Shown: piece after piece, positions 1 to 50,592 of the stretch
How the letters are laid out: the number at the start of each line of letters is the position of its first letter
How positions within the stretch are numbered: position 1 is the stretch's first letter
Source: Bacteroidota bacterium
GTDB taxonomy: Bacteria > Bacteroidota > Bacteroidia > Chitinophagales > LD1
Assembly: GCA_025963485.1 (NCBI GenBank)
Contig: JAOQAO010000108.1
Span: forward strand, 1-50,592
Direction of reading: 5' to 3'
DNA: 50,592 bases
The notes under the pieces: model-generated
Told to the model about the DNA's origin: nothing
The model's database searches: none
What the model saw: only the letters and a program-made list of their open reading frames with translations
Translations under genes and position numbers: made by a program

Positions 1-2695
1 CAGCTGCGCCGCCTGCTGCCACAGTGCTGGTATAATCTAAAGCTGTAGCTGCAGTATAAGAGCCGGTGGTAAGTGTAGTAGCAGTAGTGCTATATGAGAA
101 AGTGAGTGAGTTGGCTACGGCACCTGAACCACCGTCGCGCCATTGCTCGCCAGTGTATTGTACGAAAACGCGATTGACAGGAGCGCCGGTGCTGTTGTTG
201 AGTTTCACACCATAAGTGATCGTATTGCTACCTCCTGATGCGAGTGAACCAAGCGCACGGTCAGAGGCCGAAGCAGCGCCGAAGCTGTATATGCCACCTG
301 CGTTGTTACTACCTGTGCCGGAGTTGACACCTGTAGTAGCGATATTGCTGCTGCTGGCATACCAGCCCGGGATGGTCGTATTATCCACCCATGTCACAGA
401 GCCTGTCGATGGGAGGCTATTGAAGTTCTGCTGATAGACGAGGCCAGAAGTGGCTGCGGCAGGATCACTCCAGCGGTAGTCGGAGAAATTGGAACCGTTG
501 ACAGTCAATGTCACAGGACCTCCTGTACAAGCTGTCGTACTTGTAGCTGATGAGATCACAGGGAGTGCATTGATAGATACTACAAGTGTCTGGGCTGTGC
601 CTGAACAGCTGGCATTGGACGGAGTGACGCTGATCGTACCACCTGTGGTACCTGCATCGACGGTGATAGAGTTGATCGTGCCGCCTGCGGTCTGTGACCA
701 GCCCGAAGGGAGCACCCAAGTGTATGTAATGCCAGAGACATTGGTCACGCTGTATGTGAGGCCAGTAGCTCCGCTGCAGACGCCAGCGCTGCCCACGATA
801 GCGCTCGGAGTCGAAGGGATATTGATAGGAGCTACAGCGAGAGTTTGCGCCGGCCCATTGCAGAAGCCATTGTTAGGTATAACGGTAACTGTACCCGATG
901 TAGTAGTCGTGGTGACAATAACCGAGTTGGTATTAGTACCGGCGGTCTGTGTCCAGCCTGTAGGAAATGTCCATGCGTATGTAGTACCCGGAACATTGGT
1001 GACACTGTATGTGACGCCTGTCGTATTTTTGCACGGAGCTGCGAGACCGACGATCGCTGAAGGCTGAGAAGGAGGAGCTACACCTGTACCATCGGCTGCC
1101 ACGTCTGATGGAAGCAATGCGCCACCGCCATTGACAGGTATGTTGCCTGCATATGATTGAACCAGTGTAGGGGAAAACTTCACGAAGATAGCCTGTGAGT
1201 ATGCACCGCCGGGCTGAGTCAGTGACAATGAGGTAGTATATGAACCTCCTGACGTCGTGCTGAAAGTATAACCCGTGAGAGGGCCAACATTTACGTTGGC
1301 AGTAGTAAGTCCGCTACCGGTAATGGTGAAAGAGTTGGGTCCTGCTGTGCTGCCCGTACAAACAGATCCGAAAGATGCAAGTGATCCTGAGCTAAGAGTA
1401 GCAACAAGCGCCGTAGTCAGGAATGAGCTTTGCGAACCGTAGTAAGTGCTCACCGCTGTAGTGGCATATGCTCTGTAATAATAAGTGGTGCCTGGCAAGA
1501 GCGGAGTAAGATCGGAAGTAAAATTGCCGCCGCTGATATTGGTGCTGGCTACCTGAGTGCCCGTGCCTGGTGTGAATCCATTGGTGAGGCTATATTCTAT
1601 ACCATAAGCCGTAGTAGGACTGCATCCATTGACCGTGATCGATCCTGCACATGTGGCAAAGGTCGTAGTGATACCACTGGTGGAACCTGTGACAACAGTA
1701 GGCAATGTATTGATACCTGAACCTACAGCAGCTACGTTGATAGATGATGCGCCACCGCCACCTACAGGTATGTTGCCATTGTAAGATTGAACAAGCGATG
1801 GATTGAAATCGACAAATATTTGCTGGCTATATGCACCGCCCGGCTGAGTCAGTGAAAGGGATGTGGTATATGTGCCTCCGGATGTAGTAGAGTAAGTATA
1901 CCCAGACAAAGCACCTACTGTGACATTGGCAGTAGAAAGGCTGGTACCCGTGATAGTAAAAGAGTTAGGACCTGCTGTAGTGCCTGTACATACGGAACCA
2001 AAGCTAGTGAGGGCGGAAGCGCTGACAGATGCGCCTCCCGCTGTGGCATTGAGCTGGATATTGTCGATGCGATTATTGCCGGATGCATTGGACGCTCCCG
2101 TAGGAGTGAGCCTGAGGTAAGCAGTGGCCGCATTATCCAGACCAGTAATTCCACTGAACGTTTGCACGGCAAAAGAAGTAGGTATAGTTGTAACAGCACC
2201 TACACTAAACCAGGTAGTGCCATTGGTGCTATACTCCCAGGTCTGGGTGCCAAATCCTGTAGCTGTTTTTTGCGTAGCATAAGTTAACGAAAGATTGGTA
2301 AAACCCGTCATACTGAATTTGAAGACAATAAATTTACCGTTGGCAGCAGTGCCGCCAACTCCACCAACAATAGCCAAGGCAGAGCTACCAGAAGTGACAG
2401 TAGAAAGACTGGTACCCGAAGTATTGAGATTAGAACCTCCAAAAGAAGTGACTTCGTTGCCCGAAGTGGCAGTCACCCATGAGCTGGCTCCATTTGTGCC
2501 GTTCATGTATATGTTACCTGTACCGAAATTGGCTGCATAAGTAGTAGGCGCGCTGGGTGCAGCAGCGGCAGCTGTGCCTCCGGTAGCTGTAGTTTGAAAA
2601 TCCCATCCCGCGATCAGGCTCGTGACGGCCCGGGTGCTGGTGCTTTGGATCAATAAAATAAATGTCAAAAGAAAAATGGGGGAGATCTTCTTCAT
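1..2695 (-). CDS. Large modular secreted surface protein, 3' end cut off by the window
   Basis: The frame is open from the ATG at 2695-2693 to position 1, giving 898 codons without a stop, so the C-terminus lies outside the window. It starts MKKISPIFLLTFILLIQ, a typical Sec signal peptide. The chain is Ser/Thr/Gly-rich. It contains a duplicated module of about 100 residues (around 1730-2030 and 1090-1410, each with Ser-Leu-Thr-Gln-Pro-Gly-Gly-Ala-Tyr-Ser), a fibronectin-III-like stretch between them, then two PKD/Ig-like modules with YxWxxPxGW cores. In Bacteroidota such proteins are usually exported and anchored by T9SS; that sorting domain would lie off the edge. It is downstream of the kinase gene but separated by 314 bp, so probably transcribed on its own. 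The exact ligand is not recognisable. Confidence 0.85.
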   Translation of the reverse strand, partial: MKKISPIFLLTFILLIQSTSTRAVTSLIAGWDFQTTATGGTAAAAAPSAPTTYAANFGTGNIYMNGTNGASSWVTATSGNEVTSFGGSNLNTSGTSLSTVTSGSSALAIVGGVGGTAANGKFIVFKFSMTGFTNLSLTYATQKTATGFGTQTWEYSTNGTTWFSVGAVTTIPTSFAVQTFSGITGLDNAATAYLRLTPTGASNASGNNRIDNIQLNATAGGASVSASALTSFGSVCTGTTAGPNSFTITGTSLSTANVTVGALSGYTYSTTSGGTYTTSLSLTQPGGAYSQQIFVDFNPSLVQSYNGNIPVGGGGASSINVAAVGSGINTLPTVVTGSTSGITTTFATCAGSITVNGCSPTTAYGIEYSLTNGFTPGTGTQVASTNISGGNFTSDLTPLLPGTTYYYRAYATTAVSTYYGSQSSFLTTALVATLSSGSLASFGSVCTGSTAGPNSFTITGSGLTTANVNVGPLTGYTFSTTSGGSYTTSLSLTQPGGAYSQAIFVKFSPTLVQSYAGNIPVNGGGALLPSDVAADGTGVAPPSQPSAIVGLAAPCKNTTGVTYSVTNVPGTTYAWTFPTGWTQTAGTNTNSVIVTTTTTSGTVTVIPNNGFCNGPAQTLAVAPINIPSTPSAIVGSAGVCSGATGLTYSVTNVSGITYTWVLPSGWSQTAGGTINSITVDAGTTGGTISVTPSNASCSGTAQTLVVSINALPVISSATSTTACTGGPVTLTVNGSNFSDYRWSDPAAATSGLVYQQNFNSLPSTGSVTWVDNTTIPGWYASSSNIATTGVNSGTGSNNAGGIYSFGAASASDRALGSLASGGSNTITYGVKLNNSTGAPVNRVFVQYTGEQWRDGGSGAVANSLTFSYSTTATTLTTGSYTAATALDYTSTVAAGGAA

Positions 2696-3009
2696 AAATA
2701 AGGTGGTTTTGAGGATGCAAATATCGGTAACGGTTGTTAAGGAATGGTTACCCAAGAGGTTAATTTAGGCCAGTGTGCAAAAGAAAACAGCGAACAGTTC
2801 TCTAACATACATTTATTGGGGATTCTAAATGCCTGACGGACAACAAGTAGGAGGATTCAGGCTGCGCAAAATGACTTATTTCACTTTATAGGCATAAACA
2901 TATATACGCCTTTCCACATTAAAATCACAAATGGGGAATGGCCTAACTAAAGTCGTTGGTCAGGTAACAACGGGCTGGGAGCAAAAGAGAAGCTTAGATA
3001 AGACTATCC
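2696..3009. other. Non-coding gap between kinase gene and surface-protein gene
   Basis: No convincing gene in this 314-bp stretch. It must contain the promoter of the leftward surface-protein gene. A GATATTTG sequence on the minus strand, about 25 bp upstream of that start, is one base pair step off the Bacteroidota -7 consensus, but I found no well-spaced -33 partner. The only clear structure is the hairpin at 3000-3017. Confidence 0.5.
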
Positions 3010-3017
3010 TTAGTCTT
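3000..3017 (-). terminator. Hairpin overlapping the stop codon of the kinase gene
   Basis: Perfect 7-bp inverted repeat AAGACTA/TAGTCTT with a 4-nt loop. It spans the TAA stop of the leftward kinase gene. The following T tract is weak and interrupted, so it may be a poor terminator or an mRNA 3'-end protector. Confidence 0.35.
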
Positions 3018-3939
3018 CTATCTCGATGTCAAACTGGACGAGGTCGATGAACTCGCGAACGCGGTCCTCGATGTCTTTGTGAGTCAGAGTGCGGAGGCGC
3101 TCGGTGCCGAACTTCTCGACGCAGAAGGACGCCATGGCTGAGCCGTAGATGATAGCACGCTTCATATTGTCAAAAGAGATGTCGCGGGTCTTGTCGAGGT
3201 AACCGCAGAAGCCTCCTGCAAAGGTGTCGCCTGCTCCGGTCGGGTCAAAGACCTCCTCCAGCGGCAGTGCCGGCGCGAAGAAGACATGCTTCTCATGGAA
3301 CAGGAGTGCGCCGTGCTCACCCTTCTTTATGATCAGGTACTTAGGGCCCATAGCCATGATCCTGGCAGCGGCTTTGACTAGAGAGTATTCATTGGAGAGT
3401 TGACGAGCTTCGGCGTCGTTGATCGTGAGGACGTCTATCTTGCCGATCACACTCAACAGGGTATTGATGAATGGTTCGGTCATCCAGAAGTTCATGGTGT
3501 CCAGCACGATTAGCTTAGGGCGCTTGGTGAGCTGCTCTATCACCTTGATCTGGAGAGCAGGATCGATATTGCCCAGCAGGAGTATATCGCTATCCTGATA
3601 GCTATCCGGCACAGTTGGATTGAACTCGAGTAGTACATTGAGATCTGTGATAAGTGTGTCGCGGGTATTCATATCCAGATGGTATTTGCCACTCCAGAAA
3701 AATGACTTTTTACCTTCCTTGATCTCTATGCCTGTGGTATCGACACCTTTGGTACGCAGCAGAGCCAGCTCGTTCATATCAAAGTCATCGCCGATGACAG
3801 AGACGATATTGACCTTCTTGGAAAAATATGATGCAGACCATGCGATGTATGTAGCAGCGCCACCTACGATCTTGTCGGTCTTGCCAAATGGTGTCTCTAT
3901 CGCGTCGAAGGCTACAGTGCCTACAGTAAGTAATGACAT
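3010..3939 (-). CDS. PfkB/ribokinase-family sugar kinase
   Basis: Cytoplasmic ATP-dependent kinase of the PfkB/ribokinase family, which phosphorylates a sugar or nucleoside hydroxyl; the substrate cannot be read from sequence. The N-terminal half has the GGAATYIAWSASYF region (substrate-binding Gly-Gly), and the C-terminal half has the PfkB signature DPTGAGDTFAGGF, whose GAGD supplies the anion hole and catalytic Asp. I chose the start MSLLTVGTVAFDAI at 3939, giving 309 aa, the usual family length. A longer frame starting at 4050 adds 37 residues unlike any PfkB N-terminus and would overlap the likely promoter. It is a stand-alone leftward gene. Confidence 0.9.
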   Translation of the reverse strand: MSLLTVGTVAFDAIETPFGKTDKIVGGAATYIAWSASYFSKKVNIVSVIGDDFDMNELALLRTKGVDTTGIEIKEGKKSFFWSGKYHLDMNTRDTLITDLNVLLEFNPTVPDSYQDSDILLLGNIDPALQIKVIEQLTKRPKLIVLDTMNFWMTEPFINTLLSVIGKIDVLTINDAEARQLSNEYSLVKAAARIMAMGPKYLIIKKGEHGALLFHEKHVFFAPALPLEEVFDPTGAGDTFAGGFCGYLDKTRDISFDNMKRAIIYGSAMASFCVEKFGTERLRTLTHKDIEDRVREFIDLVQFDIEIED

Positions 3940-3960
3940 GGGGGATATTGGATTTGGGCG

Positions 3961-3992
3961 CAAATATGTGAATAATATAGACCCCGCCCAAA
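3961..3992 (-). promoter_or_regulatory. Putative promoter of the PfkB kinase gene
   Basis: On the minus strand, TTTG (3992-3989) and CATATTTG (3968-3961) are separated by 20 bp. This matches the Bacteroidota housekeeping layout (TTTG, 19-21 bp, TAnnTTTG) with one mismatch in the -7 box. It predicts a short leader to the ATG at 3939 and supports the shorter start. Confidence 0.45.
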
Positions 3993-4167
3993 CCTTCTCT
4001 AAAGTAAGGGTGGAATATCGTAATAAAGGCCTTTCAAAACCTATATGCAAACCAGCTGAAACTATTGATATTATTAGGTTTTGTTATGAGGCTGTGCGAA
4101 TCGGAATCATAATTTGGCATCAAAAAGGGGTTAACTCTGATCTGTCAGGCGAGTATATTGCAGTACC

Positions 4168-4476
4168 ATGAATAAGGAAGGAGCACTACTGCTGATACTC
4201 GCTGACAAGCTGAACGGCTATGAAGAAGATGACATTCGCCAGCTATGCCAGGAAGGCCTCGGCCTGTCTGAACCGGAGTCCATTGAAACTACCTGCCGGA
4301 TACTGCTGAGATGGGTACAGCTCAATGCAGAGACACGCAGGGAGATACTCAAGCTGGTATCGGCCAGCTCGCTCAGGGGCGAGGATAATGAGTTCACCCG
4401 GCGCATAGGCGGTGCGATCCGGTCTATCAATATAAAAGGAACCGATCCGGATAAAGGGCAGCAGGCTGTAGCTTAA
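4168..4476 (+). CDS. Small hypothetical protein, 102 aa
   Basis: I do not recognise this family. The protein is highly charged and predicted helical, with no signal peptide, no membrane segment and no Cys. Notable stretches are YEEDDIRQLCQEGLGL and LRWVQLNAETRREILKLV, which look like amphipathic helices of a small cytoplasmic protein. It lies 110 bp upstream of the 508-aa helical-repeat gene on the same strand, but a weak terminator-like hairpin with a T tract separates them. Codon usage resembles its neighbours and no overlapping frame is better, so a real gene is likely. Confidence 0.6.
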   Translation: MNKEGALLLILADKLNGYEEDDIRQLCQEGLGLSEPESIETTCRILLRWVQLNAETRREILKLVSASSLRGEDNEFTRRIGGAIRSINIKGTDPDKGQQAVA

Positions 4477-4507
4477 ACAAGGATGGGCTACAGCGATCAG
4501 TATCTGA

Positions 4508-4547
4508 GGGTAAAAAGCAACTGGTATTTCTGCTGCCCCTTTTTTTG
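4508..4547 (+). terminator. Weak terminator-like structure with T tract
   Basis: GGG (4508-4510) and AGCA (4516-4519) can pair with TGCT (4531-4534) and CCC (4537-4539), followed by eight T. The stem is interrupted, so the call is tentative. It sits just after the 102-aa gene. Confidence 0.3.
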
Positions 4548-4586
4548 ACTAGATTAGATCATCATCCACCAAGGTAGCAAGCCCTC

Positions 4587-6113
4587 ATGAAAAAGACCGA
4601 CCGCCTCTTTGACCTCATACGATCGCTGACCAGGAACGAAAAGGGCTACTTCAAGAAGTTCAGTTTCATCTATTCCAAAGAGGAGAATAATCTCTATGTC
4701 AAACTCTTTGACCTTATAGACCGGCAGCGTGAATACGATGAGGAAGCCCTTATAGCCAAATTTGCCAAAGGCAAGAAGAACTATAACCTCTCTACTGCAA
4801 AGAACTTCCTCTACGACCGTATACTAAAGAGTCTCGAAGGTTATCATGCAGGCCGCAGCACCGCTGAGGTTCGCAGCTACCTGAGCCAGGTGGAGATATT
4901 GATACAAAAGATGCTGCACGGACAGGCAGAGAAGATACTGGACAAAGCGGAGCAGATCGCGGTGAAGAATGAGCACATGGAACTCATGCCGGATATCCTG
5001 ATCAAGCGTATAGCGCTATGGAAGGTGAGGAAGTTTAATGGGATCAACAGGGAAGAGATAGCAGACACGATCAACCAACTGGCGACCAATCTAAAAAGTA
5101 TATACGATCTGGTATCCGTGTATAAATTTCAGTCGGAGTATGACCTTCAATACACAGCCAAAGGCACTATATCCGACAAAGAAACGCTGAAGGAGTTTGA
5201 GGCACTCATCAAAACATATGAGGATAGCGGCATCTCTGCCAGTGGCAGCTTCCCTGTGCAGGTGGCATATCTCCTGCTACTGCATAGTATGTGCCTTTTC
5301 ACCGATCAGGTGGAGAAGGGATATAAAGCCAATCTGCTGCTGCTACAGCTATTCGAAGAAGACCTTGCGAGAATAGAAAGCCGCCGGCATCAATACCACC
5401 ATGCCCTCGCACGAATGGTCGAGAGCCAGACGAGGCTCAGGCTATACGGTGAGGCGGCATACCAGCTCGAGAAACTAAAAAAGCATACCCTCCCCAAAAC
5501 ATCCGGGGCTGATGTCCCCTACTGGTCATACTATACCCTGCTGCTGGAGATCATGATGCTGAGGGCTGCACATGATTTCGCGGGATTGAAGAAAGTGATC
5601 GACAAGAATATGATACCCGCTCAGGTCAAGCTGTTTGAAAGCCGCAACTATGATATACAGATCAAACTGGAGGCGGCCATGATCTATTTCTATGTGCGCG
5701 ACTATGACCGCGTCTCCGATACGCTGAATGAACTCCTCAATAATCCGCGCAACGGTGTACGGCCGGATTTCTACTGCTACGCAAAGCTGCTGCTATTGAT
5801 CACTTATTGGGAGATGGGCAATCATGCTGTGATGCTATCCGAGGTCAAATCGACCAGAAGCTTCTTTGAAAGCAAGCTGGCATTGCTGTCATCGGATAAA
5901 CTGCTTCTGCGGTTCATAGAGAAGCATCATTCGACGGATATCAATGCCCGCAGGATGGTGCCTCTGTTTGAGCAACTCAAATCCGATCTGCTCGCCTCCT
6001 ATACCGACCAGCTCAATAAAAGAGTGGGCGGCTATATAGATGTCGGAATATGGATAGATAGCAAGATCCAGCGAAAACCAGTCACAGAGGCAGTCTCACC
6101 GCTTACTTTCTAA
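4587..6113 (+). CDS. Helical-repeat hypothetical protein, 508 aa
   Basis: Function unknown. The N-terminus (MKKTDRLFDLIRSLTRNEKG) resembles a group of Bacteroidota proteins that begin with an 'L-I-x-S-L-[ST]-x-[NS]-E-K' motif followed by alpha-helical, TPR-like repeats. The whole chain is predicted helical, rich in Leu, Lys and Glu, without signal peptide or membrane spans, so it is probably a cytoplasmic scaffold. A distant paralogue lies at 36589-38046, with the same N-terminal motif and similar length. Start at 4587 is supported by that shared beginning. The gene is monocistronic and followed by the tRNA-Asn promoter. Confidence 0.75.
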   Translation: MKKTDRLFDLIRSLTRNEKGYFKKFSFIYSKEENNLYVKLFDLIDRQREYDEEALIAKFAKGKKNYNLSTAKNFLYDRILKSLEGYHAGRSTAEVRSYLSQVEILIQKMLHGQAEKILDKAEQIAVKNEHMELMPDILIKRIALWKVRKFNGINREEIADTINQLATNLKSIYDLVSVYKFQSEYDLQYTAKGTISDKETLKEFEALIKTYEDSGISASGSFPVQVAYLLLLHSMCLFTDQVEKGYKANLLLLQLFEEDLARIESRRHQYHHALARMVESQTRLRLYGEAAYQLEKLKKHTLPKTSGADVPYWSYYTLLLEIMMLRAAHDFAGLKKVIDKNMIPAQVKLFESRNYDIQIKLEAAMIYFYVRDYDRVSDTLNELLNNPRNGVRPDFYCYAKLLLLITYWEMGNHAVMLSEVKSTRSFFESKLALLSSDKLLLRFIEKHHSTDINARRMVPLFEQLKSDLLASYTDQLNKRVGGYIDVGIWIDSKIQRKPVTEAVSPLTF

Positions 6114-6149
6114 AGAAAATCAGCCTTTGAAGAAAAAATAGGCCAAGGC

Positions 6150-6180
6150 TTGTGAAAATTTGGGGAGAATCCTATATTTG
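6150..6180 (+). promoter_or_regulatory. Promoter of tRNA-Asn
   Basis: TTG at 6150-6152, a 20-bp spacer, then TATATTTG at 6173-6180, a perfect TAnnTTTG -7 element of Bacteroidota sigma-A. The predicted start is a few bases downstream, 10-15 bp before the tRNA. Confidence 0.75.
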
Positions 6181-6199
6181 CCGTCCCTTAACGGGTAAT

Positions 6200-6273
6200 T
6201 CCTCCTTAGCTCAGCTGGTTAGAGCACATGACTGTTAATTATGGGGTCCTTGGTTCGAGCCCAAGAGGGGGAG
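6200..6273 (+). tRNA. tRNA-Asn (anticodon GTT)
   Basis: Full cloverleaf visible by eye. The acceptor stem TCCTCCT pairs with AGGGGGA with one G-U pair. Other elements are a D-arm with AGCTGGTTAGA, an anticodon stem CATGA/TTATG with loop CTGTTAA (anticodon GTT), and a T-arm CTTGG-TTCGAGC-CCAAG. The discriminator base is G at 6273 and CCA is not encoded. The 3' half doubles as the left attachment repeat of the island that follows. Confidence 0.95.
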
Positions 6274-6275
6274 CT
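6253..6275 (+). repeat. Left att-like direct repeat (tRNA-Asn 3' end)
   Basis: 23 bp running from the T-loop through the 3' acceptor strand of tRNA-Asn plus two bases. It is identical to 13603-13625 in the same orientation. The sequences diverge immediately on both sides, as expected for the crossover core of a tyrosine-recombinase element. Confidence 0.85.
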
Positions 6276-6299
6276 AGAAAATGGTTCTACATCATTTCG

Positions 6300-6328
6300 A
6301 AAGGGTTCGCTGAAAATGCGAACCCTTT
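6300..6328 (+). terminator. Intrinsic terminator downstream of tRNA-Asn, inside the island
   Basis: Perfect 11-bp inverted repeat AAAGGGTTCGC/GCGAACCCTTT with a 7-nt loop, followed by a short T-rich tract. It lies 26 bp after the tRNA within island DNA, so it appears to replace the chromosomal terminator displaced by integration. Confidence 0.6.
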
Positions 6329-6330
6329 GT

Positions 6331-6942
6331 GTTTTCGGGGCTTTCCGAATCAACTACACTTCATTCGACCCCATTCCGCGTCAAAAATTATTCCCCCTAT
6401 TTCCCCCTTTGCAATAACTATCTAAATCTCGTAACATAGATATCCAATAAATAGTTTTTAATTTAATACGCTGATAATAAGCACATTCCAGAAATAGCAG
6501 CAAATATTTCTCCCAAAAAAAACATTGGCGTTGGTTATAAAGAGCGATATGACCATATTCAGTCAAACTTCTAACTCAAAACTCGTACTTGATCTAGTAA
6601 CGTGCAGATGAGATAAATGTCGCACTTGAAAGAGATTCTTAATAGAGTCCACGTAAAAACGGAATTTGGTCAACTGTCGAAGATTTTCGATTATTTATAT
6701 ATCCCTTGAAAAATCACTTTACATGCTCAACCACCAATAATGGCTACCCTTTTTAGGTGATTTTTTGTTAGGCTTTATTATGTATTTTCAGATTGCTATT
6801 TATACAAGAGCTGAAGGCGGAAATATTGAAAGGGGACCAGCAGTTTAATGAAGCTGTCAAAGACAAATTAGATTATTAAGACTAGTCTAGTTTAATATGC
6901 CACTAATTGCCCTCATTTTAGCGAATTAGAACAGAGCCAATT
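6331..6942. other. Non-coding left end of the island, about 610 bp
   Basis: I see no credible gene; short frames here have no family features. It is AT-rich. The sequence TTCCCCCTATT at 6391-6401, followed by a related TTCCCCCTTT, recurs near the other island end (13530-13540) in the same orientation. This could be an integrase arm or accessory-protein site. The operon promoter must lie near the right side, but I could not fit a good TTG/TAnnTTTG pair. Confidence 0.5.
6391..6410 (+). repeat. C-rich terminal motif, left copy (possible recombinase arm site)
   Basis: TTCCCCCTAT and TTCCCCCTTT in tandem, 116 bp inside the left core repeat. The 11-mer TTCCCCCTATT is repeated at 13530-13540, 63 bp inside the right core repeat. 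The role is inferred only from position. Confidence 0.35.
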
Positions 6943-7821
6943 ATGAGCACATTCCAGATTTTCAATATTATAATTCCCGACTCAACAATTGATTTCCCTT
7001 TGCGTAGTCATTATCCCGATTGGGCACCAATATTCGTTGTTGGTTGTCCCCGGTCTGGTACAACATTAGTGGGAGAATGTGTTGCCGCCTTCAATGACGT
7101 GGAGTCCGTAGGTGAATCTTTATTTATTAGATATCTCTGGCGCCTTATTACAGACCTACATTTGGGAATTAACGATAAAACTACTATCGTCCCATACGCT
7201 GATGAAAAATTTAGACCTAATTTGACAGAAGCCGTTGGAAGACTTTGCGACGATTTGTACGAAGGATTAAGAAAGCAAAACACTAAACATATAGTAGATC
7301 ATACTCCTTGGAATGGAGCGTGTCTTCCATTATTAGCCCGAATGTATCCGAACTGTAAGATTGTGCATGTCGTTCGAAATCCAATTGCTGTTTCAAAGTC
7401 ATTGACCCAATCATTCCATAATGGCAGAGAATGGGCGCAAGGGGATTCGCTCTATCATGCAAAACTTTGGAATAAGATGGTTCAAAGAATTGATGATGAT
7501 ATAGCGACATTAAATGTGAGTTCGACCAAAATCTATTATGAAGATATTTGCTTGAAACCAATTGAAACCCTTAATGGAATAGCGGTGCAACTTAATCTTA
7601 ATTGGAATGACTCTGCACTATTAAAAACAGAGGTTTTGTATGCATCAAGTCTAAGCTCAGAGGAGCAACCAGAGGAGTATCTTACAAAGCGAAGAAAGGA
7701 GGTACATAGAGATGTCGAGAAATGGCCACTCAATATGGATAAAGAAACGCGAGATAGTTTCTCAAATTTAACGCAAGCTATAGCGCTAAGGAATGGCTAT
7801 ATTATTGATCCAAAAATGTAG
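6943..7821 (+). CDS. Sulfotransferase family protein
   Basis: Predicted PAPS-dependent sulfotransferase that would move a sulfuryl group to a hydroxyl or amine. The 5'-phosphosulfate loop is VVGCPRSGTTLVG (residues 32-44). The second PAPS-binding strand is HVVRNPIAVSKSL (about 142-153), with the usual Arg (145) and Ser (151). At 292 aa it has the length of the bacterial Sulfotransfer_3-like group. There is no signal peptide, so it is cytoplasmic. It is the first gene of the island operon, 55 bp before a methyltransferase. The acceptor is unknown; the neighbouring glycosyltransferase and methyltransferases suggest a shared glycan or small-molecule product. Confidence 0.8.
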   Translation: MSTFQIFNIIIPDSTIDFPLRSHYPDWAPIFVVGCPRSGTTLVGECVAAFNDVESVGESLFIRYLWRLITDLHLGINDKTTIVPYADEKFRPNLTEAVGRLCDDLYEGLRKQNTKHIVDHTPWNGACLPLLARMYPNCKIVHVVRNPIAVSKSLTQSFHNGREWAQGDSLYHAKLWNKMVQRIDDDIATLNVSSTKIYYEDICLKPIETLNGIAVQLNLNWNDSALLKTEVLYASSLSSEEQPEEYLTKRRKEVHRDVEKWPLNMDKETRDSFSNLTQAIALRNGYIIDPKM

Positions 7822-7876
7822 CCCAATACAAATTGGATGTTTAATTATTCTTTAAAATCACCGATAAACAATATTC

Positions 7877-8581
7877 ATGTTAAAGAAAGAAATAAAGGGG
7901 AAAGATTTTTTCGATAAATTCCCGCAGTTCTATTCAAGTAGTCCTAATGGTGATCTCAAAAGTCGATTACATGACAGATTCGATGCGATCTTTCTAAATG
8001 GCAATACAGATTTTTCAAAAAAAACTGTTTTGGATTTAGCAGCTCATGATGGTCGCTGGAGTTGGGCTGCCAGATTTATGGGAGCTAATCATGTAACAGC
8101 AGTTGAGATAAATCCCATTCATTTAGAAGCTTACTCTAATAATATGGCAGCAATAGAATTCGATACAAAATGGTACAGCCTTATTCAGGATGATGTCGTA
8201 CATTTTTTGGAAAGCTCTAACGCTAAATTCGACTTAGTATTATGCTTAGGCTGGTTTTATCACACAACCTATCAAATAGATGTCATCAAACATTTAGCAT
8301 TAATAACGAATGAGATGCTGGTCTTAGATACAGAGTGTATTAACGATAGCGAATCAGCCTATTTTAAGGTGCGCTTAAATAAGGATCATTCTTTATCAAG
8401 TTATACAGAGAGCTTCACCCAGATTCCTTCGCTAGCTTGCATTCGGTTATTGCTTGGATATTACGGTTTCAAATATACTGAATACAATTGGGCTAACAAT
8501 ATAAGTTGTCATGATGAATGTAGTGATTACGCAGAATCAAGACGAGCTACATTTTTCTGTACAAAAAAAATACAATCTTAA
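7877..8581 (+). CDS. Class I SAM-dependent methyltransferase
   Basis: Rossmann-fold methyltransferase of 234 aa. Motif I is VLDLAAHDGRWSWAA (about 51-65) with the SAM-binding Asp/Gly pattern, followed by the acidic residue ending strand beta-2 (TAVEIN, Glu 78) and a motif IV-like FDLVLCLGWFYHT (about 116-128). The target is not predictable; the fold matches small-molecule O- or C-methyltransferases rather than DNA methylases, since no DPPY/NPPF motif is present. It ends 5 bp before the phosphorylase-like gene, so it is translated from the same transcript. Confidence 0.8.
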   Translation: MLKKEIKGKDFFDKFPQFYSSSPNGDLKSRLHDRFDAIFLNGNTDFSKKTVLDLAAHDGRWSWAARFMGANHVTAVEINPIHLEAYSNNMAAIEFDTKWYSLIQDDVVHFLESSNAKFDLVLCLGWFYHTTYQIDVIKHLALITNEMLVLDTECINDSESAYFKVRLNKDHSLSSYTESFTQIPSLACIRLLLGYYGFKYTEYNWANNISCHDECSDYAESRRATFFCTKKIQS

Positions 8582-8586
8582 AGCTT

Positions 8587-10383
8587 ATGAAAAAACCACT
8601 TGGAGCAAAATGGCAACTTGATGTCGTTTTAGTAGTTGCAGTAAAGAATGAATTCATTGCATTATTAGACTGGGTGGCCCAGCTAGAAAAAAAACTTCCA
8701 CAAACAATTTATAGATTAGAAAATAATCAACTTGGCGATGCAGAAATAAAATTTGAAATTCTGCAACCGAGTGGAATAGTAATTCGATATCACGTATATA
8801 AATTACCTCATCCATCAATGGGGGGTGATGCAACTACTTTCATCGCGACTAAAGCAATTTATACAATAAAGCCTTTTGTCATTTGTATGATTGGAATATG
8901 CGCAGGGAATCCTTCTGAAACAAAATTAGGAGATGTGATTGTTGCGTCTGCAACAGTAAGGACGGATTTTGGAAAACTTGAAAAGCCTGACGATAAAGCA
9001 CAAAGCGAATTATTACAAGTTTCTACTAATCATTTCAACGGATTGAAATTTTCTCATAGAGTTAACACCAATATTCGCAGAGGGATTGATGGAAGTATAT
9101 TCAGACTTGGCGATTTAATGAGTGCTATCAAGGAATATAACAGCCTTAAATCACAGAGATTAAAAGATATATCAATTAAAGGGCATAAAGTTCTTCTAGG
9201 TATAATTGCATCCGGAAATCAGATTGTTAAAGTTAAAGGAGCCTTTGAGTATTTAAAAAATAAAATAGTGGGCAATGTGGGGGATGAAGACGAACGTATA
9301 TTATTAGGATTAGAAATGGAGGCCCATTCCTTAGCTTATGCAGCTAGTCAAGCTGGTAATGTAGGCTGGTTAATAGTTAAAGGAGTAGCTGATTATGCCG
9401 ACGGCAAAAAGAATGATACTTACCATGGAATTGCACTTTCAAATGCTTTTGATTTTATTAAGTGGATGCTTCCCCAGTCACTCGAACTTGGTTTTGGACG
9501 AGTAGGGCTTGAGAAAAAAGCCTTAGAAAAACTGCTAATTGTCAAAGAAGCTTATGAAAATGGTAAGATAGAAGAAGCTAGTGCGCAAATTAATGCCTTG
9601 TATGTCCAAGGTCTTCGTTCTATTGAAACGCGCAAGCTAATGGTAAAGTGCTTAATGCGGGCGGGTAAATATAGTGAGGCTGAAGATACTTTAAATGAAT
9701 ATAAGAAAAGAAGATGGTTCAATGACGCTCTTACTACAGAATTACTTGCTGAAATAAAATGGAGGGAAGGTGATAATAAATCAATGGAAGAAGTATTAGC
9801 AGAATTCAAGGGACCCGATACGAGTCAACTTCTTTATTTAAAAGCAATGTTACTTGTTTTTAAGGATTCCGCTCCCCAATCTCCTAATGATAAGGTTGAA
9901 AGACTGTTAAAGGCTGAAAAGCTTCTTGCGCAGGCAATTGAGCAATCAAAATCATCACCTCAACCCTTTTATGATGTAAATCATTATTTCGTTTGCAAGT
10001 TATTAGACAAGAGTAAGAGGATTAAAACTAAAGACTTAAATGCTTCTTATAAACGAGCATTATCTACCACTAGCGTTAACCTAAATGCACGAAGACATCG
10101 TGGGTTGATATACATGTATTATCTTCTGCTTTTTGTCATCGCAGATAAGGAAGATGAAGTAATAAAGTTCATTAAAAAGTATAAGGATCAAGATATAGTG
10201 GTGGCCTTAGATAACATTGATATGATTTATAAAAGAATAGAATTGGTCTATGCTGACAATATACCTAATGCCGAAAAGTATTTATTAAGACTATCAAAAT
10301 TTATTTGGAGTAAAAGAACTTACGGTAATGTAATAAGACCAGAAACCAGAGGACGCATGGAAGGACACAAAAAAATACGGTAA
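8587..10383 (+). CDS. Nucleoside phosphorylase-like domain fused to TPR-like repeats
   Basis: Residues 1-295 are a PNP/UDP-phosphorylase/MTA-SAH nucleosidase superfamily domain. They carry the phosphate/ribose-site strand MIGICAGNPSETKLGDVIVA (101-120), the ribose-contact segment GLEMEA (242-247) and VKGVADYAD (264-272), where Asp 269 is the usual base-protonating residue. Residues about 305-580 are helical, TPR-like (AYENGKIEEASAQINALY, MRAGKYSEAEDTLNEY). The family cleaves or phosphorolyses N-glycosidic bonds. Members fused to sensor repeats occur in antiphage systems, where some act as ATP nucleosidases; housekeeping members lack such tails. Here it sits among sugar- and methyl-transfer genes, so either a defence effector or a nucleoside-salvage step is possible. 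Confidence 0.8.
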   Translation: MKKPLGAKWQLDVVLVVAVKNEFIALLDWVAQLEKKLPQTIYRLENNQLGDAEIKFEILQPSGIVIRYHVYKLPHPSMGGDATTFIATKAIYTIKPFVICMIGICAGNPSETKLGDVIVASATVRTDFGKLEKPDDKAQSELLQVSTNHFNGLKFSHRVNTNIRRGIDGSIFRLGDLMSAIKEYNSLKSQRLKDISIKGHKVLLGIIASGNQIVKVKGAFEYLKNKIVGNVGDEDERILLGLEMEAHSLAYAASQAGNVGWLIVKGVADYADGKKNDTYHGIALSNAFDFIKWMLPQSLELGFGRVGLEKKALEKLLIVKEAYENGKIEEASAQINALYVQGLRSIETRKLMVKCLMRAGKYSEAEDTLNEYKKRRWFNDALTTELLAEIKWREGDNKSMEEVLAEFKGPDTSQLLYLKAMLLVFKDSAPQSPNDKVERLLKAEKLLAQAIEQSKSSPQPFYDVNHYFVCKLLDKSKRIKTKDLNASYKRALSTTSVNLNARRHRGLIYMYYLLLFVIADKEDEVIKFIKKYKDQDIVVALDNIDMIYKRIELVYADNIPNAEKYLLRLSKFIWSKRTYGNVIRPETRGRMEGHKKIR

Positions 10384-10387
10384 ATCA

Positions 10388-11626
10388 ATGAATACCCCAG
10401 AATCTAAATGGAATTCTATCGCAATAGTTGCAACAACTAAGAGCACGTTTGCCGGTGCAGCCACCATTAAATGCAGGTTTTTAGAGTACTTGCATAACCT
10501 CGGGTGCAAAATCACCTTGATTGTTGAAGACATACCGCCGGCATACAAAAAAATGAATTCAACATATTCATTAAATATTGTAAACCCATCTAAGGCTAAA
10601 AGCGCTAGCCAAGAAGCTAAGGAGTTATTGTATAATTATATAATAGAAGAAATAGTAGCTGAGGCAAAAGATTACCATTCTAAGGGGCAAAAGGTAATAA
10701 TATGGGGAAGCCATATGTTTCCATATGGTTGTGCTTGTTTGAAAGCCAAAGAAATATTAAGAAATCAAGGCATTGTAACTTCATTAATATTATTTCCAGT
10801 GGGTGCCGATATTTGGGAGATTGGGAAAGACACCCCCATTACCCTAATCGATCTTTTAAACTCTACGGAGGTTGATTTTCTAGCAACGTATTCACAAAAA
10901 TTTTCGGAAGAAATAAAGGTTTTTTTAAACTCTGCTAAGTCTATTGAATGTGTTCCGCCTTTTATTAATGAGAATCTATTTAGAAAATTTACAATACAAG
11001 AAAAGAACAAACGAAGAAAGGAACTTGGACTAGAGAAGGATTCACTGATTTTTATTAATCATTCAAATATGCGTCCTGTAAAAAGGCTCGATTTCACAAT
11101 TATGATTGCTGATGAAATTGCAAAATTGCGACAACATCAACCATGCCATCTATTATTAATCGGCCCTAAAATTCCGAGCCTACCAATAATCTCTCTCTCA
11201 ATAAATATTCATCAAATAGATACTATTAATGATGTAGAGACCTATTTACCAATAGCTGATTTTTGTATTAACACTAGTCTGCATGATTCCTTTAATACAG
11301 CCCTACTTGAGTCTATGTCTTGTGGAGTACCAACAATAACATCTGACAGACCAGCAATAGCAGAGGTTATTCGTGAGAATGGTGCTGGAGTCGTTTTTAA
11401 TACACATATACAATCAAAGGATCTACAATCTGAAATTTATGGGGATTACCCAATATCAAGTACAGAATATTTACGACTAATCAATCAGATTTCAAAACTT
11501 ACAGAAATTGAAATTAAGAAAATGCAAGACCTGGGCCAGAGAACTATCTCTGAGAATTACTCATTAAGTAGTGGGACCAAGCATTTGCGGAATTTAATTT
11601 TAAAGGCAGTTTCTGAAAAAGAGTAA
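10388..11626 (+). CDS. Glycosyltransferase, GT-B fold, family 4-like
   Basis: 412-aa GT-B glycosyltransferase. The C-terminal half shows the nucleotide-sugar-binding signature of GT4: SLHDSFNTALLESMSCGVPT, followed by SDRPAIAEVI, with the E-x7-E-type acidic residues. The middle segment FINHSNMRPVKRLDFTIMIA corresponds to the start of the C-terminal Rossmann domain. No signal peptide or membrane span is visible. It starts 4 bp after the phosphorylase-like gene and ends 2 bp before the nucleotidyltransferase, a strongly coupled arrangement. Donor and acceptor are unknown. Confidence 0.85.
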   Translation: MNTPESKWNSIAIVATTKSTFAGAATIKCRFLEYLHNLGCKITLIVEDIPPAYKKMNSTYSLNIVNPSKAKSASQEAKELLYNYIIEEIVAEAKDYHSKGQKVIIWGSHMFPYGCACLKAKEILRNQGIVTSLILFPVGADIWEIGKDTPITLIDLLNSTEVDFLATYSQKFSEEIKVFLNSAKSIECVPPFINENLFRKFTIQEKNKRRKELGLEKDSLIFINHSNMRPVKRLDFTIMIADEIAKLRQHQPCHLLLIGPKIPSLPIISLSINIHQIDTINDVETYLPIADFCINTSLHDSFNTALLESMSCGVPTITSDRPAIAEVIRENGAGVVFNTHIQSKDLQSEIYGDYPISSTEYLRLINQISKLTEIEIKKMQDLGQRTISENYSLSSGTKHLRNLILKAVSEKE

Positions 11627-11628
11627 AA

Positions 11629-12456
11629 ATGAAAGAGAAAGCTCTAGCTAAATTTGAAGAAATTATTACATGCTTTAATGACAGTCAAAAAGGCATCTTG
11701 CTCAATATTATATCGAGCCTCATCGCAAATCCCAATATTGATGGAATTATGATTGGTGGTAGTGTTGCTGATAGTACAAACGATGAGTTCTCCGATCTTG
11801 ATATTAAAGTTGCCACTGTTACTGAAAATTCCGAAGAAGTTGAAATAGAGAGAATAATGGTTCTCGCCAAATCCATTCCTACATTTACAGAGTATTCGAT
11901 TGCCTTTCGATTGCCTTTTTTCGGAGATTTAATAACCCTGTTTTTTGAAAACCTGGAATTTAGTGTCGATATCGGTTTCTTTTCGCCGAATAGATTAAGA
12001 AATACCCAGCTAGAACCTTACGGAATAATATTATTTGACGATTCAGGCTCTCTATCAATTAATCGAGATAATATACACATCTCGACTCTTACAAGGTCTT
12101 ATGAAGAGGAAATCTGGATTAGCTTGATGAAGGTTAACAAGGCTTTATTAAGAGGTAACTTATGGCGAGCTCATGAATACTTAGCAAGAAGTAGGAGAGC
12201 GACGCTCGGATTGACCCTAAAGCAATTAGGAAGAAAAATTAGATATGAAGGAAGGGAAGATCATAATATCGAAAAAACGTATGACACAAGTCATTTTAGT
12301 AAAACTTGGCCAAGCAATGGTTTACACTCGCTTAGTGCAAGCTCAATCGCTTTAATTGAATTGACTTATTCATTAGATATTCCTCCTCGGATACAAAAAA
12401 CACTTGATAGTTTAGTCAATAAGTTTAGGTATCACCTTTCTTGCACAAACCATTAA
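11629..12456 (+). CDS. Nucleotidyltransferase (Pol-beta-like, antibiotic NTase type)
   Basis: 275-aa protein with the polymerase-beta nucleotidyltransferase core. The helix-turn motif is IGGSVADSTNDEFSDLDIKV (42-61) with metal ligands Asp 56 and Asp 58, and the third acidic residue is likely Asp 114 (FSVDIGFF). The C-terminal half is helical (LWRAHEYLARSRRATLGLTL), as in aminoglycoside or lincosamide nucleotidyltransferases. It would attach an NMP to a hydroxyl of a small molecule or protein. The gene is packed 2 bp after the glycosyltransferase. It lacks the GS-x3-GT pattern of CBASS cyclases, so cyclic-nucleotide synthesis is not supported. Confidence 0.75.
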   Translation: MKEKALAKFEEIITCFNDSQKGILLNIISSLIANPNIDGIMIGGSVADSTNDEFSDLDIKVATVTENSEEVEIERIMVLAKSIPTFTEYSIAFRLPFFGDLITLFFENLEFSVDIGFFSPNRLRNTQLEPYGIILFDDSGSLSINRDNIHISTLTRSYEEEIWISLMKVNKALLRGNLWRAHEYLARSRRATLGLTLKQLGRKIRYEGREDHNIEKTYDTSHFSKTWPSNGLHSLSASSIALIELTYSLDIPPRIQKTLDSLVNKFRYHLSCTNH

Positions 12457-12489
12457 CATAAACTTCTTCAATCTAAAATTACCCATGCA

Positions 12490-13053
12490 ATGGACATAGA
12501 TCAAATTACACAAATAGTAGGTCATATTTCTAAGGATGAGGGTCTTTGGTTATCTCAAGTATCGGCAGATTGCCAAGTTCTTGAGATTGGATGTTTCCGT
12601 GGTAAATCAACGGCATATATTGCGTCCACCGCTAATTTTGTAGTCTGTTGCGATGGCTTTTGTGGTCAAAAAATTCTTAGAACTGATCAAAAGCCGGTTG
12701 ATTTTACAGAAGTTAAACGTGACTTTGAGAAAAACCTTAAAGCACTGGGGTTATATGACAGGATAAAATTATATCCCAAAATATCTGAATTAGCCTTTGA
12801 GGAAATATCGGTCAATCATGGTAAATCATTTCAAGTCGCTTTTATTGATGGCGGACATGATGAAGCGTCTGTTCTTGCAGATCTAAAATATTCTGATCTT
12901 ATTCTCAACGGAGGCATTATTGCATTTCATGATTATCATGACATAAGATATCCTGATGTAAAAAAAACTGTTGATAGATGGAGTTTAAACAATTCTTCAC
13001 GAATAAAAAAATTCTCGTCTATAGGTACTATTCAAGCATTTCATCTCCATTAA
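12490..13053 (+). CDS. Class I SAM-dependent methyltransferase (Methyltransf_24 type)
   Basis: 187-aa methyltransferase with motif I VLEIGCFRGKSTAYIAS (30-46) and the later motif FIDGGHDEASVLADLKYSDL (about 118-137). This IDGxH plus FHDYHD pair is typical of Methyltransf_24/TylF-like small-molecule O-methyltransferases, where the Asp and His residues bind a divalent metal. These enzymes are common beside glycosyltransferases. It lies 33 bp after the nucleotidyltransferase. The substrate is unknown. Confidence 0.8.
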   Translation: MDIDQITQIVGHISKDEGLWLSQVSADCQVLEIGCFRGKSTAYIASTANFVVCCDGFCGQKILRTDQKPVDFTEVKRDFEKNLKALGLYDRIKLYPKISELAFEEISVNHGKSFQVAFIDGGHDEASVLADLKYSDLILNGGIIAFHDYHDIRYPDVKKTVDRWSLNNSSRIKKFSSIGTIQAFHLH

Positions 13054-13075
13054 GTCCTTATCTAATGATTTTCTC

Positions 13076-13516
13076 ATGTGCTTCATCCAGGTGGATTATT
13101 TAAAAAATGCACCAACTTATCCTGAGAAGATCATTGCAGCTTCCTTCAGTAAATCTTCACAAAGGATAACAGAAGAAAGCGATCCAATAACTGAGGTATA
13201 TGTTGGACATGAAGATGATAGAATTCACATTTTGGTTTTTTTTAATGAAAAATCAGAATTTGACCCATATGTATTGACTGAAACAACAATGCAAGACAAT
13301 AAAATTGTTGTTGTAATCAATCTACTCCATCCTCATATTCAGGAAATGAAAAGCTCAGATTCTTTACTTAATTTTTTTAGACATTGTGTATATGATGGAG
13401 TTGCTGAATGGAAGGCAATAAAAATTCGAGGTAGTATCCAGCCCTATACCGTTAAGCTTTTCAAGGATGGGCTATTAAGAATCCCATTTGAAATAAAATC
13501 AAATAAAGCTGTTTAA
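13076..13516 (+). CDS. Hypothetical protein, 146 aa
   Basis: Not recognised. No signal peptide or membrane segment. It has alternating strands and helices (VYVGHEDDRIHILVFFNE, DNKIVVVINLLHPHI). The last part, from NFFRHCVYDGVAEWKAIKI onward, faintly recalls the tail of GHKL-type ATPase proteins, but the ATP-binding boxes are absent, so I give it no function. It is the last gene of the island operon, 22 bp after the methyltransferase, and ends 86 bp before the right attachment repeat. The position suggests cargo rather than mobility. Confidence 0.55.
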   Translation: MCFIQVDYLKNAPTYPEKIIAASFSKSSQRITEESDPITEVYVGHEDDRIHILVFFNEKSEFDPYVLTETTMQDNKIVVVINLLHPHIQEMKSSDSLLNFFRHCVYDGVAEWKAIKIRGSIQPYTVKLFKDGLLRIPFEIKSNKAV

Positions 13517-13529
13517 AAAATGGAGAATT

Positions 13530-13550
13530 TTCCCCCTATTCTTCCCCTTG
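13530..13550 (+). repeat. C-rich terminal motif, right copy
   Basis: TTCCCCCTATT followed by CTTCCCC; the 11-mer is identical and in the same orientation as at 6391-6401. It lies just inside the right core repeat. Confidence 0.35.
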
Positions 13551-13602
13551 TGAATTTAAACAAGAGCTAATGGAGTGTTATTCAATCAAATATGCCCTAA
13601 TA

Positions 13603-13625
13603 GTTCGAGCCCAAGAGGGGGAGCT
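13603..13625 (+). repeat. Right att-like direct repeat (partial tRNA-Asn 3' end)
   Basis: Second identical copy of the 23-bp tRNA-Asn 3' segment. There is no tRNA 5' half here, so it is a remnant site and not a functional tRNA. It marks the right edge of the island. Confidence 0.85.
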
Positions 13626-13633
13626 TCAAAATC

Positions 13634-13667
13634 AAGCGGTTAGAGATAAAACTCTAGCCGCTTTTTT
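13634..13667 (+). terminator. Strong intrinsic terminator, probably the original tRNA-Asn terminator
   Basis: AAGCGGTTAGAG (13634-13645) pairs with CTCTAGCCGCTT (13652-13663): 12 bp with one G-U pair and a 6-nt loop, followed by a T run to 13667. It sits 8 bp after the right att repeat, exactly where the tRNA terminator would be before integration. Confidence 0.75.
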
Positions 13668-13734
13668 ATTTTGCACAAGTATTTAGATACATTCTGAAAG
13701 CTATCTACACCTACTGCAGACCCGTCAATAGGAC

Positions 13735-14343
13735 TCATGTTAGATCATTCTCCATGGCATACTTGACCAGGGAAATAAGATTCTTGGCCTCTGTTTTCCG
13801 GTAAATATTTTTCCTGTGAGTTTCTACCGTGAAAGTACTCAGGCATAGTTCCTTTGCGATCTCAGCTGTGGTGTATTCCGAAACGATCAGGCGCAGCACA
13901 TCCATCTCCCGCCGCCCGAGGAGCGATTTTTTCTCATCCCTTTTGGGGGTTTCCAAAAGTGAAAAATATGTTTCTCCGTGTATCACTTTGTTGATACACC
14001 GTAGTAGTTCCTCCTTACCAGTATTCTTGAGTAAATACCCATAGGCGCCGTTAATTTTTGCATCATTTATAAATCTCTTTTCATCGATCATAGACAGGAT
14101 GATAAATTTAGTAGAGACCTGGTGCCTCAAACTAATGATTATCTGAATCCCATTTCTGATGGGCATCCTCATATCTATCAGAGCTATATCCGGTTTGAAA
14201 GCCAGAATATCGCTATAAGCACTTTCTCCGTCATTGGACGACCCCACGATGATGAGGTTAGGTTCGCTTTCGATCAGCAGCTTTAATCCGTCCAATACAA
14301 TTTGATGATCGTCGGCCATATAGATTGATATTGCTTTCTCCAT
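13735..14343 (-). CDS. NarL/LuxR-family response regulator
   Basis: 202-aa two-component response regulator. The receiver domain spans residues 4-120, with the acidic pair DD at 11-12, phospho-acceptor Asp 57 (PDIALIDMRMP) and the conserved Lys in YLLKNTG (about 105). The DNA-binding LuxR/NarL helix-turn-helix is at about 145-200 (LGRREMDVLRLIVSEYTTAE then STFTVETHRKNIYRKT). It starts 4 bp after the sensor-kinase stop, so the two are one transcriptional unit. NarL-type proteins bind 7-2-7 palindromes; two such palindromes occur upstream of this operon, at 16419-16436 and 16479-16496. Confidence 0.95.
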   Translation of the reverse strand: MEKAISIYMADDHQIVLDGLKLLIESEPNLIIVGSSNDGESAYSDILAFKPDIALIDMRMPIRNGIQIIISLRHQVSTKFIILSMIDEKRFINDAKINGAYGYLLKNTGKEELLRCINKVIHGETYFSLLETPKRDEKKSLLGRREMDVLRLIVSEYTTAEIAKELCLSTFTVETHRKNIYRKTEAKNLISLVKYAMENDLT

Positions 14344-14347
14344 TAGG

Positions 14348-15100
14348 TTATTTTGAGGGAAATTCTATAATGATAGTAGTGCCGCCCGGATGCGAATCAA
14401 TATGCAGGAATCCTTTGAAAACCTCAATTCTGCGCCGTACGTTATCCAGCCCGATACCCGTAGAGCTGACGGTGTGCTCGTTAAATCCGATACCATTGTC
14501 CTCAATGATTAGCTGGATCTTGTCATCAAATTTGTCAATTTGAATAGATGCGGCATCGGCCCGCGAATGCTTGTGGATATTATGGACCAGTTCCATTATT
14601 ATTCTATAAACAGGCATTATCAGCATTTCAGGCAGGTCGCCGGATTTGATCTCAAAACTCAGATTATAGACACATTTATTATGCCTGTTCAGTTGGTTGA
14701 GGTATTTTTCCACCGATGACTGCAGGCCTTCTTCATTGGTGATAGACAGTTTGAGGTTTTGTGATATCTCTCTAAGCTCAACAATAGTTTCATCTATACC
14801 CGAAAAGGTTTTCTCGATCAAGGCAGCATGTTCATGGACGCCATCGCTGATCATTATATATTCAAGATTCATTTTCAATCCTGATAATTTGGCTCCGATA
14901 CCATCATGTAGCTCAAGCGCAAGCCGCGTTCTTTCCCTGTCTTCGCTTTCTTTGATCGCATTTGTAATCTGAAGGCGAAAATCAGTCACTCTCTTTTGAT
15001 GGAGAAGGATATAACTGATCATAGCAAATACCAGCATGGCAACAAAAAGAGTCCCTACCAGATAATAAATAACTACTGTATTTGTTGCTTCTGAATACAT
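14348..15100 (-). CDS. Sensor histidine kinase (HisKA_3 / HATPase)
   Basis: 250-aa kinase with one membrane helix (about 10-33) and then a HisKA_3 dimerisation box, ERTRLALELHDGIGAKLSGL, with phospho-acceptor His 65. The C-terminal HATPase domain has the N box ELVHNIHKHS, G1 box DNGIGF and G2 box GIGLDNVRRR. The periplasmic part is only about 10 residues, so it can hardly sense by itself; the multi-pass protein encoded just upstream, whose 3' end overlaps this start by 28 bp, is the likely sensing partner. The kinase should phosphorylate the NarL-type regulator encoded 4 bp downstream. Confidence 0.95.
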   Translation of the reverse strand: MYSEATNTVVIYYLVGTLFVAMLVFAMISYILLHQKRVTDFRLQITNAIKESEDRERTRLALELHDGIGAKLSGLKMNLEYIMISDGVHEHAALIEKTFSGIDETIVELREISQNLKLSITNEEGLQSSVEKYLNQLNRHNKCVYNLSFEIKSGDLPEMLIMPVYRIIMELVHNIHKHSRADAASIQIDKFDDKIQLIIEDNGIGFNEHTVSSTGIGLDNVRRRIEVFKGFLHIDSHPGGTTIIIEFPSK

Positions 15101-15783
15101 CTGTAAGATTGTGCATAAAGAATGTTCGCCACCAAATTAATAAATCCGTGAGTATATAAACCTAACCTGCCGACACTTACCGCATTGGCTGTCAGATAGC
15201 GGATCATCATAAAGTAAAATATATTTACCGAGAAATAGAGCAACACACCAATACTGATCCAGAACATAGGATACTGCCAACTATAGTAGCTCAAATCTTC
15301 CTTTAGCATGTAATAGAAAAAAACAGAGGCGTAAATGACCATCGAAAAGGAAGCATACGTCCTGCTCAATGTATTGGGCTGCCATATCCCGTTTAGGTAA
15401 AAAACATCAAAAAAGGCCAAAGCAATAAAGATCAAAAAGTTAACCGGAATGATCAATTTAAGATTTTTATGCTTTGACAGATAGGCGTAATAAGTAAAGG
15501 AAAAAGCCATAAACTCCACAACTGTGAAAAGATGCAACCCAGGCATATTATTGCTGATGATGGACTTAAAAACACTCGCCTGGATCTCTACAATGCCGCT
15601 GAAGATGAAGAAATACAATAAAAACCGGAATGGTTTGTTTAGTTGTTTAAACCCTATCAGCCCGATCACAATAGGCAGCAAGATGCTGATTTGAGATAGC
15701 TTAATGTAAATAGAGGTAAACGTCATTGGGTCAAATTGTCGCTGGTATTTCCAAGATACATAAAATTCTATCTCTAAAGTCAA
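15073..15783 (-). CDS. Multi-pass membrane protein, probable sensor partner of the kinase
   Basis: 236 aa with about seven hydrophobic segments (ISILLPIVIGLIGF, FLLYFFIFSGIV, VEFMAFSFTYYAY, LIIPVNFLIFIALAFFDV, ASFSMVIYASVFFYYML, PMFWISIGVLLYFSVNIFYF and a last one near the C-terminus). No enzyme motif is visible. Such proteins encoded next to small HisKA_3 kinases are common in Bacteroidota, but their signal is not known. The annotated start lies 3 bp after the preceding gene; an internal ATG (MTFTSIYIKL, residue 20) is also possible. The 28-bp overlap with the kinase gene implies translational coupling. Confidence 0.75.
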   Translation of the reverse strand: MTLEIEFYVSWKYQRQFDPMTFTSIYIKLSQISILLPIVIGLIGFKQLNKPFRFLLYFFIFSGIVEIQASVFKSIISNNMPGLHLFTVVEFMAFSFTYYAYLSKHKNLKLIIPVNFLIFIALAFFDVFYLNGIWQPNTLSRTYASFSMVIYASVFFYYMLKEDLSYYSWQYPMFWISIGVLLYFSVNIFYFMMIRYLTANAVSVGRLGLYTHGFINLVANILYAQSYRCIQKQQIQ

Positions 15784-15786
15784 CCC

Positions 15787-16356
15787 TTATTTGGGTGGGG
15801 CAATCTGCAGTGTAACAAATGCACTGCTCGTCGATTTCAGGTTTCCGGTATTACTACAATTGTTGGGACATGGATCAGCATAGTCGTAATATGGATACTC
15901 ATCGTCGACAGTCAGGTCATCACTGCAATCCTCACATTCGGGATCGCTTCCCGCTGTGGTGCTCACTGCTATTATTGTCAGTTGGCCATCTTCATTTATC
16001 CCCGTATAAAAACGCACTCCATTTACCTCTGAGTAGTCTTCATACGAAGTGATCCCAAGCAAATTCAACAATGCGGCTTTATCAAAGCTCCATGAAATGG
16101 GAACCGTAACTTCATTATCCCCCATAGATCTAAACCTTGTAGTATATTCTATAGCCAGGGCCGGAGTTATCACTTCCGACGGCTTTTTCTCAGTATACCC
16201 TTCTTTACAAAATCGATGCTGATACGGCGGCAAAGATTTTAAGTATTCAAAAGCGCTATCATAAGCCCGCGATTGCATTTCGCCTCCGGGCTCAGAGGTT
16301 GAAGATGCTTGGGTGTTTTCATAACCTCTTTTTGCTTGTGATTCTTGTTGCTTCAT
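15787..16356 (-). CDS. Conserved Bacteroidota protein with Cys-Pro-rich tail, 189 aa
   Basis: First gene of the leftward regulatory operon. There is no signal peptide. The N-terminal 80 residues are polar. The middle reads GVRFYTGINEDGQLTIIAV, and the C-terminal part is acidic and Cys-rich (DPECEDCSDDL, then YDYADPCPNNCSNTG). Proteins with an 'RxYxGxxxxGxxTL' strand followed by a PCPxxC tail are frequent and uncharacterised in Bacteroidota; I recognise the type but know no function. The four or five Cys could bind a metal or act as a redox switch. Its promoter carries one of the two palindromic boxes. Confidence 0.65.
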   Translation of the reverse strand: MKQQESQAKRGYENTQASSTSEPGGEMQSRAYDSAFEYLKSLPPYQHRFCKEGYTEKKPSEVITPALAIEYTTRFRSMGDNEVTVPISWSFDKAALLNLLGITSYEDYSEVNGVRFYTGINEDGQLTIIAVSTTAGSDPECEDCSDDLTVDDEYPYYDYADPCPNNCSNTGNLKSTSSAFVTLQIAPPK

Positions 16357-16388
16357 TGCTATTATTTTTTTGGTTGTTTATAATGATG

Positions 16389-16419
16389 CAAATCTAGCCT
16401 TGGGGATACCCTCAGGCAA
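16389..16419 (-). promoter_or_regulatory. Promoter of the leftward two-component operon
   Basis: On the minus strand: TTG (16419-16417), 20 bp, TAGATTTG (16396-16389), a perfect TAnnTTTG box. The start would be near 16382, about 25 nt before the ATG at 16356. Confidence 0.75.
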
Positions 16420-16436
16420 TACCTACTCAAGGGTAT
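16419..16436. promoter_or_regulatory. Palindromic operator box 1 (NarL-type 7-2-7)
   Basis: ATACCTACTCAAGGGTAT. Its core TACCTAC-TC-AAGGGTA has the 7-2-7 inverted-heptamer layout used by NarL-family regulators. It directly abuts and slightly overlaps the -33 TTG of the leftward promoter, centred about 45 bp before the predicted start. Confidence 0.65.
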
Positions 16437-16478
16437 ATTCCGATCTGTCTTTATGCTCTGATACTTCATATATGGAAT

Positions 16479-16496
16479 ATACCTACCATAGGGTAT
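16479..16496. promoter_or_regulatory. Palindromic operator box 2 (NarL-type 7-2-7)
   Basis: ATACCTACCATAGGGTAT, matching box 1 at 15 of 18 positions and placed 60 bp from it. It abuts the -33 TTG of the rightward promoter exactly as box 1 abuts the leftward one. Confidence 0.65.
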
Positions 16497-16526
16497 TGAT
16501 GGAACTTATACAGATGTGGACATTTG
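16496..16526 (+). promoter_or_regulatory. Promoter of the TIR/caspase operon
   Basis: TTG (16496-16498), 20 bp, GACATTTG (16519-16526), one mismatch from TAnnTTTG. The weaker -7 box suits an activator-dependent promoter. The start would be near 16533, about 23 nt before the ATG at 16556. Confidence 0.6.
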
Positions 16527-16555
16527 CCGGCACAATCACCAAATCAAAAAACATC

Positions 16556-17140
16556 ATGGCACTGTACGATAGTCAGTATTTGAAGCAGCTCGTGAGAGAG
16601 AAGGGGCAATCAAGGAGGATAAAATTGCTCAGCGAAAGTACAACGATAAATTCAACCTTCGATATTTTCATTGCCCATAGTTTCCTCGACAAAGAAGAAG
16701 TAGAAGGACTCTATATCGAGCTGACCGACCAGGGCTATTCGGTCTATGTAGACTGGATCATAGACCCGCACCTGGACAGGCACAATGTGACAAAGGAGAC
16801 TGCCGCCTGGATCAGGGCGCGCCTCAGGGCATCAAGGTCTTTGATACTCGCTATCTCAGAAAATGAACAAATGTCAAAATGGACGCCATGGGAGCTGGGC
16901 TATGTGGACGGCCATACCACGAAGTGCTCTATACTGCCTGTCTCCGCACAGGCGCATGGCCACCGGTCGTTCAAAGGCAAGGAATACCTGTCACTCTATC
17001 CATATATCAAAAAGGCACGCATAGACTTGAGAGAGGACCTCTATCTGGTGGATTCACCCAACCGGTTTGTGCTGTTGGATGAATGGGTAAAGAAGAACGC
17101 AGGACCCAGATTAAGTAGCGTAAATATTGATTCACTATGA
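16556..17140 (+). CDS. TIR-domain protein 1
   Basis: 194 aa from MALYDSQYLKQL; this start fits the promoter at 16496-16526. Residues 34-125 form a TIR domain: strand A FDIFIAHSFLDKE, the BB-loop region YSVYVDWIIDP, then SRSLILAISEN and KWTPWELGYVDG. In TIR NADases the catalytic Glu sits in a W-x3-E motif, here Trp 109/Glu 113, so NAD+ hydrolysis or conversion is plausible. The first 33 and last 60 residues match no domain I know. Its TGA stop overlaps the caspase start (ATGA), so both proteins are made together. Confidence 0.85.
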   Translation: MALYDSQYLKQLVREKGQSRRIKLLSESTTINSTFDIFIAHSFLDKEEVEGLYIELTDQGYSVYVDWIIDPHLDRHNVTKETAAWIRARLRASRSLILAISENEQMSKWTPWELGYVDGHTTKCSILPVSAQAHGHRSFKGKEYLSLYPYIKKARIDLREDLYLVDSPNRFVLLDEWVKKNAGPRLSSVNIDSL

Positions 17141-18078
17141 GACGAGCACTGGTCGTAGGAATAAACAAGTATCCAGGATCACCCCTTTTTGGCTGTGTGA
17201 ACGATGCGAATGATTTTAAGAAGATCATCGAGACTAATGAGGATGGTTCGCCGAATTTCGATGTGCGGGTAGAGGAAAATATCGGCACAAAGGCAGAACT
17301 CAAAGCGAAGATCGCAAAACTATTTGCTGCTGAATCAGACATGTCTCTGCTATACTTTTCCGGGCATGGCATAATCACTGAACTTGGTGGCTACATCATG
17401 ACGCCGGATTATAAAAGTTATGATGAAGGCGTCTCTATGGATGAGATACTGAACCTCGCCAATGAATCCAGGGCCAAAGACAGGATCATCTTTCTCGACT
17501 GCTGTCATGCAGGAGCTATGGGTAGCCCTGCCGTGATGGGTGGCAGCTCCTCTATGATCAAGTCAGGTGTATCCATACTATCGGCCAGCAGGAGTGATGA
17601 AACATCGATGGAGTTCAATGGTCATGGAGTCTTTACCAGCCTATTGCTGGATGGGCTAAGCGGTGGTGCAGCTGACCTCTGCGGCAACATAACTGCCGCC
17701 AATATTTATACCTATATAGATCAAGCTCTGGGTGCCTGGCACCAGAGGCCGGTGTTTAAAACCAATATCACCCGCTTCACTTCGCTGAGGAATGTAAAAC
17801 CTCAGGTACCGAAAGAAATATTACGGTTGCTGGTTAGTTATTTCCCTGTGCCTGAGGCAGAGTATAAGCTGGATCGCACTTATGAATACACCAACAAGAA
17901 GGTCGCCATAGAGGAAAAGGTCGTCATATTCAAAAATTTGCAAAGACTCACAAGCGTAGGCCTCATAGTTCCCGTGGGCGAGGAACATATGTACTGGGCC
18001 GCACAAAACGGCAAGTCATGCAGGCTTACAGCCCTGGGTTATCACTACTGGAGATTGGTAAAGGAAGGAAGGTTATAA
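17137..18078 (+). CDS. Caspase-like (peptidase C14) protease with C-terminal helical/winged-helix tail
   Basis: 313 aa. Residues 1-220 are a metacaspase-type p20 domain: start RRALVVGINKYPG, catalytic His 77 in YFSGHG, and catalytic Cys 123 in IIFLDCCHAGAMG. The active dyad is intact. Residues about 228-313 look like a small winged-helix domain (LRLLVSYFPV..., VGLIVPVGEEHMYWAA, LTALGYHYWRLV), the kind of appendage that couples bacterial caspases to partners. Metacaspases prefer Arg/Lys at P1, though specificity here is unknown. It overlaps the TIR 1 gene by 4 bp and precedes TIR 2 by 10 bp. Substrate candidates are operon products, including the 261-aa protein at its end. Confidence 0.9.
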   Translation: MRRALVVGINKYPGSPLFGCVNDANDFKKIIETNEDGSPNFDVRVEENIGTKAELKAKIAKLFAAESDMSLLYFSGHGIITELGGYIMTPDYKSYDEGVSMDEILNLANESRAKDRIIFLDCCHAGAMGSPAVMGGSSSMIKSGVSILSASRSDETSMEFNGHGVFTSLLLDGLSGGAADLCGNITAANIYTYIDQALGAWHQRPVFKTNITRFTSLRNVKPQVPKEILRLLVSYFPVPEAEYKLDRTYEYTNKKVAIEEKVVIFKNLQRLTSVGLIVPVGEEHMYWAAQNGKSCRLTALGYHYWRLVKEGRL

Positions 18079-18088
18079 ATAAAAAACA

Positions 18089-18754
18089 ATGACTGAGACA
18101 CAAGAAAAATATGATGTAGTAATCTCTTTTGCTGAAGAAGATAGGGCCTATGCAGATGCATTCGACGCACGGCTCACTGCGGGGGGGCTGAAAGTTTATA
18201 CGTACTTCAATAAATTTTTTGAGACAGCAGGTGAGCCGCTGGATCAGAAGCTGGTGGATATATATACCAGGTATTCCCGGTTTGCTATTGTTCTCATTAG
18301 TTCACACTACCTGAATGATACAAAAAAATTTGTGCCCATTGAAATAGATGCAATTAATAAGCGAAGGAATGAGCAAGGAAATTATGTGTTCCCGATTTTT
18401 TTGGAAGATGGCCTTGTCGAGCAGGCGAACCAGAAACTCCATGGCATCGGACAAGTTGGTTACTTGGAGTTTTTTCGGGCTATGAATACGGAGGAGATCG
18501 TAAAGGAGATCATAAAGAAACTGAAGAAGAAGAATGGAGCAGAGGTAAACGATTTAAAAGTCGCAATCAACTACGAGGTGGTAACACTAAGAACTGTCAA
18601 TAGCTCAAATAGTAATTCGAACAATAATTCAAATATCCACTCAAACAACAATTCAAATAATAAAACAACAAATTTCAATATAGCTGGTGGGGTTGGGCAA
18701 ATTCACAAAAATGACAAGGCCATTTACAATAAAAACAATAGGGATGGAAAATAA
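18089..18754 (+). CDS. TIR-domain protein 2 with Asn-rich linker and C-terminal RHIM/amyloid-like motif
   Basis: 221 aa. Residues 8-145 are a TIR domain: YDVVISFAEEDRAYADAF, LKVYTYFNK, FAIVLISSHYL, and FVPIEIDAI with Glu 85 in the F-x3-E position of the catalytic Glu. A Ser/Asn-only linker follows (about 171-195). The last 25 residues contain GGVGQIHKNDKAIYNKNN (200-217). This motif matches, without gaps, the N-terminal part of the next gene's product (8 of 19 identical: G-x-V-x-x-[IL]-H-x-N-D-x-A-x-Y-x-x-N). Effector-domain, linker, short C-terminal motif is the layout of bacterial amyloid-signalling effectors. Its 3' end overlaps the next gene by 11 bp. Confidence 0.85.
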   Translation: MTETQEKYDVVISFAEEDRAYADAFDARLTAGGLKVYTYFNKFFETAGEPLDQKLVDIYTRYSRFAIVLISSHYLNDTKKFVPIEIDAINKRRNEQGNYVFPIFLEDGLVEQANQKLHGIGQVGYLEFFRAMNTEEIVKEIIKKLKKKNGAEVNDLKVAINYEVVTLRTVNSSNSNSNNNSNIHSNNNSNNKTTNFNIAGGVGQIHKNDKAIYNKNNRDGK

Positions 18755-21173
18755 TGAAACAACACCCACCGAAACATCCTCACCCTCCTCTGGCATTGAA
18801 TCGACGCAACCTGCCGTGGAATCTATTAATGATAGTACACAGCCTGGCACAACTGAGGGTAGTGAAGGAGATTCGAAAAATACTACTATAAATGGAGAAG
18901 TTAAGGAACTCCACAACAATGACAACGCTACTTATTATAATAATAAGTATGAGATACTAAAGAATGTCCGTGAAATTCAATTTGATCCGACTACTATTTC
19001 GGAAAATGATATAAAAAATACCGCCAAACTGCTCTCAAGTGAAGAAAGGAGTAAAAACTGTGAACTACTCATATCCAAGCGTGTTTTATTATTGGATTTT
19101 CCTGATGAAGAGCTTGCCTTATACATGTCTATAAATATTGCTGAATTCGCTCAAAAAAACGGTTATAAACTATGGAAAACGCTTCTTACCCCGGGTATGA
19201 TGAATCTGGAGGGGGTATATTTTGATAATTTTTTTTCAAGTATACACAGATCAGATAATCCCGAACACCACAAATCCCTTTTTATCATTGATTGCAACAA
19301 TGCAAATTTTACGAGCTCATTACATACTACAAAGAATAAAAGAGATGAGTATATCAGTCTCCTTTCAGAATCTAAGTACGACCAACTCGTAATTCTCATA
19401 ATTTACAAGCATCTCTATTCAATTCCCCAGCAAGTATACACTCTTTTTGCGCCTGCAGATCTGCCACATGATCCTTTGTCCTTTTTGGCTTATATGGGAA
19501 TGAGGTTTACTGATGATGAGGTAAGCAGCCTCCGTAGCCTTATCAACTCTATCATCGCAAAAGGCATTTGGGGTGAGTCTCCCGATGGGCATTATACTCT
19601 CATAAAAGAAAAGTTTGATAAATACAAAAACTTCATCAGGATAGATCAGCATTTACGCGAAGTGTTGGGGAAAGAGCAAAATGAATACCAGGAAAAGTAC
19701 AAAAGCCAGCATAAACTGGAACAAAGCCTGTTGTTTTCGGCCTTGCACTTCGGCGAAGTCTCCTACAGCAGTTTTTACTTTATAGTCGAGGTTTTGCTGG
19801 AAGGTGAAAAACAGCCATCAGTGCGAAAGAAGCAAATAATATCTGAGGAGACCATGCAGCATACCATCATAGATGAACTCATTGAGGTAGATGCCAAAGC
19901 CGAATGGCTAAAAATGGGCGATGACTACCTGGCCAAGCTTAATATTGTTCCATCAATAAATGCAAACGGGCTTCGTATTATCCGGTTTAGCGATGCGGAA
20001 TTTGAGGTCCAGTCAAGGGCCTATTTTAACAGGATGTTCGCCGCTTCCACCAGCTTTTTTAAAAAGTTGGAAGACCGGGGGATACTTTTTAGCGATGAGC
20101 TTACCATTGAAGAAATAGAAAAGTACATTGATTTATGCTTTTCCTGGTTTACGCGGGAGACACCGGCATTTCGTATCAATTTCCTTAAAAACCTGCTGAC
20201 TGGTTCAATGGCCATCGTGGAAGATTGGTTTACAGTCGATGATATCAGGCTCAACAGGATTTCAGTATTCCTGAAGCGATGGTATAAGACAGAGGGCTAT
20301 GGGAATGGCGCTCATACTGTACTTGCTTCCTTTATCAAAGATGGACATTACCGCGCGATCACAAACCTGATCTTTAAGATTAAAAAGATCATGATCGAAG
20401 ACGAAGTATTCAATCTGGCTGATCGGGTTGCGTTTCTACTGGACTATCACTTTGGAGCAGAAGAAGATTTAACTGCATTATTGAAAAATGCCGGCAGTCT
20501 CTATTGGGGCTTGTTATCCTTTTGTAATTATTATCCCTTATTAATACTTCCTACTCTTATAGAACTTGGGGCATGGAGAGATGAAGAAAAGCACTCAGAC
20601 ATAGTCCAATTATATGCATCTACATTAATTCATAGCCTAACTGTTATATGCAGAAATAAGCCTGATATGATAAGTAAGACCAAACAGGCTGCTATCCCAT
20701 CATTTTTTCATGAACTAAACAACAAGGTAAACGAACAAGAATATGCCGCCCTCTTGGTTGATAATCTCCTGACCTGTACCGGACATGTAGAAAAAATACC
20801 CAAAACCCTAATGGAAGTATACTTAATACTGATAAGTATGACCCTAAAGGAATTCGAATTTAAAGCCGGAAAAGCAACAGTAGAAGATATGACTTTTGCC
20901 CTGGTAGCAGCCACCCTTGGCGAATGGTATTGCCAACTAAAGGAAGCGGATAATAAATCTGCCCGCTCCTTCGCTGATTTGTTGGTCCGTACCTTTGTCC
21001 GAACAGCCGAAAAGAAGACCGTAGCTGCTGTCCGGCGCCTGCTGAGCGAACAGAAAATGTATCTCACCACACTTATTGGAAAGATCGGAGATCCGAAAGC
21101 AAAAGAAAAGAAAAGGCTAAGAGAAAAAATTACGGCGCTTTACGACCTGATAAACAATCTAAATAAAATATAG
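18744..21173 (+). CDS. STAND-like sensor candidate with N-terminal RHIM/amyloid-like motif, 809 aa
   Basis: Start chosen at MENNETTPTETSS (18744); an upstream ATG at 18687 would overlap TIR 2 by 68 bp and add unrelated residues. Residues 1-48 are a Ser/Thr/Glu/Pro-rich disordered segment. Residues 50-68 carry NGEVKELHNNDNATYYNNK, the partner motif of TIR 2. Residues 110-225 look like a degenerate P-loop NTPase core: RVLLLDFPDEELALYM in Walker A position but lacking GK[ST], SLFIIDCNN in Walker B position and QLVILIIY as the next strand. The remaining 550 residues are helical, ARM/HEAT-like. I infer a STAND-type sensor or scaffold that has lost ATP binding; no known family is recognised with certainty. 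Confidence 0.75.
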   Translation: MENNETTPTETSSPSSGIESTQPAVESINDSTQPGTTEGSEGDSKNTTINGEVKELHNNDNATYYNNKYEILKNVREIQFDPTTISENDIKNTAKLLSSEERSKNCELLISKRVLLLDFPDEELALYMSINIAEFAQKNGYKLWKTLLTPGMMNLEGVYFDNFFSSIHRSDNPEHHKSLFIIDCNNANFTSSLHTTKNKRDEYISLLSESKYDQLVILIIYKHLYSIPQQVYTLFAPADLPHDPLSFLAYMGMRFTDDEVSSLRSLINSIIAKGIWGESPDGHYTLIKEKFDKYKNFIRIDQHLREVLGKEQNEYQEKYKSQHKLEQSLLFSALHFGEVSYSSFYFIVEVLLEGEKQPSVRKKQIISEETMQHTIIDELIEVDAKAEWLKMGDDYLAKLNIVPSINANGLRIIRFSDAEFEVQSRAYFNRMFAASTSFFKKLEDRGILFSDELTIEEIEKYIDLCFSWFTRETPAFRINFLKNLLTGSMAIVEDWFTVDDIRLNRISVFLKRWYKTEGYGNGAHTVLASFIKDGHYRAITNLIFKIKKIMIEDEVFNLADRVAFLLDYHFGAEEDLTALLKNAGSLYWGLLSFCNYYPLLILPTLIELGAWRDEEKHSDIVQLYASTLIHSLTVICRNKPDMISKTKQAAIPSFFHELNNKVNEQEYAALLVDNLLTCTGHVEKIPKTLMEVYLILISMTLKEFEFKAGKATVEDMTFALVAATLGEWYCQLKEADNKSARSFADLLVRTFVRTAEKKTVAAVRRLLSEQKMYLTTLIGKIGDPKAKEKKRLREKITALYDLINNLNKI

Positions 21174-21176
21174 CAT

Positions 21177-23555
21177 ATGATATTCGACAATCTGATCAAA
21201 TCAATTAAGGACAACACGGTCAAAGTTGGGGCGAATGATATAGCCCTCTATGCAAAAAAGGAGAATAATACTTTTAAAATACTCGACAAGAAACCTTTTC
21301 TCGGGGGCAATTCATTCAGTACGTATGTTGTAAACACCGACCATTGGGTAAGGCATGACCTGAAATGCAATATAAGCTCAATGGAAAACTCTATGCATAG
21401 TTTTGACCTCCATATCAACTATGAGATCAGGATCGCAGCCGGCGATGAAAAAAGGGCCCTCAACTTTTTTCTGGAGCAAGATACACAAGTATTTAGCTCT
21501 GCCTTTAATGCCGCTCTTGAAAACTGGATACTGGAATATGTAAGAACCTACCCACACGGTTTTGATGGCTTTATGGAGCGTTTTTTCGAAGATACCAAAC
21601 CATTGCGCGAGTTCCTGCAGTCGAAGGTAAAGATTCATGGCATCACCATGAATTTGAGTATAGCCACGGTAGCCGATGAGCCCGAGTCGACTGTAAAAGG
21701 GACCCTGCATGTTAAGCCAAATGATCAAACCGAGTATGTCGACATCAGGTATGTGGCCAATATCAATGTTTTCAAGCCCAATAAGCTGAAATCATGGAAA
21801 TCTACAAGCAGGCGCTCAGAGACAGAGAAAGAGCAGATACTCAAATCCCTGATGACCGGCCAGTCTATAAAGAAGCTATTTGAATCACAGATCTATTATA
21901 AAAGTATAGTAGATGACCTTAATGGTTCTGTGAAGAGTAAAGTTATTGATTCACTTAACGATCTTTTGAATCAGGAAGGCTGGGCCATCAATGAGCTCAC
22001 TTTATTTTACGATAGACCGAGACACGAGATACAGAATGAGATCCAGCACAAAACTGAATGCGCTATACTTAACTATACAAAAGGCCTGTCTATCAATCAT
22101 ACAATACTCGTTTCGCTGGATGATGTGGGTAAGTTCAACAAGGCTAATTTATCCGGGCCTGAAGCCGTAAAATGGCTCAAAGCGGAACTGGACAAAGAGG
22201 TGAGAAGCTCTTTGCTCAGGAAAACGTTTTCAGAAGTAGTATTATCTTTTAGCACCTATGCAGATCAGATAGAGTGTGTATTCCAGGAAAAAGCGCAGAG
22301 TATAGGCCTCACTGTCAAACAAATAATATCGCGCCCCGAACTGCCCGATTGGGATATTGTGTTCAATAGTTTTACGATTGACCTGCCGTTTCAAAAATAC
22401 AATACCAGAGACACCTCGGTATATGCATACATTGAGATAAAGTGCAAACTTCATTTGAATCTTGAATCCAGGAAATTGAAAAGTTTAATTATCCCGGGAG
22501 TCAATATCAGGGAAGTCATAGAATCAACTATCCGGGAAACTGCACAGAGAGTGTTGCTAAAAATATCCCCGGAAGATTATTACCTGAATTTTATGACATC
22601 TATTGGGGACCTGCCCTCGGTGGAAGACAGGCTAAAACAACAGATATCCGATGCGATCATTGAACAGCTGGGGCTGCGGGACGGCAGCAGAGAACAAGAT
22701 AACCTGCCTGAAATCGTGATCAGGCTCGATACAAATGCAGATGCCCTGTCAAGGCGTGCACGAAAGCTGATCGCCGAAGGAGATATGGGTTTTATCCTGA
22801 ACCTGTCGAGCAATGCAGAAAGGGGAAGGACTGACAGCGTCCAGTATAAGATCACCTATTATATCACTCAGGTAGACCCCGAAAAATGGCACACATTCGC
22901 AGGCTTTTCATACCCTTACCTGGAAGACACCAAAGAAGCTACGGTCTTGCGCGACCCGGAATTCATTGCTAAAATATTTCCTCTCATAGAAGATACTCTC
23001 AGGGATAACATGACAGCCCTTTTGGAAAATAAATCAAATGAGGTGCTAAGGTATACTGATGACAATACGAAAGCAGGCCTTGAAATGGCAGAGGCCCTTA
23101 ATATATGTGAAGGCATGATCAGGAATAAATATGGCCTGGTGATCCGCTTCAATCTTCCGCACAGGCTTGCTACGCAAAGTGAACGTTTTGAGCAAAAAGC
23201 CACCAACATCAAACTCGAAATGCAGGCCAACTATACGGTAGCCGATTTCAAGGATAAGCTCGAAGAAAAAAGAGAGCTGGAAAAAGAAGTTAGAAGTCTC
23301 CAGATAAAAAACCCCGGCGCACCGGAAATAAAGATTTACAAAAAGAGAATCCAGGAACTGGAAGAGAAGTATAACCTGATCAACGCATCTGCTGACAGGA
23401 TGCTGGCAGATTCAAAAGAAAAAGGGGCCAGGCCCATAGACAAAGGTAGCAGCAGTTTGAAGAATAACCCTTCACTGAGCCTGCTTGATCAGGACAATCC
23501 TCAGATAAAAAAGCTGACCGAAGGCGGGGATACTGAAAACGAAAATAAGGACTAA
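21177..23555 (+). CDS. Tandem SPFH/Band-7-like protein candidate, 792 aa
   Basis: Starts 3 bp after the previous gene. Several segments repeat the same order: a beta pair of the form x-Y-x-I-x-[IV], a long amphipathic helix, then a strand introduced by a [GW]-[LWI]-x-[IV] turn. Examples are LHINYEIRIAAGDEKRALNF; LFESQIYYKSIVDDLNGSVK followed by GWAINELTLFYD; LDKEVRSSLLRKTFSEVVLS followed by IGLTVKQIISRPEL; and YKITYYITQVDPEKWHTF followed by GLVIRFNLPHRLA. This is how SPFH/Band-7 and vault repeats read. I count about five modules. Residues about 700-750 are coiled coil. No membrane segment is seen. A ring- or cage-forming scaffold is possible; the assignment is inference from pattern only. Confidence 0.7.
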   Translation: MIFDNLIKSIKDNTVKVGANDIALYAKKENNTFKILDKKPFLGGNSFSTYVVNTDHWVRHDLKCNISSMENSMHSFDLHINYEIRIAAGDEKRALNFFLEQDTQVFSSAFNAALENWILEYVRTYPHGFDGFMERFFEDTKPLREFLQSKVKIHGITMNLSIATVADEPESTVKGTLHVKPNDQTEYVDIRYVANINVFKPNKLKSWKSTSRRSETEKEQILKSLMTGQSIKKLFESQIYYKSIVDDLNGSVKSKVIDSLNDLLNQEGWAINELTLFYDRPRHEIQNEIQHKTECAILNYTKGLSINHTILVSLDDVGKFNKANLSGPEAVKWLKAELDKEVRSSLLRKTFSEVVLSFSTYADQIECVFQEKAQSIGLTVKQIISRPELPDWDIVFNSFTIDLPFQKYNTRDTSVYAYIEIKCKLHLNLESRKLKSLIIPGVNIREVIESTIRETAQRVLLKISPEDYYLNFMTSIGDLPSVEDRLKQQISDAIIEQLGLRDGSREQDNLPEIVIRLDTNADALSRRARKLIAEGDMGFILNLSSNAERGRTDSVQYKITYYITQVDPEKWHTFAGFSYPYLEDTKEATVLRDPEFIAKIFPLIEDTLRDNMTALLENKSNEVLRYTDDNTKAGLEMAEALNICEGMIRNKYGLVIRFNLPHRLATQSERFEQKATNIKLEMQANYTVADFKDKLEEKRELEKEVRSLQIKNPGAPEIKIYKKRIQELEEKYNLINASADRMLADSKEKGARPIDKGSSSLKNNPSLSLLDQDNPQIKKLTEGGDTENENKD

Positions 23556-23557
23556 TC

Positions 23558-24235
23558 ATGAGAAAATACATATGCTCAAACAGGCTCGTAACTCAACCAT
23601 GCAGCTTGCGTCTTGCCGGTACAATAACGATGGGAAGCGATGATGCACAATTAAAATGCAAAGAATGCAATTCCGAATTGGAGCCGCTTGAGGAGAACAC
23701 GTCACCACAACCGCCATCGCGCGTCTGGAAATATGCAGGGATATCACTGGCAGTACTAGTAATAATGGTCGTGGCAGTATTATTTATCGAGCACAACAAA
23801 AACAGCACCGTAGATACACTTACTGCAAAACCGGAAGAGAAGATACAAGACCAAACTGTTACTTCTAAAGCCACTGATACATCAGGTAAGCATGCCGATC
23901 AAAAGCAATATTATATTCCTTCACCTTCTAAGCCAGATCCAGCCCATAGCCGTGATAAAATGACACTGACTACCATCCAACATTTTTTTGATGATCTGTC
24001 AGGTGGACCAGCGCCATACAGTGCAAAGAGCGATCTTTTAAAATCCGGGGTCGAGCGATTTTTCACAAGCCCCGAAGCGAGAATCGCTACACTGGGCAAG
24101 AACCATACCCAAACGGACGAGATGTCAGCTTCAGATTTCGGTGAGCTGCTCTGCACTTCTGGTCAGCGGTATTTCTTTGTAGGCGGCGAACTGGAAGGGA
24201 CGAGATATTCCAAAGTATATGTCACCGCACAATAA
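23558..24235 (+). CDS. Zinc-ribbon protein with one transmembrane helix
   Basis: 225 aa. The N-terminus has C6-x8-C15 and C34-x2-C37, a plausible zinc ribbon on the cytoplasmic side. One membrane helix follows at 58-77 (YAGISLAVLVIMVVAVLFIE). After a polar linker, the C-terminal domain (about 135-225; TTIQHFFDDLSGG, GELLCTSGQRYFFVGGELEG) would be periplasmic. It starts 2 bp after the SPFH-like gene. The topology makes it the bridge between the cytoplasmic TIR/caspase proteins and the secreted products of the next three genes. Family not recognised. Confidence 0.75.
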   Translation: MRKYICSNRLVTQPCSLRLAGTITMGSDDAQLKCKECNSELEPLEENTSPQPPSRVWKYAGISLAVLVIMVVAVLFIEHNKNSTVDTLTAKPEEKIQDQTVTSKATDTSGKHADQKQYYIPSPSKPDPAHSRDKMTLTTIQHFFDDLSGGPAPYSAKSDLLKSGVERFFTSPEARIATLGKNHTQTDEMSASDFGELLCTSGQRYFFVGGELEGTRYSKVYVTAQ

Positions 24236-24244
24236 AAGAAAAAC

Positions 24245-24847
24245 ATGAAAAAACTAATACCATTTATTGGCTTTATATGTATATCAGCAAGTATTTGCCT
24301 GGCACAATCCAATACAACCGATAAGGAGGCGAAGCTCACTAAAGCCGAAATAGAGGATTTCACGGATCAGGCAAGCAGGGTTGTCTGGAACCTGGGAAGG
24401 GATATCACTATAATAGCAGATAAATCTCAGGACTCACTGAAAAGGAGAGCAGCCATAAAACTGGCCTGCAAATTATTTATCAATGCAGATAGCAATATAG
24501 TCCAGGTAAGCTCAGTACTCCCTGGCATCCCTATCAAATTCGTACCCGTAAGGGTCTATTTGAATTCGCTTTTCGACCTCCCGTATAGCAAGGTCAATAT
24601 CGTATGGTATCACGTTTACTTCTCTAAGCTATTTGAACCCGGCGAGGGTGGCCTTTATTACGGTATAGCAAACATATCTCAGACTTTCACGGGATATGCA
24701 AGCAAAGATATTGGAACCTATCATGATGTGACTGAAAAAAAAATAAAGATAGTAATAGAAAAGATAGGTGAAATGGATGGAGACAAAGAAAAGCAATACT
24801 GGCGCCTTTTTCTGGGAGATATACAAGTAACCGAAACAAAGCAATAA
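24245..24847 (+). CDS. Secreted protein, 200 aa, NTF2-like candidate
   Basis: Signal peptide MKKLIPFIGFICISASICLA with cleavage before QSN. The mature part runs from a helical first half (LKRRAAIKLACKLFI) into PVRVYLNSLFDLPYSKVNIV, then YYGIANISQTFTGYASKDIG and LFLGDIQVTETK. The R-V-x-x-Y-L-N-x-L element followed by strands resembles a common Bacteroidota periplasmic module, and the gene at 25658 has a similar RVQEYLNNL. An NTF2/SnoaL-like fold is my guess. No Cys in the mature part, so no lipid anchor. It lies 9 bp after the zinc-ribbon gene, and its stop overlaps the next start. Confidence 0.75.
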   Translation: MKKLIPFIGFICISASICLAQSNTTDKEAKLTKAEIEDFTDQASRVVWNLGRDITIIADKSQDSLKRRAAIKLACKLFINADSNIVQVSSVLPGIPIKFVPVRVYLNSLFDLPYSKVNIVWYHVYFSKLFEPGEGGLYYGIANISQTFTGYASKDIGTYHDVTEKKIKIVIEKIGEMDGDKEKQYWRLFLGDIQVTETKQ

Positions 24848-25647
24848 TGAGATCAACTACTTTAATACTTCTGCTAAGCACATTAGCTTATGGCGCGCAT
24901 AGTCAGTCTTTCAGTTTCATGGATGATTTCCTGAATAAAAGAGCTGTGCAGGAGGTGAAATTGCTGAGTGAATTTGCTGATAGGTTTAATATGACGGACA
25001 CGGTCTTCCTCATTGACACAACGATTAAGCCATCCCGATATCTCAATATCCTTAGTCTTTTCAATAGGGCGAACAAAAAATTTCACAATGATTCATCTGT
25101 CATCAGTTTTACAAACGACATCCTGAGAGACTCCTTCCTGATCGATTTTACCGATTCGAATTGGTATGCAGTAGCGCATGCCGTATTTGTATACCGGGGT
25201 GTCAAACGGAATATCCCATTGACACTAAAACACGTCAAAAACCAGGGCCGCGGATACTCCTGGGTGATAGTAGGAGCAAACATAGACGCTTTAAATGTAA
25301 AGCTGGATAGGATAGAATCCCAAAAAATCGATCCGGTAGATAATGAATTGTCCTTCCTCAGCCTGTCGAAGGGCTTTAATTCAAAAAATGGATTGTTGTC
25401 TTATACAAGTGCGGACTTTGATATTGATTATCTCAGCGTTTTCCTGTTTCTGGCAGAATCCGGCACCATTAATTTTACCCAGATCGATAGTGTATCATAT
25501 CATTTTCTGAACACGCCAAACTGGATCTTTAAGGTCGAATATTTCAATAGGATGGATTTGAACTGTGGCTGGCTCATTTCGGAAATATCGCCATCGACCG
25601 ATACGCAAAAAGCAGGCTATAAAAATCTAATTCTTCACCTTCAATAA
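24847..25647 (+). CDS. Secreted hypothetical protein, 266 aa
   Basis: Signal peptide MRSTTLILLLSTLAYGAHSQ. Just after cleavage comes AVQEVKLLSEFADRFNMTDT, an N-terminal helix type frequent in Bacteroidota periplasmic proteins. The rest is mixed alpha/beta (YAVAHAVFVYRGVKRNIPLTL, YSWVIVGANIDALNV), with no catalytic motif. The start codon overlaps the previous stop (TAATG), so it is coupled. Probably periplasmic. No known family recognised. Confidence 0.75.
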   Translation: MRSTTLILLLSTLAYGAHSQSFSFMDDFLNKRAVQEVKLLSEFADRFNMTDTVFLIDTTIKPSRYLNILSLFNRANKKFHNDSSVISFTNDILRDSFLIDFTDSNWYAVAHAVFVYRGVKRNIPLTLKHVKNQGRGYSWVIVGANIDALNVKLDRIESQKIDPVDNELSFLSLSKGFNSKNGLLSYTSADFDIDYLSVFLFLAESGTINFTQIDSVSYHFLNTPNWIFKVEYFNRMDLNCGWLISEISPSTDTQKAGYKNLILHLQ

Positions 25648-25657
25648 AACCCTATTT

Positions 25658-26785
25658 ATGAGACCACTATTTTGTTTAAATATTATTTTGACGATGGCTT
25701 TCCACAACACATTTGCGTCCGCACCTATTTTGGCACCGGAGGAGGTGCTGGATGCGCACCTGAACATTGAACAAAAATTTAAAAGTTATTACAGGGAACT
25801 GAACTACCTGACCAATGGCCAGATGTCATTCCCCGAAAGGGACAATAACATAAAATCTATAATCAGCGAATACTATGCAGGAGATACAGTAGCTGTATAT
25901 AATGATTATGAAAGCAAAGGCATCCAGCATTTGCGGGTGCAAGAATACTTGAACAACCTTGCTGTCGGTTATAGTGAGGATAAAAAAGGATTTGGATTTT
26001 CCGATCCGCAGGTTAACGTTTCGGAAATATTTCTTAAGGATAATGGAGAAAATTTCTTCGTTAAAGTGGAGATCACCCGGACATTCTATTGCAGCGCGGA
26101 TCACTCGAATGACGACGTTCAAACCATTGATTATTATGTAAAGTTTTACCCTAACAGTAAAAATTATAAAATATATACAATGGCAAAGCATGAAAACAAT
26201 ACAATGGAATTCAAGAGAGCAATCGTTCAAAGCAAAATGGTCCTGAGTTCCGATAACATCAATGTACCAATACCCAATCCATCATATTTCGTATTTAATG
26301 TAGTGCCGGGTGATGCAGAGGTGAAGATCGACGGAAAGTCTGTTTATGTCGTCAACAACATGAATATACCCGTCCAGGCCGGCAAGCATAAAATCGAAAT
26401 CTCCGCTCCTGGCTATGAATCCTATACAAGCGAGGAGTCTTATGCCAAAGAAGGTCAGAACAATTTTGCCGCTAATCTCAGAGCAAAGATGGGATCACTC
26501 AGCATTTTAAATAAAACACGGAAAGAGATAGGAGCTTCAGTTTATGTAGATGGGAAATTAGCGGGAACAATTCCTGCAGAGAGGATTCCATTGTCCGAAG
26601 GGAAGCATGCCGTGAGAATAATCAAAAATGGGTACTTCATTAGTTCGAGGAAAGTAAATATCGAAGACCAGAGCGATGAATCCGTTAAAGTATTCCTGGT
26701 AAATGTAGAAAACACCAAAAGAGGTGTGGCCATTGGGATTAGTATATTCAACCAAATCTTAAACAGTGCTCCACCCAAAAAATAA
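25658..26785 (+). CDS. Secreted protein with two PEGA domains
   Basis: 375 aa with signal peptide MRPLFCLNIILTMAFHNTFA. Residues about 30-200 contain an NTF2-like region (SIISEYYAGDTVAVYNDY, LRVQEYLNNLA, VKVEITRTFYC), related in layout to the 200-aa secreted protein upstream. Two PEGA domains follow: about 215-280 (VVPGDAEVKIDGKSVYVV... HKIEISAPGYESYTS) and about 285-350 (GASVYVDGKLAGTIPAERIP... HAVRIIKNGY). PEGA domains are surface or peptidoglycan-facing beta modules, so this product likely sits in the periplasm, perhaps at the cell wall. It lies 10 bp after the previous gene and is the last of the tightly packed genes. Confidence 0.85.
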   Translation: MRPLFCLNIILTMAFHNTFASAPILAPEEVLDAHLNIEQKFKSYYRELNYLTNGQMSFPERDNNIKSIISEYYAGDTVAVYNDYESKGIQHLRVQEYLNNLAVGYSEDKKGFGFSDPQVNVSEIFLKDNGENFFVKVEITRTFYCSADHSNDDVQTIDYYVKFYPNSKNYKIYTMAKHENNTMEFKRAIVQSKMVLSSDNINVPIPNPSYFVFNVVPGDAEVKIDGKSVYVVNNMNIPVQAGKHKIEISAPGYESYTSEESYAKEGQNNFAANLRAKMGSLSILNKTRKEIGASVYVDGKLAGTIPAERIPLSEGKHAVRIIKNGYFISSRKVNIEDQSDESVKVFLVNVENTKRGVAIGISIFNQILNSAPPKK

Positions 26786-26848
26786 CAATGGACATCTGAC
26801 CTTTATAATTCATAAATATAAAATTCACAACAACTAAATCAAAGCCAA

Positions 26849-27634
26849 ATGAAAGGACCGCAAACACAATATACAGATGAAATGAAAAAGCATTTCGGGT
26901 ACTATGCCGCCTGGGAACCAGGTATACCTATTGAAATAGGAGACGTGGGCACATTGTCCGGAAATGTTTTTACAAGGCATGCTAATCTGAGGGATCTTGA
27001 AGTAGATATTGAAACTGCGCCTAACCGCGGCCAATCTACGGATCTCCAATATACATCCAATGGCAGCGTTAATATTTCCACAAAATTGTCCGGGGCCGTC
27101 CCCGCTACGGGAAGTTCGCTTTCCAGTCTTGATCTAGGCATATCAATAGAATTCGGAAAAGAGTTTGCTACTTTATTCAAAGCCGATAAAACCACGAGTC
27201 CATCCATTCGGAATACTATTAAACTTGGCGAGGACATATTGAAGCTTTTCAAGGACGGCAAATGGGATAAAAACTGGAGGATCGTGACAGAAGTGATCGT
27301 AGCAGAAAGTGCATCTGTTATTATCAGCAACAGTACTAATAGTAAAGTAGAGCTTAAAGCTAATGGTAATATTAACGCGGTAAAGATCGATATCGCAGAT
27401 GCAGCTTTCAATTTTTCAGCCGTTAATACCCGGGGGATAAACACTATGATACTAGCTCAAAAGGGAATGACACCACTATTTAAACTGATGGGGATCAAAA
27501 CCAGGATACTCCAGGAGCCAGTATTTGCAACCAGAGGTATTAAAGCGATAGATCTTATTACCCCTGATAGCATTCAAACAATCCATAAAGACTTAGTCTA
27601 CTTTGGTCACATTACTGAAGAAATCACGGAATAG
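26849..27634 (+). CDS. Hypothetical 261-aa protein, possible gasdermin-like pore-former
   Basis: No signal peptide. It starts MKGPQTQYTDEMKKHFGYYA, followed by IEIGDVGTLSGNVFTRHANL, alternating Ser/Thr-rich strands (NGSVNISTKLSG, LDLGISIEFGKEFATLF), a helix IKLGEDILKLFK, and the long hairpin-like strands NWRIVTEVIVAESASVIISN. Length and strand order recall bacterial gasdermins, which lie next to caspase-like proteases that cleave them. Against this: there is no Cys near the N-terminus for palmitoylation, and I cannot align it residue by residue. It lies 63 bp after the PEGA gene, so it is in the operon or on its own promoter. Function otherwise unknown. Confidence 0.65.
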   Translation: MKGPQTQYTDEMKKHFGYYAAWEPGIPIEIGDVGTLSGNVFTRHANLRDLEVDIETAPNRGQSTDLQYTSNGSVNISTKLSGAVPATGSSLSSLDLGISIEFGKEFATLFKADKTTSPSIRNTIKLGEDILKLFKDGKWDKNWRIVTEVIVAESASVIISNSTNSKVELKANGNINAVKIDIADAAFNFSAVNTRGINTMILAQKGMTPLFKLMGIKTRILQEPVFATRGIKAIDLITPDSIQTIHKDLVYFGHITEEITE

Positions 27635-27899
27635 CGTTTTCGAGTTATTAAGTCCAATCGTTCGTTAAATCAGGTGAACCCAATTCTTTGCACCATGAAC
27701 CAAACCTATTGAGCGGTCACTATGGTAGATCGCCAATAAACTATGAGGATTCATCCGTAGCTCTTATGGATAATCAAGCTGATTGTATTCTATAAATTGG
27801 TCCGGGATTTTCAGGACTGTAGAGGCCTTGGGCACATAATAAAAAGGCGCCCCGCTTTCGCAAGACACCTACCCTTGTTTATAAAAATTTTAAATACCG
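27635..27899. other. Convergent intergenic region
   Basis: 265 bp between two converging genes. Apart from the minus-strand terminator at 27836-27869 I see nothing; no clear terminator serves the rightward operon. Confidence 0.5.
27836..27869 (-). terminator. Terminator of the collagen-like gene
   Basis: Read on the minus strand: GGTGTCTTGC, loop GAAA, GCGGGGCGCC, then TTTTTATTAT. All ten pairs form when G-U pairs are allowed and the loop is a GNRA tetraloop. On the plus strand the same bases give C-A mismatches, so it works leftward only. It starts 31 bp after the stop codon. Confidence 0.75.
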
Positions 27900-30800
27900 C
27901 TACTTATTGTTCTGCGCTTTAGCGCCGATGATCTGCTGAAGATTTTCGAGCGATGCTTTCATCTGGCGCATAGACTCGTCCTGTCTATTGTCGTTTTCTT
28001 TGAGCGTTTTGTTTTCAGCTTTAAGCTGCTCTATTTGTGATTGCTGTTCCTTCACTGCGTTGATCAGCAGATATGTGTATGCCTGATTATTGACATTGCG
28101 CAGATCGCATATATCATTGTAGTCTGCCTTTGTGACCATATATGGCGCTACCTGCTCCAGCTCCTGCGCTACTATGCCTATTTGTACATCTTTAGTATAG
28201 AAAGGCGCATTCGGATTGTAGTGGAAGCTGACTGGCCTTAAGCGATTGATCACATTCAGCCCGTCGGTGAACTCGCCATCTACAGTTTTGATCCTGCTAT
28301 CAGAGAATACGCCCCACGCACCGGTTGTATTATTAGCTGCACCATTGACAGAGAGCAGCGCTGTCGGAGCGGAGGTGCCGATGCCTACATTGCCACCAGC
28401 CAGTACGCGTATACGCTCGGTATTGCTGGATCGTACCACAAAGTCATGCGCTGTGAGTGAGCCTACCATAGCATAGCCTGCGCCGTCTGCTCCTATGAAT
28501 GCCGTCCTGGTACCATCACTAGCGGTCACATAGGCTGCCGTGGGGATAGCCACATTGATCCCGGCTAGTGTCGCTCCTGCGACAGTGCCATTTCCTACAT
28601 ATAGCGCTGAACCGGGATTTGTATTTCCAATACCGACATTGCCATTCTCATCTATGCGCATGCGCTCCGTCTGTGCACCAAAGAGACCCGTGGTAAAAAA
28701 CAACCGGCCTGCGCCGCTGCTATTTATATTAGCTCCTATCCGCGCACGGTCATTGCCGTCTGCTGTAGAGGTAGCTACATTGGTCACTCCATGATCGAAG
28801 CCTATCCAGAACTGGTCATTGGCATTTGTGGTAGTGGTGCCTACTTTCATCACACCCCCACTGGCCGTCGCGCTCGCTACTGCAAGCGCTGCGCTCGGTG
28901 TGGTCGTGCCGATACCTACATTGATTGATGCAGTAGCGCTATTGACTCCGTCGATAGAGCCCAGAATGAGCGTATTATTCGCACCCGCCAGAGCACGATA
29001 GCCGATAGCTGTAGTATTGGTCAGGGTCGCGGATGCTGCATCGGCTTCGGCCCCTATCGCGGTATTATTTGCGCCCGTGGTGTTGGTGTGCAGAGTATTG
29101 TATCCTATGCCAGTATTGTTGCCGGCAGTAGTATTACTGTTTAGAGCATTAGTGCCGATGGCAGTATTGTTCGATCCTGCACCATTTGCTGCCAGTACGT
29201 TGTATCCATATCCACAGTTATACTGGCCGCTGGTAAAGAACATAGCACCAGCACCCATAGCGGTGTTAGCAAATCCCAGGGCATTTTGCATACATTGACT
29301 ACCCACCGCAGTATTGTTTGAGCTGGTATTGAAGGTCAGAACGCTCAAACCTATAGCCGTATTGCTGTTGCCAGCGATATTTGAGGATAGTGCGCGCCTC
29401 CCTACCGCAGTATTGGACGTTCCTGTTGTATTTGAGGTAAGGGCTCCATCGCCTACTCCTGTATTCGCATAGCCAGTAGTATTACTGGAGAGACAGTTGC
29501 CTCCTACCGCTACAGCCTCAGCACCGGATATATTGACCGCCAATGCACGAAAACCAAAAGCCGTATTGCTCACACCAATCCATCCGGATGATTGATTGGC
29601 ACGCCTGAACATGATATCTACATTGTCCGTCGTTCCTATAAAATTGGTTGCAGCACTCAGACCCGAATTTCCCGTGGTGCTCCAGGCGCTTGTACCCAAA
29701 GCGGCGGCGGCAGTAACCCAGGTGGCATTTCCCGCGGCATCGCTTTGCAGAATGCGGCCACTGGCAGCTCCACTTGTCATCTGAAAATATTTGCTGGTGA
29801 GGCTGTCATTTATCGACAGGTGCTTATTGGTAAAGTCTCCATACAGCAGCGGAGTAGTAGTATTGCTATTGGCGATGTAGAGCTTATTGCTGCCGGCTGA
29901 TTCATTATAGCCTGCCTGATAGCCCAGGAATATGTTGCCATCGCCGTGCGCAAAAAATCCTGCCTGCAAGCCCAGAGCTACGTTTCTGTTGCCTACCACG
30001 TTATTGATCATGGCCTGGTAGCCCATCATCACATTGGCGCTGCCTGTCTGATTGAATATATCTATACCCTCTCCTACTGCAGTGTTTTGGAAGCCGGTTG
30101 TATTATTATTCAACGTAAAATATCCTATAGCGATATTCTGGTAGCCGGTAGTATTGTTGCGCAGAGTATTGCCAGCTATAGCTATGTTCTTATATCCTGT
30201 CGTATTGCTGGGCATTGCAAAATAGCCTACAGCAACATTGTCTGTACCAGTAGTATTGGACACCAGGGCCTGATAACCTAATGAAGTATTAAAATTGCCG
30301 CCTGCGGCAATAGATGATAGAGTGCGATAGCCCAGGCCGGTATTGCCGGTAGTATTATAATCCATATAGCCCGAAGCAGTATTGCCCACTCTAAATGCCA
30401 GCGGCTGGGCATCAGTAGTGCCTATAAAATTAGTAGCACTATTAGTCCCGGAATTTCCTGTGATATTCCATGAATTACTGTTGGGGATAGTCGCAAGATT
30501 GACCCATGACGCATTACCTACCGCATCGCTGCGCAAGACATAATTGGCGGTTGCTCCACTGGTCATCTGAAAATTGGTCGTCTTAGTATTTCCTGCTACT
30601 TCCAGTTTATTAGTGGAGGCGGGTATCACTCCTATGCCCAGATTGCCGACATCAGTGAGACGCATACGTTCCACCAGAGCATTGGCATCAGCCCCCGGCA
30701 CCTTCGTGCTAAATGCCAGATGAGCACTGTAGGTGCCATTGTCAATAGCCGCTATAGAGGCACCGGGCCTATTGGTACCAGCTACGATATCTGCGTAAGT

Positions 30801-33800
30801 GGAGAAAAACAGATTGGACCGCCCTGCTGCGCCGCCCGATAGATTCTGTATGGTAATACCGTCTGTGACGGATGATATAACCGCGTGAAGCTTATATAGC
30901 GGTGAAGTGGTGCCGATGCCGAGGTATCCATTTTTGTTTAACGTCATGCGGATAGCACTGGTCGATGTTCCCTGCGCTGTAGTGGCAAACTGGATCGCGC
31001 CAGGGGCATCAGAAGCAGGGGTGCCATCCACCACGAATCTCATAAAAGATGACTGGCCGTAGGAGCCACCATTAAAATATATCCCTTCGACCTGACCGAC
31101 GGTGACCCCCGGGGATACAGTGGCAGGACTGGCGAGCGTGCCGCCTTGTTTGACGAAAGTGTGAAATGCCGATCCGGTAGTACCAGCTACCATCTGCTGT
31201 ATATCGCTGAGGCTACCTGTCTCATCGCGAATGTCGAGGCGTGTACTAAAATTAGGTCCGGCATTAGGAGAAGTCGTGTTAATACCGACACTACCAGAAT
31301 TGCGTGATATGAACATAGGAGTGCTACTTAACAGGCCTGAAACAGTAGTGCGAAAGGCGAGTCCATCCTTTGGCTGATCGTAGCTCAATCCTACTGCAGA
31401 ATTAGTAGAAAAAGGGAAGGTAAAAGCGAGTGCTCCGTTGTTTATGGTTAATTTATCTCCAGGTGCCGTAGTTCCTATTCCTACATTGCCGGTAGATGTG
31501 GGATTGAAAATTAAATTGCCTGTCGTAGCATTGAATGAAAGATTGTTGGCCCCCATGGTCACGGTCCTGCTTCCCGTCAGCGTACCGTTGGAATTATAAA
31601 TGTTATTTGTGTTAAGCGTATCAGGATTTATGGATATCCATTGCGCACCATCGTATTGCAGGATATTATTTGCAGAAGGTGTCGCGATGGCTATAGGGTT
31701 GCCTTGCAGACCACTCACTGTAGGATTGGGATAAGTGCCACTCAGATCTCCGCTCGCTGCACCTAACGGACCTGTGGGCCCTGTCGCGCCAGTGACTCCG
31801 TCTGCTCCTGCTATGCCCGTCGCGCCGATGGCTCCATCGCTGCCGGTTGGGCCTTGCACGCCTGTACTCCCGTCACTTCCGTTTGCACCGGTTGGCCCGG
31901 TTATACCTTGTGAACCAGTGGCGCCATTTGTTCCCGTCGCACCCGTCGGTCCGGTGGGACCAGTTACTCCGGTTATGCCATCTATACCTGAAGGTCCTGT
32001 GAGGCCTTGCGCACCCGTCGCGCCATTAGTTCCCGCCGCACCCGTTGGTCCGGTTATGCCTTGTGCACCTGTGACGCCATTTGTACCATTTATCCCTGTT
32101 GCGCCTTGTGCTCCTGTAGCTCCATTTGTTCCATTGATTCCATTGACCCCAGCAGAACCTGTTGAACCTGTTGGTCCATCATTACCTGTAACTCCTTGCG
32201 GTCCGATCGGGCCTTGTGAGCCAGTTACACCACTAGTCCCATTTGTTCCGGTGGGGCCTGTTAGACCGTTTATCCCATCTATACCTGAAGGTCCTGTGAG
32301 ACCTTGCTCACCCGTCACACCATTAATTCCTGTTGCCCCCGTTGGTCCGGTTATACCCTGTGAACCTGCAGCACCATTTGTTCCATTTATACCAGCTGCC
32401 CCTGTTGGACCGGTAGCACCATCATTGCCAGTCGCACCTTGCAAACCAGTCACACCACTAGCTCCATTTGCGCCCGTTGGACCAGTCACGCCTTGAGCAC
32501 CCGTAGCACCATTTGTTCCACTGACACCCGCGGCTCCTGTTGGACCTTGCACGCCGGTTGATCCATTGATTCCGTTTGTTCCATTTAATCCTGCTGCGCC
32601 TGTTGGACCTATAGCACCATCATTACCAGTCGCACCTTGCAAACCAATTGGGCCTTGTAAACCAGTCGCGCCATTAGTTCCCGCCGCACCTGTTGGTCCG
32701 GTTATACCTTGTGCGCCTATAGCACCATTTGTTCCGTTGACACCTGTTGCACCTGTTGGACCTGTATCTCCATCATTACCCGATACACCTTGTAAGCCCG
32801 TCGCGCCATTAGTTCCCGCCGCACCCGTTGGTCCGGTTATGCCTTGTGCTCCTGTGACGCCATTTGTTCCATTGACACCAGCTGCTCCTGTTGGACCTGT
32901 AGCACCATCATTACCAGTCGTACCTTGCAAGCCTGTAGCACCGTTAGTCCCATTTGCACCTGTTGGGCCTGTATCTCCATCATTTCCATTTGATCCTGTT
33001 AAACCTGTTGGACCGGTTATGCCTTGCGCACCTGCAGCACCATTTGTTCCATTGACACCAGCTGCTCCTGTTGGACCTGGAGCACCATCATTACCAGTCG
33101 CACCTTGCATTCCCGCCGGACCCATTGGTCCGGTTATGCCTTGTGCACCTGTGACGCCATTTGTTCCATTGATACCAGTTGCCCCGGTTGGACCTATGGC
33201 TCCTTGCAAGCCTGTTGGGCCAATGACTCCATCATTTCCTGTCGAACCTTGTGCACCAGTCACACCGTTAATTCCATTTGCACCTGCCGGGCCGGTTATG
33301 CCTTGTGCACCATCATTACCAGTCGCACCTTGCAAACCAATTGGGCCTTGTAAACCAGTCGCGCCATTAGTTCCCGCCGCACCTGTTGGTCCGGTTATAC
33401 CTTGTGCGCCTGTAGCACCATTTGTTCCGTTGACACCTGTTGCACCTGTTGGGCCTGTATCTCCATCATTACCCAATACACCTTGTAAGCCCGTCGCGCC
33501 ATTAGTTCCCGCCGCACCCGTTGGTCCGGTTATGCCTTGTGCACCTGTGACGCCATTTGTTCCACTGACACCTGCGGCTCCTGTTGAACCTGTAGCACCA
33601 TCATTTCCATTTGATCCTGTTAAACCTGTTGGACCGGTCGCGCCTTGCGCACCTGCAGCACCATTTGTTCCATTGACACCAGCTGCTCCTATTGGACCTG
33701 TAGCACCATCATTACCAGTCGCACCTTGCATTCCCGCCGCACCTGTTGGCCCGGTTATACCTTGTGCGCCTGTGGCACCATTTGTTCCATTGACGCCTAT

Positions 33801-36338
33801 TGCACCAGTTGGCCCTGTTGCGCCATCACTACCGGTCGCGCCTTGTAGGCCGGTTGGACCTTGCACGCCAGTGGCACCGTTAATACCATTCGCACCAGTA
33901 GCACCATCTGATCCTGTTGCACCAGTCGGACCGGTTACTCCATCATTGCCAGTTACTCCTGACAAGCCGGTTGGACCTTGTGCACCTGTAGTTCCATTTG
34001 TTCCGTTCATTCCATTCGAGCCAGGTATACCTGCCGGACCTGTAGCTCCATCAACCCCGGTTGTTCCGTTTGCACCTGCGACGCCTGTGGCTCCTGTGGC
34101 ACCAGTTACTCCATTGATACCATCAACTCCAGAGGGTCCAGTGGGACCTGTTGCGCCAGTCGCACCATCAACGCCGTTCGTTCCATTCGAGCCAGCTATA
34201 CCTGCAGGACCTATAGCACCCGTTGCTCCATTAATACCAGAGGGGCCAGTGGCACCCGTAACTCCATCAATGCCGTTAGTTCCATTTGTGCCTGCAATAC
34301 CGGTTGCTCCAGTTGGACCTGTTGCGCCGATCACTCCATCGCTTCCATTTGTGCCAGCGATTCCTGTAGCTCCATTTGCGCCTGTTATTCCATCGACACC
34401 ATCAACGCCCGATGGGCCTGTTGGGCCAGTCACACCATCAACGCCATTTGTTCCATTTGTGCCGGCAATACCCGTTGCTCCAGTTGCACCTGCTACTCCA
34501 TTCATACCATCGATGCCAGATGGTCCAGTGGGGCCTATCATTCCATCAATACCATTAGCTCCATTTGCACCAGCCACGCCTGTAGATCCTGTTGCGCCAG
34601 TTACCCCGTTGATACCATCAACACCGGAAGGACCAGTGGGGCCTATCATTCCATCAATACCATTAACTCCATTTGCACCAGCAATACCCGTTGCACCTGT
34701 TGCACCAGCTACTCCATTCATGCCATCGACACCAGATGGTCCAGTGGGGCCTGTCACTCCATTAATACCATCAATACCGGAAGGACCAGTCGTGCCCGTA
34801 ATTCCATCAATACCGTTAGTTCCATTTGTGCCTGCAATACCGGTTGCACCAGTCACCCCATTGATGCCATCAGCTCCGGAGGGACCAGTGAGGCCTGTTG
34901 CGCCAGTTATTCCATCATTACCATTCATGCCTTGCGAACCGGTTGGACCATCATTTCCCGATGGACCGGTAGCACCCGTGGCACCGCCACCTATTCCTGT
35001 CGGACCGGTCGGGCCTGTAAATCCGTCAGCTCCATTTATGCCTACTGCACCAGTAGGTCCTGTTGCTCCGTCGATACCATCAACTCCGGATGGACCTTGT
35101 GGACCCGCTGCACCATTCACTCCAGCTATACCTGTCGGACCTGTAGCGCCATCATTCCCATTTGCGCCAGAGGGACCTGTTATGCCATCGCTGCCCGAAG
35201 GGCCAGTGGCGCCCGTTGCGCCGCCACCTAACCCTGTTGGACCTGTTGCTCCATCGCTTCCGGCCGAGCCTTGGGGACCCGTTGCTCCTGTTGGTCCGGT
35301 AGCTCCGTCACTTCCTGTCAAACCCGTTGCTCCTGTTGCACCTGTCAGACCCGTAACACCATCGACTCCGTTCGTTCCGTTGATGCCATCTACACCGGAT
35401 GGGCCTCTCACTCCATTCGTCCCTTGTAAACCAGTTGGCCCTTGTGCACCTGTAGCGCCATCATTTCCAGCAGGACCTGTAGCTCCGGTGGCGCCACCGC
35501 CGATGCCGGTAGGACCTGTTGGGCCTGTCACTCCATCAACTCCGTTCGTTCCGTCTATGCCGTTTGTTCCATTCGTTCCTTGCAAACCTGTGGGGCCTTG
35601 TGCACCTGTTACGCCATCATTTCCGGCAGGGCCCGTAGCGCCGGTTGGACCTGTTGGTCCTGTGGTACCATCGACTCCGTTCGTTCCGTTGATGCCATCT
35701 ATACCTGATGGGGCGGTAACCCCATTTGCTCCTGCTGGGCCAGTAGCACCATCCGACCCATTTGCACCTGTGTTTCCTGTTGCTCCAGTCACTCCATTAG
35801 TTCCATTTGCACCGGAAATTCCTGCTGGGCCAGTGGGGCCTTGTATGCCAGTCATACCGTTCGACCCATTTGTCCCTGCAGGACCGGTAGAGCCTTGCGC
35901 ACCTGATGGCCCACGCGGACCGGTAGCGCCAGTGTTTCCATTCGATGCATTGCCGGCATAGAGTGCATATGGTACGCTCATCATTTGATTGGTGCCCATA
36001 TCCGTATAGCTCGATCCGCCTGCGACATCCACTTCTACTTGCAGATATTTTGCACCGCTGCCCCAGTTGACAGATCCGAGACTCGCACCACCCGTACCTA
36101 TCACGGTATTGAATAATCCAAACTGATTGGTCGTAGTAGCATGCGTCTCCTGAAATACAATGGCGCCATTGGCTGCCAGATCATGTATCGTAAAGCGTAA
36201 AGAGACATGCGTGTTAGCTACAATGGCACCTTGCGCATTGCGCACGACAGCCTGATAATTGATCCCCTGCGGCGGAACCTGGGCTGACGCTGTTGCGATC
36301 CAGAAAACACAAGCGAGGGAATAAATTATTTTTCTCAT
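27900..36338 (-). CDS. Giant collagen-like repeat surface protein with C-terminal S74-type chaperone domain
   Basis: 2812 aa. Signal peptide [20 protein letters not shown]. Residues 20-130 are a beta domain ([20 protein letters not shown]) common before such repeats. Residues about 135-1524 are collagen-like G-x-y triplets, dominated by GPTG, GATG and NGTNG; Pro/Thr/Asn-rich triplets could trimerise. Residues about 1530-2650 hold beta modules, including head-like repeats of the form NTAxGxxAL seen in trimeric adhesins. Residues about 2676-2785 are a peptidase-S74/intramolecular chaperone domain: [38 protein letters not shown]. It ends in a coiled coil. S74 domains assemble trimers and self-cleave at the Ser of the first motif. 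It is probably a trimeric fibre on the cell surface. No T9SS sorting domain is visible. Confidence 0.9.
32614..32849 (-). repeat. Long near-identical repeat in collagen-like region, copy A
   Basis: 236 bp matching 33307-33542 with three differences by eye; the offset of 693 bp is 231 codons, so frame is kept. It shows recent duplication of a triplet block and is a site for slippage, recombination or assembly collapse. Confidence 0.75.
33307..33542 (-). repeat. Long near-identical repeat in collagen-like region, copy B
   Basis: Second copy of the 236-bp block starting at 32614. The surrounding triplets are also similar but more diverged. Confidence 0.75.
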
Positions 36339-36588
36339 GATGCCGGGGATAAATTGGTTTTGAACCGCACTTTTAAATGTGCTCTATGTGATTACAAATG
36401 TCCCTAAAACCCTCTCTTCATTTTTTACGTTTTTTGCAATGTTGTGAAAGTTAAAACCAACTGATTAAAATACAATTTATTGATAATCAATATATTGATA
36501 ATTTATTTTTTTGATTTTGTGAATAGTGCAATTGTCGTACATTTAGGAATAGCTGAGCTACTATACATAGAATAGATAACTTCGGAAT
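36339..36588. promoter_or_regulatory. Divergent AT-rich promoter region
   Basis: About 250 bp between the leftward collagen-like gene and a rightward helical-repeat gene. It contains the palindrome TTGATAATCAA (36480-36490) and a second TATTGATAAT just after it. For the rightward gene, TTTG (36516-36519), an 18-bp spacer and TACATTTA (36538-36545) form a reasonable Bacteroidota promoter. I could not place the leftward promoter. Confidence 0.5.
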
Positions 36589-38046
36589 ATGCGCACACTT
36601 GATCTTATAAAAGCTTTTTCGGACAACGAACTGGGAGAATTAAAAGAGCTCATTTCAGAAAGTGACAAGCCCAAACAGATCCGTCTGTTTGATGAGTTGT
36701 GTAAGGCGATGCTCAGGGATAAGGAGCCCGACAATAGCATTCTATTCAAAAAAATTTTAGGTAAAACATACACTAAAGCACAGGACTACCTCCTGCGCCA
36801 TGAGTTGCGGACACTCAATGAAACACTGTATCTCTATCTGGCAAAACAGACAGCACAAGCACATATTGATAAGAAAGGCGACCTCTATAGCTACTGGCTG
36901 GCACGAGGATATTACGATAGGCATATGCATGGATTTTTCCGGGCGCACGTCACCGATGCCATCAAAGAATTAATGCCTTATGAGGAAACAGCCATTCCAT
37001 CTATAGGGGCAGCGATCCATTCGCTAAGGTCACTGTGGATGTTTGAAACCCTATCTCATCAACCAGAAAGCTTCGCTCAACAGCAAGAGGCAGTGCAGAA
37101 GTGGAAGCAAGAGGAAAAGAAAAGGTTCCTATATCGTATGCGCGAGATAGAAGCGCGTGAAGCATTTATAGTCGACGCCATGTATACATACAGCGTCACT
37201 GAAGATCAGATACCTATAGATGAGCGGACTCCGGGTGATCTTGTCATAGATTTTTCTGATGTCGGGGAGGGAGATATATACCTGAGATATATCGAGTTGA
37301 AAAAACACACATTGCAAACCAGGAATGAACTGCGCATAGAAGTGCTCAAAGAAACCCTGACACTTATAGATACACCTAAGGGCAAAGAAATACTGGGGTT
37401 CAAAGCGAAACAATATATCCTGAGCAAACTGGGCCTATCACTACGGGCGATGGGCCGGTTCGAAGATGCGGATATATACATGGCGCAATATATTGCCGAG
37501 TGCGAGGAACATAAATGGCCGCTGATCCCTGCAGCTGTATACAACTATATGGCAAACCAGGTGAACCTGGAAAGATACAATAGGGCAATAGAAATATATC
37601 AGCAATATAAAGATCTGCTGTATACTGATATAACAAAACATGCGAGTCTCGTGACCCTGGCATATTGCTATTTGTTTCTCGGAGATGAATCTCAGGCTAT
37701 TAAAGTTTTGCCCAAAGACCCGGCACTACCTGCGGCATTTCAAATCATCAGCCGTCTGGTAAATGCTATCTCATTTCTGATGCGGGAAGAGCACGCACTG
37801 GCCGTATATGAGATCAACAATCTAAAACGAACGATCAAGTCCGGCAAGACAGGCACATCGAGTATTGCATTACAGATAGCGGACCTCTATCTGAGATATG
37901 CTAAAGCATTTACCAAAAATAAAGATGAGCGAGTCAAAATATTATCGTGCCTCAAAGCCGAGATGCAGGAAAACTATGAGGTGTGGCATGTCAAAGCAGG
38001 AATGGGTGTACAGCTGCATTGGTTGGTAAAAAAACTACAGAGCTGA
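36589..38046 (+). CDS. Helical-repeat hypothetical protein, 485 aa
   Basis: Distant relative of the 508-aa protein at 4587-6113. It starts MRTLDLIKAFSDNELGELKE, the same 'L-I-x-x-[LF]-[ST]-x-[NS]-E' opening, and then is wholly helical with TPR-like units (YNYMANQVNLERYNRAIEIY, AYCYLFLGDESQAIKV). No signal peptide, membrane span or catalytic motif. Probably a cytoplasmic scaffold; function unknown. Its last 12 bp overlap the 3' end of the converging exosortase gene. Confidence 0.75.
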   Translation: MRTLDLIKAFSDNELGELKELISESDKPKQIRLFDELCKAMLRDKEPDNSILFKKILGKTYTKAQDYLLRHELRTLNETLYLYLAKQTAQAHIDKKGDLYSYWLARGYYDRHMHGFFRAHVTDAIKELMPYEETAIPSIGAAIHSLRSLWMFETLSHQPESFAQQQEAVQKWKQEEKKRFLYRMREIEAREAFIVDAMYTYSVTEDQIPIDERTPGDLVIDFSDVGEGDIYLRYIELKKHTLQTRNELRIEVLKETLTLIDTPKGKEILGFKAKQYILSKLGLSLRAMGRFEDADIYMAQYIAECEEHKWPLIPAAVYNYMANQVNLERYNRAIEIYQQYKDLLYTDITKHASLVTLAYCYLFLGDESQAIKVLPKDPALPAAFQIISRLVNAISFLMREEHALAVYEINNLKRTIKSGKTGTSSIALQIADLYLRYAKAFTKNKDERVKILSCLKAEMQENYEVWHVKAGMGVQLHWLVKKLQS

Positions 38047-38607
38047 AACGGTCTCGTCATTGCTTTTCTTCTTGGTCCTCCTGATCCACCAGACGAGCAT
38101 CAGGAAAATAAATCCATAGCAAAGGCCGACATAAATAATGGAGTGGTCTATCTCAAAAAAGTATGGGGTAGCATATAACCAGGCCAGACAAACGCCGAAT
38201 AATCTCAGGAGATTGATCAAGATGATACCAAAAAGGCCAAGCGGGATAAACCATGCTTTGTCCCTGGCAGGGCCACGAAAGAAGACAACCGTCGCAGTAA
38301 AAACGACCATAGCGGGAATAGCCAGGCAATGATCCTGCACCCATATCAGCCTGTAATCATGTCCCTTATTAAAATAAATGGAAATACCTTCGGAGTGCGT
38401 AGCATCTACAAAGGGGATCAATGTAATGCTCGTGAACCAGGCATATACCGTTCCTATTTTAAAAACAAACCGCTCCCAAAAATTACCGAGCACAGTGCCC
38501 TGCTGTTTTGCGAAGTGGTGAAATATTTTCCAAAGGACGTATGACAGGACGATCTTCGCAGGGATGCTGAATCGTTCTTCACTCCATAATTTCCGCAGAT
38601 AATTCAT
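38035..38607 (-). CDS. Exosortase/archaeosortase-family protein
   Basis: 190-aa multi-pass membrane transpeptidase candidate. The catalytic residues of the family are present: Cys 94 in VQDHCLAIPAM, Arg 135 in INLLRLFGVCL and His 155 in FEIDHSIIYVG, each at the edge of a hydrophobic helix. Exosortases cut a C-terminal sorting signal and attach the protein to an envelope anchor. The 73-aa PID-CTERM-like protein encoded in the same run of genes is a likely substrate. I believe it belongs to the Bacteroidota XrtX-like branch but cannot confirm the subfamily. It is the last gene of the leftward operon and overlaps the converging neighbour by 12 bp. Confidence 0.8.
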   Translation of the reverse strand: MNYLRKLWSEERFSIPAKIVLSYVLWKIFHHFAKQQGTVLGNFWERFVFKIGTVYAWFTSITLIPFVDATHSEGISIYFNKGHDYRLIWVQDHCLAIPAMVVFTATVVFFRGPARDKAWFIPLGLFGIILINLLRLFGVCLAWLYATPYFFEIDHSIIYVGLCYGFIFLMLVWWIRRTKKKSNDETVSAL

Positions 38608-38632
38608 TGCCTGTTATTTACTGTCCCCACTC

Positions 38633-39499
38633 CTATACGACCACAAAAATTATACGGACAAGTATAATAAATATAATTATCGCTGCGATCCCTGCCGGTT
38701 TCAAATTTCTGATCTCGTTTCTCTCTATCCTGGCCTCACCGCCAAAACCCATACGCACTTTGATAAAAAGGCCGGGGAGCCAAAGTAATCCATTGACCAG
38801 GAAAAAGAGAAAGAAAAAAGGACGATTGGGGAAAGACAAAAAAGCCCCGAGAGGTACCATCAGTATCAGTGGGTATAGAAAATAGGACCTGATCGTAGCG
38901 AATTGCTTCGTGGGACTCAAAACAGATGCACGCGTAGGTGAGAACTGCATGACCAACTGATAGAATAAAAACCCCAAAAGCAAATTGCCGATCACGGTGA
39001 AAAGAGAAAACAAGAAAGTCATCCCCATCGATACGTCAAACCAGTTTATCACTACCGGGATACCCTGATACAGATCGTCTCGCCCAAAAGAATAGGCTAT
39101 CAGAGCAATAGTCATCTGAGTAGAAACATATAAGAGGCAATTCACAGACCACCAAAAGCTCAGGACAAACCATTTGTCTATTTTCTTGACACTATACAGG
39201 AACATGCGGGAAATAAAAACACCCGCACTGAGTATAAGAAGCCCCGGAGGAAAGGCATATAGCAAAAGAACCCTGTTATTGCTCCAGTACATATTATCAA
39301 AGGGTTTCGATGTCACCCGTAGAAATGAAATATGAGTCTCATACCCGAGCTTTATACTTAGGAAAGCGAGCAGTCCCTGATGAAAAAGTACGACAAGGGC
39401 GAAAGTAAAACAAGCGTAGCTGAGAGAGGTAATAAATTTGCCAGAAGTCCTTTCTGCATTAGTACCTGAAGCTTTGTTCAGTTTTATTTCTTTTTCCAT
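38633..39499 (-). CDS. Multi-pass membrane protein, probable exosortase partner
   Basis: 288 aa with about seven hydrophobic segments (SYACFTFALVVLFHQGLLAF, VLLLYAFPPGLLILSAGVFI, LLYVSTQMTIALIAYSF, MGMTFLFSLFTVIGNLLLGF, YFLYPLILMVPLGAFL, PFFFLFFLVNGLLWLPG, IAAIIIFIILVRIIFVVV). No enzymatic motif is apparent. It is encoded between the PID-CTERM-like protein and the exosortase (25 bp upstream of the latter). Exosortase loci often carry a dedicated membrane protein of this kind; the role is inferred from position. Confidence 0.75.
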   Translation of the reverse strand: MEKEIKLNKASGTNAERTSGKFITSLSYACFTFALVVLFHQGLLAFLSIKLGYETHISFLRVTSKPFDNMYWSNNRVLLLYAFPPGLLILSAGVFISRMFLYSVKKIDKWFVLSFWWSVNCLLYVSTQMTIALIAYSFGRDDLYQGIPVVINWFDVSMGMTFLFSLFTVIGNLLLGFLFYQLVMQFSPTRASVLSPTKQFATIRSYFLYPLILMVPLGAFLSFPNRPFFFLFFLVNGLLWLPGLFIKVRMGFGGEARIERNEIRNLKPAGIAAIIIFIILVRIIFVVV

Positions 39500-39565
39500 G
39501 AAACTTCACTAAGTAAGAAGGAGGGTCATCCCCTCCTCCATTTAATAGCATATTATGTAGACAAC

Positions 39566-39787
39566 TTACTTTTTTTGCTGTTGCTTAAGCTGCGTATAGA
39601 CATAGCCCACGACTCCTGCCAGAAAGGCTATAGAGCCTCCATCGATAGGGGCACCTGTACCGGGAGGTGGAGTGCCACCGCCGCCTGAACCGCCACCACC
39701 GCCGCCTGGCTGTGCAAATAATGTACTACCTGCAATAAGCAGCGCAAAGATCATTGTTGATTTCAATATATTCCTTTTCATAATCAC
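39566..39787 (-). CDS. PID-CTERM-like mini sorting substrate, 73 aa
   Basis: Signal peptide (MIMKRNILKSTMIFALLIAG, cleavage after FA-Q), then a 20-residue Gly/Pro linker, then APIDGGSIAFLAGVVGYVYT ending in QLKQQQKK. PID (47-49), a short hydrophobic helix and a basic tail form a tripartite sorting signal of the PID-CTERM type. After removal of both ends almost nothing but the Gly-rich linker remains. The start could be residue 3. It begins 2 bp after the giant adhesin stop and precedes the membrane protein and exosortase genes. Confidence 0.75.
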   Translation of the reverse strand: MIMKRNILKSTMIFALLIAGSTLFAQPGGGGGGSGGGGTPPPGTGAPIDGGSIAFLAGVVGYVYTQLKQQQKK

Positions 39788-39789
39788 TC

Positions 39790-42700
39790 TTATTTATTGC
39801 TGATTAAAACTTTCTCAACTGTTACTTTGCTTCCTTCAGTTACCTTCACCAAAGCGTACCATGGCTCAGTCACTGTCATCGGTATGATCGTCTTCTCTTC
39901 GCTTGTCCTGATATCAGCTACCTGCTGACCGAGCAAATTAGAGATGTTGACCACCGCAGATGAATTCGAAGACCTTACTACGTACACCTTGCCATCATAA
40001 GCATATATCTTGACTGAAGGCTCGGTAGTAGTAGTGATACCAGTAGGACCTGTCGATGTCTTCGTCTTGAATACTACTGAATACCTGCCAGTATAGTAAC
40101 GGTTAGCAGCCAGAGTCAGTGTGATAGGACCAGCTGACAGATCAGTGTAAGTGCCCAATTCAGCATCTTTCAGATAAGCTGTGAGGCCAGTCAGATTGAG
40201 CTCAGTAGCTGTGAGTGTATATGCACCGCTGTCAGTTACTGCGATATTGAGTGGAAGTTCGGTAAGTATACCTATCTCATCCATTACGTTGATCGCCATT
40301 TCTTTGCCTGGCATATCGTAGCTCATGTATACTGTGCTGCCTGCTGCCATCTTAGCCGCATCATAGCCCGGATCATATCCCGCTGTAGCAGCCGGATCTG
40401 TGTAAGCCACGATCTCATCTACCTGAGGACCATTGGTCAGCGTAAGGCGGATCTCATCAGGCTGAGCAGCGTATGTCTTGAAGAATGGAGTAGTGGTAGA
40501 TGCTACACGAACCGTATTGTTCATATTGAGCGTGTTAGTAGCAGAAGCCAATATCCAGAATCCTTCTGTGGACGCGATCTGGTCAGTAGCACCGTTTGTA
40601 CCGGTAGTGCCGTTCCAGGTAGCATAGTTGCCGGTGTATTCACCTGTGCTTACAAACCTGTAAATAGAACCATCTGTCTTGCCTACGTTCAGAGCCTTGA
40701 TTGCATTCCATGATGTTGATGATGGATATGGATTTCCTACGAGGTTCCATCCATCTGCAGATGGGATAGAAGAAGTGGTCTTGGTGATCGCTATAGACTG
40801 TGCACCGTTGTTTGGAGCTCCTGTCGTATTGATCGTGACAGGCAGTGTGTACAGCCTGGCTGCGTATCCTTTCGCAGCGGTCAGAATGTTTGCTACGTCA
40901 GTGGTACTGATAAATCCACCATAGTAATTTGCAGTCACAGAGTTTGCGCTCTCATTATAGTACTGCAATGTCGGATATGGGTTATAAGCATACCAGCAAT
41001 TGACACCATCGAGGCCATTCACCAGGAAGTTATCTGACCATTGTCCGACTCTGGCATTGACCGGTGAGCTGAGGTCCCTGTATCCGATAGCTGTGTTAGT
41101 ACCTGTGTAGCGCTCTACGGTCAGGTTGCCTGTATATGTACCTGCAGTACCGCTGGTGAAGTTGTCCATGTAAGCAGTACCGGTGGCGTCAGACTTGAGG
41201 GTCACGACACTGTTGGTAGACGGATTATTGACGACGTTTCCTTGAGTCATCACAAAAGCCGTATGAACATCCTGACTTCCGTTGATAGTGAGTGTACCCG
41301 CTGTTTTATTTACATTGAGCGTATTGAATGAAGTCTTACCGCTCATGGTCTGAGCCGTAGTACCATTGATGATGACTGTACCGGCTCCGAGGATATTAGC
41401 ATTGGTAGTGCTGCCTCCTGTCCATGTACCGCAGATGCTGAGTGTCTTGCCTGAGTTGATTGTGACGGATGCGCCACTTGCGACAGACAGGTTACCTACT
41501 TGTGGAGATGTAGCATTGATCACCGGATAAACAAATCCAGCGGTAAGTGCAGGAATGATCGCTATCGCACCGCAGCTGTTTGGCACGACGCCAGAAGCCC
41601 AGTTGCTAACTGTAAACCAGTCAGAAGTGTTTCCTATCCACACATTGTTTGGAGCAGGTGTCACTGTGAGTACAAAAGTACTGACAACCGGTGATGCACA
41701 AGGTGATATAGCATTAACGGTGAGAGTCACTGTCACGGTACCGATCTGACCTACAGCCGGATCGTATGTCGGAGACAGGGTAGCAGGATTGAGCAATACA
41801 CCTGCACCTGTGGCAGACCACGAGTAAGATGCATAATTGGTAGCTGATCCTGTCAATGTATAAGTAGCTGCATTGGTGATGCTAGCAGTCGGCGTTGTAT
41901 TGGCCTGTGCTGTAGCAGGGTTATTGACAGACACTGTGGTCGTGTCATATGCGAAGCAACCTGTAGAAGGATTGGTAACCTGTGTGGTGTACAGTGTGGT
42001 AGCAGATGGTGATGCGTATACAGAATCAGCAAACGCTCCTCCTACATATGCTGCGCTCAAACCAGAATTGGTCCACAATCCTGTAGGAGGCGACCATGTG
42101 TAGTGAGGTGTTGAGTTGAGGCCTGTGACAAATATATTATCCAATGACCATGAGTAACCATAGCCGGAACCATAAAAGAATCTGACCTGCACATTCGTAT
42201 TGCCTACGTAGGTAGAAATATCCACTGAATCCTGGATAGGTGGGTGTGCAGTGATAGTAGTACCCGCAGTGGCCGCTGTATATGATTTAACAGTGGTCCA
42301 TGTAGCACCACCATCTGCTGATACCTGCACCCATGCCGTGTCTTGTGAGAAAAACATATAACTGGTCTTGTAGTACAGTTTCAAAGTAGTATATCCGGTC
42401 GTAGGGAAGGTGATCGAATTAAGCAGGGTAGTAGTATGAACATTGATACCGCCCGTATCTGCATTGGCTATAATGAATCCCGAGAAAGGGGTCGTAACAC
42501 CATAATTGACATACTGTGGTCCTGAATAGCCATAGTAATTGTATGGGCTTGTGATCAGCTTCCAGCCTGTAGTGGTCGGAGTATAAGAAGCATCTGTCAC
42601 TGTCCAGCCGGCCAATCCGGAGTTGAAGTTCTGCGTAGTCAGGGTATCGAGCTGGCTGGTAGTAGAGCCTGAGGCTCTGAGCTTGATAGACTGGCCTGCG

Positions 42701-45700
42701 CAGAGCGTAGCTGCACCCGGCACTACCGTAGGATTGGTCGGAGTAGATTTGACATCTACGTGTACGGTGACAGAATTGGTGCAACCACCACCTGTCGCGG
42801 TGAGAAGATAATCCGTGCTATTGGTCGGCTTTAATTTGGTATTAACCGCATTGGAAGGAGTGACCGTACCTGTAGGCGTCCAGGCCAGAGTGGTATAAGA
42901 TGGGTCAGCAGAACCGGTCACTATCACTGAGTCGCCGCTGCAAATAGATGCAGAGGTAGGAGAAACAGTAAGTGACGGAGGTGTATTGTAAGTGACAGTG
43001 ATCGGAGTGCGTGATCCCGAGCAGCCGGAGCTAACTTTCAAATTATAGAAGAAATAATAAGCTCCTGAAGTACCGGATATATATCCGGATGTGACAGACC
43101 CAACAGTACCTAACGCATATGGATAAGATGCTGTGAGATCACGCCAGAAGTTGACACTACCTGTGAGGGATGAAAGTATCAACCTGTACCCTGTACCGAC
43201 AGGAATACTAAATCCGAGCGGTACCGTGATAGGAGTAGAAGTAGCACCTGTAAAGGTATAGTTGGCTGAGAGGCCGGCGATAGGTGTACCGGATGAATTC
43301 TGCACCTGGATAGTCACTGTACTTGCCCCTTGAGGATACATGTCTACAGAAGCCAGAGTAAATGCGCTTGTAGCATTAAACACCAGGCCTTCGCCGGCGA
43401 TATTGAAACCACCGTCAGCACCTGTCGTTGTTATTTTGCCACCTGCTACCGTACCTCCACCTGCAGACTGCGCACCTACATAGAAGGTAGTTGTCGCATT
43501 GATAGTAGGTGTGGTGAATGTCGGGCCCTTACCTATAGATGTGGTTGTTATATTGTCCAGATACCAGTATGCTGTATCCGTCGGCGTACCTACGGTAGCT
43601 GTCAGATTCACAGTGCCCGGGCCGCATATAGAGGTAGGACCGCCTGTACCTGTGATAGTAGGGTTATTGACATTGACTGTGAGCGCTGCCGTAGCTGTAG
43701 TGCTGCCGCCATCTGTCACCGTCACTGTATAGGTAGTCGTAGATCCAGGAATAGCAGTGACTGATGTACCAGTAGCTGGAGTGGTACCAGCAGACCATGA
43801 ATATGAATAAGGCAGGCAACCTCCGGTGACAGTCGGTGTCAGAGTGACCGTGGTACCGGTACAGACAGTACCTGTAGGAGAGACAGCCAGAGAAACAGAA
43901 GGAGCTCCGGAGCTGACCGTCAGTACAACAGAACCTGTCGTATTGCATCCGCCTGCTTCACTGACAGTGACAGTATAGGTACGGGTAGCAGTTACACTGT
44001 TTGCGTTAGGATTAGATATACTGGTCGATGAGAGGAAGCTAGGGCTGGTATTAGCAGACCATGCATAGGTAAGCGGCGAAACCGCCGGCGGCGTAAATGT
44101 ATACGTAGTTCCCGAAGGGATAAATGATGGATTTGATATTGATGTATTCTCTGTAGTGCTAGAGGTAGTGGCACTCGCAGCAGGCGTCACACTGAGGAAA
44201 TCACCAACCGCGCCTGAGAGGCCTATAGATGCTGTAGTTAACGAATATGCTGACGATGTCGAGCCATATACGAACTGGATCACATTGCTTGTCTCAAATA
44301 GTTTGATTTGGAAATCAGCTGTAGGTTGGGTATTATCTCCGCCATTGCCCATGTGATCATTGGTCCACTGAATAGTAAAGACCTGGTTTGGCGTGGTGCC
44401 TGATACTCCATATATGATGCTGCCATTCGTAGCATCCAGATAGTTATCATCCCAGAGTGGGCCGATCATATCCGCTTTTGTAGCCAGGGAGTTAGTCCAC
44501 CAGGTGCCCGGAGCTGTGACACCGAGTGTGATAGCGCCATTTGTAGTGAGGCTAAATGTAGTGTATACAGTACCATGATACGCAAAGGTGAACGGGAGAG
44601 CTATGCCCGACTGAGTGCCATCATCTCCTGTAGCTGTACTGGTCGTACCTCCGATAGCAGCATATGTGCCTGTGCTCTTCGCAAAACTATATGAAGCAAC
44701 CAGTGATGGTATGCTTGCTGCCACATTCAGCGCCGAACTATTGCCGGAACATATAAGGCTCGGATTAGCTGTGATACTTGATAGCGTGATTATATTACCC
44801 CTGGTGACCACGACAGATGCTGTAGAGGTACATGTATTGGCCGCAGTGACTGTCACAGTATAGGTAGTAGTAGTAGTAGGTGTAGCAGTCGGATTAAATA
44901 TAGAGGTAGATGATAAGCCCGAACCTGACCATGCATAGCTGGTCGCGCCTGCAGGGTTCGCAGTGAGCTGTACTGCGGTACCGCAGTACGTAGCCGACGA
45001 AGGCGAGATAGATGCCACTGTATTAGTAAGCGTATTGACAGAAATTGACGTGGAAGCAGTTTGGCTATTGTTGTCTGTGACTGTCACCGTATAGGTGGTC
45101 GTAGTCGAAGGCGTAACGGTGACTGAAGGAGCAGTAGCTGCCGTCGTACCTGCAGACCAAGCATAAGTAAATGGTCCACAGCCGCCGGTCACAGTAGGTG
45201 TCAAGGTAACTATACTACCCGGACAAACAGATGTAATCGCTGTATTAGGAGATTGGGCCAAAGTAACACTAGGTGAACCTGAAGATATCGATACAGCAGC
45301 ACTGTTTGATGCGAAAGTACAAACTCCTACATTGACGGAGCATGTATACGATGTGGGTACTGTTGGGTTAGCTGTGCCGGATGCAGCATTTGACGGGCTG
45401 ACACCTGCGCTCCATGCGTATGAAGAAGGAGTTATTGGTTTGATACCTACGATATCCATCCTTGGCCTGGATGATGTAGTAGCTGTAATAGCGGCATTAC
45501 CGCACATAGCTGCCACAGTGTAATTGTCGTTTCTATAATATGCCTCACAAACAAATCCAGGATTGTCATAGGTAACTTCACATGCAGTACCTCCGGTATT
45601 GTTATTGCTCCAACATATCTGGACTATGATATTGGAAGTACCATCCCAGTTAAATGCTGTAGAGAATGGAAAAGCATTCACCCCTACAGTAGGAGTAGGT

Positions 45701-48700
45701 GTACCTGTGTATACCTGAGTAAAAGCAGCAGCAGAAAAACCTGCGCTCATATCTGTCGCACCGCTCTGAGCTATATTGATAGCAAATCCTGCGTATGAAG
45801 TACCTGCAGAAGTCACATATAATGACAATGAGCTTAGATTGCCAGCGACAAGACCCAAAGCAGACAGTTCAGAAGCCCTGAGCATATATTGGCCTTTGAA
45901 ACCACCATAATAGTGGGTAAATGGGCTAACATATGTACTGCCCAGACCACCGCTACCTGAGGTAGTGGAAGCTCCGGCCCCTTGAGTGACCGTACCGGGG
46001 CCCAACGCAACAACGCTAAGTGTGGTCGGAGATCCGCTACAAACAGCTGTCGGAGTGGCTGTAGCTACAGCAGTGATCAGTCCGCTGCCATAGGTGATAG
46101 AACGTGATGCCGTGGCAGTACATGTATTGACATCTGTAGATGTCACTGTATAAGTCGTGGTAACTGCAGGAGAGAAACTGGCAGCAGCTGCGGAACCTCC
46201 TCCATTGGACCATACATATGTCGAAGATCCCGATGCGGTCAGAGTCACAGCAGTACCGCAATATGTGGCACTACCCGGAGAGATACTAGGTACCGCCGGA
46301 GTGAACACTGTAATAGAAGTAGGATTACTGGTCGCAGTGGTCGCATTACCATTATTCACAGTGACAAAGCCTGTAGTACCCGCACCTGCCACAGCTACTA
46401 TCTGAGTAGGGCTGATAGTGGTGATAGAGGCTACAGCCGTGCCGCCGATCTTCACATTTGCTGCGGTAGCGGTACTGAGATTAGTACCATTGATCGTAAT
46501 AGATGCTCCCGGGCAGAGACTGGCAGGAGTCACAGAGGTGATAGTAGGCACAGATATTTGAGGTATACCGTCAAATTCACTGGCTCCTATGTCATAAGTG
46601 ACACCTCCATTAGTAGGAGATGGGAATGGACGGGTGATGCCCCAGTAGTCGTCTGTCACCGCTGGTGTAGTAGTAGCCGCTGCATGTGATTCTGCAAAAT
46701 TAGTCTGGCCTGCAGCGATCCTGAGGAAGTTAGCATTGCTACCTGTAGTACTTTGGAAAGTTGTATTCTCTGACCCGGAAACTGTCTCGCGCGGAGTTAG
46801 ACCAGCCTGCAGGGTGGCCAGAGTTAAGTAGCTAGTTGTACCATCATAATATAGTGGAGTAGCAGCAGCACCCGCTGTGTAGAAAATGTTATTGTTTGAT
46901 GTTGTAGCGTAGTTGTTCAGATTGGTCGTAGCACTCCTCCTGAGAGCAGTCACAAAACCTGCACCTGACGGGGTACAGTTGTTGATAATGATATTATTCC
47001 TGAGATCAAGCTTAGAACTGGTAGCAGTGGTTGAAAATGTATGATAAATACCGTTCGATCCAAATAAAGCACCGCCGCCGCCACTGAGCAGGATGGAGTT
47101 AAAATAGACATTTAGAGAAGTAGTACCTGTAGTAGCTCCGAAGTATATACCATTGATGAGGTTGTCGATGTTGCCTGACGCAGCTGTCAACGAACCTATT
47201 GTATTATTATAAATGTTGAGCGTAGTCGGGTTAGTAGTGACACTTATACCGTTCACACTGAATGCTGTAGCCACTGCCCCTGTAGCTGAAATGCTGTAGA
47301 TTTTGTTTTTGAAGATACTAACCGTCGTACCTCCAGTAACAAGGACACCGTTTGCGATGCCTGTAGTACTTGTGATACCAAAGATTGTGTTACCGCTGAC
47401 ATTAACGGTACCACCTGCTACAGTTATACCTGAGGTATTACTAGTTGTCGCCGCAGTAAGGGCATTAATGGTATTGCCACTTATAGTTAAAGTAGTAACA
47501 CCTGTCGATCCAGCCGCTATACCTACCACTGCAGCACCGCTCAAATTATTGATAGTATTATTAGAATAGCTTTCAGTTGTACCTGCATTAGTGGTATTAA
47601 TAGAAATACCAGTGATAGCTCCAGTGCCGGAAATATTTGTTATAGTATTATTTGAAATGCTGCTGCCTGTAGTGCAATAACCAGTCTGGATACCAATGAC
47701 AGCACTAGATCCGCAGGTCCAGTTATTAAAAGTATTATTTGAGATGTTTCTAACAGCACCTCCGCCTGTGGCGCCCTCAATATCAAACCAGATGTTCGCC
47801 GCAGTAGCACCAGTGAGGGTAACATTCGAGAAGTTATTATTTTGTTCTGTCTTGGTAGAGTTTAGCACAGAAGAGGGACCTCCAGTAGTAAGGTAGCAAG
47901 CCACTGTACCTCCTGCTCCGCCCTTGTTAAATGCGGTCACGATGGAGTTACCAGTTACAGTACAAAAAGCACTGGTGGAAGGTAAGGCAACATCATTCTT
48001 CATAAATGTAACACTACCCGTAGTATTAACATTAAGATTTGTAAACGTGTTATTGGTAATAGTCTGGGATAAAGTAGCAGCGGTATTATTTATATAAAGG
48101 TGAGCTGTAGAAGCGGCAAGTGAATGTGTAATACCCCTGAAATCATTGCTGCTAATAGATAGTGCTGAAGTTCCTGTACCCGCAGTATTGGATATACCAT
48201 TAATTGTACCAGCCATCGCAGCGGTGGTGGTAACCAAACCGCCTGTAGAATTCCCCAGTTGGTTATTGCTTATCGTAATTGATGTCGTAACAGCACCCTG
48301 ATTAGTTATTCCAAAGAATGTGGTAGCTCCGGTCTGGCCGAGAGTCATATTCCTGACCACGTTGCCGGTCATGGTCAGTGTACCACAAGCACCGGTATTT
48401 CCCATACCGGCACAGAGATGTGCACCTGTAGTGCCATATTCAGATACGTTTGCTACAGTATTATTTGTGATCGATGTAGTAGAACCCGAAGCTGAACTAA
48501 AAATACCCTGGAAAGTACATACCCCGGTAGTAGTAGTACCACTGGTACCTACAGTGATAGAGTTAGCAGTAGTAGCACTACCGATCGTATTGGAAGATAT
48601 GGTGTAATTGCCTGCGCCGGTCACAAAAATACCGTTGACTGTAAAGCCTATTGTAGCTGCACCGGTAGTGGTGATACTTCCTACGCTATTATTCTGAATA

Positions 48701-49932
48701 CTTACTGTACCTGTAGATGTAGATACTATTCCATCGATCACTGCTAGAGAGGTAGTACCAGTAATGCTGATGGCACCAGTACCAGTAGTTCCCCCGATCG
48801 TATTTCCTGTAGTTGTACCTATATTAACATTGCCTGCTGTGACATATATCCCAGAAAATATACCTGGTGCTGTGGTCGCACCGCTGGTAGTGCTTAAGAC
48901 AATACCTGATATAGTATTGTTTTGAACGGATGAAGCTGTAGCAGTACCCACAGTCAAATCTATACCTATATAGCGATTGGCAAAGGCCCCATTATATGTG
49001 GTCACACCGGTAGCAGATGAAGTGGCATACCCTATCACGTTATTGCTGACAGTATAGTTGACACCACTGGCTGTAACGATCTTAATAGCCTCATGTGTAG
49101 CAGCTGCTGTAGAAGTCCTGGCGACTGTCTGATAAAATTTATTGCCTGTGATGGTCCATGCTGAGCTATTGCTCGCTATAAAGAGACCGATAGATGGGCC
49201 CGCAGCATTGAAGTAGTCAGCTACATTATTATTAGTGATCGAGTTTGAGCTGTTAGCTATTGCTGTAGACAGACCGGCCGAGTAGATCGCATTGGTCGGC
49301 AGGTTAGCGCCTGCTGCTGTGATCGTATTATTATTGATCGTATTGCTGTTATTCCCTGTAGTCACCCCTGCACCAAAGTAGATAGTGCCCATCGCAAGCG
49401 CTGTTGTGTTCGCTGCTGAGCCCAGTATAGTACAGTTTTGAATAGTATTGTTACTGGCATCGTTTGTAAAGCTGATGGTAGCTGAACCGGCAGTAGTACC
49501 TATAGCCGGATTGGAGATGGTTAATCCGTTAGTACCATTTATGGTCACATTGTTAGCTCCATTGAAGCTCACTAAAGAACTTCCGCTCGCTATACCGCTA
49601 CCTAATATGGTAAAGGCACCGGTAGAGGTGATATTTACCGATGTATATGATGCAGCACCAGACCCTGAGGCATTCAACACTGCAGGTGCTGCTTCAGTAG
49701 TACTGCTCGCGATACTAATTGTGACAGCCCCGGTCACTGTACCTGCATTGATCGCATCGAAAGCAGATTTCAGTGTAGGATATGGAGCTCCGCCGGTTAC
49801 TGTGATCTGCGCATTGACCACGGAGGCCATGAATATGCAACTTAATATAAGACCAATCGTAAATAGCCTGGGGCTAAATGTACCAAGGTGGCTTTTCCTT
49901 GCCGCAGTTTTGCAGAGGGTAGAAATACTCAT
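39790..49932 (-). CDS. Giant T9SS-sorted adhesin with beta-helix and Ig-like repeats, 3380 aa
   Basis: Signal region within residues 1-42 (LFTIGLILSCIFMASVVNAQ). Residues about 45-1120 are a right-handed beta-helix with recurrent NNTI/ISNNT turns. Residues about 1124-1205 form an IPT/TIG domain (TITSVTPASLCPGASITING). Many Ig/PKD-like modules follow with SYxWSA and TTTYTVTVT strands, and some lectin-like stretches (for example around 2400-2500). Near 2760 comes VWIGNTSDWFTVSNWASGVV. The last 80 residues are a T9SS type A sorting domain (VVNISNLLGQQVADI; then KVTVEKVLISNK). It should be secreted through the outer membrane and anchored. It is the first gene of the run with the PID-CTERM-like protein and exosortase. 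Confidence 0.92.
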   Translation of the reverse strand: MSISTLCKTAARKSHLGTFSPRLFTIGLILSCIFMASVVNAQITVTGGAPYPTLKSAFDAINAGTVTGAVTISIASSTTEAAPAVLNASGSGAASYTSVNITSTGAFTILGSGIASGSSLVSFNGANNVTINGTNGLTISNPAIGTTAGSATISFTNDASNNTIQNCTILGSAANTTALAMGTIYFGAGVTTGNNSNTINNNTITAAGANLPTNAIYSAGLSTAIANSSNSITNNNVADYFNAAGPSIGLFIASNSSAWTITGNKFYQTVARTSTAAATHEAIKIVTASGVNYTVSNNVIGYATSSATGVTTYNGAFANRYIGIDLTVGTATASSVQNNTISGIVLSTTSGATTAPGIFSGIYVTAGNVNIGTTTGNTIGGTTGTGAISITGTTSLAVIDGIVSTSTGTVSIQNNSVGSITTTGAATIGFTVNGIFVTGAGNYTISSNTIGSATTANSITVGTSGTTTTGVCTFQGIFSSASGSTTSITNNTVANVSEYGTTGAHLCAGMGNTGACGTLTMTGNVVRNMTLGQTGATTFFGITNQGAVTTSITISNNQLGNSTGGLVTTTAAMAGTINGISNTAGTGTSALSISSNDFRGITHSLAASTAHLYINNTAATLSQTITNNTFTNLNVNTTGSVTFMKNDVALPSTSAFCTVTGNSIVTAFNKGGAGGTVACYLTTGGPSSVLNSTKTEQNNNFSNVTLTGATAANIWFDIEGATGGGAVRNISNNTFNNWTCGSSAVIGIQTGYCTTGSSISNNTITNISGTGAITGISINTTNAGTTESYSNNTINNLSGAAVVGIAAGSTGVTTLTISGNTINALTAATTSNTSGITVAGGTVNVSGNTIFGITSTTGIANGVLVTGGTTVSIFKNKIYSISATGAVATAFSVNGISVTTNPTTLNIYNNTIGSLTAASGNIDNLINGIYFGATTGTTSLNVYFNSILLSGGGGALFGSNGIYHTFSTTATSSKLDLRNNIIINNCTPSGAGFVTALRRSATTNLNNYATTSNNNIFYTAGAAATPLYYDGTTSYLTLATLQAGLTPRETVSGSENTTFQSTTGSNANFLRIAAGQTNFAESHAAATTTPAVTDDYWGITRPFPSPTNGGVTYDIGASEFDGIPQISVPTITSVTPASLCPGASITINGTNLSTATAANVKIGGTAVASITTISPTQIVAVAGAGTTGFVTVNNGNATTATSNPTSITVFTPAVPSISPGSATYCGTAVTLTASGSSTYVWSNGGGSAAAASFSPAVTTTYTVTSTDVNTCTATASRSITYGSGLITAVATATPTAVCSGSPTTLSVVALGPGTVTQGAGASTTSGSGGLGSTYVSPFTHYYGGFKGQYMLRASELSALGLVAGNLSSLSLYVTSAGTSYAGFAINIAQSGATDMSAGFSAAAFTQVYTGTPTPTVGVNAFPFSTAFNWDGTSNIIVQICWSNNNTGGTACEVTYDNPGFVCEAYYRNDNYTVAAMCGNAAITATTSSRPRMDIVGIKPITPSSYAWSAGVSPSNAASGTANPTVPTSYTCSVNVGVCTFASNSAAVSISSGSPSVTLAQSPNTAITSVCPGSIVTLTPTVTGGCGPFTYAWSAGTTAATAPSVTVTPSTTTTYTVTVTDNNSQTASTSISVNTLTNTVASISPSSATYCGTAVQLTANPAGATSYAWSGSGLSSTSIFNPTATPTTTTTYTVTVTAANTCTSTASVVVTRGNIITLSSITANPSLICSGNSSALNVAASIPSLVASYSFAKSTGTYAAIGGTTSTATGDDGTQSGIALPFTFAYHGTVYTTFSLTTNGAITLGVTAPGTWWTNSLATKADMIGPLWDDNYLDATNGSIIYGVSGTTPNQVFTIQWTNDHMGNGGDNTQPTADFQIKLFETSNVIQFVYGSTSSAYSLTTASIGLSGAVGDFLSVTPAASATTSSTTENTSISNPSFIPSGTTYTFTPPAVSPLTYAWSANTSPSFLSSTSISNPNANSVTATRTYTVTVSEAGGCNTTGSVVLTVSSGAPSVSLAVSPTGTVCTGTTVTLTPTVTGGCLPYSYSWSAGTTPATGTSVTAIPGSTTTYTVTVTDGGSTTATAALTVNVNNPTITGTGGPTSICGPGTVNLTATVGTPTDTAYWYLDNITTTSIGKGPTFTTPTINATTTFYVGAQSAGGGTVAGGKITTTGADGGFNIAGEGLVFNATSAFTLASVDMYPQGASTVTIQVQNSSGTPIAGLSANYTFTGATSTPITVPLGFSIPVGTGYRLILSSLTGSVNFWRDLTASYPYALGTVGSVTSGYISGTSGAYYFFYNLKVSSGCSGSRTPITVTYNTPPSLTVSPTSASICSGDSVIVTGSADPSYTTLAWTPTGTVTPSNAVNTKLKPTNSTDYLLTATGGGCTNSVTVHVDVKSTPTNPTVVPGAATLCAGQSIKLRASGSTTSQLDTLTTQNFNSGLAGWTVTDASYTPTTTGWKLITSPYNYYGYSGPQYVNYGVTTPFSGFIIANADTGGINVHTTTLLNSITFPTTGYTTLKLYYKTSYMFFSQDTAWVQVSADGGATWTTVKSYTAATAGTTITAHPPIQDSVDISTYVGNTNVQVRFFYGSGYGYSWSLDNIFVTGLNSTPHYTWSPPTGLWTNSGLSAAYVGGAFADSVYASPSATTLYTTQVTNPSTGCFAYDTTTVSVNNPATAQANTTPTASITNAATYTLTGSATNYASYSWSATGAGVLLNPATLSPTYDPAVGQIGTVTVTLTVNAISPCASPVVSTFVLTVTPAPNNVWIGNTSDWFTVSNWASGVVPNSCGAIAIIPALTAGFVYPVINATSPQVGNLSVASGASVTINSGKTLSICGTWTGGSTTNANILGAGTVIINGTTAQTMSGKTSFNTLNVNKTAGTLTINGSQDVHTAFVMTQGNVVNNPSTNSVVTLKSDATGTAYMDNFTSGTAGTYTGNLTVERYTGTNTAIGYRDLSSPVNARVGQWSDNFLVNGLDGVNCWYAYNPYPTLQYYNESANSVTANYYGGFISTTDVANILTAAKGYAARLYTLPVTINTTGAPNNGAQSIAITKTTSSIPSADGWNLVGNPYPSSTSWNAIKALNVGKTDGSIYRFVSTGEYTGNYATWNGTTGTNGATDQIASTEGFWILASATNTLNMNNTVRVASTTTPFFKTYAAQPDEIRLTLTNGPQVDEIVAYTDPAATAGYDPGYDAAKMAAGSTVYMSYDMPGKEMAINVMDEIGILTELPLNIAVTDSGAYTLTATELNLTGLTAYLKDAELGTYTDLSAGPITLTLAANRYYTGRYSVVFKTKTSTGPTGITTTTEPSVKIYAYDGKVYVVRSSNSSAVVNISNLLGQQVADIRTSEEKTIIPMTVTEPWYALVKVTEGSKVTVEKVLISNK

Positions 49933-50395
49933 AAAAGGGGAATTTTTATTGTATGTTAATGTATGAACGCTAGATTAAAAGTATGTTAATTTATTTAAGT
50001 TGAAACATTTAATTTTCTCTAATTTATTTTCTTTGCAATCGATTGCTTTTCAGCTTATTGCAACGAACTGATTTTATTTATCAATGAACGGTGATTTTCT
50101 TTTATTTAATTTATCACTATATATAGTCAGTATACTCTCATCAAATCGCAGTAGCTATATGACCTAAACTTCTCTATTTGCTACAGCTATTCACAACCGT
50201 GTGAGTAACCTTCCTTTTCGTTTCAATTTAATTCTATAACGAAAACGGCCTGTAAAGATACGTTTCCGGTTTACAATGCAAAATTTATTTTTCCGAAATA
50301 AAGAGATATGCTATTCAGGCTATTATCTCTAATATAGACAGGTATCGATCCATAGTCAAGGTTTTTTTCGCTATGAGCGGAATATGTCTACATGA
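49933..50395. other. AT-rich non-coding region upstream of the giant adhesin
   Basis: About 460 bp with no credible gene. It must hold the leftward adhesin promoter, but no TTG/TAnnTTTG pair with correct spacing stood out. Confidence 0.45.
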
Positions 50396-50554
50396 TATAA
50401 TGCTGCAATCATCACTGGGAATGAGCCTCTTGCCATCCGGTTCACCGACGTTTCGCTGAGGGCGAAAAAACTTGAGGCAGAATTTTCAGAATTGGAGAAA
50501 ATCTTTGAGAAGGTAATAGATACCAAGCTGATGGTGATATCGGCTGGTAAGTAA
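50396..50554 (+). pseudogene. Possible C-terminal gene fragment
   Basis: A 52-codon open stretch after an in-frame TGA, without ATG. It ends FTDVSLRAKKLEAEFSELEK, then a Val-Ile-Asp-rich tail and SAGK before TAA. The composition looks protein-coding (charged, helical), but there is no start, so it may be the broken end of a larger gene or chance. Confidence 0.3.
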
Positions 50555-50568
50555 CCGGCCCCTCCAAA

Positions 50569-50585
50569 TCTCCCCAAAGGGGAGA
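50569..50585. repeat. Short hairpin TCTCCCC-AAA-GGGGAGA
   Basis: Perfect 7-bp inverted repeat with a 3-nt loop, just after the gene fragment. It resembles short intergenic hairpins common in this phylum; it may act as a terminator in either direction. Confidence 0.4.
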
Positions 50586-50592
50586 CTTTAAC

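What the first reader, a model, noticed from the sequence alone, without database searches (positions are those of the whole stretch)
16389..16526. Two mirror-image promoters each with an abutting 18-bp palindrome: the two-component system appears to control the TIR/caspase operon and itself
Seen: ATACCTACTCAAGGGTAT and ATACCTACCATAGGGTAT, 60 bp apart. Each ends in the first base of the TTG -33 element of a divergent promoter, with 20 bp to TAGATTTG (leftward) or GACATTTG (rightward), so each palindrome is centred about 45 bp before its start. Known: NarL-family regulators bind 7-2-7 inverted heptamers and activate from this distance. The NarL-type regulator is encoded by the leftward operon. 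Inference: phosphorylation of the regulator switches on both operons.
Basis: partly seen in the sequence, partly recalled or inferred. Interest (0 to 1): 0.85.

Follow-up and report, generated by a model that had tools for sequence, protein, structure and literature searches.

The report
Two-component switch upstream of TIR-caspase operon
In a Chitinophagales bacterium, two near-identical DNA palindromes sit exactly where a response regulator could switch on two back-to-back promoters, one for its own sensor-regulator operon and one for a probable anti-phage TIR-caspase operon; the same promoter layout recurs across the order, so the site is real, but nobody has tested it at the bench.

Summary
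Two 18-bp imperfect palindromes (16419-16436, 16479-16496; arms ATACC...GGTAT) each share one base with the TTG of a divergent -33/-7 promoter, with 20 bp to TAGATTTG or GACATTTG. Chance does not explain them (0 of 20,000 shuffles; only exact hits in the 4.5-Mb genome). Across 398 Chitinophagales genomes this layout occurs about 108 times, against 5 for a reversed control and about 3 at each other spacing. About a quarter of the sites adjoin a NarL-type regulator or its kinase, and half-site sequence tracks the regulator's recognition helix. The cognate regulator is the likely binder, controlling both operons. The target operon holds a ThsB-like TIR and a caspase 45-57% identical to plasmid TIR-caspase pairs, catalytic residues intact (type IV Thoeris-like). 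Activation on phosphorylation is inferred from position only. The TIR-caspase link is a single instance: relatives lack that operon beside the sensor genes. The binding-site type is known; a membrane-linked two-component controller of a TIR-caspase operon appears new.

The parts
16419..16436 (.). Palindrome 1 (ATACCTACTCAAGGGTAT), site for the leftward sensor-operon promoter
   Evidence: conserved in G070, G058, G102
16479..16496 (.). Palindrome 2 (ATACCTACCATAGGGTAT), site for the rightward TIR/caspase promoter
16417..16419 (-). -33 element TTG of leftward promoter
   Evidence: pattern matches
16389..16396 (-). -7 element TAGATTTG of leftward promoter
   Evidence: consensus TAnnTTTG (PMC7366714)
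16496..16498 (+). -33 element TTG of rightward promoter
16519..16526 (+). -7 element GACATTTG of rightward promoter (one base off consensus)
16406..16411 (+). Extra half-site ATACCC inside the leftward promoter's spacer; role unknown
   Evidence: sequence
15787..16356 (-). Small 189-aa protein, first gene of the sensor operon, related to a 131-aa protein in the same place in relatives
15073..15783 (-). Integral membrane protein, candidate sensor part
   Evidence: no Pfam match
14348..15100 (-). Histidine kinase (HisKA_3 + HATPase_c)
13735..14343 (-). NarL-type response regulator (receiver + GerE HTH), recognition helix TFTVETHRKN
16556..17140 (+). ThsB-like TIR protein
   Evidence: 3e-48; PDB 8btn, 1.9e-38
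17137..18078 (+). Caspase-like protease with intact His-Cys pair (SGHG, DCCHAG)
18089..18754 (+). Second TIR-domain protein
18744..21173 (+). 809-aa protein without recognised family
21177..23555 (+). 792-aa protein without recognised family

Best explanation
The two palindromes are dimer binding sites of the NarL-type response regulator encoded at 13735-14343. Bound next to the -33 element, centred about 43 bp before each start, the regulator would contact RNA polymerase and activate two divergent promoters: its own small-protein/membrane-protein/kinase/regulator operon (positive feedback) and a TIR-caspase operon resembling type IV Thoeris. A signal sensed at the membrane would, through kinase phosphorylation, raise immune-operon expression. 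Shown by sequence: the sites, their conservation, the order-wide promoter class and its link to NarL-type regulators. Inferred: binding by this regulator, activation, phosphorylation dependence, the nature of the signal.
For: Sites and promoters as stated, not chance. Same operon in G070 and G058 (regulator 50% and 49% identical; gene order) and its first two genes in G102; all have an 18-bp ATAC...GTAT palindrome ending 23 nt before TATCTTTG: ATACCCAGTAATGGGTAT, ATACTCATTAGTGAGTAT, ATACAAAGAAGTTTGTAT; in the window the distance is 22 nt. Order-wide: about 108 matches against 5 for the reversed pattern; other spacings about 3 each. Unconstrained inner base pairs match 141 times against 91 on re-pairing, 0 of 10,000. 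20 of 86 non-redundant sites lie within 300 nt of a NarL-type regulator or HisKA_3 kinase. Recognition helix and half-site covary, r = 0.32, p <= 1e-4; r = 0.24, p = 0.015 after stricter thinning: RKHIE with TACG, RKHVY with TACCA, THRKN mostly with TACC. The window regulator is a THRKN type and its sites are TACC. The half-site resembles the NarL heptamer TACYYMT (PMC4886647). Phospho-acceptor and kinase domains are intact.
Against: No binding, transcript or start-site data. Window palindromes are imperfect (5 of 7 arm pairs). GACATTTG is a weak -7 element. The sensor operon is not next to a TIR/caspase operon in the relatives, so the immune link rests on one genome. An orphan LuxR-type HTH with a related helix (RTHRKR) exists in the genome (C48). 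Part of the helix covariation may be shared ancestry rather than a code.
Confidence: 0.72

Rival explanations
1. [quoted passage not shown]
For: Known adjacent controllers of immune operons are repressors (PMC13373217). An extra ATACCC half-site lies inside the leftward spacer.
Against: The palindromes lie upstream of -33, sharing only one base with it, at a fixed phase in about 108 promoters, as expected of an activator touching polymerase; the rightward -7 element is weak, which suits activation.
Confidence: 0.15
2. The sites are read by another LuxR-type protein of the cell, such as the orphan HTH on contig C48, not by the adjacent regulator.
For: That HTH is 48% identical over the DNA-binding domain and has a related helix, RTHRKR.
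Against: The palindrome is conserved with this operon in three other genomes; the other two close response regulators (C56) have quite different helices, INTINTYRARI.
Confidence: 0.08
3. Only palindrome 1 works; palindrome 2 is a leftover duplicate and the TIR-caspase operon is expressed independently.
For: The two 18-mers are direct repeats of each other, as a duplication would give; the rightward -7 element is off consensus.
Against: Palindrome 2 keeps the exact phase to a -33/-7 pair with the same 20-bp spacing, unexpected for a decaying copy.
Confidence: 0.1
4. Chance similarity with no function.
For: Short degenerate elements are common; single promoter-like matches are frequent.
Against: Shuffle, genome-wide and comparative tests.
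Confidence: 0.02

Closest known systems
E. coli NarL/NarP heptamer sites (TACYYMT; 7-2-7 inverted pairs)
   Same: Half-sites begin TAC and are inverted with the same geometry; regulator is of the same family (NarL structure 1a04, 8e-22)
   Different: Inner bases vary between regulators across Chitinophagales; fixed position next to a Bacteroidota -33/-7 promoter; no nitrate sensor genes here
Autoregulated HisKA_3/NarL-type systems such as DesKR and VraSR
   Same: Membrane-linked kinase with a DesR/VraR-like regulator, site in its own promoter
   Different: A separate membrane protein and a small extra protein precede the kinase; a second divergent target operon is an immune cassette
Type IV Thoeris (TIR plus caspase-like protease)
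   Same: TIR gene directly followed by a full-length caspase homologue, 45-57% identical to plasmid TIR-caspase pairs, with the catalytic His, Cys and TIR Glu conserved
   Different: Longer ThsB-like TIR, a second TIR and two large unknown proteins in the same run of genes; a two-component system beside it
[quoted passage not shown]
   Same: Regulator genes next to an immune operon, controlling its transcription; CapK/CapS also occur beside type IV Thoeris (PMC13373217)
   Different: Those sense DNA damage or single-stranded DNA and are repressors; here a membrane-linked two-component system, probably an activator

Membership tests
NarL-type response regulator binding site | Inverted repeat of heptamers beginning TAC, 7-2-7 | tested here: met
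   TACCTAC/TACCCTT in palindrome 1, each 6 of 7 to TACYYMT
NarL-type response regulator binding site | Linked to a gene for a receiver-GerE regulator | tested here: met
   13735-14343, Response_reg and GerE above cut-off; order-wide adjacency
NarL-type response regulator binding site | Conserved upstream of orthologous operons | tested here: met
   3 of 3 readable relatives
NarL-type response regulator binding site | Direct, phosphorylation-dependent binding | not testable with these tools
   needs gel shift or footprint
Bacteroidota primary-sigma promoter | TTG near -33 and TAnnTTTG at -7 | tested here: met
   leftward full match; rightward GACATTTG, one base off
Type IV Thoeris | TIR protein gene in one operon with a caspase-like protease gene | tested here: met
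   16556-17140 and 17137-18078 overlap
Type IV Thoeris | Intact caspase His-Cys and TIR Glu | tested here: met
   H77, C123 invariant; E113 invariant
Type IV Thoeris | N7-cADPR made by the TIR and bound by the caspase; phage defence | not testable with these tools
   biochemistry and phage assay needed; property reported in PMC12847820
Cap-type immune controllers | DNA-damage or ssDNA-sensing repressor (CapW, CapH/P, CapK/S) | tested here: not met
   regulator is a receiver-GerE protein with HisKA_3 kinase

The most novel reading that the evidence does not exclude
A membrane-linked two-component system with positive feedback acts as the on-switch of a TIR-caspase (type IV Thoeris-like) immune operon, so that immunity is primed by an envelope signal rather than DNA damage; it uses an order-wide Chitinophagales promoter class in which the half-site code co-evolves with the regulator's recognition helix.
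Probability: 0.5. Interest if true: 0.75.

Novelty: new variant of a known kind. Interest (0 to 1): 0.62.

Why it matters
How bacteria decide when to express costly TIR-caspase immunity is poorly known; the described adjacent controllers respond to DNA damage. A kinase-regulator pair with a membrane partner suggests priming before DNA is injected or damaged, and it gives two reporter-ready promoters. The order-wide class also supplies dozens of regulator-site pairs from which a DNA-recognition code for NarL-type regulators of Bacteroidota could be tested.

Tried and rejected
Relaxed palindrome scans of the own genome gave counts not far above the reversed control (24 against 18 and 95 against 73), with an A/T-core group (ATACCYNTTTTNGGGTAT) that lacks the promoter context; not taken as regulon members. 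The 18 GGTATTG-promoter hits in the own genome include no other good palindrome except a weak one at C237 that lies within coding sequence. More distant homologues of the membrane protein (E 1e-29 to 1e-4) do not show the palindrome in the stretches read. The 792-aa protein has no relative in 299 genomes of the order, and the 809-aa protein none on plasmids, so operon-level conservation on the TIR side could not be tested. Genes downstream of other sites are mixed (envelope proteins, regulators, imelysin-like), with no TIR or caspase family among those listed, so the class as a whole is not an immune regulon. The sigma-70 scan finds no excess and does not model Bacteroidota promoters. Paper searches found no description of this promoter class or of a two-component controller of a TIR-caspase operon; the library lacks most subscription papers. 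No structure prediction was run: the regulator family is clear from sequence and the unknown large proteins have no alignment to support a model.

Full report
What is in the sequence. The 199 bp between the start codons at 16356 (minus) and 16556 (plus) hold two 18-mers, ATACCTACTCAAGGGTAT (16419-16436) and ATACCTACCATAGGGTAT (16479-16496). On the minus strand the first reads ATACCCTTGAGTAGGTAT and runs, sharing a T, into TTG-N20-TAGATTTG; on the plus strand the second runs into TTG-N20-GACATTTG. TAnnTTTG at -7 and TTTG near -33 are the Bacteroidota primary-sigma elements (PMC7366714). Counting from these elements, starts fall near 16385 and 16530, leaders are 25-30 nt, and each palindrome is centred about 43 bp upstream.

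Chance. The shared pattern occurs without mismatch only at these two places in the 4.5-Mb genome. None of 20,000 dinucleotide shuffles of the intergenic stretch gave one palindrome abutting a promoter.

The leftward operon encodes a small protein, a membrane protein, a HisKA_3 kinase and a receiver-GerE regulator. The regulator matches DesR, NarL and VraR structures. Acidic pocket, phospho-acceptor D57, S84 and K106 are conserved among orthologues.

Conservation test. No close relative of the membrane protein or regulator was found in the six other genomes of the genus or elsewhere in the family. In the order, G070 (a Chitinophagales MAG) and G058 carry the same four-gene order with regulators 50 and 49% identical, and G102 carries the first two genes up to a contig end. 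Upstream of the first gene they have ATACCCAGTAATGGGTAT, ATACTCATTAGTGAGTAT and ATACAAAGAAGTTTGTAT, each ending exactly 23 nt before TATCTTTG. Half-sites TACCCA, TACTCA and TACAAA change on both arms together, as expected of a dimer site. G058 has a second copy 52 bp further up. The distance is 22 nt in the window.

Order-wide class. ATAC-N10-GTATTG-N19..21-TAnnTTTG was sought in 398 genomes of the order: about 108 matches against 5 for the same pattern read backwards. With 0-25 nt between GTAT and TTG the total over 26 spacings is about 82, roughly 3 per spacing, against about 40 for its control, so the abutting phase is strongly preferred. The search fixed only four arm pairs; the three inner pairs were free. 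In 86 non-redundant sites they match 141 times, against a mean of 91 and a maximum of 119 in 10,000 re-pairings. Many sites have an ATG 20-50 nt after the -7 element.

Link to NarL-type regulators. Using profiles made from the window operon, 20 of the 86 sites lie within 300 nt of a NarL-type regulator or HisKA_3 kinase, either divergent, just downstream or just upstream. The free half-site bases track the recognition helix: all five RKHIE regulators go with TACG (two of them 4 kb from their site), RKHVY with TACCA, and THRKN types mostly with TACC. A Mantel test gives r = 0.32, p <= 1e-4 after removing regulators over 75% identical, and r = 0.24, p = 0.015 at 60%; for directly adjacent regulators only, p = 0.009 and 0.036. 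Common ancestry may add to this. The window regulator has ETHRKN and its sites are TACC, as its class predicts. The half-site also matches the E. coli NarL heptamer TACYYMT in 6 of 7 positions (PMC4886647).

The rightward operon. About ten genes run rightward with short gaps or overlaps from 16556 to 27634. The first is a ThsB-like TIR (3e-48; PDB 8btn, 1.9e-38). The second is a caspase-like protease, homologous over its full length (45-57% identity) to plasmid caspases that follow a small gene, annotated as TIR in four of six records read and aligning as TIR-like in the others. The caspase His and Cys and the TIR Glu are invariant. TIR plus caspase-like protease in one operon is the make-up of type IV Thoeris, in which N7-cADPR activates the protease (PMC12847820, citing Rousset et al. 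2025). A second TIR and two large proteins of unknown family follow. The region 6-28 kb is 34-46% G+C against about 48-52% in the first 6 kb, consistent with an acquired island.

Mechanism. Best reading: the regulator, phosphorylated by its kinase, binds both palindromes and recruits polymerase to both promoters. Site, phase and regulator class are shown by comparison; binding, activation and phosphorylation dependence are inferred. The other described adjacent controllers of immune operons are DNA-damage-responsive repressors, CapK/CapS occurring beside type IV Thoeris too (PMC13373217); repression remains the main rival.

Limits. The TIR-caspase connection is one genome. In G058 and G102 the sensor operon has other neighbours, and in G070 the contig starts 356 bp upstream of the first gene. 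The other two close response regulators of the genome have unlike helices, but an orphan HTH could compete. Nothing here is experimental.

Noticed in passing
16406-16411: An additional ATACCC half-site sits inside the leftward promoter's -33/-7 spacer, 13 bp from palindrome 1 as a direct repeat; possible feedback element.
   Followed up: no
8587-10383: Phosphorylase-superfamily (PNP_UDP_1) plus TPR protein matching PADLOC PDC-M60C, a second candidate conflict gene near the TIR-caspase operon.
   Followed up: no
L060:4784-4853: G058 has two copies of the palindrome 52 bp apart upstream of the sensor operon.
   Followed up: no
L003-L017 (own genome): A separate group of A/T-core palindromes ATACCYNTTTTNGGGTAT, often intergenic, without the -33/-7 context; binder unknown.
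   Followed up: partly
L267:3133-3330: Orphan stand-alone LuxR-type HTH (helix ETVRTHRKR), 48% identical to the window regulator's DNA-binding domain; possible competitor.
   Followed up: partly
L250-L254 (G230): Four of five sites in one genome lie within about 200 bp of contig ends with similar flanks, suggesting a repeated element carrying this promoter.
   Followed up: no
27900-36338: 2812-aa protein with long collagen-like GxT repeats on the minus strand.
   Followed up: no
18744-23555: Two large proteins (809 and 792 aa) without Pfam match; no relative of the 792-aa one in 299 order genomes nor of the 809-aa one on plasmids.
   Followed up: partly
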